The notes beneath the pieces were generated by a model. The model searched no databases. It worked only from the letters and a program-made list of their open reading frames with translations, and was not told the origin of the DNA. DNA of 45,311 bases from a virus, in IMG/VR virus record IMGVR_UViG_3300031857_000377, positions 1 through 45,311 of that record, one strand, 5' to 3'. Below, in pieces: positions 1 to 45,311 of this stretch. The position numbers and the translations under genes were made by a program. The stretch's first letter is position 1. Each line of letters begins with the position of its first letter.

Positions 1-3000
1 ATTTAATGATATTCCCGCTCCCCTACCACCCAATCCAATAGAAATTCCATTCCATGACATGCTAACTGGATTGTTATCTGATGTATATGACCTCTTATGA
101 GATACTATGCCTAAAGATGAACGTGATGAATTGGTGGTTGAATTGTCTATATTAAATCCACCACCAGTTCCACCATTTGTTAGTGTTCCAACTCCTGATA
201 ATACTTGGCCATATATTCCACCCGCTCCGCCACCCGTAGGGGCAACAGCTGATGGTTTATTGTCAGAACCATTGTAAAAAATATCGTCTTTCAATGGCAA
301 ACTTGCAGCGTTAGTTAATCCACCGGGTGTATTGAGTGTTGTTGCGGTTGCTGCACCAGGACCACCACCGGTTGAAGAATCGTATGCATGGATGGGGATG
401 CCTCCTGATAATGATTGTCCAGTAGTAGATGTAACACCATTATTACCAGCAAAACCACCCCTTGCAAATATTACAACATCAGTTCCATCGGTTGCATTTT
501 TTAATTTTACAGTTGTATTTCCACCATCTGGACTACCAGCAACTCTTGATCCAGAGTTTCCAACTATTATAGTTATAGTGGATGGAAAATTTGATTTATG
601 GATTTTTTGATAAACACAATTTGCACCGCCGCCACCGGCTCCTCCAAATTTCCATACATTTACTGTATTTGAAAAAACACCATTACCACCCGCACCACCA
701 CCGCCTATTGCAACAACCGTGATATATTGTGCCCACATTGGAGCAGATACATTATATGTTCCAGATGATGTGTATATTGTAGTAAATGATGCTGATGATG
801 CTAACCCCCAAAATGATGCTGTTTCTGGACTATTTGTTATTCCAATAAATGAAGCACTACCAACACCAACAAATCTACCAATACTAGAAGATGCATAAAA
901 TGATCCACTTGCAGAACCGGAGAATGCACCTTGTAATGATCCGGTTAATTGTGCTCGTGAAGCAGATAATATACCAATTCTTGCAGAACCTGTAAAAGCA
1001 CCTTGTAAGGATCCAGTCCCTTCTAGACCTTCTATTTTAGCAGATGCTGGATATATCATTGCAAATCCAGGAGGAGTTCCATATGGCCAATCTGATGCAT
1101 CTCTTACAACTAATCTATTTACAGTTAATGTTGCTCCAGGACTAACTTTGGTATTTGCATTTAAGTTTATTGTTTGATCATATAATGGGTTTCTACCTAT
1201 CACTATATTTTTGTAGTAACTATCGTCTGATCCAAATCTACCTCTACCAAGATAATCGTTATAGTTTGTTCCATCTCTTGTAAAAAATGTGGATCCACTA
1301 AATGTAAAACTATCAGGAACTGCATACCAATCTTTAAATAAAATATCATTATTTTGATATACATGCGGTTGTATTGTTGCACTATTCCTAACTGTTATTA
1401 TGTTACTTGCAGTATAATTTCCACCAAGTGAATGGGAATATGTAGTTGGATAACCTCGAACTATACCATTTACAACTGTTCCATCAAACTCACCTTTAAA
1501 TGAACCCGATAATGATGCGGAACCAAAGTGTGAACCAGAGAATGAACCACTACCTTGTCCTCTAAATATTCCATCAAATGATCCCGATAATGATGCGGAA
1601 CCAAAATGAGACCCGGAGAATGAACCACTACCTTGTCCTCTAAATATTCCATCAAATGATCCCGATAGTGAAGCGGAACCGAAATGTGAACCAGAGAATG
1701 AACCTGTTAGGTATGCATCACCTTCGTGATAACCAAAATGTGAACCGGTAAATGATCCAGAAAGTGAAGATGAACCGAAGTGTGAACCGAAGTGTGAACC
1801 AGAGAATGAACCAGTTGCATCAAATGAACCCGTAAACGAACCACTAAATGATCCGGTAAAATTACCAACACCATATCCTATCAAAAACGATGCAGTTTCT
1901 GCATAAGATGCAGTTCCTAATAAAGATCCACTAAAAGTTCCTGAAAGCGATGCAGTTCCTATGTAAGATCCTGTAAACGAACCGCTAATAGAACCGGCTA
2001 ATCCATAAAAATCACCATAGTGTGATCCGGTAAATGAACCCGTTAATGAAGCACTCCCAAAATGAGATCCACTAAATGATCCACTTCCTTGTCCAAAAAA
2101 TATACCATCGAATGATCCAGATAGTGAAGCACTTCCGTAGAAATCCCCCCAATGTGAACCACTAAATGAACCACTACCATCTCCAATCATAGAACCACTA
2201 AATGAACCACTAAATGAACCAGTAAGAGATGCATTACCTTCGTGATAACCAAAATGTGAACCACTAAATGAACCAGATAATGAAGCACTTCCGTAGAAAT
2301 CCCCCCAATGTGAACCACTAAATGAGCCAGTTGCATCAAATGAACCCGTAAATGATCCACTAAATGAACCAGTACCTGTTCCATATACAATCGATGCAGT
2401 TTCTGCAAAAATTGCATACGATGCAGTTGATATTAAAATATTTGCATATAAATCACCTTCGATGTGGAGATTACCGGAAACATATACTGAACCAGTAACT
2501 TCGTGCATATTTCCAGAAACAAAAAGAGATCCTGTAAATTGGTGTGCGTCACCAATATCATCACCAAAGATAGTTGAACCACTGCTAAATGATTGTGTTA
2601 CAATATAAACAGAAGATGAAACGATATATTGTCTAGCAGTTAAATCACCATCTAATGTTAAATTTGCAAATCTCGGTGAATCATATTCAGCCAATCCCAA
2701 TACAAATCTTTGGTCAGAACTTGATACTATATTTGTTCCATAGAGATGTTCAAGTGTTTGTGGTGAGCCAGAAACAACACCCGCAGGTAGTGATCCCGTT
2801 ATGGATCCACCAACTAAAATGGATTCCGAAATTTCTACACCAGTTATTTTAATTCGTTGTCCATCCCAATAAATTGATCCAGATTCCGCTTCAACTGATA
2901 GTCTAGAACTAGTTCCTCTAAAATTTAAATCGAACTTTGAAGGATATGTTTTAAAGTCAAGGTATGCACCTTCCTCATTTATCAATTCAACAGAATTTTG

Positions 3001-5976
3001 AACAACACCCAATGAGAATGGATCACCAACGAGCATTGACCAACCAAAAAGAGATTTAGAAATTGGTCTAACGGAAGATGTTGATATTCTTACTGATGCT
3101 GAATATATCGTTGTATTATTTAAACCTAGTTGCCCAATGTCATTGTCACCCCATGCATAAAAACTTCCAGTTTTATCTATTGCAAATGTAAAATCTTGTC
3201 CACCGTGTGTATACAACCAATTTGAACCAGTTCCAACTTGCACTGGTGAAGAACGACTAATAGTATCATCTTGACCGAGAGCACCACGAGTGTTATATCC
3301 CCATGCCCAAAGTGTTCCATCGTTTTTAATAGCTAAACTATGAAATTTTCCAGCAGATGCAGATACCCATGTTTTTAATGTTCCAATTTGAACAGGAGAA
3401 GATTTTGTGGTTGTATTATTGACTTGACCCAATAGACCATTACCACCTTCACCCCAAGTCCACAATTCACCTAATGTGTTAGTAGCCATATAATGATATT
3501 GATTACCAACAACACTTGTCCAATTTGAAAGGGTGCCAACTTGAACGGGAACACTTACCTCAGAAACAGTTGGATTTGCAACGGTTTGTCTTCCAGATGT
3601 TGCATCACCATCACCCCAAGACCAAAGTGTGCCATCATTTTTAATAGCAACTGTTGTATTTTGTGCAAGAGCAGCATCTTTCCATGCATTCAATGTTCCA
3701 ATTTGAACAGGAGATGATCTAATTACGGTATCATCTAAACCCAACTGTCCTTTTTGATTTCTACCCCAAGCCCATAGAGTTCCATCCTTTTTAAGACCAA
3801 TTGTATGTGTTGTTCCTGCAAAAACTTTATACCAATTAGTTTCAGTTCCTATCTGCACTGGTGAAGTAACAGTTGTTCCACCAACATTAATACCAACTTG
3901 ATAATAAGTATTTAGACCCCAACCCCATAAACTACCGGATGTAGTTATTGCCATTGTATGTGAATCACCGGCAGATGCGGATGCCCAATTTTTTAAAGTT
4001 CCAACTTGTGTTGGACTTGAACGATTTATTACATCACCATGACCAAGTTTTCTAAATGTGTTATCACCCCAAGTCCAAAGATTTTTTTCATATTTTACAT
4101 AAGCAGAATGTTGTCCTCTTGTTGTTGTTCTAAAATAATATGTTAATGGATTATTTTCAAGAACATTTTTCTTTGCTTCTTCTATTCCCTTATATCCCTC
4201 TGACTTTATTACAGAATTATCTCCAACCTCTTGTGAACCAGTTATGTAAGCATCGTCACCGTATATGTAAACATTCCCACCCTTAAAAAATACGCTGTAT
4301 AATTCAGATGAAACATTTGCCTGTTGTAATGAATCATTGAAATATTCTATTTTAAAATCTAAAAATTCATTTCTATGATCTATTTTTATAGGCACATATA
4401 ATCTTGTAATATTTGGAGTAAATCCAAAATCAGTTTTACTTACAATTCTTATATTAGAAATAGATGTTCCATCTCTTAATAGAAATCTTATTATACCAGT
4501 TCCTGCATTATTAACTGGAAGTTTTACAGAATAGTCTAATGCAAATCTATTATCTTTATTTGTAAGTGGTATCTCAGCAACAAATGCACCATATTCTGTA
4601 TTATTTACAAAAGAACTTCCAGTTGCATATACATTTAATAGTGGTCCTCTATTGTCATATTTATTCTCTTCTACTGAATAATCAAATACTAAACTATAAA
4701 CCGTATTATCATTAAAATTTGCATAGTATTCGGCTTTTTGTTCAAGTATTATTTCTTGTTTATCCGATAGAACAGATGTAGGTTGAACAGATATTGGATT
4801 TATCAAATAATTACTACTTGATAATATATTTGCAGATGGTGCACCTTTTATTGAAGTTGTTTTCCAATACGAATATGGGTTTATAGATGCAGTTATTTTT
4901 GTATCAAAATCAAAAACTTTTACTTCATCAGAAAATACACCAATTGGTGTCTCTACAAAATAATTTGAAGCGGTTACTAAATAATTTTTTTCAGTAATTT
5001 GACCATCATAAAAAAGTTCGTATGATTGATTTGGTTTTGTTGCACTTTTGCCGAAAACTTTTACTCTTGAAACATTACCTGCTTCAGGATCTAAATTGTA
5101 AATGTCTACAACTGCAAATGATTTTATATTTTTTGTTGAATTTCTTTCTAGTGGTATTTTATTATATGTAATATAATATGGTTGGTTTATTGATGATAAT
5201 ATTTCATCATCAACTTCTCTAGAACTGGTTACATATAATCTAGAATCCAAATATATTTGATATGGTGTTAATACTTTTTGAATACTAGATGTATAAGAAA
5301 AACTAGATGTTATTAGTTTTGGTGATATTTCATTTGAAAGATATGGAAACCATATTGTTGCGTTTTCATAATCTTTTTTAAATAAATTTTCTCTTGCCCT
5401 TAATATAGGAACTTTCTCGTCAGAAACAAAATAATCAGCAGAACCACTTATTGTTTTTTGTTTTTCAGGATCAAACTTTTCTTCTAGAATAGAATATCTT
5501 TTTTCTTGTATAGATACTTGAGGATAATGTAGATATATTATTTCGGATTCATTTTTTTTTCTTGTGTTTATTTTTAAACTGTGTGTATATTTGTAGTTTT
5601 TATCAAAAACTTCATCAGAATTTAATGGATTGCCGTCTCTATCTACGAATATAGTGGATAATATAGTTAATGTGCAATCACCTGGTTTAGTTGTCTCATA
5701 TACATAAACAACAACATTTATAGAATCATCTTTTTCTTGAAATTCTAAAACTTCGTGAAATACCGGTTCTCCACCTGAATCAAGAATTTCTATGTATATC
5801 GGATACCCAATATCAACAACATCAAAATTTGGAGAAAACTTAAATAAATTTTTACCAGAGGTAAATACTTCTGGTAATTTTGTTATATTCAAAATACCTT
5901 CTGATAGATTGTTAAAATCATCAATGTTAGTTTGAACATCTATGTAATTTCTTTTAAGTCTTTTATTTTCTTCCAT
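1..5976 (-). CDS. Giant tail-fibre/adhesin protein with RCC1 propeller, Gly-Ser-Phe stalk and glycine-rich tip (3' end beyond window)
   Basis: The frame is read from ATG at 5976 and, as far as I translated it by hand, stays open to base 1, giving about 1,992 residues with the C-terminus outside the window. Approximate domains: residues 1-610, a beta-rich region I do not recognise; 615-965, seven RCC1-type repeats with LWxWG cores; 965-1180, a linker with motifs such as VSGNLHIEGDLYAN and TASYA, typical of phage fibres; 1190-1500, GSFSGS-type repeats; 1500-1740, more GSF-like and unassigned sequence; 1745 onward, a glycine-rich domain (VVAIGGGGAGG). This order suggests a virion-attached N-terminus, a propeller, a shaft and a receptor-facing tip. 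It starts 1 bp after the Mre11-Rad50 fusion gene stops, without a clear Shine-Dalgarno site. Fibre identity is inferred from composition and repeats; I recognise no named homolog. Confidence 0.8.
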   Translation of the reverse strand, partial: MEENKRLKRNYIDVQTNIDDFNNLSEGILNITKLPEVFTSGKNLFKFSPNFDVVDIGYPIYIEILDSGGEPVFHEVLEFQEKDDSINVVVYVYETTKPGDCTLTILSTIFVDRDGNPLNSDEVFDKNYKYTHSLKINTRKKNESEIIYLHYPQVSIQEKRYSILEEKFDPEKQKTISGSADYFVSDEKVPILRARENLFKKDYENATIWFPYLSNEISPKLITSSFSYTSSIQKVLTPYQIYLDSRLYVTSSREVDDEILSSINQPYYITYNKIPLERNSTKNIKSFAVVDIYNLDPEAGNVSRVKVFGKSATKPNQSYELFYDGQITEKNYLVTASNYFVETPIGVFSDEVKVFDFDTKITASINPYSYWKTTSIKGAPSANILSSSNYLINPISVQPTSVLSDKQEIILEQKAEYYANFNDNTVYSLVFDYSVEENKYDNRGPLLNVYATGSSFVNNTEYGAFVAEIPLTNKDNRFALDYSVKLPVNNAGTGIIRFLLRDGTSISNIRIVSKTDFGFTPNITRLYVPIKIDHRNEFLDFKIEYFNDSLQQANVSSELYSVFFKGGNVYIYGDDAYITGSQEVGDNSVIKSEGYKGIEEAKKNVLENNPLTYYFRTTTRGQHSAYVKYEKNLWTWGDNTFRKLGHGDVINRSSPTQVGTLKNWASASAGDSHTMAITTSGSLWGWGLNTYYQVGINVGGTTVTSPVQIGTETNWYKVFAGTTHTIGLKKDGTLWAWGRNQKGQLGLDDTVIRSSPVQIGTLNAWKDAALAQNTTVAIKNDGTLWSWGDGDATSGRQTVANPTVSEVSVPVQVGTLSNWTSVVGNQYHYMATNTLGELWTWGEGGNGLLGQVNNTTTKSSPVQIGTLKTWVSASAGKFHSLAIKNDGTLWAWGYNTRGALGQDDTISRSSPVQVGTGSNWLYTHGGQDFTFAIDKTGSFYAWGDNDIGQLGLNNTTIYSASVRISTSSVRPISKSLFGWSMLVGDPFSLGVVQNSVELINEEGAYLDFKTYPSKFDLNFRGTSSRLSVEAESGSIYWDGQRIKITGVEISESILVGGSITGSLPAGVVSGSPQTLEHLYGTNIVSSSDQRFVLGLAEYDSPRFANLTLDGDLTARQYIVSSSVYIVTQSFSSGSTIFGDDIGDAHQFTGSLFVSGNMHEVTGSVYVSGNLHIEGDLYANILISTASYAIFAETASIVYGTGTGSFSGSFTGSFDATGSFSGSHWGDFYGSASLSGSFSGSHFGYHEGNASLTGSFSGSFSGSMIGDGSGSFSGSHWGDFYGSASLSGSFDGIFFGQGSGSFSGSHFGSASLTGSFTGSHYGDFYGLAGSISGSFTGSYIGTASLSGTFSGSLLGTASYAETASFLIGYGVGNFTGSFSGSFTGSFDATGSFSGSHFGSHFGSSSLSGSFTGSHFGYHEGDAYLTGSFSGSHFGSASLSGSFDGIFRGQGSGSFSGSHFGSASLSGSFDGIFRGQGSGSFSGSHFGSASLSGSFKGEFDGTVVNGIVRGYPTTYSHSLGGNYTASNIITVRNSATIQPHVYQNNDILFKDWYAVPDSFTFSGSTFFTRDGTNYNDYLGRGRFGSDDSYYKNIVIGRNPLYDQTINLNANTKVSPGATLTVNRLVVRDASDWPYGTPPGFAMIYPASAKIEGLEGTGSLQGAFTGSARIGILSASRAQLTGSLQGAFSGSASGSFYASSSIGRFVGVGSASFIGITNSPETASFWGLASSASFTTIYTSSGTYNVSAPMWAQYITVVAIGGGGAGGNGVFSNTVNVWKFGGAGGGGANCVYQKIHKSNFPSTITIIVGNSGSRVAGSPDGGNTTVKLKNATDGTDVVIFARGGFAGNNGVTSTTGQSLSGGIPIHAYDSSTGGGPGAATATTLNTPGGLTNAASLPLKDDIFYNGSDNKPSAVAPTGGGAGGIYGQVLSGVGTLTNGGTGGGFNIDNSTTNSSRSSLGIVSHKRSYTSDNNPVSMSWNGISIGLGGRGAGISLN
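1490..2385 (-). repeat. In-frame Gly-Ser-Phe repeat tract with 78-bp higher-order period
   Basis: The coding strand encodes runs of short units such as GSFSGS, GSHFGS and GSASLSGS. At DNA level, longer blocks recur. A 45-bp block at 2125-2169 is repeated exactly at 2281-2325, 156 bp away. A block beginning at 1541 recurs nearly identically at 1619, 78 bp away. Because 78 bp is 26 codons, duplication keeps the frame. The tract most likely forms a beta-helical or trimeric fibre shaft. Confidence 0.85.
3085..4130 (-). repeat. Seven RCC1-type repeats inside the fibre gene
   Basis: Seven successive units of roughly 45-55 residues each carry an aromatic-x-Trp-Gly core (LWTWGDN, LWGWGLN, LWAWGRN, LWSWGDG, LWTWGEG, LWAWGYN, FYAWGDN). 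Most are followed by a segment like GQLGLDDT and then SSPVQIGT. RCC1-family proteins fold seven such repeats into one beta-propeller, so the count fits a complete ring. Repeat identity is seen in the sequence; the fold is inferred. Confidence 0.85.
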
Positions 5977-5977
5977 T

Positions 5978-8900
5978 CTATGTCTCTATTTTGGAAAAAC
6001 CATTTTCTTTTTTAATTTCAATATGAGTATCAACCATATCACGCACACTATCTATGTGTGATATAAGTATGACAAACTCAAATTGTGTTTTCAAATAATC
6101 CATGAACAGAGAGAAGTTTGCCATAACTGTTGGATCAAGAACACCTAATCCTTCATCTATTGCAATAAAGTTTGGTCTTGGTAAAGACGAAACTTGTATC
6201 AATGCTGTTCTGATTGCAAGTGATGAAATAAACTTTTCCATACCACTTGACAATTCCAAATTCCAAAAACGATCATTATCATATACTATGTATGTATTGA
6301 TACTCTTTCCGTCTGTATCAAACAGAACTTGGAAATCAACAACATTTGCCAATATATTATTTGTTTCTTCTTGAATACTTGGCAAAGCATTACTTATCAA
6401 TTCATAAGGAACACCGTTTCTATTTACTGCTTTCAAATAATAATCGTATGCTTCATATTCTTTTTCAAGGTCTTTCAACTTTTGTATAGATACTTCACAT
6501 TCATCTATTACTTTTTCACTAACCTTTACATTACCACTATATTCTAAAATGTTTTCATCAATTTTCTTCAATTCAAATTTCGATAGAGTATTCTTTTCAT
6601 TTTCCAATTCATCTATTTCTTTTTGAATTTTATTATTCTGATTGATAGCATCTTCATTTTCTTTATACTTTTCAATCTGAATATCAATGTTTACTATTTC
6701 ATCATTTATATTTTTCTGTTCTTCTTTTGCAGAAAATATCTGTTTTTCTACCGAATATATCTGTTTCTCATATTTGAAAGCACTATTTTCAAGAGAATGT
6801 AATTTTTCTAATTCAGAATAAACGTATGAATTTTTTGTAAATTCCTCGTTCAAATCACTTAATTCAAAATTCAATTCATCTCTGTCTTGTTCAAATCCCC
6901 AAATCTGTGATTTTGCCCTTTCTGCATCCTTAACAAAAACATTATTTACACAAAACTCACAGTTTGGATCATACTCATGATCTTTCAAATTATCAATTTT
7001 ATCTTGACAATGTTGGACTTTTAACTTTACACTACGCAAATCAGCTTCAAGTTCTGTTATTCTGTTACGAACAATGTCAATCCTTTCTTTCTTTTCCATA
7101 AGAGTTTCTTTATCAAACTCTTTTGATAAACCAATATACTTTTCATGTGATGTTTTTGCATCACCCAATTCATCTTCTAATGACTTTATTTCATTTATTA
7201 AATCATTACCTTTTCTATCTAATAAATATCTCTTATCTAATAATGATTGGACAGATTTGGAAGAAAAATTGTCTGCAATCGGTATTAGTTTTTTATTTAA
7301 TTCGGAAATGGAAACAGTTAATTTTTCAATTTTTTTCTCAATATAGTCCTTCTGATCAGTTGTTTCTTCTAAAAGTATTGCATTTGCCTTATGAATACCA
7401 ATAGCATTTGCTAATTTTGTTGAATGGTCTTGTTTCTTAAACTCCTTGACTAATGCTTGCAGCCCCTTTACTTCATCCGTAGCAATAGAATTTAGTTCCT
7501 CAAATAAATTCAAGTCAAAGAATTGTGCCAACAAATCCTTTCTATCCTTTTGTGCCTTATCTACAAAGTTTGTATTATTACCCTGCAGTGACATTGCAGT
7601 TAGGACAAAATCATCATAGGTTCCAATATACTTCCGTATGGCGTAATTAGTTCCGTCACGGTCTTCGCCATTGAGTGATACCAAGTCACCGTTTTCTTCA
7701 TACCAAAAATCTACATTAACTTTTACATTTCCTTTCTTCTCTTTTGTAGCAACTCTCTTTATGTAAAAGTTTTTTTCACCAATCATAAAATGTAGTTTAC
7801 ATTGAAAGTTGTCCTTCTTATTATTCAGAACTTGTGCCGCCTTAAATGTTCTCGAACACTTATCAAAAAGACAGAACATAATTGCGTCAAGAACAGAAGA
7901 CTTACCACTTGCATTCGGTGCAAACAATCCATATACCCCATTCATTCCATCGAATTGTATTCTGTTACCCTTTCCATATGAAAACATATTTTCAAATTCA
8001 AATGAAATTGGTTTCCATACAAGATTACGAACAACATCGCTTTCGGATAATTTTGTATTTACATTTCTATTTATACCTCTAATTTTTTCAAGTATGTCAT
8101 CTGTTACCCCAAACTTATCATTTACATAATCCGTAATCAATTTGTTTTGATATTCTACATCACGAATTTTACCAATTGGATTTACTTTTGTTTGAACATT
8201 GCCATTACTTGAACCAACAAGGTGTTGTGTTCTAATATCTATAACATTGGTTAATGACTTTAATTCAGTCATTATTTGATTGACTTCTGAATGTGGTGTG
8301 TTTGTTATACGCAAACGAATTGAATTATACTTTGTCCATTTTGTTGGCAATTTTTTAATCTTACCGTTTTCAACATCAATCGTATGATAAGACCAATCAT
8401 TTTCAATTTCAATAAACTTTGATTTCTTATTTTTAATATCCCATTCAATTATACCATGAACTAATCCTTCACCATAGTTTTGTTGTATGAGTGAACCGGC
8501 ATATGCAAACTTTCCATCAACATCAAGGTATTGGAACTTGTGAATATCGCCAAACATTCCATAGTCGAATCCATCGAACATTTCAATCTTAACATCATTA
8601 TGTTTCATAAGAACACCAGTATCGGTTGATGCCCTATCAACTGGTCCGTGATACAATACTATTTTTGTCCTATCACTTTTAACATCATCTGCTAAAATAA
8701 AGTCTTTTGGATTTTCGTAAACAGAGTTAAGAACAAAATCAACATTTTCCAATGAATACAGACCACTTTGTTTTAGATAAAACAATTCATTCATTTCACC
8801 ATTGATCATTGAAACGATGGGTGAAAGAGCATCCATTCTACTCATATTGTTTAAGTTACAATCGTGATTACCAGCAATCAAAATTGTTGGTGCAATTCTT

Positions 8901-9157
8901 GAAAGAGTATCAAGAAATTCTGTAACCATATTAACAAGTTCAGGTGTCATATCTGTTTTTGCATGGACAATATCACCAGCAAGATATACGATAGTATTTT
9001 TGTTTTCTTCTACTTTACTTCTACAAACATCATAAAGTTTTTGAAATACACTTCGATATTCTTCATGTCTTTTTAGATTACGAATGTGAACATCAGCAAT
9101 ATGTAATATGGTATCAACACGGGAAAGTCCGCCTGCCCATAGTGTTTCTTTAAGCAT
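5978..9157 (-). CDS. Single-chain Mre11-Rad50 (SbcD-SbcC; T4 gp47-gp46 type) recombination nuclease
   Basis: This 1059-residue protein joins two usually separate subunits. Residues 15-260 form a calcineurin-like phosphoesterase with the Mre11/SbcD motifs DVH (D22, H24), GD (D62), GNHD (97-99), YHG (H170) and GDIH (D204, H206). Residues 385 to the end form an SMC-like ATPase: Walker A APNASGKSS near 413-421, long coiled coils with a CxxC zinc hook at C733/C736, the signature LELSSGMEK near 967-975, and Walker B FIAIDEG with D1001/E1002. In T4, gp46/gp47 resect DNA ends for recombination-dependent replication and host DNA breakdown. All catalytic motifs look intact. The ATG at 9157 overlaps the primase stop by 8 bp and follows an AGAGGA ribosome binding site. 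The fusion itself is the unusual feature. Confidence 0.95.
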   Translation of the reverse strand: MLKETLWAGGLSRVDTILHIADVHIRNLKRHEEYRSVFQKLYDVCRSKVEENKNTIVYLAGDIVHAKTDMTPELVNMVTEFLDTLSRIAPTILIAGNHDCNLNNMSRMDALSPIVSMINGEMNELFYLKQSGLYSLENVDFVLNSVYENPKDFILADDVKSDRTKIVLYHGPVDRASTDTGVLMKHNDVKIEMFDGFDYGMFGDIHKFQYLDVDGKFAYAGSLIQQNYGEGLVHGIIEWDIKNKKSKFIEIENDWSYHTIDVENGKIKKLPTKWTKYNSIRLRITNTPHSEVNQIMTELKSLTNVIDIRTQHLVGSSNGNVQTKVNPIGKIRDVEYQNKLITDYVNDKFGVTDDILEKIRGINRNVNTKLSESDVVRNLVWKPISFEFENMFSYGKGNRIQFDGMNGVYGLFAPNASGKSSVLDAIMFCLFDKCSRTFKAAQVLNNKKDNFQCKLHFMIGEKNFYIKRVATKEKKGNVKVNVDFWYEENGDLVSLNGEDRDGTNYAIRKYIGTYDDFVLTAMSLQGNNTNFVDKAQKDRKDLLAQFFDLNLFEELNSIATDEVKGLQALVKEFKKQDHSTKLANAIGIHKANAILLEETTDQKDYIEKKIEKLTVSISELNKKLIPIADNFSSKSVQSLLDKRYLLDRKGNDLINEIKSLEDELGDAKTSHEKYIGLSKEFDKETLMEKKERIDIVRNRITELEADLRSVKLKVQHCQDKIDNLKDHEYDPNCEFCVNNVFVKDAERAKSQIWGFEQDRDELNFELSDLNEEFTKNSYVYSELEKLHSLENSAFKYEKQIYSVEKQIFSAKEEQKNINDEIVNIDIQIEKYKENEDAINQNNKIQKEIDELENEKNTLSKFELKKIDENILEYSGNVKVSEKVIDECEVSIQKLKDLEKEYEAYDYYLKAVNRNGVPYELISNALPSIQEETNNILANVVDFQVLFDTDGKSINTYIVYDNDRFWNLELSSGMEKFISSLAIRTALIQVSSLPRPNFIAIDEGLGVLDPTVMANFSLFMDYLKTQFEFVILISHIDSVRDMVDTHIEIKKENGFSKIET

Positions 9158-10103
9158 ATAATATCCTCTGTTTAATTATGTCATAACTGTCTGTTGGTGG
9201 TGTAACCGATTTCAAACTTGAAAAATCTTTGAAACCCATTTCATTTATATCTTTACTTTCCATTTGAACTATTGAAACATTTATACCCTCTGAAAGAAGT
9301 GATGAAGATATTTTTATTGCATCCGAATAAGCATCGTTATCAAGTGCAACAATTACCTTTGGTGGTTTACGCAACAAAATTCTTTCTCTAAGTTTTGGTT
9401 GAATGATTTTGCCGAAGAGTGGAACTGCATTGTATCTTGCAGTAATTGCATCAAATACACCTTCAACAAGTGTAACTGGTTCATCCCAATCGATAAAACA
9501 ATCAAATCCAATAACATCCTTACTCCACTTTGGATTTTTATATTTTAGTACATCTTCTTCAAAGATAGAACGAGAAACAAAAAAGTTTATGTTGAAGTTT
9601 TCATCATAAGATGGAACAATTATTCTGCCAGAATAACTACCATTAGGACAATAACCAATACCATAGCGCAATATATCCGTTCTACCAATTCCTCTTGATT
9701 TCAAATAATTCAATGCCTGTTTCATTTGCATCTTTACTTGAATATCTTTTATCTTTGGAAATTCATATAGTTTAATAAATTCTTTTGGTAAAACTAATTC
9801 TTCTTTTGTTTCGGTTTTATTTTTGATGTATAGGTTTTTGGTTTTAAGGATTTTGTTAAGGTCATCGAGGTATTGTTTACCGGCTTTTACTTTTTTAAAT
9901 AGTGAAACTATACTTCTACCCTTAGCATTACTAACCCAACAATGCCATGGATTCTCACCGTTATTGTTTACGGTCAAATCTATTTCGAGTTTTGGTTTGT
10001 AATGACTGATGAATGGTGAGAAAAACGAATAATTGTTGCCAGACGTTTTTCTACCTTTACCGAGAACTTTCTCAACAAGAGATAATAAATCGTAGTTTAT
10101 CAT
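9150..10103 (-). CDS. DNA primase, gp61/DnaG-type with TOPRIM domain
   Basis: The product (317 residues from ATG 10103; a GTG lies two codons upstream) should make RNA primers for lagging-strand synthesis. The N-terminal part ends in WHCWVSNAKGRS, the position of the zinc-binding domain in DnaG-type primases, but an obvious set of zinc ligands is not visible. The middle holds YLKSRGIGRTDILRYGIGY, a typical DnaG-family core segment. The TOPRIM domain has VEGVFDA (E about 214) and ALDND (D about 255 and 257), the metal-binding acidic triad. It sits between endonuclease I and the Mre11-Rad50 fusion, forming a replication/recombination set. A promoter with a palindrome lies directly upstream. No helicase gene is seen in the window. 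Confidence 0.88.
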   Translation of the reverse strand: MINYDLLSLVEKVLGKGRKTSGNNYSFFSPFISHYKPKLEIDLTVNNNGENPWHCWVSNAKGRSIVSLFKKVKAGKQYLDDLNKILKTKNLYIKNKTETKEELVLPKEFIKLYEFPKIKDIQVKMQMKQALNYLKSRGIGRTDILRYGIGYCPNGSYSGRIIVPSYDENFNINFFVSRSIFEEDVLKYKNPKWSKDVIGFDCFIDWDEPVTLVEGVFDAITARYNAVPLFGKIIQPKLRERILLRKPPKVIVALDNDAYSDAIKISSSLLSEGINVSIVQMESKDINEMGFKDFSSLKSVTPPTDSYDIIKQRILYA

Positions 10104-10128
10104 AACCACACTTTACGGAAAATAATAC

Positions 10129-10159
10129 TTGTAACAAATATAAGAAAAATCTGTTACAA
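10129..10159. promoter_or_regulatory. Inverted repeat TTGTAACA...TGTTACAA overlapping the primase promoter
   Basis: TTGTAACA at 10129-10136 and TGTTACAA at 10152-10159 are perfect 8-bp inverted repeats separated by 15 bp. The left arm overlaps the end of the -7 box and the right arm lies in the promoter spacer, so a bound dimeric repressor would block the promoter. It could instead act as an RNA hairpin after endonuclease I, but no U-tract follows. Operator function is inferred. Confidence 0.45.
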
Positions 10160-10166
10160 TTACAAG
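10135..10166 (-). promoter_or_regulatory. Bacteroidota-like promoter for primase and recombination genes
   Basis: On the minus strand CTTG at 10166-10163 is followed after 20 nt by TATATTTG at 10142-10135. The downstream box matches the Bacteroidota -7 consensus TAnnTTTG exactly, and the upstream box matches TTTG in three of four bases. The expected start of transcription would leave a leader of roughly 25 nt before ATG 10103. Confidence 0.5.
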
Positions 10167-10567
10167 CACTCTTTTAACCATTCCTCTGGTATTTCTTTCT
10201 TTGCCCAACGCCACCCTTTTTTATCACAGTATTGAGCATAGGTCGTTTTACTACCCTTGTATAGTTTAGCATTAGGATTTTGAAATACAAAACGAATGTC
10301 TATACCAGGATATTGTTCAAATATCAAATCAAATTTTAATCGGTCTGTCTTTACCCATCTACCCTTTGTTTCAACATACATTTTACCGCCAAATATTTTG
10401 TTTAGAACAAAATCTGGAGTGTAATTATGTTTAGTTTCCGGTTGTATGTAGGATATTTTTTCACTTTCATAACTGAATGATTTATTATGTTCTTTCAACA
10501 TATCATTTACATTATCTTCCAAACCACTACGAAAACCATGTTTAATTGCAACTTGATTTCTACGCAT
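10160..10567 (-). CDS. T7 endonuclease I-type Holliday junction resolvase
   Basis: The protein (135 residues from ATG 10567; the longer reading begins at a TTG inside the upstream gene) closely resembles phage T7 endonuclease I (Phage_endo_I family), which cuts branched DNA such as Holliday junctions and helps debranch DNA before packaging. Visible family motifs are FRSGLE (E17), YTPDF (D52), VETKG (E66, K68), IRFVFQN and the C-terminal KLYKGSKTTYAQYC and IPEEW. The catalytic set E, D, E, K matches T7 E20, D55, E65 and K67. Length is close to T7's 149 residues. It follows the last structural paralog with a 1-bp gap, so it may be co-transcribed with late genes. T4 itself uses the unrelated endonuclease VII (gp49) for this step. 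Confidence 0.95.
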   Translation of the reverse strand: MRRNQVAIKHGFRSGLEDNVNDMLKEHNKSFSYESEKISYIQPETKHNYTPDFVLNKIFGGKMYVETKGRWVKTDRLKFDLIFEQYPGIDIRFVFQNPNAKLYKGSKTTYAQYCDKKGWRWAKKEIPEEWLKECL

Positions 10568-10568
10568 A

Positions 10569-12320
10569 TTACAAATCAAACCTTACAATAAAATTCATAT
10601 CCACATCATCTCTTTTTTCAACTGGATTGGCAAACTTAGCAACTGCAACTAATTCTCTTTTATCACTATACAAACCAATCGTTGTTACATATGGATTAAA
10701 GTTTGGATTAGTAGCATATGTATCAGTTAGCATAGAACCCATTTCTGGATTTGTATACAAACTTGGGTTTTGTGTAAAATTAAATTCATTTTTACGAAGT
10801 TTGCATATAACTTCATGTTCCCAATATGTAACAGTGCTTCTATATTTTAATAAAAATCCATTTTCATTATCATTGTAATCGTAATTACCAGTTTTTCCCA
10901 AAAATGCATTTTTATATTTTGGTCTTGAATCTGAAACACAAATTATTCCGTGACCGTAAAACACATTACCTATTCTTGATGTTTGATATGCATAACCTTT
11001 TTCAAAACTATTATCATATAAATTTGAAATTTCTGTTGAAGTTAGTGCCTTTCGATATATCCGTATTTCATCTAAATTACCGGTAAATTTACTTGATGTT
11101 GTTCCGTTTCCTGCAATATAAAATTTATGGTTATTATCAACATTGGTTGTAATTATTTTATTCTGTGTGTTTTCCAATACACCATCAACCCATATTTGAT
11201 AGTTACTTCCTGTTTTTTGACAAACAACATGATGCCAAGTATTTGCAGTTAATATAGAGGATGTTACTTCCGAATATAGTAAATCCGAACCTTGTTTAAA
11301 TGTTATAGATTTATTTATAGCAGATGTCTGATTATTTAGATATATGTCAAATGGATATTTTTTTGAGTTTGTAACCATTTCAATTGGTCTATCGTCACCG
11401 TCACCGATTTGTGATGTATCTGTATTTAAACGAAAATCTTCTACTGTTTTTTTATCAAATAAACTATTATATGTTGTTGATGTGTCCGTTTGATTTTCTG
11501 GAATTTTTAACCAAAAACTAAATGCAAAATTTTGACCTCTGTGGAAATTAAATCTTTGAAATTCATTCACAGAAAGATATGTTCCACCAAAATATGCAGA
11601 TGTTCCAGTATCTTCATCTGTATCTGATGTTTTTATTCCTGGTTGATAATCAATATATCGTTTATTTTCAATTTTTAATGTATTGTAAAATGGCGATTCA
11701 TCTATAATATAATCAGTTTTGTAATTTTTTGATGTTCCATATTCTCGGTATTTATCATTAAATCCAACATATATTAATTCGTAATCACGATTTATTATTT
11801 TAGATTTATCAAATGAATTATCTATTAAATTACCAAAACCATCATCTGTTATTGTATAATTTAATGATGATGTTAATGAATCATATATTGATATTTCAAC
11901 ACTTTTCTTTTTTATACCCTCGCCAAACATATCTCTTGGTATAACAAACATAGAACCACTTAAATAATGATTTGCAATTAAATTATCATCGGTTACAGTA
12001 GAAGGAATTTTTTGAGTTGTTATTGGAGCATAATATCTATGATCCATATAATACCAAAGAACTTTTGGATCTAAACTTTGTGTTGTAAAAATTCTTTCAT
12101 ATAAAGATGATGATAAATTTGCAACTTGTCCAAAATATTTGTAATTTTCAGGAAAAAATGATCTATACAACCCAAGTCTTGTTTTTCTATAATCAAATAC
12201 ATCATTAGGATCAGAACTCAACTGCCAGAGTTTGTTTGCTTGAAACTCTCTTACCGTATGTTCACCTGCTTTTAATTTTTTCCAAGCAAGACTTATACTA
12301 TTTCCAAATTGAAAAGACAT
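10569..12320 (-). CDS. Structural paralog 5: LamG-like lectin domain plus shared C-terminal domain
   Basis: This 583-residue protein has a clear concanavalin A/laminin-G jelly-roll segment at about residues 255-435 (FAFSFWLKIPENQ, TWHHVVCQKTGSNYQIWVDG, GNLDEIRIYRKALTSTEI), a fold that often binds carbohydrate. It ends with the domain shared with four neighbours (YVTTIGLYSDKRELVAVAKF). This suggests a tail-tip or fibre component, perhaps contacting cell-surface sugars; that role is inferred. ATG 12320 overlaps the upstream stop as TGATG and follows an AGGA site, so translation is probably coupled. Confidence 0.75.
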   Translation of the reverse strand: MSFQFGNSISLAWKKLKAGEHTVREFQANKLWQLSSDPNDVFDYRKTRLGLYRSFFPENYKYFGQVANLSSSLYERIFTTQSLDPKVLWYYMDHRYYAPITTQKIPSTVTDDNLIANHYLSGSMFVIPRDMFGEGIKKKSVEISIYDSLTSSLNYTITDDGFGNLIDNSFDKSKIINRDYELIYVGFNDKYREYGTSKNYKTDYIIDESPFYNTLKIENKRYIDYQPGIKTSDTDEDTGTSAYFGGTYLSVNEFQRFNFHRGQNFAFSFWLKIPENQTDTSTTYNSLFDKKTVEDFRLNTDTSQIGDGDDRPIEMVTNSKKYPFDIYLNNQTSAINKSITFKQGSDLLYSEVTSSILTANTWHHVVCQKTGSNYQIWVDGVLENTQNKIITTNVDNNHKFYIAGNGTTSSKFTGNLDEIRIYRKALTSTEISNLYDNSFEKGYAYQTSRIGNVFYGHGIICVSDSRPKYKNAFLGKTGNYDYNDNENGFLLKYRSTVTYWEHEVICKLRKNEFNFTQNPSLYTNPEMGSMLTDTYATNPNFNPYVTTIGLYSDKRELVAVAKFANPVEKRDDVDMNFIVRFDL

Positions 12321-13645
12321 CAGTTCATCCTCACTCTTACTTGAAATCTAGTTTCAACATTATTTTTTCTAAAAAGTGGTTTTTTTAATTTACCAACTGC
12401 AAGAAGTTCTCTATTATTATTGTATAATCCAATTGCAGTTATGTATGTTCCACCTTGTCTTTGAAAATACCTATATTTAACATTTTCTTTAATTCCAGAT
12501 AGATATGTTGGATTATTTGAATATAACATTTCACCTGGCATAACTCTACAAAAATGAGTTTCAACTATTTTCTTTTCCATTGAACGAGCAAAAAATGAAC
12601 CCGTATTTTGTCTTATGCTACCATAAGGATTATATGATAATGGTGTTAATGATGAACTTATTGACAAAAATAATTTATGTGGATTATTACCATCACTGGA
12701 TGTTACTGATGTGTCCAGTGAACAAGAGTTATCCAATACCGTTGCATCTAAAATTACAATGCCCTTATTTGGAAAAATAACACCCCAACCATCTGATTCC
12801 GGTTCGTCATATATTCCATCCTGTAAAGATCCAGATACCAAATAATAATAATCTTTTATTTCTTCGGTTTCAGATACATACTCATTTCCATCTCTACTAT
12901 TATCTATTAATGTAAATAATTTACTAGCAGTAGCAACTTGTTCAGATGATAAACTTAATCCACTTCCAGTTAAAAACGGAGGATATGCCGCTAATGATAT
13001 TTGAAAATTACCAGGATCTAATCTATCTTTAAATGAATCTCTACCAAATTGTAGTATGTAAAAATGATCACCATTCTTGTTATTTTTAAATTCAAATTTT
13101 CCATTTGTTTTTTCAAAACATTCCAACATATATTTTCTATACATTGTTTTTGATGGTAAATATTCTGTTTCATAATCACCGTCTATTTCAATATAAGAGG
13201 AACCGGAACCAGATATATGTGCGTATGAAATATCAAATTCATGGTAAGAATCAACAGATGATTGTATTTTATTGTATACAGGTAGATAATAATTTGAATG
13301 ATTAGATGTTGTTGATCCAGTATGTATTCTATAAATTCTTTCGTCTTTATTGCAACTAAACAAACCAAGTGTATGATAAGTTGTTATTGGTATAGACTTA
13401 ACAAAATCTTGATATTTTTTATCATCATCTAATAGAGTTTTAAAAATATATGTATTGCTTTCTGGTGCAGGTGAGTTATCTATAAATGTAACTACTGGCT
13501 GACTTAAAGCATCTGCAAGTGAAGCTGAATAAGATGGTTTTATACCTCTAGCAGCTGCAAAATGAGTATTATTATCAAATTGAAATTGAACATAATCGCG
13601 TATCAACGCTAAAAGATACTTATTTGTCAGTAACGAATTTAACAT
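12320..13645 (-). CDS. Structural paralog 4 (shared C-terminal domain)
   Basis: A 441-residue member of the five-protein family. It keeps the middle block (ISYAHISGSGSSYIEI, PSKTMYRKYMLECF, FKDRLDPGNFQISLAAY) and the end motif ITAIGLYNNNRELLAVGKL. The N-terminal 90 residues differ from the siblings (residues 4-18 read SLLTNKYLLALIRDY), so this part may specify a different docking site. It lies 8 bp after the small unknown gene's stop, with a weak GGAA site before ATG 13645. No enzymatic motif is seen; a virion structural role is inferred from family and position. Confidence 0.65.
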   Translation of the reverse strand: MLNSLLTNKYLLALIRDYVQFQFDNNTHFAAARGIKPSYSASLADALSQPVVTFIDNSPAPESNTYIFKTLLDDDKKYQDFVKSIPITTYHTLGLFSCNKDERIYRIHTGSTTSNHSNYYLPVYNKIQSSVDSYHEFDISYAHISGSGSSYIEIDGDYETEYLPSKTMYRKYMLECFEKTNGKFEFKNNKNGDHFYILQFGRDSFKDRLDPGNFQISLAAYPPFLTGSGLSLSSEQVATASKLFTLIDNSRDGNEYVSETEEIKDYYYLVSGSLQDGIYDEPESDGWGVIFPNKGIVILDATVLDNSCSLDTSVTSSDGNNPHKLFLSISSSLTPLSYNPYGSIRQNTGSFFARSMEKKIVETHFCRVMPGEMLYSNNPTYLSGIKENVKYRYFQRQGGTYITAIGLYNNNRELLAVGKLKKPLFRKNNVETRFQVRVRMN

Positions 13646-13653
13646 AATTTATT

Positions 13654-14052
13654 TTATTCCGATGTAATATCATTTTTAAATTCAGTATAAACATAATCTA
13701 ATATCGATTCATCAACTAAATATCCATTTATTATAGACATTAAACGATTTTCAAGTTGTTCTAAATTATCTAAATTTATTTCTATTGAATTGATATATTG
13801 ATAATACAAACCTTTTTCACCAACATCATCTGGAAGAATTAAAAATTTATCGTTTTTATAGATAATATCAAAAATTGCCAAGGCATCTAAAGCAGCTTGT
13901 TTTTTTATTTCTTGTATTGTTAATAATTTATATGGATTAATTGATTCAAAATCATCCAGTGAAGAATAATATTCACTATCTTCTTCCTTTACATCTGGAA
14001 GAGGATTTATTACAAAATTACCTAATGAATATGATATTTCAGTTTCATCCAT
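13654..14052 (-). CDS. Small acidic protein of unknown function
   Basis: The start chosen is ATG 14052, which overlaps the upstream stop as TAATG, giving 132 residues; a TTG two codons earlier is less likely. The protein is acidic and mostly helical in appearance, without signal peptide, membrane segment or known motif. It sits between the 1239-residue and 441-residue structural paralogs, so it may be a chaperone or minor component for that group. I do not recognise the family. Confidence 0.6.
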   Translation of the reverse strand: MDETEISYSLGNFVINPLPDVKEEDSEYYSSLDDFESINPYKLLTIQEIKKQAALDALAIFDIIYKNDKFLILPDDVGEKGLYYQYINSIEINLDNLEQLENRLMSIINGYLVDESILDYVYTEFKNDITSE

Positions 14053-17000
14053 TACCAATTCAACCTTATTTTAATCAATACATCATTTTCAAGACTTTTT
14101 TGTATTGGTCTACTTAATTTTGCAATTGCAAGTAATTCTCTTTTTGGATTATACAAACCAATTGATGTTACATATGTAACAGGATTTTGCACAAAACAAT
14201 CATACTTTAAAGCACCAATTCTAGTTGTATCTTCTGTTACAAATGTTGGATTTGTGCTATAATTTGCATGTCTCGATGGTATTCGTATGAAGTAATGATT
14301 TGTTGTTTTTTCTCTAACATTTCTTGCCTTCATTGGATAACCAACAACCGCAGCACCACTAATTGATGTATGTAATTTATACGCATTATCACCAGCAATA
14401 TTACTACCAGTAACAGTATTGAAACTCAAATATGAATTTAATTTAGATCCATCAAGTATTAATAAATTTAAATTTGGATATACCTTACCATAAGTAGTGA
14501 TTGTTGTTCCTATACCCGATTCGTGAACACCATCTTCTATACTACCACTAACAAGGTCATAACTTGTAAATGGTGCCTCTACACAGAATTGTGAATCATC
14601 GGAATCGCCTGAATTATCTATCAATCGTAGAATTTTTGGATTTGATCCAGAGACCATAACATTACTACCTGTGTGGAAATTATTTGGTATACCACTACCA
14701 CTTAATTCTGCAAGATTAATTTCAAAATTACCAGGATCAATTCTGTGACTCAAACCATCCCTATTAAAGTTTATCACGTAAATATCGTTTGGAGTATTTT
14801 GAGTTCCACTATTGTAAAACTTAAATGTATTTTCAGGTGGTTCTAAACACAACAATTTATTTTGACCATATATTGCCCTAGAAGGACTATCACTATAATC
14901 ATAACCAATACTTAATGAACCGGAACCAAATCGGTTTCCATAAGCAACAGCATAATATGGTTTTCTATTACAGTTATCACAATCTGTTATTTCATAATAG
15001 TAATCTTTTGATACGGCAGTTTGAGTTGAACTGGTAAGATAACATAATAATGATTGTGATGTATTGAATAATCCCATCATTATATTCTTTTTACTTCCAC
15101 GAATTACATCCTGTCCAAACAGTAGTGGATGATATATTCTAATAGAAGATTCATTACATTCTGGACTCAAAGATGGTTGTTCGCCTGTAACTTTATATCC
15201 AACAGGAAGCATATATTTTGCATATGTGTTTCCAAAATCTTTTGGCTCTCTAACATCTTGAACTACAATTGGATTACCCATATCATCATAATATGTAAAT
15301 CCTGTATACAGATTGTAACAATTATAGACTTCTATATCAACACAACCACATGGATTACTTGTATCTAATTGCCATCCTAAATATTTACATTCTTCTTTTG
15401 GAATACATGTGCCATTTTTATTTAATTCTACACTGCCGAGTTTAGGTAATCTATCTACAAATTCAGCAACACCTGTATCTGAATTTATCATATCATATTC
15501 ATTCTCAGTCCAAATATACCATTGTCCAATATTTGGTCCAATAGTTTCTATCTTTGGATTTCGTGAACCAAATTGTTGCATTACCATAGTAGAAACATAT
15601 TTTCCGGTATCGCTCTTTGAGAATGTAGTGTTATTTAATCTACGTCTTTCCGCCTCATTTGGAATTGGTGACATTATTGGTCTACCATTTGAATCGTATG
15701 ACGATACATATTCTATTTTTGCACCACTAACACAGAATAATTCTATGTAATGTTTTCTTAATCTTTTTATCCTATACTTGTTTATATCAAAATATGCAGA
15801 CCAACAATCTGATCCAGCGATTGTTCTATCAATTGTTCTTTTTTCTGTTCTAACAATTTGTTTTGAAACAATATTACTTCCTTTAAATACAAAAGTTTTT
15901 CCAGGAACAATTTGAACTGCACCATCTACTCTTCCAGGGGCAAGTGTTAATGATTCATATAAACCATTTTTATATGTTTCTTTATTTACATTATCTTGAA
16001 TATCTTGAAAATCATTAGATATTTGTTCTTTAAAATTCCACCAACCCAGCATATCGCCATTACCTTTCCAAGGTTTAGTGCAATCATTTATTTCAGCAGG
16101 TTGTGGTGGTGCCTGACAATCATAATCAGTTTCTATTGGTCCTTTACACATAATAATAGATGTATCTCTATATTTCGTAGTCCAATTATTTTGATAAGCA
16201 GATGGTGCAAGTGACCACAAATTCATCATTGATGATAATTCAAGCTGTATTAAAAGTGCCTCAACTATACCAGCTGCCTTTAATGATGTGTTAGTTACCG
16301 TATCTTGTATTGGTGTAAATGTTTCAGCAGACCTACCTATACCAGTTACAGAATCAGTCCAATTGAAAGGAATTAATGGTCTTGCAGGTGCCGGAAATCC
16401 TGGTTTCAATCCATAGTATTTTCCAAGATTATCTATAGCAGTTGCGGAACTATAAGAACCATTGGTATATGTCCCCTTCAATCCAAGTGTTGGCGATGAG
16501 CAAACATTTCTATCGGTTATATTTCTACCAACAACAAAAGGACTTTGGTTAGTAACTAACTGTTGGTATATTTCTGAAAGTAAACTTAGTGGTAAACCGG
16601 ATCTTCTTTGTCCTTCTGGAATATAATTTAAAGCAGAATATGTTGCCTTTATTATTTCTTCTAAATCAAAATACCAAGAATAAAATAATTTACCTTTACC
16701 TTTTAAGAATCCTTCACCTGGAGATCTTTCAGAAACGTTACATGGTTGATGAATCCAAGAATTTTTTGCAGTAACAGTATATTCTGCAACTTTTTGTGAA
16801 GTTCCTGGTGTGTAAACACTATTGTATAAGTTAGCATCCGATGCATTTACATTTATACCAGGAATACCAGTTATTGGAGCACAACATCTATAAACTTCAA
16901 ATTTTATATTACATGGATAACCAACATCAAATTTTTCAAACCCATCTGGTCCTGCTAAAATTCTTTGTGAACGGTCTTCTCCACGTGTGGTTTTTATCCA

Positions 17001-17771
17001 ATATTTAGGATTTTGACATGGGCGTAATACTCCTGTATCTCCAGGTTGTCTACCTCCTCCGCCACCTGATCCATCAACTGGTGTATCTGTATCACGATCT
17101 CCACCCGGAAGCGATGATGTAAGTGATGCGGTTGGTAAAGCGGATATGTTTCCTTGATCACTAAATGGATCAAACAATCCACCACCAGAAACCAAATCGC
17201 GTGTTGGATTAATAAAAATATTTGTTCCAGTTCCAGTTAAATCAAATGGATTACGAACATTTGTGTTGGTAACTGTTGCCGTATTATTCAAACCCAAATT
17301 TACTGGCATCAATGCAGTTAGTTCTCTAAAAATTTGAGATGATTCCATTGGTTGTGGACCATATGGATAATCTAAACTTTGTCTTTGTTGTTTTAATGTT
17401 GTGTTTGAGTCCAACCAATTGGCAAAACCTCTCAAGAATACTTGACTATTTGCATTTGAAGCTACAAGAAATCTAAAATAGATATTAAATGCAGTAATCC
17501 ATCTCCCATATGCATCGCGTGTATTTTTTCGTCTAGTTGCTTCTAAAGAATTTGATCCACTCTGTATTACTGCAGTATCATACTCACGAACTGCCCTCGA
17601 TTGAAGACTTCTCAATGAACTAATAATATCATCTAAACTGGCGCTGTTACGATTTCGTACTGCAACCATACCAGCTTTTACACTATTTAATCCATTTGAT
17701 TGACTATTTCCTTGTCCTGCAAAATTTAATACATCAATAACAAAATTACTTCCTGGATCTGGTACTGCCAT
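14052..17771 (-). CDS. Structural paralog 3: large cysteine-rich protein with shared C-terminal domain
   Basis: At 1239 residues this is the largest of the five paralogs. The N-terminal 150 residues are helical; a linker rich in Gly and Asp (DGSGGGGGRQPGD) follows; the middle of about 550 residues is unusually rich in cysteine (for example CNIKFEVYRCC and CGCVDIEVYNCYN). Those two segments look like an internal duplication. A stretch around LGWWNFKEQ to GRVDGAVQ resembles the start of LamG-like domains, though weakly. The last 330 residues match the siblings (RIDPGNFEINLAEL, YVTSIGLYNPKRELLAIAKL). ATG 17771 follows an AAGGTG site. A fibre or tail-tip role is inferred. Confidence 0.7.
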   Translation of the reverse strand: MAVPDPGSNFVIDVLNFAGQGNSQSNGLNSVKAGMVAVRNRNSASLDDIISSLRSLQSRAVREYDTAVIQSGSNSLEATRRKNTRDAYGRWITAFNIYFRFLVASNANSQVFLRGFANWLDSNTTLKQQRQSLDYPYGPQPMESSQIFRELTALMPVNLGLNNTATVTNTNVRNPFDLTGTGTNIFINPTRDLVSGGGLFDPFSDQGNISALPTASLTSSLPGGDRDTDTPVDGSGGGGGRQPGDTGVLRPCQNPKYWIKTTRGEDRSQRILAGPDGFEKFDVGYPCNIKFEVYRCCAPITGIPGINVNASDANLYNSVYTPGTSQKVAEYTVTAKNSWIHQPCNVSERSPGEGFLKGKGKLFYSWYFDLEEIIKATYSALNYIPEGQRRSGLPLSLLSEIYQQLVTNQSPFVVGRNITDRNVCSSPTLGLKGTYTNGSYSSATAIDNLGKYYGLKPGFPAPARPLIPFNWTDSVTGIGRSAETFTPIQDTVTNTSLKAAGIVEALLIQLELSSMMNLWSLAPSAYQNNWTTKYRDTSIIMCKGPIETDYDCQAPPQPAEINDCTKPWKGNGDMLGWWNFKEQISNDFQDIQDNVNKETYKNGLYESLTLAPGRVDGAVQIVPGKTFVFKGSNIVSKQIVRTEKRTIDRTIAGSDCWSAYFDINKYRIKRLRKHYIELFCVSGAKIEYVSSYDSNGRPIMSPIPNEAERRRLNNTTFSKSDTGKYVSTMVMQQFGSRNPKIETIGPNIGQWYIWTENEYDMINSDTGVAEFVDRLPKLGSVELNKNGTCIPKEECKYLGWQLDTSNPCGCVDIEVYNCYNLYTGFTYYDDMGNPIVVQDVREPKDFGNTYAKYMLPVGYKVTGEQPSLSPECNESSIRIYHPLLFGQDVIRGSKKNIMMGLFNTSQSLLCYLTSSTQTAVSKDYYYEITDCDNCNRKPYYAVAYGNRFGSGSLSIGYDYSDSPSRAIYGQNKLLCLEPPENTFKFYNSGTQNTPNDIYVINFNRDGLSHRIDPGNFEINLAELSGSGIPNNFHTGSNVMVSGSNPKILRLIDNSGDSDDSQFCVEAPFTSYDLVSGSIEDGVHESGIGTTITTYGKVYPNLNLLILDGSKLNSYLSFNTVTGSNIAGDNAYKLHTSISGAAVVGYPMKARNVREKTTNHYFIRIPSRHANYSTNPTFVTEDTTRIGALKYDCFVQNPVTYVTSIGLYNPKRELLAIAKLSRPIQKSLENDVLIKIRLNW

Positions 17772-17781
17772 AATTTACACC

Positions 17782-18834
17782 TTAATAATCTATTTTTATT
17801 TTAATAACGAGTTCTTTATCAAACGTTTTTGCAATTGGTTTATTTAATTTTGCAACCGCAAGCAAATTGTAAAAATCATCATATAAACCAACGGTTGTAA
17901 CATAAGTTCTTGGATTATCATACATTGAAGGCCATTTCAATATATTAGAACTTCCAGAATAAAATGAATTATTGGTTGTATAATTAAATTCATTATTTTG
18001 TAATCTAGCAAAATAATAAGTTGAATGTAATACTTCACTTGTTTTACCACGAAAACCAAGTGTAGAAGGATTAGATGCAATAGCACCACTTATTGATGTT
18101 AAAAATCTAAAAGCATTATCATCACCACTGGCAGTCGCTGGATTATTTCTTGTGAAGAAAGATGCAGATGCATCAAGTGCCTTACCATTCAATATAATTA
18201 CACCGTAATCTGGATAGAATAATCCCCAAGGAGTTGTGTCTGAAGTAAATATACCGTTTGCAATACTACCACTTCTAATATAATATACTCTACCACCTTG
18301 TGATGCAAGTTCTGTTGAAGATGCACCTGAATCATCTATCAATGAAACTATTGCAGTTGGAGCAACAAGTGTTCCTCCAGACGTTAATTTTGCCAAATTT
18401 AATTGCCAAGTGTTAGTATCCATTCTATCTTTATATCTAGCACGGTCTATGTTTATTACATAAATGTATTCAGAAGTTTCATCATTAGAAAACTTAAATA
18501 GAGTTTCACTTGCATTCAACAATAATTGTTTATATTGTGAGTATATTGCTTTAGTTGGATAATCTAATAAATTCTGTCCATATGAACCGGTTCCAGAACC
18601 GCTACCATATATGTGTCCGTATGCTAAACTAAATTGAGATTCAGAACCTTGTATATTTGATTGACTATTAAATATCTGGTAATAGTATCTTTTTTCATTA
18701 CTTGATTGGGCTGAACTTGTAAAAATAGAAGTTAGTGATGACTGAGCATTTGACCATAAAGGTGCAGTAACAACTTCTCTTTGATTTGCAGATATTGAAT
18801 CTGGAGAAAATTCTTTGTAACTAAATGTGCTCAT
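17782..18834 (-). CDS. Structural paralog 2 (shared domain)
   Basis: A 350-residue protein that is nearly a minimal version of the family: a short N-terminus, the SLAYGHIYGSGSG and PTKAIYSQYKQLLL block, YKDRMDTNTWQLNLAKL, SLIDDSG, and the closing YVTTVGLYDDFYNLLAVAKL. Its start at 18834 follows a GGAG site overlapping the end of the preceding gene. No other domain is visible. It is likely a virion protein of the tail or baseplate periphery. Confidence 0.68.
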   Translation of the reverse strand: MSTFSYKEFSPDSISANQREVVTAPLWSNAQSSLTSIFTSSAQSSNEKRYYYQIFNSQSNIQGSESQFSLAYGHIYGSGSGTGSYGQNLLDYPTKAIYSQYKQLLLNASETLFKFSNDETSEYIYVINIDRARYKDRMDTNTWQLNLAKLTSGGTLVAPTAIVSLIDDSGASSTELASQGGRVYYIRSGSIANGIFTSDTTPWGLFYPDYGVIILNGKALDASASFFTRNNPATASGDDNAFRFLTSISGAIASNPSTLGFRGKTSEVLHSTYYFARLQNNEFNYTTNNSFYSGSSNILKWPSMYDNPRTYVTTVGLYDDFYNLLAVAKLNKPIAKTFDKELVIKIKIDY

Positions 18835-18838
18835 AACA

Positions 18839-20026
18839 TTAATACTCCAATTTTACTATTATATTCAATAAGTCTCTTGTTCCTTCAAACTTCACAGGTC
18901 TATTTAATTTAGCAACAGCAATTAAATCTTTGGTATTATTATACAAACCAATAGATGTGATATAAACTACACTTGCCTGTGGTGCCTGTCTGTTTAGTGA
19001 ACGCCATTCCTCCTCCTTTATTATTCCAGTTCCACGTAATACACTATCCGTTGGAAAATCAGGATCAGGTGATTCAGCAGGAAGAACATAAGTTGGATTA
19101 TTTGACGCATATCCAAACTGTGACGGCATTATATTGATATAATAAGATGATTCATTTTTAACATCAATAGAACGAGCTATAAATCCAGAATTTCTATTAG
19201 CAGCTGCACCACTAATTGATGTAAATAACTTAAATGAATTATCACCAGCAACATTACTACCAGTAACAGTATTAAATCCTAATTCATCATTTAATTTATC
19301 AGCATCCAAAATCATTACGCCTAAACTTGGATAAAGAATACCATAACAATTATCTGGATAAGAACCAGATACACCATTAGATATACTCCCACTAACAATA
19401 TATCTTGGTCTTGATATAAAATCAGGATTAGAATCCACTGCCCTTTGGTTTGCATCACCAGAATCATCAATTAGTGATATTAGTTTTGGATTTGATCCAG
19501 AGACTCTAACTCTACTACCGGTGTGAACATTATTAGGGACACCACTACCACTTAAACCAACCAGATGTAATTGAAAATTACCAGGATCTATTCTGTTTCC
19601 AAATTTATCTCTATTTACCGATATTGCATAGATGTGTTCAAATGGATTTATTGATCCCGATAATAAAAATCCTTCTTCATCTCCATCCAAACACATTAAT
19701 TTAAATTGTGTAAACACAGATTTTGATGGTGTATCACCACTAGTTGTATCAACTGAATCTAAATATGCAGAACCAGATCCTGCTTCATGTCCATATGCAA
19801 TAGAAAACATACGTTCATCATTACAAGTTAATGACGCAGATCCCCAAACTTCATAGTAATATGATTTAGAACTAGATACAGAACCACCAGTTTGTATTGA
19901 ACTTGTAAAAAATGTTTTTAATTCACTCGATACACTACCCCATAATGATTTTGCATATGAATTTGCAACAACATATTGTGGATCACTATTTGGATAAGTA
20001 ACAGGATGAAAAATTAAATTTGCCAT
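18839..20026 (-). CDS. Structural paralog 1 (shared domain)
   Basis: A 395-residue family member with the same order of blocks: SKSYYYEVWGSASL, FSIAYGHEAGSGSAYL, TPSKSVFTQFKLMCL, RIDPGNFQLHLVGLSGSG, VSGSNPKLISLIDDSGD and the C-terminal VYITSIGLYNNTKDLIAVAKL. Its central blocks are closest to those of the 1239-residue sibling (both have HTGS and VSGSNPK), which suggests recent duplication or gene conversion. ATG 20026 follows a TAGGAT site. Function beyond virion structure is unknown. Confidence 0.68.
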   Translation of the reverse strand: MANLIFHPVTYPNSDPQYVVANSYAKSLWGSVSSELKTFFTSSIQTGGSVSSSKSYYYEVWGSASLTCNDERMFSIAYGHEAGSGSAYLDSVDTTSGDTPSKSVFTQFKLMCLDGDEEGFLLSGSINPFEHIYAISVNRDKFGNRIDPGNFQLHLVGLSGSGVPNNVHTGSRVRVSGSNPKLISLIDDSGDANQRAVDSNPDFISRPRYIVSGSISNGVSGSYPDNCYGILYPSLGVMILDADKLNDELGFNTVTGSNVAGDNSFKLFTSISGAAANRNSGFIARSIDVKNESSYYINIMPSQFGYASNNPTYVLPAESPDPDFPTDSVLRGTGIIKEEEWRSLNRQAPQASVVYITSIGLYNNTKDLIAVAKLNRPVKFEGTRDLLNIIVKLEY

Positions 20027-20060
20027 AATATAATCCTATATTTTTCTAATTAAAACGGTG

Positions 20061-20744
20061 TTAGAATGTATATGAAATAGGAACAACTAATCTTGAACCG
20101 TATGTTTCATTTTCTAAAATAAGTTTTGTTGTTTTAGTTTGCACATCTTGATTAGCAAATGTCTTACCCACAACTGTAAAAGTCAAATCAAATGTTGAAT
20201 TATTTGGTATCATATTACTATATTTTATAGAATTGCCAGACGGACTTGTAACAGTTCCTGTTGGTAAACTGTCAGCACGTAAATCCATATATGTTGTGTC
20301 TAAAATAGTAACAGAATATGTCATTCCACTTTCTGACAATTTATCATCTTGCGGCAAATTTTCATATTTGTAAGTAGAAAATGTAATACTAATTTCACCT
20401 TTACCTTTTCTAGCAGAACTTTCAAACGAATATGATGTTGCATCATCAAATGTTCTTAAATATGGTATAGATTTTGTTCCAACTGGAAGAGTAATCAGCT
20501 TATATTTCATTGACTGTGTTTCGTCTGGAACTGCCTCAGTAATTGGCATGTTTTCAATAACTACACCATAATAATTTGTTCCAAGTCCATGAAGCGGGTT
20601 CCATAAATCATAATCAACTTCATCATCCGAAAGAGCAAATTGTGTAATGTTGAATGCACCTTGACCTTTTGCCAACAATTCTCTTCCCTTTTTGGTAAGA
20701 ATTGCATCTACTGTTATTGTTCCGCTATTGCTTAAATAACCCAT
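20061..20744 (-). CDS. Probable baseplate/fibre attachment structural protein
   Basis: The 227-residue protein opens with VDAILTKKGRELLAKGQGAF and ITQFALSDDEVDYDLW, a pattern I associate with phage tail or fibre-attachment proteins and which loosely resembles tail-collar fibre N-termini. The remainder looks beta-rich. It lies between the gp7-like wedge protein and the first structural paralog, which fits a connector role. ATG 20744 has a strong AAGGAG site 8 nt upstream, and a 113-bp leader region separates it from the gene before. The exact T4 counterpart is not clear. Confidence 0.6.
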   Translation of the reverse strand: MGYLSNSGTITVDAILTKKGRELLAKGQGAFNITQFALSDDEVDYDLWNPLHGLGTNYYGVVIENMPITEAVPDETQSMKYKLITLPVGTKSIPYLRTFDDATSYSFESSARKGKGEISITFSTYKYENLPQDDKLSESGMTYSVTILDTTYMDLRADSLPTGTVTSPSGNSIKYSNMIPNNSTFDLTFTVVGKTFANQDVQTKTTKLILENETYGSRLVVPISYTF

Positions 20745-20857
20745 TTTAAAACTCCTTTTATTTTAATAGTATTACTTTATGACAAATAAAAACCCGTTGT
20801 GGGATGTAATAATAATTCTAATATAAATATGTGTAAGAATTATATTTTACAAATTAA
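20745..20857 (-). promoter_or_regulatory. Intergenic leader with TATTTATA element and hairpin
   Basis: This is the longest gap in the window (113 bp). On the coding strand TATTTATA occupies 20829-20822, within the loop of a possible hairpin whose 8-bp arms are ATAATTCT at 20812-20819 and AGAATTAT at 20836-20843. A short GGG/CCC stem followed by TTTTTATTT lies nearer the next gene and might be a weak terminator. The mix suggests a promoter or processing site before the structural paralog genes; none is proven. Confidence 0.45.
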
Positions 20858-23800
20858 TTACAATATATTTGGTCTAACTTTAACATATGTTTCGGTAATC
20901 ACATCATTTGGTGGAACAAATGATGGAATCAATGTTTCATTTATTTCATCACCATATACCAAAATTACTTTTGAACCCAAATATCTATGATTTTGTGTTG
21001 CAGTTGGTAAAGATGTTGGGTTTACATAATTTGTTGAAATTAATGAATGTGTTGTTGGTGTATTGTTAATATAATCCGGCATAGTAGAAAAGACAGGTTC
21101 AAACTTTTTATAGTAACCATCGTCTACATGACTGTATACTTGTTCGTATGTTGCAGTTATTTTTTCTTCTGCATTATATGATAGAGATGTTACCTCTGTC
21201 TTTAATGTGTAATTAGATGTATTTGGTATTGTAGTTGGTGATGCCGCAATTACAGGAGCACTCCAAAATATAGATACATTCATGTTTTCTTCATCACTAT
21301 TTAATACCGAATCAAGAACAAATTTTGCCTTTGGTTTCAATGTGAATCTAATGTCATTGTATTTGCCCAATAATAATTTATTATCCAAATTCAATGTTGT
21401 TTTTATGGTATCTGATGATGCTTTTAAAATTTTATTTTGAGCAACAATAGTTGTTTTTTTAGGTTGAATATCTGTTGATTTTAAATTAAAATTTAGGTTT
21501 ACATCATTTTCAATTTCATCAAATTGAGTAACAACTTCTACTTCACTTGTAAATTCACCTTCTATGTCATATATCTTACTACCTAAATCTTCATCAAAAC
21601 CAATTAATACAGTTCCTTTATTGTAAGAAAACTTTGAAACTGGTTTTGGCAATTTAGACAAATCATTTGTATCTATAACATCTTGATTTATTCCAGAAAA
21701 ATCTTTTAATACTGATTGTTTTGATCTTTCAAGTATATTTGGTTCAACAACTACACCAAGTATTTCATTAACTCGCAATGGTAGAGTTTGTCTTATTTGT
21801 TCAAATACACTAAAATCAAATGCAGAAAGTAATCTAATATAAGCAGTAAAATCATTTTTATTTTCATACTTCTGCCAATATTCTCTTGAAAACCATTTTA
21901 ATCTTGGATATTCATTCTTATTTACATTTGAATATTCACCAAAATAATCATCTAATATAGTATATCCAATTGCCTCATATATGTCTTCATTTATTATATG
22001 TTGTGGTGAAAAGGCAACCATAACTTTATTTGAATCAATAGAGTATCTGTCAAATTCAGTTACAGTATTTGATTGATGCATACTTAATGGTGAAAGTAAA
22101 GATGCAGAATCAATTCTTATCTTTTCTGTAAACGGTGTGTCATTTGCAACAGAAACAACTTCCATTGTATAATTTTCAGTTATAGATTCAAATGCATCTA
22201 TATTGAATCCGTAAAAAGATGCAGTTTTTGGTGTCTCATAGAATATATCTTTCAATCTATTAGGATGTGTGCTATTTAAACTTTGAGTTAAAGCAACATC
22301 CCATGGATCCCAAAATTTCCATTGTGCTTGTAAATCATAAAAGGAAGATGTTTGGTAATTCCCATTATATGCTCTCGGAGACAATGCATGATTATTAAAA
22401 GAAGATGTGCTTAAAATATTTGACCAATATCTTAATTCAAAAATAGAACCGGATAATATTTGGTTTGTTACTGGATTTGATCCAGAGCCAATGTATAATT
22501 TTCCAGTAGAAGACCAAGCTCTGTTATAGTTTGGTTCAATACTACCACTTATTACTATACTTGCAGATTGTTCTATTGCAATTTTACCATATTTTGCAGT
22601 TCGTAAAACTAATTCATATTTTTGATTAACAGATGTATTATCCGCGGATCCACTACTTCTACGAATCATTATGTTTAATGGTATATCATCAAACAAATAT
22701 GTGTCATTTATAGATGCGGATTTGTAATTAGTTCCATCACTCATGTGGAATTTTAAACTACCTTTTTCAATATCACTACCATCGTGGTGAATTGTTACAA
22801 ACCAATCTAAACGACTACCACTTTGTTTTTGAAGAACTGTTTGTATGGGATCTTTTTCATAATCATATAATCTATCGGGTTCCATTTTCCAACGGAATGA
22901 TAGTGTATCTGGATACTGCCAAACATCCTTAACATTATTAACCTTATCCCAAGGAACCTCAACATGATGTTGTCTTGTTGGTGATGGCCAACTACCAGAT
23001 AAGTTCAAATAGTATGTATGTTTTTCCCAATCATATGTTGGTGGTTTACCAAAATCTGCTGTATCTGGTCCACCATACTCTCTTATAGCCAATAAAGTTT
23101 GTGGAATACCATAAGCGGCAAGTAATGCCTTTACTGCTCTTCCAGTGCCTTTTGTTTTGTAAACATATGGAAGATTATTTAATACCCTTCTCCAAACTTC
23201 TTTTGTTCTCTGCTCTTCTGTTTTTGCAAGATATTTGTTAGTAGTTGTTCTTCCAGTCCAAATCGGTTCACCACTTCCACTTACACCAAGAGCATATTCC
23301 CAAAGATCCTTTGCTTGAGTGCCATGAGTTAATTGCCACCCTAAATTTTTTGTAGCATGATAAATTAGATCCTGAGACATTCCATCTTTTGGATTTTCTT
23401 TTCTTTGATTTTTTCTTAAAATATGATCAGTATACAAATACATTATGTCAAAATGCTGACCAACCATATTTACAAAACTTACAAATTGTTCATTATCATT
23501 ACTATCCCTCAAATATTCAGGTATTGATTTTTCCAAAGAATTGTAATTTTTTAAATCATAATCAGTAGCTTTATCCAATAAATCAATATACCAATTTGTT
23601 GCTTCTTCAGAAATAGTTGGATATAAATTAAATTTACCTTCTTTTGTTAATATATGATAAGAACTAGCAGTAACATCCAATTCATATTTTGGGTATGGAG
23701 TAATGGATGCAAATGATTGTGTTGTGTAATAATTACTAGAGGTAGTTTCATAATATAAAAACTTTTCAAAGTTATCAAAACCACTTATTAATTTATCACG

Positions 23801-24877
23801 CAATCCTTTTACTTTTATTTTATTTGCATTAACAGAACCTGTATATGTTTCAAGTAAATTTAATTGATTATTAAAATCTTCTATTAATGATACTTTATAG
23901 TTAAAATTTTCAACTCGGTCTTCTGCAGAAGAATAAAATATAAAGTTTCTAAATTCTCTAAAATCTATGTTTAATTCTATTGATGAACTATTTCCACCAA
24001 TATATCTATTTAAAATTTCCTGTGATGTTTGGACGTTAGTTGATAATAAATCTGTCCAAGATTTGTAATCTGTTTCAGAAGAAACCCAATAATCCGTATT
24101 TGCTTCAAAATTTGCACCTTTAATGTAAGGTATAACTTCAACTTCATCTTCTCTTAAAACTTTAACACTTTCGATTAATGGCTTTAGTATTTGTAAACCA
24201 ACCCAACATTCATAATATAAATCTATATCTTCTGGAAGTTCATCATATAGTTTTACAAAGAAATAAGTATTGTCCCCGTCTGATGTAACATTGATTACAT
24301 CGACTATCATATTTTCACCAAAATTTAAAACAATTGGTGGCAAATAAACATTTGAAGACAGATATGATAATACAAAAGATTCTAATGCAGATCTATTTGT
24401 TGAATTATTATTTATTAATTTTAATTTTAATTCACGTCTATTTTCAGAAATATCTGCCACAAAAACACGACCATCGGCTTCTTGTTCAGAAGGACCACCT
24501 AAATAATTTACAAAAAAATTGTAAACTAACTTGTATTCACCTTGAAAAAGTTTTAATTTGGTATGTATGTGATTGTGTATATCAAGTATTACGTTTCTTT
24601 CGATTGTTTGTTCTGGCTGACCATTTGAGTTTTGTATAGTTCTTGTTACTGTTTGTATTTCAAATGGTAAATTGTAAAATGATCCGTTTTCAACATATGC
24701 AGTGTTTGGTAAAAATGCATGAACCTCAACACTATTTGGATTTAATTCTTCATTATATTCATTTAAAACAGGAACAATTAATCGTCTTCTAGCAGAAGTT
24801 GTTAAAAATCTTGTACCACGAATAGTCAAGTTCGTAGATAGTATTTCTTCAAGATTTGTATAATTAAAATTACTCAT
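20858..24877 (-). CDS. Large gp7-like baseplate wedge protein with LamG-like lectin domain
   Basis: The start chosen is ATG 24877, overlapping the previous stop as ATGAGTAA, giving 1339 residues; a GTG six codons upstream is the longer alternative. Position directly after the gp6-like module and great size recall T4 gp7 (1032 residues). A region at about 640-860 (TLSFRWKMEP, LDWFVTIHHDG, YELVLRTAKYG, GKLYIGSGSN, IFELRYWSNILS) matches a concanavalin A-like jelly roll. Before it, residues 470-620 contain conserved helical segments (VWRRVLNNLPYVYKTKGTGR) that look like the wedge core. Overall role, a wedge scaffold linking baseplate and fibres, is inferred from context and family resemblance, not residue-level proof. 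Confidence 0.68.
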   Translation of the reverse strand: MSNFNYTNLEEILSTNLTIRGTRFLTTSARRRLIVPVLNEYNEELNPNSVEVHAFLPNTAYVENGSFYNLPFEIQTVTRTIQNSNGQPEQTIERNVILDIHNHIHTKLKLFQGEYKLVYNFFVNYLGGPSEQEADGRVFVADISENRRELKLKLINNNSTNRSALESFVLSYLSSNVYLPPIVLNFGENMIVDVINVTSDGDNTYFFVKLYDELPEDIDLYYECWVGLQILKPLIESVKVLREDEVEVIPYIKGANFEANTDYWVSSETDYKSWTDLLSTNVQTSQEILNRYIGGNSSSIELNIDFREFRNFIFYSSAEDRVENFNYKVSLIEDFNNQLNLLETYTGSVNANKIKVKGLRDKLISGFDNFEKFLYYETTSSNYYTTQSFASITPYPKYELDVTASSYHILTKEGKFNLYPTISEEATNWYIDLLDKATDYDLKNYNSLEKSIPEYLRDSNDNEQFVSFVNMVGQHFDIMYLYTDHILRKNQRKENPKDGMSQDLIYHATKNLGWQLTHGTQAKDLWEYALGVSGSGEPIWTGRTTTNKYLAKTEEQRTKEVWRRVLNNLPYVYKTKGTGRAVKALLAAYGIPQTLLAIREYGGPDTADFGKPPTYDWEKHTYYLNLSGSWPSPTRQHHVEVPWDKVNNVKDVWQYPDTLSFRWKMEPDRLYDYEKDPIQTVLQKQSGSRLDWFVTIHHDGSDIEKGSLKFHMSDGTNYKSASINDTYLFDDIPLNIMIRRSSGSADNTSVNQKYELVLRTAKYGKIAIEQSASIVISGSIEPNYNRAWSSTGKLYIGSGSNPVTNQILSGSIFELRYWSNILSTSSFNNHALSPRAYNGNYQTSSFYDLQAQWKFWDPWDVALTQSLNSTHPNRLKDIFYETPKTASFYGFNIDAFESITENYTMEVVSVANDTPFTEKIRIDSASLLSPLSMHQSNTVTEFDRYSIDSNKVMVAFSPQHIINEDIYEAIGYTILDDYFGEYSNVNKNEYPRLKWFSREYWQKYENKNDFTAYIRLLSAFDFSVFEQIRQTLPLRVNEILGVVVEPNILERSKQSVLKDFSGINQDVIDTNDLSKLPKPVSKFSYNKGTVLIGFDEDLGSKIYDIEGEFTSEVEVVTQFDEIENDVNLNFNLKSTDIQPKKTTIVAQNKILKASSDTIKTTLNLDNKLLLGKYNDIRFTLKPKAKFVLDSVLNSDEENMNVSIFWSAPVIAASPTTIPNTSNYTLKTEVTSLSYNAEEKITATYEQVYSHVDDGYYKKFEPVFSTMPDYINNTPTTHSLISTNYVNPTSLPTATQNHRYLGSKVILVYGDEINETLIPSFVPPNDVITETYVKVRPNIL

Positions 24878-25565
24878 TATTATTTCTACTTCCACTTATT
24901 ATTTCAGTTAATGCCAATAATGTAGCCAATTGAGTGTCTTCAAATACTCTAGTCGATTCTTGTATTTGTTGATTCATCATATCTTCTATCATAATATTTT
25001 GTTCATCAACTATTTGTTGTGTTGAATTTATCGCTTCTTGTAATGCCTGATTTTCTGCAATTGCATTTGCTCTTTCATTTGAAATAGTTGCCAAAACATT
25101 ATCAAAGTTAGATATTGCATCTAATTGTCCTGTTATTATCTTATCCTTTTCTTCCAATTCTTTATTCAATTCATCAATTTGCATACTCAATGCAGCGGTG
25201 CTATTTCCTGTATCATCTATTATATTTGCCAAATTTGATAAAAATTCTCTTTTTGCAACATCTTTTGTAAATTGTTCCATTGCATCCGGATTATTCATAA
25301 TTTCTGCCGGAACTGTTACACCGGATGGTAATGGTGTTAGTCCACTTAACATATCAGACTGTGCCAATAATATTTTACTAACAACAACTTCTTCTGCTTT
25401 TGTTGCTTCTGGTAAATTTTTAAATTTCACATCTATTACTTCTGAAAATTCTCCTTTTAAAAATCTACCGTCTACTACTGGTAGATTAATTTTACCTCTA
25501 TTAAATTTTTCAGAATCAGTTGTGTAACTAATTATATGTCCTGATTTTTCATCTCTTTTTAGCAT
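24870..25565 (-). CDS. Coiled-coil structural or assembly protein
   Basis: A 231-residue protein. The N-terminal 75 residues include HIISYTTDSEKF and VVDGRFLKGEFSEVIDVKF and look beta-rich. Residues 110-210 are strongly heptad-like (IDELNKELEEKDKIITGQL), predicting a coiled coil. It lies 2 bp after the DNRLRE-like gene stops and overlaps the gp7-like gene, so it is probably part of the wedge operon, perhaps as a trimeric fibre or assembly factor. I do not recognise the family. Confidence 0.6.
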   Translation of the reverse strand: MLKRDEKSGHIISYTTDSEKFNRGKINLPVVDGRFLKGEFSEVIDVKFKNLPEATKAEEVVVSKILLAQSDMLSGLTPLPSGVTVPAEIMNNPDAMEQFTKDVAKREFLSNLANIIDDTGNSTAALSMQIDELNKELEEKDKIITGQLDAISNFDNVLATISNERANAIAENQALQEAINSTQQIVDEQNIMIEDMMNQQIQESTRVFEDTQLATLLALTEIISGSRNNNE

Positions 25566-25567
25566 GA

Positions 25568-26746
25568 TTATCTTGTAACTTTAAAATAATAATTGTTATC
25601 AAAAAATGTAACAACATCACCACCATCTGTTTCAACTTTAACAACAACTCTATAAAATCTTTCAGGTTGAAAACTATTCATCCAAATATTAAAATAATTT
25701 CCAGTTGAATCACAACTAATTTTTGTCCCAATATTATCGAATGGAAGTATTATTTCATCAGTATGTGCATCTCTAATTTCATAATAAGAAGATGATGGTA
25801 GATAATAATTTACATTGTAATACGATTCAGTAGAATAAGTTTTTGTTGGATATAATTTATTGGCATGTATTCTAATTTTTGCCTTTTCATTTTGAGAATA
25901 GAATTTTTTTAATTTTAAATTTAAATTTACGCCATATTCTGGAATTAAATTTAAACTTCCGGTAGAAAATTCACTGTCATCCCAAACAACATATAATTTA
26001 GGAACATATATTGTATTACTATCAGTTCCAAAAAATTTTAAACTTGTGCTAGAATCCGCAGATGTTTCTACATCATTTGAAAATTTTAATATAAATCCAT
26101 CATTTTCAATTCTTGTAGATCCAGTTATCCATCTCTTTGCAATGTCAGTAACATTCATATAAACATCTGATGTTTGATAATAGAAAGATTGTGTGCATTC
26201 TAAGTTATCATAATCCCACCATGTTCCACCACCTTCATTTGTATTATATGATGATGTAACTCTAATTGATATACGATTTCCCCAAATTGCATCATCTTGA
26301 ATCCAAGTCTGTGATATTTCATCCCACTCTAAACTTGATAAAGTTGGTGGAATATCCCACATTATACCAACATTTTTTGAAGTTCTATATGTCCATGATA
26401 CACCATCGGTAGTTATAGGTTTATTGTAAAACCTTCCTGTTCCATTTATCCAAGAGGAACTTACCGGATAAGCATAAATTTTATATTCTTGTGGAATTTC
26501 TCTAGCATCAACAGTTTTTAGTGAAAGGTAATAGTTTGCATTTTGTGATATTTTTCCAGAATTTACTTTCTGTTCTATTTCATCCATATCAAATTTCATC
26601 AATATTCTGCTGTTGTATATTTTTGCAGAACCGGATGAACCTTCATATAAATGTGATAACTCCACAAGTTGATCTAAACCTGTATTTTGATGTTCTGTTT
26701 TTTCATATATTGTTGCATCTTTTTGTGCATATATTGTATAAATCAT
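25568..26746 (-). CDS. DNRLRE-like baseplate-associated protein
   Basis: The 392-residue product starts with IYTIYAQKDATIYE, then NTGLDQLVELSHL and SRILMKFDM, the pattern of DNRLRE/CBM96-like beta-sandwich modules in which a short strand is followed by a repeated R-x-L-x-K-F-D. Later parts (WDDSEFSTGSLN, FYRVVVKVETDGG) also look beta-sheet. It overlaps the gp6-like stop as ATGA and precedes the coiled-coil gene, so it most likely belongs to the baseplate wedge or rim. The domain call is by eye; a carbohydrate-binding function would be speculative. Confidence 0.6.
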   Translation of the reverse strand: MIYTIYAQKDATIYEKTEHQNTGLDQLVELSHLYEGSSGSAKIYNSRILMKFDMDEIEQKVNSGKISQNANYYLSLKTVDAREIPQEYKIYAYPVSSSWINGTGRFYNKPITTDGVSWTYRTSKNVGIMWDIPPTLSSLEWDEISQTWIQDDAIWGNRISIRVTSSYNTNEGGGTWWDYDNLECTQSFYYQTSDVYMNVTDIAKRWITGSTRIENDGFILKFSNDVETSADSSTSLKFFGTDSNTIYVPKLYVVWDDSEFSTGSLNLIPEYGVNLNLKLKKFYSQNEKAKIRIHANKLYPTKTYSTESYYNVNYYLPSSSYYEIRDAHTDEIILPFDNIGTKISCDSTGNYFNIWMNSFQPERFYRVVVKVETDGGDVVTFFDNNYYFKVTR

Positions 26747-28635
26747 CCGAATGCCCTCACTCTACCTATAATATCATTTTGCGGGTATTTTATTTCAAAT
26801 ATAGAAGGATCTAAAGATGGAAATATTATTCCATCTTTTGTAGCAGCACCAATATCGTATGCATGTTGGGAATAACCAAGTGTTTGATCGTATTTATTTA
26901 CAATTTTAACATTAACAACTGTTTGAACACCTTCTACTTTATCTAATTCTGTAAATATATTACTAATTACTATCGGTTGATTTATTTGCCATCTTCTAAT
27001 ATCAAAATAATTGGAAATTCTATCAATACATCTTAAAATAACTTGGTTACTATTTTGATTTGGTATAGTCATTATATCAAATTCAACACCAATGTTTATT
27101 ACGTATGCATCTCTAATGTTTATAGCATCCGTTAAAATTCTATGATAATTTAAATATGTTTTTAAATTTTCTTTTGTAGCATCATTTACAGTAGTTAATC
27201 TTTGATCACCGTCATAACCCAAAACATAAAAATTTAAAGCCAATCCATTTTGAACACGATCACTATTATACACCGATTCTCTTGTCAATTGTGTATCCTT
27301 TGTAATATATGCCTTTGCAAGAGAACCATATCTGGAAGGCATACTGTATGCCCGTATTATGTAATCCTCTTTTGTAACAGCACGATTTTGTGAAGCAAAA
27401 TAAGCAAGAGCATTTTCTCTAATTTCATTTGCAGTTTCTTCACTCTTTGCACCTTTTGCTGGTTCTGGATTAGTAACAGCAAGACTTGATATAACTTGTT
27501 CATATAAAACTGGATCCAAACCTGTTTCGTCAATTAATAATATTTTACTTATTATTCTTGTTAATGTATCACTACTAACATTGTCTGATAAACCATTACC
27601 CGTTGTATAAAAAACACTTAATGTTGTGTTGTTTGGTGCAAGTCCATAAGTTTTTGTGTATAAAAAGTTTGAAGGATCTATATCAAAAGATGTTGATCTA
27701 TCTATACCAACAAGTGAACTACCAACCAAATCAGGATTTGGAATCAATTCTTCATCATCAAGGTCAGAAACACCCGCACCAAAATTTATTTCATATCTAG
27801 TATCATCTATCTGCCTTGTAGAAAATCTTCTAGCAACTTTTTTTAATTTTAATAGATACGGAGTTTCATCTCTATATGTGCTCAATTGTCTATCGTTTCT
27901 TGGTATATTTAAAACTGGTTCAAATATCGTATCTTGTGCTAAAAATGGAACATGATACCAAACATTATTATCCGAATCAACTGCATACAAAACTTCTATT
28001 AAATTTGCTTCTTCTAAAATTACACTATCATATGGTTTTGGATCTGCAAAATCATAATCTATTTGTTGAATTGTTCCTGAAGATGCTCTTACTGATTTTT
28101 TTAATAAAAAGAATAATACTTCACCGTTATTATCTACCTCAAACGGAGTAACTTCTGTTGGATCAATTGAACTACTAAATTTAAAATCAACATAATCTAT
28201 TGTTCTAAATTCAACATTAGATGTTAAATCAGTATTACCAACAACCATATCTGGTTCAATTGCAAATGCATAGTTGTAATCAGGAACAATAGTATCGCCA
28301 ACTTGAATAGATGGAACTATCTGAAAAACATCTAATTTTACATTTGAAGCAATTTTCCCCTTTGGTCTATATCCTAGTGATTGTGCTATATTTAATATGT
28401 TTGGTTTTTCTGTTGCATGTAATATCATAGATTCTTGCAATGTAACATCGGTGTAATACGATAAAACATCACCAACATAAGCAGCCATTTCCATGAACAT
28501 CATTCCGGGAGATGCTTCATTAAAATCTTGATATGTATTTGGAAAATAATTTTTTGTAAAATCTATAAGATTTTGCTTCAATGAAGAAAAATCCCTTGAC
28601 AAATATCTTATATCTTTTTTAACTAAATCAGCCAT
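26743..28635 (-). CDS. Baseplate wedge protein, gp6-like (Baseplate_J family)
   Basis: At 630 residues it is close to T4 gp6 (660). The N-terminal block SRDFSSLKQNLIDFTKNYFP, FNEASPGMMFMEMAAYVGDV and LSYYTDVTLQESML-like sequence is characteristic of gp6/J-type wedge proteins in T4-like phages. The C-terminal part (AVTKEDYIIRAYSMPSRYG, VEFDIMTIPNQNS) continues the Baseplate_J pattern. In T4, gp6 dimers form the ring that ties the wedges together. It overlaps the gp25-like gene by 8 bp; gp25 and gp6 interact in T4, so the pairing supports both calls. Confidence 0.9.
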   Translation of the reverse strand: MADLVKKDIRYLSRDFSSLKQNLIDFTKNYFPNTYQDFNEASPGMMFMEMAAYVGDVLSYYTDVTLQESMILHATEKPNILNIAQSLGYRPKGKIASNVKLDVFQIVPSIQVGDTIVPDYNYAFAIEPDMVVGNTDLTSNVEFRTIDYVDFKFSSSIDPTEVTPFEVDNNGEVLFFLLKKSVRASSGTIQQIDYDFADPKPYDSVILEEANLIEVLYAVDSDNNVWYHVPFLAQDTIFEPVLNIPRNDRQLSTYRDETPYLLKLKKVARRFSTRQIDDTRYEINFGAGVSDLDDEELIPNPDLVGSSLVGIDRSTSFDIDPSNFLYTKTYGLAPNNTTLSVFYTTGNGLSDNVSSDTLTRIISKILLIDETGLDPVLYEQVISSLAVTNPEPAKGAKSEETANEIRENALAYFASQNRAVTKEDYIIRAYSMPSRYGSLAKAYITKDTQLTRESVYNSDRVQNGLALNFYVLGYDGDQRLTTVNDATKENLKTYLNYHRILTDAINIRDAYVINIGVEFDIMTIPNQNSNQVILRCIDRISNYFDIRRWQINQPIVISNIFTELDKVEGVQTVVNVKIVNKYDQTLGYSQHAYDIGAATKDGIIFPSLDPSIFEIKYPQNDIIGRVRAFG

Positions 28636-29119
28636 TATTTAACGCCTCTGTGATGTTTAAGTTACCGGTTTCATCTATAAATATCTGAATTGGTAAATAT
28701 ATGCCAGTATCTACTATTTGCACAACTAATGATATTTTTATCGAGTGGTCTCTTTCGTCTTCCTGTTCATCTGCCAAACCCGCATCCAATCTGCTAACAA
28801 CCAAATACGGCATCCATTCTGTTATTGATGAACGAATTTCATTTTTCAATGAATCAAAAAATTCTTCTTCTGTTGATATATTTTCAAACAATAGAGTTCG
28901 TATATCTGTTCCAAATGTTGGCAACATATATCGTTCACCCTTTGCCGTTAATAATAAATTTTTTAAGTTTGAATAAACCTGTTCTTCATTTGTATATCCC
29001 AATTTAAAAATACCTTTTGGGTTATTAAATGGCAATAAAACACCTAGTGGTTTCGCATACTTTAAGTTTGTAGCGTTTTCACTATTTGGAATTACCTTTT
29101 TTCTTCTAAAATAAGACAA
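28628..29119 (-). CDS. Baseplate wedge protein, gp25-like (TTG start)
   Basis: A 163-residue GPW/gp25-family protein. Residues 35-150 show the family pattern: GYTNEEQVYSNLKNLLLTAKG, ERYMLPTFGTDIRTLLFE, then an amphipathic helix, SRLDAGL and strands to the end. In T4, gp25 (132 residues) primes sheath assembly and contacts gp6. The only reasonable start is TTG at 29119, preceded by a very strong GGGAG site 8 nt away that overlaps the upstream gene's stop; no ATG is available before the conserved core. The N-terminal extension is basic (RRKK). Confidence 0.9.
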   Translation of the reverse strand: MSYFRRKKVIPNSENATNLKYAKPLGVLLPFNNPKGIFKLGYTNEEQVYSNLKNLLLTAKGERYMLPTFGTDIRTLLFENISTEEEFFDSLKNEIRSSITEWMPYLVVSRLDAGLADEQEDERDHSIKISLVVQIVDTGIYLPIQIFIDETGNLNITEALNNG

Positions 29120-29122
29120 GTT

Positions 29123-29551
29123 TTATCTCCCTTTCTTTTCTTCTATTTTTTTCATAAGAGCAGAATAATCTTTTGTTAATGCAGACATAACTTCATTTGG
29201 TATCTCTGATTTAGAATATCCTTGTGGAATAGGTGTATTATTTCTATCATAACCAAATCCTTCAGCCATATCGGAAGTAAATCTAAATTCATCTTCTACA
29301 TCATAACTTTCTTGTAAACTTCTTTTTGTTTCTTCGAGCAATTCTTGTATTGAACCAAATTCAGTTTTTTGTGTTTTTGTTTTAACAACTTTTTTTGGAG
29401 TTTGAGTTTCATTATACATAGAAAGACCATGTTTCAAAGTAGAAATATCATCTTTTTTTGTTTGTTTTTGTGTCAATTTTTTATTGAGAGCATATTCAAT
29501 TTCTTCTCTTATTATTGACCGTATTTCTTGTAAAAACTTTTTTGAATCCAT
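29123..29551 (-). CDS. Small helical protein of unknown function next to gp25
   Basis: A 142-residue charged protein. The N-terminal helix SKKFLQEIRSIIREEIEYAL and the heptad-like middle (SIQELLEETKRSLQESYD) suggest a coiled coil or docking helix. No enzyme motif, signal or membrane segment is present. Its stop overlaps the ribosome binding site of the gp25-like gene, so the two are probably coupled; a baseplate assembly role is inferred. A TATTTATA element lies 34 nt before the start. Confidence 0.62.
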   Translation of the reverse strand: MDSKKFLQEIRSIIREEIEYALNKKLTQKQTKKDDISTLKHGLSMYNETQTPKKVVKTKTQKTEFGSIQELLEETKRSLQESYDVEDEFRFTSDMAEGFGYDRNNTPIPQGYSKSEIPNEVMSALTKDYSALMKKIEEKKGR

Positions 29552-29585
29552 ATGAAAATTCCATTAAATAATAACAATTCTAATC

Positions 29586-29593
29586 TATAAATA
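29586..29593 (-). promoter_or_regulatory. TATTTATA element before the gp25 gene pair
   Basis: The coding strand reads GATATTTATAG, 34 nt before ATG 29551. The following bases TTAGAATTGTTATTA closely match those after the element at 20822-20829. This is a candidate phage late promoter; the opposite strand reads the T4 late octamer TATAAATA. Confidence 0.45.
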
Positions 29594-29611
29594 TCTATTT
29601 TAAATAAATAC

Positions 29612-30256
29612 CTACCAAACTATGGCATTTGGAAATCCTGTATATCTAGGTGGAACAATAACTTTATTGTTTATTATTAAAGATGTAGATGATCCACTAT
29701 CCAAAAATACAGCATGTTTAACATTTCCCAAATCATAAACTTTATTTCTCGGTATTATGTAATCTGTTGGTTTGGCGTAAATATAAATAAAAAATGTACC
29801 ATCATAAAATGTCCCCACTATTGTTCTTCTGGCTGGTTTTTTAGGTGGATACATTCTATCTTTAGATCCATTCAATATGGCAACCGGAGTTACCGAAACT
29901 ATGTATCTAGCATTAGTTGGTAATGCCGGTCTATTTTTTACAACATGAAATTGATTGTTTTCTATGTATGCAATATGTGGGATAGTTCCTTTGCCTATTT
30001 TGTAAAGAGGATCGTAATATTTATCGTCTTTATATGGTCCAACCCACCAAGGATAATGGTAATCAAAAAATGAACAATTTATACCATTTTTCTTACCAGA
30101 TAGTCTAATAAGTTCAGGTAAAGAAACTAAATTTAATTTTTTATCTATTTTTGATTTGTTATCATTTGGGACATCAGGTGCAAAGAACTTAATATCTTTT
30201 ACTTTTAGTTTAACTAAATACTCTGTGCCAGGAACTAGTTCTATTACACCATCCAT
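29612..30256 (-). CDS. Stand-alone phosphodiester glycosidase-like (NAGPA) protein
   Basis: The 214-residue protein is a diverged copy of the last domain of the 1388-residue protein encoded just upstream. Shared features are NGINCSFF, the ARYIVSV segment, GTFYDGTFFIYIY and the closing FLDSGSSTSLIINNK with PPRYTGFPNAIVW. These match the NAGPA/phosphodiester glycosidase family, whose D-G-G-S-T loop is part of the active site; here the loop reads DSGSST (D186), one glycine replaced by serine. The family hydrolyses sugar phosphodiesters, so a wall or capsule glycan substrate is plausible but unproven. ATG 30256 follows a GGGAA site. Confidence 0.72.
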   Translation of the reverse strand: MDGVIELVPGTEYLVKLKVKDIKFFAPDVPNDNKSKIDKKLNLVSLPELIRLSGKKNGINCSFFDYHYPWWVGPYKDDKYYDPLYKIGKGTIPHIAYIENNQFHVVKNRPALPTNARYIVSVTPVAILNGSKDRMYPPKKPARRTIVGTFYDGTFFIYIYAKPTDYIIPRNKVYDLGNVKHAVFLDSGSSTSLIINNKVIVPPRYTGFPNAIVW

Positions 30257-30291
30257 TTTAGTTTCCCATTAAATGATAATGATATTAAAAA

Positions 30292-30299
30292 TATAAATA
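30292..30299 (-). promoter_or_regulatory. TATTTATA element before the stand-alone NAGPA-like gene
   Basis: The coding strand reads TGATATTTATAT directly after the TGA stop of the 1388-residue gene, 35 nt before ATG 30256. Spacing and sequence match the other elements of this type. It is a candidate late promoter. Confidence 0.45.
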
Positions 30300-33200
30300 T
30301 CATCTCCAGACTAAAAAGTTTGGAAATTTATCATATCTTGGTTTTACAACAGTTTCGCCATTATAGTATAAACAAGTAGATCCTCCACTATCTAAAAATG
30401 CAGAATCTTTTATTCCTGGTAATTTTAATAATCTTTCAACTGCCTGATGTCTTGTTATCTTACCTTCTTCTTCCCAAATGTATACAAACATATTGCCATC
30501 ATCCATATTTCCTATTATACTCCATGCTCGTTTATCACCTCCAGTTGAAGTTATATTTTGTGAATTAGTATTTGTTGCTCTAACTTTTACAGAAAATACA
30601 TACTTTGCATCACCAGGAACTGCTAAATATTTTTGAGTTGCTATTTTAAAATTATTATTAGTATCAATATATGCATAATAACCAACATCCTTTGATTTAG
30701 GTTCTCTCTTGTAAGCAGGTACACCATCTTTTTCCACATATGTTACAGTATCATTTTTAAATGGTGGAATATAATAAACACCAAATTTATTATTAGTATT
30801 ACGTTCAAAATATGAACAATTTACACCATTAAGTGCATTTGCAGCTTGTAAAAATTGTTCTGGTTCATACATCTCTTTACCAATTACTGATGGTGGACCA
30901 TTCAACGGTAATGTTACCAAATTTACTTTTGAAGGACTTATTTTTACAAAATATTCTCCTGGACCTATTTTTATTGTATCGTTTACTGGTTGAGGTGCAG
31001 TGTTTACTCCATTATTTACAGTATTATTTTGTTTTGGAATATTATTACTGGTACCAGCCATTAAACCAAGACCATTGCTAAGAGGACCAGGATATAAAAA
31101 GTATTTTTCACCTTTACATATAGTTTTTAATCTATTATTCATTCCTTTATTTTTTTTATGTGTAAATATTCCATTTACAGCGTTTGCTCCTAATAAAAAA
31201 TAATCAGAAGCTTTTGTTCCAAATCCATCTGTTTTATTACTTTTACCTCTTGTTTTGTAAAAATTCTTAGCAGTACCTGCACCTAAAAGATGTGATACCG
31301 CTAACAAACCTGCAATTTTATCACATCTCATTTTATTTAGATCTTCTTTTGAAATTGCATTTTTTCCAGATTGAAGATATTTGTAATTTATTTGAATGTA
31401 TTCTTGCATACCAATTTCTTGTGCAATAGGACATTGTAAATATTGTGTTAAACTTCCAATTTTTAATTTTGACAATCTTTTATTATTCCAAACTTTTTTT
31501 GATTTCCAATTTTTTCCAGTAGTAAAAGTGTCTAATAATGCAGAATATCTTCCAAATTGGTATCTTCCTGCATAATTATTAGAATCACCACCGATTATAT
31601 TATATTTAGATGTTGATTCTGATGCAGCCAGTGCTGCAATAAGATTTGCAATTTGAGCAGGAGTTAATCCACCTCTACAATTATTTAAAGTTTCTTTGTC
31701 CATTACATTTGTAGTTGCCTGTGTGCTTATTCCTGGTATACATACTGTGCTCTTTAAGTTATATTTTTCTCGCAATTGTTTACAATTTTCTTTACTAACT
31801 TCTTCCATATCTGAAGGATTGGTATAATCTTGTGAAATATATTCTGGTTCTGTTGTTTCACCATCTAATTTTGTATCATCCTCTCGTTCTGCAGAATTTG
31901 CAGTAGAACATATATTAACATTAGTAATATATGGTAATAATTTTTCATAGTATGAAGAATTTATCTTTTCAGATAATCTCTTATCAGTTTTTGATTTATC
32001 AACATTTTTTCCATATTTTGTAAAAATTGGAGTTGTAAACAATTTATTAGATAAACCTGCAGATTCTCTATAAGTTTCTGGTTTAGGTCCGCTTTTAACT
32101 TTAGCAACTATAACTGATCCATTAACATATGTATTTGCCATTGCTTTTGCAAATTTAGCAAAATTTGTGACTTTTACAGCAATATGATTTCCAGGTTTAA
32201 CACTTGAATCGCCATCTGGAATATCAGTATTTCCACCAATAGTAACTATTGTTCCATTTTCGTCCATATAAAGTAAAACATCGGTATAACATAATGTTGA
32301 ATTGGATGCGTGGTGTGGAATGGCAGAAATTGTTGCCATTGACCATTTTAGATTATTGTTTATATGATTTACCAATCTTTTACCCTTATCGGTTAATGTT
32401 CCATTTCTATTTATATGATAACCGATAATAAAAATTGCTATTGTTGAATCTTCTTTTTCTTCTATATGTTCTTCTGAGTTTGAATATTTTGGATCTAACC
32501 AAATTTTACTAGGTTTAAATATTCTATTTTTTACACCAAGTTCTTTCATCTCAGACCAAGGCATAACTTTATCTCCAGGATGATTTACAAGTCTTCCTCT
32601 AGAAATTATAGATCTATGATAAAAGTCAATATTTGTTCCAAGTTTTTCTTGTAAAGTAAATGCAGAATTTTTTAAGCAATGTTCTGCAAATATACCAGAC
32701 CATCTTGGATAATTTGCCCAAGAAGAATCTGGAACTTTATTTAATGCATCACTATCGTTTAATCCTCTACCTATTGCTAATTTTCCCTTATTTATTATTT
32801 CCGATTCTAATATTGTCATGTGTAGTTCATTTTCAGATTCGTATATGTATCTTATGTTATTATTCATAACACCGGATTGATAAGAGTTTAAAACTATTGG
32901 AACATCTATTGGTGAATTTATTGTAGGAATACCATCCAATAATTTTTTCCAATCACCTTTTACTTTTGGTTCATTATCTGGATTTTTTTCATCTTTTGGA
33001 GGTTTCCAATACGGAATTACTGCAGAAATTAATTCTATACCTTTATCTGAAATAGTTGTTTCAAATTTTTCATAACCATAATTTGGACCAGAGTTTAAAC
33101 GGTATGCCCAATATCTATTATACCAAGGTCCACTTTTTTTAACCATATTTTCTAAAGTATCAGGATAACTAACTATTCGTTCCGATGAAGTATTTACTGG

Positions 33201-34466
33201 TTTAGTTTCTGGTTTTTTTGTTGAACCAGCAAAACCAAAATTAACAGTTTGATTTTTTTGAATAGTTTCAGATTTAATTTCGTTTATATCAGTAATATCT
33301 AATGTAACACCAGGACCGTTTTCTCTTTGCATCCAAAACTTTTTTTCACTTTTTATTTTTTGAGCTTCTTCTGGTAGTGCTTTTATTATTATTGGTGTTG
33401 CGCCTATACCAGTTATAGAATATGTTTTTAATCTAGCTTCTAACTCTTTCTGTGCTCTATCCGATGCTCCCATGAGACCATCTTCTAAACCAGTTTTTAC
33501 ATCTGTATCTTTTATTTTTTCAGTATAGGTTATAGGCAATATGTAATATCTATGATTATATTTATTAGAACTAAATTGTGGTTTTTCATTTTTTGTAGGT
33601 GGAGGTGCATCTGTTTTTATGTTACCTGCATTAGCAGCGGTTGCATTTGATTTTCTAACAGCAGGTCTTTTTTCATTTGTTTCACATTTATCAGATTGAC
33701 TAGTTACTGGACCCTTTGACTTTGTTTCTTCTGTTTTTACAGATAATGAATTATTTAATTGACCTTCCAATATATTACCAAATTCAGATTTTTTAGATAC
33801 ATCTGGATTTGCCTTTGTATTTGAAGATGGTGTTTGTATATTTATTTTTGCACTACCATCTTTACTAACAATAACATTATTTTTTATCCAATTTGCAGTA
33901 GCAGTTACAGTTCCAGCATGATTGCCATTATGTGGAACATTATTGGATGTTGGTAATAATGATTCAAATTCTTTAACAATTTTTAATAATTGTCCATCAC
34001 CGTTTTTTGTATTACCATTTCTTGTAGAGTGAACATAAACAAATTTTGATGAAATTGGTTTTCCATTATTGTCTTTTGTTGTTAATTTTTCTATTAGTCC
34101 TTTATTTGAATTGTAATTTCCTTTGTAAGATGGAATTGCTGCACCTGAACTGAAAACTAAATCCCATTTATCTTTTTGATAAATGTTGTTTAGATATTCA
34201 GCTCCTAATGAATATCCAACAAGTATTTTTTTTGATGGATTTATACCTTTTGATTTTAATATAGATTTACATTCTTCCCAAGCTTCAGAAACTTTTCCAT
34301 CTTGTGTTCTGTTAATATTATAGATGTTAAAATCAGTTAAATTATTAAACCCAAATGTTTTAATATATTCTCCTGGTTTTTTTCCATTAATATCCATACC
34401 ACCTATAATAAAAATAAGTGGAGCATTTTTGCTTACTTTTGATTCTATAAATTCACCAAATGCCAT
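30300..34466 (-). CDS. Four-domain tail-associated enzyme: alpha/beta hydrolase, DUF2272-like, lysozyme-like transglycosylase, NAGPA-like
   Basis: A 1388-residue modular protein. Residues 1-200: alpha/beta-hydrolase-like, with the nucleophile elbow GYSLGAE (S86) and a late His (H179 or H183). Residues 575-770: resembles DUF2272 (PRWSGIFAEHC, CYTDVLLYMDENG, IVTIGGNTD), a family found in phage lysins. Residues 930-1080: lysozyme/transglycosylase-like, with ALAASES (E950 candidate) and NNYAGRYQFGRYSALLD. Residues 1160-1388: NAGPA-like phosphodiester glycosidase (FLDSGGSTCLYYNGE, D1359). Low-complexity Ser/Thr/Lys/Pro linkers separate them. It follows the spike and CHAP-like genes, so it probably sits at the tail tip and opens the cell envelope during infection. 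Individual domain calls range from fair to good; the combined role is inferred. Confidence 0.75.
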   Translation of the reverse strand: MAFGEFIESKVSKNAPLIFIIGGMDINGKKPGEYIKTFGFNNLTDFNIYNINRTQDGKVSEAWEECKSILKSKGINPSKKILVGYSLGAEYLNNIYQKDKWDLVFSSGAAIPSYKGNYNSNKGLIEKLTTKDNNGKPISSKFVYVHSTRNGNTKNGDGQLLKIVKEFESLLPTSNNVPHNGNHAGTVTATANWIKNNVIVSKDGSAKINIQTPSSNTKANPDVSKKSEFGNILEGQLNNSLSVKTEETKSKGPVTSQSDKCETNEKRPAVRKSNATAANAGNIKTDAPPPTKNEKPQFSSNKYNHRYYILPITYTEKIKDTDVKTGLEDGLMGASDRAQKELEARLKTYSITGIGATPIIIKALPEEAQKIKSEKKFWMQRENGPGVTLDITDINEIKSETIQKNQTVNFGFAGSTKKPETKPVNTSSERIVSYPDTLENMVKKSGPWYNRYWAYRLNSGPNYGYEKFETTISDKGIELISAVIPYWKPPKDEKNPDNEPKVKGDWKKLLDGIPTINSPIDVPIVLNSYQSGVMNNNIRYIYESENELHMTILESEIINKGKLAIGRGLNDSDALNKVPDSSWANYPRWSGIFAEHCLKNSAFTLQEKLGTNIDFYHRSIISRGRLVNHPGDKVMPWSEMKELGVKNRIFKPSKIWLDPKYSNSEEHIEEKEDSTIAIFIIGYHINRNGTLTDKGKRLVNHINNNLKWSMATISAIPHHASNSTLCYTDVLLYMDENGTIVTIGGNTDIPDGDSSVKPGNHIAVKVTNFAKFAKAMANTYVNGSVIVAKVKSGPKPETYRESAGLSNKLFTTPIFTKYGKNVDKSKTDKRLSEKINSSYYEKLLPYITNVNICSTANSAEREDDTKLDGETTEPEYISQDYTNPSDMEEVSKENCKQLREKYNLKSTVCIPGISTQATTNVMDKETLNNCRGGLTPAQIANLIAALAASESTSKYNIIGGDSNNYAGRYQFGRYSALLDTFTTGKNWKSKKVWNNKRLSKLKIGSLTQYLQCPIAQEIGMQEYIQINYKYLQSGKNAISKEDLNKMRCDKIAGLLAVSHLLGAGTAKNFYKTRGKSNKTDGFGTKASDYFLLGANAVNGIFTHKKNKGMNNRLKTICKGEKYFLYPGPLSNGLGLMAGTSNNIPKQNNTVNNGVNTAPQPVNDTIKIGPGEYFVKISPSKVNLVTLPLNGPPSVIGKEMYEPEQFLQAANALNGVNCSYFERNTNNKFGVYYIPPFKNDTVTYVEKDGVPAYKREPKSKDVGYYAYIDTNNNFKIATQKYLAVPGDAKYVFSVKVRATNTNSQNITSTGGDKRAWSIIGNMDDGNMFVYIWEEEGKITRHQAVERLLKLPGIKDSAFLDSGGSTCLYYNGETVVKPRYDKFPNFLVWR

Positions 34467-34485
34467 ATAATTTCTCGTTTATTGT

Positions 34486-36000
34486 TTAATCTGTTTCAAG
34501 ATCAATATCAGCACCTTTTTTACCAGTTGGGTTGTAAAATCCACCCAATAAAGATTTTAATTCTATTAGAGGATTTTCCGGTCTTGAAACCTTTTCTGTC
34601 CATTCTAAATTTGTACTTATAGAAGGATTAATAAATAGTTCGTGCCATATTGATTTTGTTGGAAATGGCGGTGCTATTTTACTTGCAGGTGATATTTTAT
34701 TGCCAACGCCACACTTATTATGATAACCACCCGATTTTGATGCATAGTAACTCGATCTAGAATAATATTTTATATGACAATCATTTCCAGCATTTCCTTC
34801 TATTGTTACTATACCTTTATCTTCTGTTACATATAATACTATACCAGCATGACCACAATTTTTCGGATCTGTTTGGGATCTAAAAAATATACTGCCAACA
34901 GTTGGTTCCCATGAAACATTATAGTTAAATGTTCTAGCATTTAAAGTTGCAACTGTTTCAGATCTAGCATGTTTTTTGAATGGAATCCTAGATGGGTTGT
35001 CCTTGTATTTATTTAAACAGACAATATTGCCCTCATTCTTAACATCTGTGTGTTTAACTTTTAAACTTGCCATAGCAAACATATAAATGACACTAACAAG
35101 TTCAGCACACCAATGTGTAGTTATTGTGCTTCCTTTAATACCTTTTATTTTAGATGCATCCGATAATTCTGCACCAGCAAATAGTTTTTTTAGTCTAACT
35201 ATTGGAGAAAAACCCTTTACATCAGAATGCATACCAAATGATGGATCGTTTGGGTATTCGTATTTAGCATAAAATGGATCACCACCGGGTTTACTTTCTA
35301 TTTTTTCCCATTTTCTTTTTCTACTACCACTCTTTTCTTTATCAGATGTAGGTTGCCACTTCAACATATCAATTGCAACCCATAATATTTCTTTTTGTAA
35401 ATCATTTAATCCAGTTGAATCTGGATCAGTACAATTTAATTTTTTTTCTTGTAATTCTTTATCAATATTTTGTTCTGGATTATCAAATGTTTCATCTGAA
35501 ATAAATTGTTCGTCAGTAGAACAATGTTCTCCTTGCTTCAAACCATTACCGGCATTTCTATTTTTTGATGCATCCTCCGCATTTTCTAATGGTTTATCTG
35601 GTTTATCTGGAATATTTTCTTCCTTTCCATCTTTTATATCACTCGTATCTACACCACGTTTTGTTTCATCTTTTTGGTAATCCGAATCAAAACCAGTATC
35701 TTTTTCACTATCTGTATCATCCACGTTTGAGTCTACTTCTTCAGTTTCTTCTGTTTTTGAACCATCTTCTTCTGTTTTTATCTTTGTAGTAACAGTTCCA
35801 TTTGGAGTATTCGTTACACTTACACCAGTTTGTTTTTGTGTATTTTGTTTTTGTTCATCTGCTTTTTTATCGGCTTCTATTTTTTTAGCACGTTCTGTTT
35901 GTTTTGCTTCTCTCAATTTTTTAAAGTTTAAACGTTCTAATTCTTTTTCGCTCAATTCTTCATCAATATTTTCCATTTCGGTTATTATTATACCAGACAT
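34486..36000 (-). CDS. CHAP/NlpC-like peptidase with long charged N-terminus
   Basis: The start is ATG 36000, preceded by TTTGGAG, the same ribosome binding site used by the upstream structural gene; an ATG at 36018 overlapping that gene's stop would add six residues. Of 504 residues, the first 190 are charged, repetitive and probably disordered. The C-terminal part has the cysteine-peptidase pattern THWCAELVS (C298), then WEPTVGSIFF, NCGHAGIVLYV (H384) and TIEGNAG (N403), matching CHAP amidase/endopeptidases that cut peptidoglycan peptides. Placed between spike-type genes and the four-domain enzyme, it is likely a virion-associated or endolysin-like peptidoglycan hydrolase. No holin is apparent beside it. 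Confidence 0.78.
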   Translation of the reverse strand: MSGIIITEMENIDEELSEKELERLNFKKLREAKQTERAKKIEADKKADEQKQNTQKQTGVSVTNTPNGTVTTKIKTEEDGSKTEETEEVDSNVDDTDSEKDTGFDSDYQKDETKRGVDTSDIKDGKEENIPDKPDKPLENAEDASKNRNAGNGLKQGEHCSTDEQFISDETFDNPEQNIDKELQEKKLNCTDPDSTGLNDLQKEILWVAIDMLKWQPTSDKEKSGSRKRKWEKIESKPGGDPFYAKYEYPNDPSFGMHSDVKGFSPIVRLKKLFAGAELSDASKIKGIKGSTITTHWCAELVSVIYMFAMASLKVKHTDVKNEGNIVCLNKYKDNPSRIPFKKHARSETVATLNARTFNYNVSWEPTVGSIFFRSQTDPKNCGHAGIVLYVTEDKGIVTIEGNAGNDCHIKYYSRSSYYASKSGGYHNKCGVGNKISPASKIAPPFPTKSIWHELFINPSISTNLEWTEKVSRPENPLIELKSLLGGFYNPTGKKGADIDLETD

Positions 36001-36017
36001 TTTTATCTCCAAAGACA

Positions 36018-38546
36018 TTAAGCAATAACTTTTATGGTATCATTTAATTGTAATTTAGTTCTAATATTATATTCATCAAGCATTTTTCCGTTTATTTGAT
36101 TGTTTGCAACAAATGATGCCTTTGAATATAATTTTGGCAATTCATTTCCAGTAACAACAAAAGAACTATCAGTTAGATAATTTTTACTAACATTTAATTC
36201 ACCATAAACTGTTATATTAGAATACATATTATCTATTAAATTATTTGATAAATTTATGTTACCATTTATGAAAAGATTTGGTTGTTGTCCTGTATTTGGC
36301 AAGGAATGTAATGATTTTAATTTATTATTAGAAACATCAACATTATTTACAGTAAACATACCTTTTAGTGATTCCAATTGATTATTCATTGCATAATAAG
36401 TTCCATAAACATTACTTGGTCCACCAACTAAATCAACTAAACTATTATTTGAACAATCAAAATTTCCATTTACAGTTTCCGGAGCATTTTCAAGTGATTT
36501 TAAATTCATATTTTTACATATAAAATTACCTAAAACCTTGTGTATCTTTATTGGTATAGAATTTAATAGATTTCCATTTTGATCTTTTTTTCCAGTTAAT
36601 GATATACTGCCATTATAGACGTATGGTGGAGTGAGTTTACCTTGAGCATCTTTTTGAAATAAATTCATATCCAGTTCTAAATAATCTGGAAATGGATTAT
36701 CGGATAAATTTTCGTTTGTTTTTTCATTATCAATTTCAGATAACATATCATCTAAATCTTGCGTCCCAACTTCTTCATATTCAAATCTTTCAACATCATC
36801 GCGTGAATTTTTCATTGAATATGCTGCCTCTAATGCATATTCATATTGATCATCAGTTATTCCGTGTTGTTCTTTATAGTCCTTGATAGTATCAGAATTT
36901 TTTGATTGTTGCATTTCTAATGTTTCAACATGACTGAGTAAAGATTCTGTATAAGATTTTGAAAGTTCATCTAATTTTTTATATTCTTTCAATTTATTAA
37001 TAACTTCTTTGAATTTAGCAACACCACCTTTTTCATCCGTAAATCCCATTGATACTGCCGCCACTTTTTGTATTCTATAATCTAATTTATCAAAATTTTC
37101 TATAAATTTTGTATTACTAGATTCGTCTGTGTTCGTGGATTCAGGATTTGGTTCAGTTACTATTTCATAATTTATTATAGGTTGTTGTGGATCTCTTCCA
37201 GATTTACTAGCTGCATTATCTAAATCTTGTATAAAATCACGAAACACGGTATCATACTTTCTGCTCATTTCTTTTTTTATGTCTCTATTTGTTAGATTTT
37301 GAAAATTAAATCCAGCTTTATTAGGTAAAAAACTAATATTGTTACCTAAATTATTTTTTAAAAATTCAACAAAAGTTTGACCATTTGGTAATTTTAACTC
37401 ATAAATAGAATAAGGTATTCCGTTATATTTAACGATACCATCTTTTGAAATCTCTATACCTTTTTCTTCTATAATTTTTTTTCGTTCTATTGCCTTTTGT
37501 CTCATATCATTTACAGTAGATTTTGTAAATGAATTTTCCCAAAAATTTCTATCATTTGTTGATATTTGATCAAAACTATAAAAATACCCACTTGTTGTTG
37601 GTAATGGTTCTTGTATGTTTGATGTAAATTTTTCAACAACAATTTTTGGATTTCTAACAGGAGGGTGTTCCGGCGGAGCAGCACCTTGTGGACCATCAGG
37701 TCTTAAATTTGGCAAAGTTCCAGTTTGTATTTTTAATAAATCAAATGCATCATATTCAAATAAATATACTATAAGTTCAGGTTTAGTTATACCACCTTTT
37801 ACACCACCATCAGGAATATCACCATCTGATAACTGAAATGATGATTGGAAACTGTCACTTGATATTGTTGGTGTATTTATTATTTTTACAACACTTTCTG
37901 GTTTTGTAAATTTACCCAACATTTTTTCAAATTGTGGTTTTAAATTTGATTGAGCCATTTGTGTTGCTCTTTCTCTTACAGATTTTGAATTTGACATTAA
38001 ATCTACCGATGTTTTTATGGAATCATTTAAAATATCCATGTTTGGTAGAAAATTATTTTCCATAATTTTTTGTTTAACCGTTTCATCTAATTTATCAAAT
38101 TGTGTCATGTCCTTAATATCTGCAAGAATTTTTATGGAATCTTTTGATTTTACCATATTTTCAATTTCTGTTGCATTGATACCAATTTTTGCACCAAGAT
38201 TACTTAACAAATCTTTATTTAATAAATCTTTTGTTAAATTTTTTTCAGTTATTTTATCAAGTAATTGTTTTTTAATTTGTGCAGGATTTGTAATATCTAT
38301 TCCAGATAATGATATTCCATCTGTAATTTCATTTATAGAACCCAATTTATTGGTATCTACACCCAATGAAGAAGCAATTGTTGATAACTTTACATCACCT
38401 AAATCTGATAATGACAAATTTTTATACTTTTCTTTAACATCATCCAAAACACCTGATGTGTTTTTTATATTTGATAATACATTTTCTTTTTCTTTTTCAA
38501 TAGTAGAACCAACTACACCTTTAAACATACTTTTTATATCTGCCAT
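36018..38546 (-). CDS. Hub-associated structural protein with C-terminal leucine-rich-repeat-like domain
   Basis: An 842-residue protein. The first 230 residues are helical with many Ile/Leu/Lys repeats; residues 240-420 are mixed and unassigned (PELIVYLFEYDAFDLLKIQT); residues 650-830 hold irregular leucine-rich-like repeats (NFICKNMNLKSLENAP, NFDCSNNSLVDLVGGP, NVDVSNNKLKSLHSLP). The same repeat type ends the neighbouring gp5-like protein, suggesting that the two pair or arose by domain shuffling. Repeats of this cysteine-asparagine type occur in other environmental phages. ATG 38546 follows TTTGGAG. The T4 counterpart is not recognised. Confidence 0.65.
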   Translation of the reverse strand: MADIKSMFKGVVGSTIEKEKENVLSNIKNTSGVLDDVKEKYKNLSLSDLGDVKLSTIASSLGVDTNKLGSINEITDGISLSGIDITNPAQIKKQLLDKITEKNLTKDLLNKDLLSNLGAKIGINATEIENMVKSKDSIKILADIKDMTQFDKLDETVKQKIMENNFLPNMDILNDSIKTSVDLMSNSKSVRERATQMAQSNLKPQFEKMLGKFTKPESVVKIINTPTISSDSFQSSFQLSDGDIPDGGVKGGITKPELIVYLFEYDAFDLLKIQTGTLPNLRPDGPQGAAPPEHPPVRNPKIVVEKFTSNIQEPLPTTSGYFYSFDQISTNDRNFWENSFTKSTVNDMRQKAIERKKIIEEKGIEISKDGIVKYNGIPYSIYELKLPNGQTFVEFLKNNLGNNISFLPNKAGFNFQNLTNRDIKKEMSRKYDTVFRDFIQDLDNAASKSGRDPQQPIINYEIVTEPNPESTNTDESSNTKFIENFDKLDYRIQKVAAVSMGFTDEKGGVAKFKEVINKLKEYKKLDELSKSYTESLLSHVETLEMQQSKNSDTIKDYKEQHGITDDQYEYALEAAYSMKNSRDDVERFEYEEVGTQDLDDMLSEIDNEKTNENLSDNPFPDYLELDMNLFQKDAQGKLTPPYVYNGSISLTGKKDQNGNLLNSIPIKIHKVLGNFICKNMNLKSLENAPETVNGNFDCSNNSLVDLVGGPSNVYGTYYAMNNQLESLKGMFTVNNVDVSNNKLKSLHSLPNTGQQPNLFINGNINLSNNLIDNMYSNITVYGELNVSKNYLTDSSFVVTGNELPKLYSKASFVANNQINGKMLDEYNIRTKLQLNDTIKVIA

Positions 38547-38572
38547 ATTTTAACTCCAAATGATACCTCAAA

Positions 38573-40816
38573 TTAAGGTAAACCTAAAACTTTTAAATTT
38601 CCATCGGAAGTTCCATCCCAATTTTCCTGTATCCATTTATGGTCAAGTGGTTTTTTGGATACTTGATCGGATATACTTACACTATTTGTTATATTTAAAA
38701 CTGGTGTTTCTCGTTTAATAACTTCATTAGTTAAATTACAAGATTGTATAAATAAATTACCTATCGTTTTACTTTCTCTCAATCCTTTTAAAGATGTAAG
38801 TTGTTTATTTTGATCAACTCTATATGTTTCTATATTACTTATTGGACCACCAACAAGATTTCTTAAATTATTGTTTGTTGCAGAAAATTCTATATTTACT
38901 ATTTTTGGTCCACCTTCCAAAGAAACTAATCCTGAGAAATCAACTTTATATCTATCAGCAACTTCAGGACCATCTATTAAATTATCTAAATTATTAACAG
39001 ATGCATCAAAATCTATAACACTATATGGTGAGTTTTTCAAGGAAATTAAATTCATATTTGAACAATTAAATTTACCACCAACTTTACCAAATGGAACAGG
39101 AATTTCTGTTAGTTTATCAACACCAGGAATTTTTGAGTTCCTTAAATCAATATCGCCTTCATAATTTAAGTTTCCTTCTTCATCAAAACTCACCAAATCT
39201 ATATCACCAATTCCCAATTGTCTAAATGTTATACCATTTGGATAATTTGAATTTTTACTATCAGGTATTATTGTATCTAATGTAAAATCAGTTAGTTCCT
39301 CACTAGTTTGTTCATCAACTGGAGTTTCTTCTACATTTACTTCTGGAATTTCTCCATCATTTAAATCACTATTAATTTCTTCCAAGTCTTCCAATATTTT
39401 CTTTTTTTGTTTTTCTATATCATCTATTTTTGCAGTAAGAGTAACAACATTAGTTGGATCTGCAACAACTTTTTCCGTTTGTGGTAAATAGTCACTTGTG
39501 GCCATCAAGTCTTGGTCTGAAGGCATTGGTTTTACATATCCTTCATTATTTTTACTTCTATCTTTTGCCTCAGCAGCTGCATCTGATTTTGGACCACCAC
39601 CCTTTTCATTTACAAAAACCAAATCACTTGGTAATTTTTTTATTTTTGATCTTAAACTTTTTACTTTTCCTTGTAATGATGTAAATGCACCGGCATTTAT
39701 TGGAGGACCAGTTGGTCCTGTATTAGATGTATGAGTCTCTTGTGCAATGTGTCCTAATGCTGAATAAAACAAATCACATAAATCTGCTAACCAATTCATA
39801 GTAACATCACCAAGTAAAACAGGATGAACGGCATTTACACCCAAATTTACTCTCGATGATTCAACTTCTATAACATCTTTACCGTCTATAGCGATACCTT
39901 TCATAGATGAAAGACCAATACCTTCAGCTGAAAATATTGCTGTCTCTTGTTTTTTTGAATTTAATATTAATCTATCAGATGAAATTATTATTTGATTTCC
40001 GGCAAATTCATTTTTATTATGTAAATCTACTGATCTATTTTTAGCAGATGGTGTAAATTCACTTCCAGGTGTAAATTTAACTGCCTGACCAGATGTCATC
40101 CATATTGTAGAATCATCTTTATCAATTTCTTCTTGTATAAAATCATTGAATGGTTTATCGGTAGGGTTAGTCCCATTGGATATAATTAGTATTGGATTAC
40201 CAACTGCACCCAATCCATTTTTCCAATGTGGTTTTATTGGATAATTTCTAGTTTCATCTATGGTTGATCCCAATCGTATAGAATTACCAAATCTCCCCTC
40301 AACTATTACATCTCCAGGATAAGGTTGAATTGGGTATACATCTATTCTTTCACCAAATTTTGGATCTATAGTTTCTTTTACTTGCAATCTGTCTTTTACT
40401 TTATTTGCAATTCCATCCGAGGCATTGTCTCTAGTGTTTTTATCTCTGCCATCAGCACCGTCAGGTAGAAATGATGTTATTCCAGGAATACCATTGTGAT
40501 GAACAGAACTTTGTATGGAAACTGGATTGGTATAGTAATATTCTTTTGATGGTCTACCTGCACTATTATATGCAGTTGGACCTTTTGTTATGAAAACAAC
40601 TTCGCCTATTATAGGAATATTTTTAATATTAGCATCAAGTGGTCTTGCATTTACAACATCACGTGTTGCTTGAGATCCATATGGTGCTAACATTTTACAG
40701 GTAACGGAATATAACTTTTCTCTATTTTCGCCAAAATAATCAACATCAACTACTTCAGCAGCAACTAGTTCATATTCAAAACCATCAATTATTGTTTTTT
40801 GGTAATTCAGTCCCAA
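38573..40816 (-). CDS. Baseplate hub spike, gp5/VgrG-like, with leucine-rich-repeat-like C-terminus
   Basis: A 747-residue protein if the TTG at 40816 is the start (GGAAGAAG site upstream; the next in-frame ATG falls 41 codons in, past conserved sequence). Residues 15-100 look like an OB fold (KNIPIIGEVVFITKG); residues 165-185 read PGDVIVEGRFGNSIRLGST, a segment typical of T4-like gp5 hubs; residues 270-340 are short strands (DRLILNSKKQET, IAIDGKDVIEVES) like a beta-helical needle; residues 545-700 are leucine-rich-like repeats (KFNCSNMNLISLKNSP). T4 gp5 carries a lysozyme domain; none is visible here, while separate hydrolase genes follow. It overlaps the preceding gene by 32 bp. Confidence 0.75.
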   Translation of the reverse strand: MGLNYQKTIIDGFEYELVAAEVVDVDYFGENREKLYSVTCKMLAPYGSQATRDVVNARPLDANIKNIPIIGEVVFITKGPTAYNSAGRPSKEYYYTNPVSIQSSVHHNGIPGITSFLPDGADGRDKNTRDNASDGIANKVKDRLQVKETIDPKFGERIDVYPIQPYPGDVIVEGRFGNSIRLGSTIDETRNYPIKPHWKNGLGAVGNPILIISNGTNPTDKPFNDFIQEEIDKDDSTIWMTSGQAVKFTPGSEFTPSAKNRSVDLHNKNEFAGNQIIISSDRLILNSKKQETAIFSAEGIGLSSMKGIAIDGKDVIEVESSRVNLGVNAVHPVLLGDVTMNWLADLCDLFYSALGHIAQETHTSNTGPTGPPINAGAFTSLQGKVKSLRSKIKKLPSDLVFVNEKGGGPKSDAAAEAKDRSKNNEGYVKPMPSDQDLMATSDYLPQTEKVVADPTNVVTLTAKIDDIEKQKKKILEDLEEINSDLNDGEIPEVNVEETPVDEQTSEELTDFTLDTIIPDSKNSNYPNGITFRQLGIGDIDLVSFDEEGNLNYEGDIDLRNSKIPGVDKLTEIPVPFGKVGGKFNCSNMNLISLKNSPYSVIDFDASVNNLDNLIDGPEVADRYKVDFSGLVSLEGGPKIVNIEFSATNNNLRNLVGGPISNIETYRVDQNKQLTSLKGLRESKTIGNLFIQSCNLTNEVIKRETPVLNITNSVSISDQVSKKPLDHKWIQENWDGTSDGNLKVLGLP

Positions 40817-41159
40817 TTTCTTCTTCCGTTTGTTCTTGTTGAATTTCTTGTATACCCTTTAATAGAGCTTCTTTTTCTTCATCAGTCAAGAACGAAGAAG
40901 ATTCTTCGTTATTATTTCCCATAGCACGTTGAACAACCGCTGCCAATTTAACCAAGTGTTCGTCATTCTTAACTGAAACTTCTATAAAATCTTTTATTGC
41001 TGGAACAAGAATAGCAGCATCACTTATGTTATTTAACATAGGTTTTAAGTCAGCAATAAGTAAATTTATCTGACGATCCTTTTTCTTCTGATTATCGTAA
41101 ATATCCTTTAATAAATCAGAAAATTTCTTACTACCAAATATTTCATCATCAAATTTCAT
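40785..41159 (-). CDS. Small protein of unknown function before the hub gene
   Basis: ATG 41159 gives 124 residues; a TTG five codons upstream would overlap the sigma gene. The protein is helical (FGSKKFSDLLKDIYDNQKKK) with an acidic, Gln/Glu-rich end. It contains no known motif. Its end overlaps the start of the gp5-like spike gene, which implies translational coupling and a possible role in hub assembly. The TATTTATA element lies immediately before its start. Confidence 0.6.
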   Translation of the reverse strand: MKFDDEIFGSKKFSDLLKDIYDNQKKKDRQINLLIADLKPMLNNISDAAILVPAIKDFIEVSVKNDEHLVKLAAVVQRAMGNNNEESSSFLTDEEKEALLKGIQEIQQEQTEEEIGTELPKNNN

Positions 41160-41162
41160 ATC

Positions 41163-41170
41163 TATAAATA
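41163..41170 (-). promoter_or_regulatory. TATTTATA element at the start of the hub module
   Basis: The coding strand reads TGATATTTATAG, directly after the sigma gene's TGA, as also seen at 30292-30299. It ends only 3 nt before ATG 41159, too close for normal initiation of that gene unless the transcript is almost leaderless, so it may instead serve the spike gene and those beyond. Confidence 0.35.
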
Positions 41171-41905
41171 TCAATTGTTAATAATATATTGAATATCATA
41201 CCAAGACAATTTTTCTATGTTTTTTCCATTATTATATTCTAAATATAATTTAGTGTAAATTATCTTTATTTTGTTTATTACACTAGTAATGTATTGAGAA
41301 CCAACTCCAGTTCTTTCTCTAACAAGAATGTATATCGCCTTTTTATTGTAATTTTCTATATTTTCTCTTGTTTTAAAAAGATATAAAATGGAATCAGCAA
41401 CTTGTATATCTCTCTGTTTGGAGAAAAATAATGGAAGATAATTTTCAACAACATTTACAAAAATATCAATGAAGTCTTTTTTTTCTTCTATCATATCATG
41501 TCTAACTTTTTCATTTACAATATTTCTTTCTAAATCTATTGCATCTATTGATTGACTTCTTTTAAAATGATAATAGTTTTTATTATTTTCAGCAATTAAA
41601 TAATTTTTTGCAACTATTGAAAAATAAGAAAATGCCTTACCATTTTCAGCTTTGTATTTGTGTATTTTTTCGTGAAGAAAAGCAACAACTTCATGTTTAA
41701 CATCTTCATGTGATACATCAAAATTGTAAAACTTAAATCGGTGAATCATAATTTCTGCTAACTTGTAAAATGCAGGATGAATTTTTTTTGTGTATAATAT
41801 ATTTTTTTCAAATTCATCTTCCATTTCATTATACAGAACAATAGCATTTTCTGTATCTTTTGTGAAGTAAACATTTGGTTTTTTGGGACTTCTTTTCTGT
41901 TTCAT
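41171..41905 (-). CDS. Probable late-transcription sigma factor, T4 gp55-like
   Basis: The 244-residue protein has a sigma region 2-like core at about residues 42-125: a helix with LAEIMIHRFKFYNFD, then EDVKHEVVAFLHEKIHKY and GKAFSYFSIVAKNYLIAENN. This pattern recalls gp55, which directs host RNA polymerase to late promoters with the help of the sliding clamp. The C-terminal region (YILVRERTGVGSQYITSVINKIK) resembles a helix-turn-helix, which T4 gp55 (185 residues) lacks. ATG 41905 overlaps the previous stop as ATGA and follows an AAGGAT site. It lies just upstream of the hub/tail genes it may activate. Identity is by pattern, not alignment. Confidence 0.7.
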   Translation of the reverse strand: MKQKRSPKKPNVYFTKDTENAIVLYNEMEDEFEKNILYTKKIHPAFYKLAEIMIHRFKFYNFDVSHEDVKHEVVAFLHEKIHKYKAENGKAFSYFSIVAKNYLIAENNKNYYHFKRSQSIDAIDLERNIVNEKVRHDMIEEKKDFIDIFVNVVENYLPLFFSKQRDIQVADSILYLFKTRENIENYNKKAIYILVRERTGVGSQYITSVINKIKIIYTKLYLEYNNGKNIEKLSWYDIQYIINN

Positions 41906-42267
41906 ACATAATCCTTCTCAAATCTAGCATCAAATTTTGGTCTTTCCAAAATACTACTTTTTTCATCATCCAAAGGTTTTTCACCAAAATAAACTGCAAT
42001 ATCATTTACAATATCTTTCATTTCTTTGAAAAAATATCCCGTTTCATCATCAGCTTCAAACGCACCAATCCTATCTAATTGTCTTAAATAGGATTGTTGG
42101 GATAAAACTCTATTTTTTAATTCATTTAAAAATCTTTCATTTTCTAAAAGTGTATCAAAACTTTCTTGTGTCATTTCATCTAATTTATCAAACTTTTGAT
42201 ACAAGTTTATATTGACATATACGGATACAATAAATAAAAAAGATAAAACAATTATTGTTATTACCAT
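41902..42267 (-). CDS. Small membrane-anchored protein
   Basis: The start chosen is ATG 42267, with a GAGGGG site 5 nt upstream, giving 121 residues; earlier starts lie inside the ClpP-like gene. Residues 2-21 (VITIIVLSFLFIVSVYVNIN) form one hydrophobic helix, followed by a charged helical region (LYQKFDKLDEMTQESFDTLL) and an acidic end. One membrane pass with a cytoplasmic coiled coil is likely. It sits between the ClpP-like protease and the sigma factor. The family is not recognised. Confidence 0.65.
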   Translation of the reverse strand: MVITIIVLSFLFIVSVYVNINLYQKFDKLDEMTQESFDTLLENERFLNELKNRVLSQQSYLRQLDRIGAFEADDETGYFFKEMKDIVNDIAVYFGEKPLDDEKSSILERPKFDARFEKDYV

Positions 42268-42268
42268 A

Positions 42269-42928
42269 TCAACCCCTCGTATGTTTTGGTGGAATAATTG
42301 CATCAATTACACCCATATCCAATGCATCTTTTGGTGTGATATAATAATCTTTAATTGTTACATTTTTCCAATACTCTTTGTCTTTGTTTGAGTTTGATTT
42401 CAGTATTTCCAATAGTATTTCTTCTAACTTCTCCATATGTTGAACGTTGGCTTTCATATCAGAAGATTTGCCATAAATATCAGAACTAATTTCGTGAAAC
42501 ATTATAGTGCTATATTGAGACGCTGCACGAATTCCTGTTCCAGCACATAGAATCAGAGCAGCAGCAGACATTGCTCTTCCTCTACAAATTGTATTTACTT
42601 TTACATCAAGACTTTGAATATAATCAATGATACCAAGTGCCTCATATACCGAACCACCATCAGAATTGATAATTAAATTGATTGGATCATTCTTATTTTC
42701 ATCTTTTCTCATATGCAATATTGCACGAATACGGGTAATTATATCATATAAACTACCATCCATTATCTCACCGAACAACAGAACAGAAGATGCTTCAACA
42801 TCAATTCCATAATCCATTTGTGTTGTTGCTTCTTTCCATCTAACTGGAATATCATTTTCACTTTCTTTTGATTTATTGTTCACTATTTTGTCTTCAACAA
42901 CTTCTTCGCCATCATAAAAATCGTTCAT
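42269..42928 (-). CDS. ClpP-like serine protease
   Basis: A 219-residue member of the ClpP/crotonase fold. Core features are VLLFGEI, INLIINSDGGSVYEALGI, the nucleophile motif GRAMSAAALIL (S121), the histidine in STIMFHEI (H145), and the closing YITPKDALDMGVIDAII. ClpP-type enzymes cut proteins after unfolding by an ATPase partner; no ClpX-like gene is in the window. In some phages a ClpP-like enzyme is the prohead protease, but no capsid genes are next to it here, so its substrate is uncertain. ATG 42928 follows an AGGAG site. Confidence 0.88.
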   Translation of the reverse strand: MNDFYDGEEVVEDKIVNNKSKESENDIPVRWKEATTQMDYGIDVEASSVLLFGEIMDGSLYDIITRIRAILHMRKDENKNDPINLIINSDGGSVYEALGIIDYIQSLDVKVNTICRGRAMSAAALILCAGTGIRAASQYSTIMFHEISSDIYGKSSDMKANVQHMEKLEEILLEILKSNSNKDKEYWKNVTIKDYYITPKDALDMGVIDAIIPPKHTRG

Positions 42929-42964
42929 AACAGAACTCCTGGTTAAAATACAATAATGACATTA
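42929..42964 (-). promoter_or_regulatory. Short gap with ribosome binding site; degenerate element just upstream
   Basis: The gap carries an AGGAG site 8 nt before ATG 42928. The coding strand at 42973-42966 reads TCTTTATA, a one-base mismatch to TATTTATA, 37 nt before the start codon. It overlaps the end of the membrane-protein gene. This might be a weak version of the late element. Confidence 0.25.
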
Positions 42965-44053
42965 CTATAAAGATATTCCTCTCCTATATCCAAAATTAGG
43001 TTTAGTCGGTTCTTCATAGAATGCCCTTTCAATTTCATCTTGTTCTAATATACCAATTTCTTCCTTAACTACCAAATCTTTTTTTTCTTTTTTTATTTTT
43101 TTAGATTTTTGTTTTTTAGCTACTGTAACTGCATCAGTTATTTGTGATTCCACTTGTGTTTTTATTTTTTCGGTGGGTGATGTAACATCAATAACTTCTT
43201 CAATTTTTTCTTTATTATTAGGCGGTGGACTATCATCATCTTCTGGTGGAAATTCATTTTCTTTATGACGAAGATGATTAGCAGCGATTACTAAACTAAC
43301 TGCCAATGGATCGAATACTGAAACTAATATGAGTATAAACCAATTAACTATCATGTCCATAGGAGCACCAGTTAATCTACTCAAATACAAAAGAGGACCT
43401 ATTTCTGATGTAAATGTTGAATTTTCCAAACCCAATTTTTCTTGTTCTAATTTAGCAATACTATCAGATAAACCAATTGATTTTTGATTTAGTTCCGATA
43501 TTTCTTTATTTAAAGTTTGTGTTGAATTATCAACGGATTGGATGTTTCTCTGTAATCCTTTTGTTCCTTTCTTGGAACTCAATTGAGTATTCAGAGAATT
43601 TTCTTGGGTAAGTCTTAATTGGTCATAAGATGATATTCTTTGTGATTTTTGTTTCACAAGAGTATCTATTTGAAATTTTTGCTCAAGGTAAATATCTTTT
43701 TTCTTATCAATCAATACAATCTTATTTTGAGTTTCGTATATTGACTTTGCGGTTTCTTGATAAGAATTGGTAAGATACCCATAAACACCAACCGATGTCA
43801 ATATCATAAGGACAGCGGCGGCACTCATAAGATAAATTTTGAATGTAGTTTTTAGAGTTTTATAGTGGTCATGTAAGAATGTAATAACCACTAATTTTGA
43901 AAATTCAAGCATTCCGGCCATCCCCACGATTGACCAAGAACCACCAGAAAATAATTTGGATATTCCGTAAACAGAGTAGTATCCCGAAAATACTGCCAAT
44001 CCGATAGCACAAAACCAGATTAGATTTTTCAGAGAGAATAGTTTACTTGACAT
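42965..44053 (-). CDS. Multi-pass membrane protein with coiled coil
   Basis: The start chosen is ATG 44053 because GGGAT lies just upstream; an ATG at 44080 would add nine residues without a ribosome binding site. From 44053 the protein has 362 residues: hydrophobic segments at about 11-31, 40-60 and 72-93, a long coiled coil at 95-215 (LNKEISELNQKSIGLSDSIA), a fourth hydrophobic segment at 232-258 and a charged Lys/Glu/Pro-rich tail. It is probably an inner-membrane protein with both ends in the cytoplasm. Resemblance to DUF4407-type membrane proteins is only suggestive. A role in superinfection exclusion or lysis control is possible but not shown. Confidence 0.72.
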   Translation of the reverse strand: MSSKLFSLKNLIWFCAIGLAVFSGYYSVYGISKLFSGGSWSIVGMAGMLEFSKLVVITFLHDHYKTLKTTFKIYLMSAAAVLMILTSVGVYGYLTNSYQETAKSIYETQNKIVLIDKKKDIYLEQKFQIDTLVKQKSQRISSYDQLRLTQENSLNTQLSSKKGTKGLQRNIQSVDNSTQTLNKEISELNQKSIGLSDSIAKLEQEKLGLENSTFTSEIGPLLYLSRLTGAPMDMIVNWFILILVSVFDPLAVSLVIAANHLRHKENEFPPEDDDSPPPNNKEKIEEVIDVTSPTEKIKTQVESQITDAVTVAKKQKSKKIKKEKKDLVVKEEIGILEQDEIERAFYEEPTKPNFGYRRGISL

Positions 44054-44085
44054 TTTAATCCCATTATTGTTCATAATCATGTAAC

Positions 44086-44093
44086 CATAAATA
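44086..44093 (-). promoter_or_regulatory. TATTTATG element before the membrane-protein gene
   Basis: The coding strand reads CATATTTATGG, one base different from TATTTATA at the last position, and ends 32 nt before ATG 44053. Spacing agrees with the other elements, which also favours 44053 over 44080 as the real start. Confidence 0.38.
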
Positions 44094-44114
44094 TGAACTT
44101 TTGGGATTTATGAG

Positions 44115-45020
44115 TTAGATGCCGTATTCCGTTAGGTATCGTTTGAGGGCTAATTCTTTGGCTTTACACTCCAACATAATATCAACATCATGTCCGTATG
44201 TATTGATTTTTTCCAATATGTAATCAGCGTGTGCCTGTGGTTTTTCTTTCGGATTGCCAGTCTCTTTTAGTCTTGATGATGAATAGTGAACAACAGGAGT
44301 TATACTTTCTGACCATGTTGAAATGGCAAGTTCAAGGGCTTGTTGTTCTGATAAGTCACCTGTGCAGAATTGGTGGTGGTGATAGTCGAATACGATAGGA
44401 ATACCAACACATTCGTGAATACGCATAAGGTCTTTGACTGAATACATACTGGCTTTGTCATCATTTTCGATAGTCATTCTTGAACGAACACTATGGGATA
44501 ATAAGTTAAAGTTACGGCACCAACGGTCAAGTGATGCAATTTTATCACCGTAAACACCATTACAATGTATATTGATTTTGTTGTAAGGTGTATGTGACAA
44601 CCCCATCATATCGAATACTTTACCATGTAATTCTAAATCAATAATTGTATTCTTTACAACATTTTCATTTGGTGAACATAGAACATTGAAAGGACCAGGA
44701 TGACATGATAAACGAATACCATGTTCATTTGCATAGTCACCAATTCTTTTGAGAACTATTTTTATTTCATCAATATCTGGTAGAGTTTCCAAGTCATATT
44801 CAGAACCCCAAGGAAACACATTTGATGATGTTCGGAATAAATAAATATCATTCTCAACATTCCATTTGAGTATGGTTTCCATATCTTTAACATTTAGGAG
44901 GGCAAGTTCGGAACAATAATTGATACCTTTTTGTAGAAAGGTTTTTTTAATCATTGAACGATTGGTAGTAATCTTATCTTTTGATAAGGTCATATTGATG
45001 CAGGCATAACCGAGTTTCAT
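44115..45020 (-). CDS. uvdE: UV-damage endonuclease, UvdE/UVDE family
   Basis: The 301-residue protein matches UV-damage endonucleases, which nick DNA 5' of photodimers and other distorting lesions. It is a metal-dependent TIM barrel. Visible family motifs are GYACIN near the start, FRTSSNVFPWGS (63-73), SCHPGPFNVLCSP (H107), IENDDK (E185) with S194 nearby, GIPIVFDYHHH (D212, H214-216), VVHYSSSR (H245), HADY (H264) and MLEC (E284). These include the likely metal ligands, so the enzyme should be active. Length is close to the bacterial form. ATG 45020 has no Shine-Dalgarno site. It would repair phage DNA, a job done in T4 by the unrelated endonuclease V (denV). Confidence 0.95.
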   Translation of the reverse strand: MKLGYACINMTLSKDKITTNRSMIKKTFLQKGINYCSELALLNVKDMETILKWNVENDIYLFRTSSNVFPWGSEYDLETLPDIDEIKIVLKRIGDYANEHGIRLSCHPGPFNVLCSPNENVVKNTIIDLELHGKVFDMMGLSHTPYNKINIHCNGVYGDKIASLDRWCRNFNLLSHSVRSRMTIENDDKASMYSVKDLMRIHECVGIPIVFDYHHHQFCTGDLSEQQALELAISTWSESITPVVHYSSSRLKETGNPKEKPQAHADYILEKINTYGHDVDIMLECKAKELALKRYLTEYGI

Positions 45021-45056
45021 AGTAGATTGGCGTTAATGTGTAATGTTTAATTACTA

Positions 45057-45087
45057 CCAATATACGGATCTTTTTTGTAAGATCAAA
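45057..45087 (-). promoter_or_regulatory. Bacteroidota-like promoter for the UvdE gene, with inverted repeat in the spacer
   Basis: On the minus strand TTTG at 45087-45084 and TATATTGG at 45064-45057 are exactly 19 nt apart. The consensus is TTTG, 19 nt, TAnnTTTG; one base differs. The spacer region contains GATCTT (45067-45072) and AAGATC (45079-45084), a 6-bp inverted repeat that could bind a regulator. The leader before ATG 45020 would be about 30 nt. Confidence 0.5.
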
Positions 45088-45089
45088 AT

Positions 45090-45311
45090 TTATTTTACTT
45101 TATGCCCGTAGAACTCTTCCAGACTATCATACATGCCATCCATATTGAATTGACCATCAACTATTTGTTGGCATCTTTTTTGGAATAATTCTATATGGTC
45201 TCCCCATCTACTTTCAAAAAGATGATAAGTTTTATTTTCATAAACAGTTCCTATACCATAGTAACCATAATTAGATAATCTCCATACACCATCTTTTTTT
45301 GGAACACCATC
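45090..45311 (-). CDS. Unknown protein, C-terminal 73 residues (5' end beyond window)
   Basis: The frame runs in from the right edge and ends with TAA at 45090-45092. The visible part begins DGVPKKDGVWRLSNYGYYGIG and includes HLFESRWGDHIELFQ. It is soluble, aromatic-rich and has no motif I recognise. It precedes the UvdE promoter, so it probably belongs to a different transcription unit. Too little is visible for a functional call. Confidence 0.65.
   Translation of the reverse strand, partial: DGVPKKDGVWRLSNYGYYGIGTVYENKTYHLFESRWGDHIELFQKRCQQIVDGQFNMDGMYDSLEEFYGHKVK

Follow-up and report, generated by a model that had tools for sequence, protein, structure and literature searches.

The 45,311-nucleotide stretch of viral DNA analyzed here (the window) encodes a 1388-amino acid protein, P0001, that is probably a baseplate-located, virion-associated envelope-degrading protein in which exchangeable enzymes are mounted on a dead papain-like core. 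Domain identities, the conservation of catalytic residues in the alpha/beta-hydrolase (ABH) and lysozyme domains, the DSGGST motif, the loss of the catalytic dyad from the core, the swapping of modules, and the conserved genomic slot were all obtained by computation. The features discussed below are the following.

26743..28635 (-), gp6-like baseplate wedge (phrog_219/10646)
28628..29119 (-), gp25-like baseplate wedge (phrog_261/43)
29123..29551 (-), 142-aa conserved slot neighbor (synteny)
29612..30256 (-), P0002, 214-aa stand-alone NAGPA paralogue (identity to the P0001 C terminus)
30300..34466 (-), P0001, 1388-aa multi-enzyme slot protein (ORF, layout common to L001, L002, and L010, purifying selection)
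30303..30980 (-), P0001 residues 1163–1388, NAGPA-like phosphodiester glycosidase domain with DSGGST (Pfam, PDB profile, Foldseek)
31107..31694 (-), P0001 residues 925–1120, tail-lysozyme domain with E950 (phrog_27932, tblastn, invariant E950)
31947..33179 (-), P0001 residues 430–840, conserved core with a papain/NlpC-CHAP-like part (HMM, residue table, AF2, Foldseek)
33183..33530 (-), P0001 residues ∼313–428, ∼115-aa insert (alignments, low-confidence model)
33867..34466 (-), P0001 residues 1–200, esterase-like ABH domain with S86, D157, and H183 (AF2, Foldseek PDB, triad)
34486..36018 (-), 510-aa protein with a C-terminal CHAP domain (Pfam CHAP 7.6e-5, just below the cut-off)
36018..38546 (-), 842-aa protein with leucine-rich-like repeats in the baseplate module (synteny)
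38573..40816 (-), 747-aa gp5/spike-like baseplate protein (weak match to phrog_4011, baseplate protein; synteny, homologue in Mel-JY01)

P0001 and its genomic slot

The first-pass annotation was exact in the reading frame, strand, and length of P0001 and in the positions of its motifs (GYSLGAE, residues 84–90; E950; DSGGST, residues 1359–1364). The linkers that it placed between the domains are present at residues ∼201–300, 841–924, and 1121–1162; residues 212–290 are of low confidence in the AF2 model and probably disordered. An identical domain layout, in each case as one ORF from another sample, is found in L001 (97%) and L002 (83%), and dN/dS across the domains is 0.08–0.37, far under 1 throughout. 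Because of this shared layout and selection, P0001 is, as judged from its sequence, a real gene and no chance fusion. The probability that assembly or gene calling joined unrelated genes is negligible; the protein was first seen on a single 45-kb fragment, but independent contigs, among them L010 from yet another sample with a single ORF, refute this explanation. In alignments, the ∼115-residue insert occurs only in P0001, L001, and L002 and is missing from L010. Neither a phmmer search with the whole protein nor profiles built from three of its parts (ABH, lysozyme, and core) gave anything useful against PDB sequences, and in the cultured-phage collection P0001 had no good match outside the lysozyme region.

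P0001 had been described as a tail-module protein, and synteny indeed places its gene within a baseplate module. The slot between the spike-like protein and gp25–gp6 is kept across the gp6-anchored loci that we examined, among them that of the cultured Microcystis phage Mel-JY01, for which we found no paper; this conservation had been missed before. From the position of the gene in this module, we infer that P0001 is located in the virion.

The CHAP domain of the 510-residue neighbor is intact, with C304, H390, and N409 invariant. A peptide-cutting step, if any, is more likely to be provided by this adjacent gene, where Cys304 and His390 are kept, than by the core of P0001.

Predicted enzyme domains around the core

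Three of the four enzyme-like domains proposed for P0001 hold (ABH, lysozyme, and NAGPA), whereas the DUF2272 assignment is not supported. Residues 1–200, with a pLDDT of mostly 75–92 in the AF2 model, matched solved esterase structures in the PDB (best Foldseek E 4e-4), and the 50 best matches listed are esterases or other hydrolase-fold proteins. The G-x-S-x-G elbow and a Ser-Asp-His triad follow in order, and the triad residues are invariant in the relatives (S86 in 16/16, D157 in 16/16, H183 in 15/15); there is no other invariant Ser, Asp, or His among the ABH domains of the 16 relatives. On fold and triad, the domain carrying GYSLGAE is an ABH superfamily member and a predicted esterase.

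Residues 925–1120 match phrog_27932, “baseplate hub subunit and tail lysozyme” (E 3.5e-15), and by tblastn this region matches gp5 of Pootjesviridae. E950 and S951 are invariant in the domain alignment, E950 being the putative catalytic glutamate. The lysozyme/transglycosylase-like domain suggested earlier is thus by homology the “tail lysozyme” domain of gp5-type spikes, and P0001 carries a predicted peptidoglycan-degrading domain. Homologues of the domain are fused to OB-fold spikes of the gp5/VgrG type: L143 and L162, relatives of the lysozyme domain, carry Phage_base_V or DUF2345. In P0001 neither was found by Pfam, so the domain is unfused to an OB-fold or spike. Foldseek gave no PDB fold match for the lysozyme domain among the 50 listed.

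It is highly unlikely that P0001 is a late, endolysin-like lysis protein that stays outside the virion. Several relatives do carry GH24, GH19, or M15 domains, which are often found in endolysins, but in the loci examined the gene lies inside the baseplate module beside gp25–gp6 and a spike-like protein. Moreover, the proteins are ∼1000–1400 residues long with a large non-catalytic core, and the lysozyme domain falls in a tail-lysozyme PHROG.

The C-terminal domain with DSGGST, previously called NAGPA-like, scores just below the Pfam threshold for NAGPA (PF09992; E 8e-5, 23.3 bits, cut-off 25), and the homologous domain of L010 exceeds it with 29 bits. Searches with a profile of the domain against the PDB also gave matches, and with a low-confidence model the nine best Foldseek matches in the PDB are NAGPA/DUF2233 structures (probability 0.85–0.44). 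Its assignment as NAGPA-like and as a predicted phosphodiester glycosidase therefore holds at the level of the fold. In the R-[TV]-[IA]-[IV]-G motif, P0001 has a tryptophan where P0002 and L010 have arginine. No NAGPA relatives were found in viral contigs outside the phage group of P0001. A second NAGPA gene, P0002, which the first-pass annotation had missed, lies immediately downstream of P0001; it shares 30% identity with the P0001 C terminus (E 8e-21), matches Pfam NAGPA at 3.8e-4, and is kept in L001, L002, and L003.

ABH and NAGPA folds might instead make P0001 a receptor-binding or depolymerase accessory that binds or trims capsule, exopolysaccharide, or LPS and not the cell wall, which we regard as rather unlikely. 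NAGPA-like and carboxylesterase-like depolymerases have been predicted in Curtobacterium prophages (PMC9862828), and by dN/dS the core evolves more slowly than the NAGPA and lysozyme parts, which in this resemble surface-facing parts. However, the complete architectures that we examined pair ABH with a muralytic module, and this extends to ABH+M15 proteins that lack the core; moreover, the slot is hub-adjacent, outside the fiber region.

The conserved core and probable loss of its active site

The core HMM matches 44 distinct proteins and spans ∼400 residues; the segment formerly called DUF2272 (residues 570–780) is its C-terminal part. Among the domains of P0001, constraint is strongest on the core (dN/dS 0.083). 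In the AF2 model, with a pLDDT of mostly 85–96 over residues 590–850, the positions of the catalytic Cys and His are occupied by Ser590, at the start of helix 589–599, and Tyr727, at the start of strand 727–734. Foldseek matched the core to viral NlpC/P60 (probability 0.72) and CHAP (probability 0.44); hhalign of the core against the neighboring CHAP protein gave an E of 0.0012, but a probability of 19%. The model and these matches are moderate evidence that the core is probably papain/NlpC-CHAP-like. Because Ser590 and Tyr727 replace the Cys/His pair, it is probably catalytically dead.

Relatives carry varying enzymes around the core (GH24, GH19, VanY/M15, NAGPA, and lysozyme); P0001 belongs to a mosaic family, which had gone unnoticed. 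W-C-G and H are kept in 18/18 “bare” cores, to which no enzyme is attached. In 23/23 tree members with a C-terminal enzyme the Cys is replaced by Ser or Asp, and at the His position these extended cores have Tyr727 (P0001) or Phe or Arg (others). The previously proposed attack on peptides by P0001 does not fit a core without the pair that its bare relatives keep. On the tree, dyad loss and module gain happen just once, as a single event; their association is therefore not statistically independent, and a correlation statistic was dropped. A bare core also matched Bacillus phage KLEB27-3, but over just 87 residues of a protein annotated as hypothetical, and this was judged likely to be chance.

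DUF2272 is a papain-like family in which a conserved Ser replaces Cys, which is suggested to be still active, and which keeps the other two active-site residues (PMC10318531). By analogy, all four domains of P0001 could be active, with the core as a serine-type peptidase using Ser590 as nucleophile, so that four bond types would be attacked. In the model, Ser590 does open a helix, as a papain-like nucleophile would. Nevertheless, we consider this quite unlikely: the His expected of DUF2272 is Tyr727 in P0001 and Phe or Arg elsewhere, and other extended members have Asp instead of Ser. The DUF2272 profile (PF10030) had no match in the window, nor in the control genomes, and was absent among matches listed at E<=10 for 24 core sequences. 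DUF2272 is thus not supported as the identity of the core.

We tentatively propose, with somewhat less than even confidence, that a peptidase-fold baseplate domain lost catalysis once, when enzymes became attached, and became a pseudoenzyme chassis swapping esterase, GH24, GH19, VanY/M15, tail lysozyme, and NAGPA to match host envelopes. P0001 would be the variant that joins cleavage of esters, glycans, and sugar phosphodiesters.

Proposed action, known systems, and host

In the preferred mechanism, the core (residues 430–840), having lost Cys and His, would serve as a scaffold or docking part on which flexible linkers hang the N-terminal serine esterase, the gp5-type tail lysozyme/lytic-transglycosylase-like domain, and the C-terminal NAGPA-like domain. 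Tail contraction would deliver these enzymes together with the spike. As to predicted substrates and order of action, the NAGPA-like glycosidase may trim phosphodiester-linked sugars of the surface or wall, the esterase may strip acyl groups (e.g. O-acetyl) that block muramidases, the lysozyme domain may cleave glycan strands, and the CHAP protein encoded upstream may cleave peptides.

Virion-associated lysins usually bear one or two peptidoglycan-cutting domains. They are reviewed in PMC6116005 and PMC5380687; gp61 of phiMR11 and HydH5/phiIPLA88, cited within the latter as two-activity lysins, resemble P0001 as predicted here in that a single structural protein of the tail bears more than one catalytic domain. 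They target peptidoglycan, however, and come from phages of Gram-positive hosts, whereas P0001 adds esterase and NAGPA folds around a probably dead papain-like core. The gp5-type proteins of phrog_27932 (Pootjesviridae OLIVR5, RL2RES, and phiM9) share with P0001 the homologous lysozyme domain, the invariant Glu-Ser, and the baseplate location (by gene position for P0001); there the domain is fused to the spike, whereas in P0001 it is attached to another core, alongside ABH and NAGPA. In the Curtobacterium prophages, the NAGPA fold (6PKU-like) and the carboxylesterase fold occur in separate predicted depolymerases; P0001 joins both, and a tail lysozyme, in one chain. Bacillota TelC-NAGPA(-NlpC/P60) conflict proteins (PMC12419801) likewise pair NAGPA with peptidoglycan-targeting domains, but are cellular, with a lipocone enzyme, and not phage baseplate parts. 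The Mel-JY01 slot protein (WWT39505, GH19-type) occupies the same slot 5′ of gp25–gp6, but is a coreless protein of 343 residues with a single enzyme domain. The novelty claimed for P0001 survives without its DUF2272 member: we found the predicted esterase-, lysozyme/transglycosylase-, and NAGPA-type domains together in one chain in no described phage protein, which the comparison with the cultured-phage collection supports.

One core and one slot with changing enzymes provide a natural combination set for testing which envelope bonds need breaking, and a clean case in which active-site loss coincides with the gain of attached enzymes. Modules of the P0001 family are candidate lysin parts.

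The combination of NAGPA, lysozyme, and esterase hints at phosphodiester-linked sugars in the envelope of the host. The carriers are T4-like metagenomic phages, and their host is probably in Bacteroidota: five of the eight gp6-bearing MAG contigs are labeled Flavobacteriales, Flavobacteriaceae, or Winogradskyella. A related gp6 also occurs in Flavobacterium phage immuto, although the closest cultured relative is listed as a phage of Microcystis rather than of Bacteroidota.

Domain organization of the slot protein

The slot protein P0001 is encoded between a gp5-like spike gene and gp25–gp6 on a linear tailed-phage fragment from IMG/VR, and translation reproduced the coordinates and length assigned in the first-pass annotation exactly.

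30300–34466, − strand: P0001, 1388 aa
29612–30256, − strand: P0002, stand-alone NAGPA paralogue directly downstream of P0001

Intact counterparts occur on contigs from other samples (L001, 97%; L002, 83%; L010, whose protein lacks the insert at ∼313–428), and L003 carries a partial one. Between P0001 and its L002 counterpart, dN/dS is 0.083 for the core (residues 430–840), 0.18 for the α/β-hydrolase domain, 0.31 for the NAGPA domain, and 0.37 for the lysozyme domain. Because these values lie well under 1 in every domain and intact copies exist elsewhere, P0001 is under selection, and an artefactual origin is ruled out. Four enzyme-like domains had been proposed; three (α/β-hydrolase, lysozyme, and NAGPA-like) were recovered, whereas DUF2272 was not, so that the observation is confirmed in part and its interpretation partly supported.

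Residues 1–200 are unnamed by any sequence library. In the AlphaFold model of residues 1–860, this domain mostly shows pLDDT 75–92, and the PDB matches listed by Foldseek are esterases and other α/β-hydrolases. Ser-86 (GYSLG), Asp-157, and His-183 are the sole invariant Ser, Asp, and His among 16 relatives (∼30–80% identity). Fold matches and triad bear out the α/β-hydrolase assignment, and a predicted serine-esterase type is well supported.

The lysozyme/transglycosylase-like domain proposed around Glu-950 also holds: alone, it matched phrog_27932 with E 3.5e-15 (1e-22 for the L010 protein), and Glu-950–Ser-951 is invariant among its relatives. With residues 925–1120, tblastn matched a “baseplate hub subunit and tail lysozyme” of Pootjesviridae, and Foldseek gave no PDB lysozyme fold among the matches listed. 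In L143 and L162, relatives from other phages, the domain is preceded by an OB-fold Phage_base_V domain, and SLT/transglycosylase models give weak matches to small relatives that stand alone.

Pfam NAGPA matched residues 1163–1388 slightly under the cut-off (E 8e-5) and the homologous L010 domain over it. The domain profile found NAGPA as best matches among PDB sequences, and the top nine Foldseek matches, obtained with a low-confidence query model, were NAGPA/DUF2233, in agreement with the suggested NAGPA-like domain carrying DSGGST. In the R-[TV]-[IA]-[IV]-G motif, Arg is kept in P0002 and L010 but replaced by Trp in P0001, whose copy may therefore not be fully active. P0002 keeps this Arg within A-R-R-T-I-V-G but has DSGSST, P0001 combines W-S with DSGGST, and the motifs of the single L010 copy (GRVAIG, DGGGS) are the most canonical. 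Judging from these motifs, P0002 and the P0001 domain may have taken on different roles.

Dyad loss in a probable peptidase-like core

Residues 570–780 had been read as DUF2272-like, but none of the 24 core proteins scanned has DUF2272 among the matches listed. A core HMM, searched against gp6-anchored and core-anchored viral contigs, matched 44 distinct proteins. Moderate evidence points to a papain-like fold of the NlpC/CHAP type. Foldseek against viral models matched NlpC/P60 and CHAP proteins, and hhalign with the neighboring CHAP protein gave an alignment confined to the H..N hairpin (E 0.0012, probability 19%). In the AlphaFold model, Ser-590 opens a helix, Tyr-727 opens a strand, and Asn-746 comes after the following strand.

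According to the residue table, W-C-G and H-[VIT]-E are kept in all 18 tree members without a C-terminal enzyme, whereas W-S or W-D stands in all 23 whose sequence continues for >200 residues beyond the core. These extended members carry Tyr, Phe, or Arg at the His position, except for four that keep His (L012, L013, L014, and L022). The clade difference is clear, yet reflects one event only, as the Cys change is a single change on the maximum-likelihood tree (support 100/99). For the P0001 core, loss of catalytic activity is predicted.

A mosaic family in a conserved baseplate slot

Downstream of P0001 lie gp25-like and gp6-like baseplate wedge genes. The gp6-anchored loci examined share the order 244-aa, 129-aa, spike-like, (leucine-rich-like), (CHAP or other small protein), slot enzyme, 142-aa, gp25, gp6. 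Modules are exchanged within this conserved slot, and the slot enzyme is a mosaic.

Architectures of slot enzymes and relatives (ABH, α/β-hydrolase domain; the GH19 label in L024 and M15 labels in several members are sub-threshold Pfam matches or motifs read by eye)
ABH-core-lysozyme-NAGPA: the window, L001, L002, L010
ABH-GH24 or GH19-core-VanY: L031, L029, L095, L108
ABH-core-M15: L087, L098
Linker-ABH-core-M15-like: L016; L014 and L022 by C-terminal resemblance only
GH19-core: L023, L024
Bare core: slot architecture without attached enzyme
ABH-M15, core absent: L236, L243, L249
GH19-type protein alone: cultured Microcystis phage Mel-JY01

In the three core-less proteins, the ABH domain is joined to one resembling M15/VanY, which indicates that movement of the esterase module does not depend on the core. 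The cultured-phage collection gave no match to the ABH part or the core; the listed L031 matches concern its lysozyme.

In genome collections, gp6 relatives lie mostly in flavobacteria-labelled contigs; gp6 identity is 41% to Flavobacterium phage immuto and 71% to Mel-JY01, filed under Microcystis. The host is likely Gram-negative. The annotation of the immuto slot gene (L089, 16027–17139), “DNA repair ATPase, RecN,” is surprising for a baseplate position and may be erroneous.

Proposed mode of action and neighboring genes

We consider it fairly probable that P0001 is a baseplate-associated lysin whose dead peptidase-like core serves as a chassis for attached enzymes. P0001 would be present in the virion and dock by its core; the esterase, lysozyme, and NAGPA modules would open the envelope close to the spike, their substrates and order of action being putative, and the CHAP protein encoded upstream, with Cys/His intact, would contribute peptide cleavage. 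Virion-associated lysins have been described as large proteins of several functions that carry glycosidase or endopeptidase domains (PMC6116005). Phage depolymerases of NAGPA-like and esterase-like type were predicted as separate proteins (PMC9862828), whereas P0001 unites both in one chain. The claim that no described phage protein has this set agrees with our search of open-access papers and collections, which turned up none, for three enzyme-like domains rather than four. Further work on the finding is warranted chiefly by the mosaic family and by the proposed pseudoenzyme chassis, neither of which figures in the first-pass annotation.

The CHAP protein (34486–36018, 510 aa) has a long, acidic, low-complexity N terminus; its first residues resemble slot-protein N termini in other phages of the group and are possibly a docking peptide. 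The 842-aa (36018–38546) and 747-aa (38573–40816) proteins have leucine-rich-like repeats in common at their C termini; in bare-core relatives such as L077, spike homologues are shorter and show no match to these repeats. Elsewhere, an ORF at 5978–9157 (1059 aa) joins an N-terminal calcineurin-like phosphoesterase to an SMC/RecF-type ATPase; the recombination nuclease subunits SbcD/SbcC (T4 gp47/gp46), which are usually separate, appear to be fused here. A very large ORF (1–5976, − strand; at least 1992 aa) extends past the left end, and a UvdE-type UV endonuclease (44115–45020) and a ClpP-like protease (42269–42928) are encoded near the tail module.
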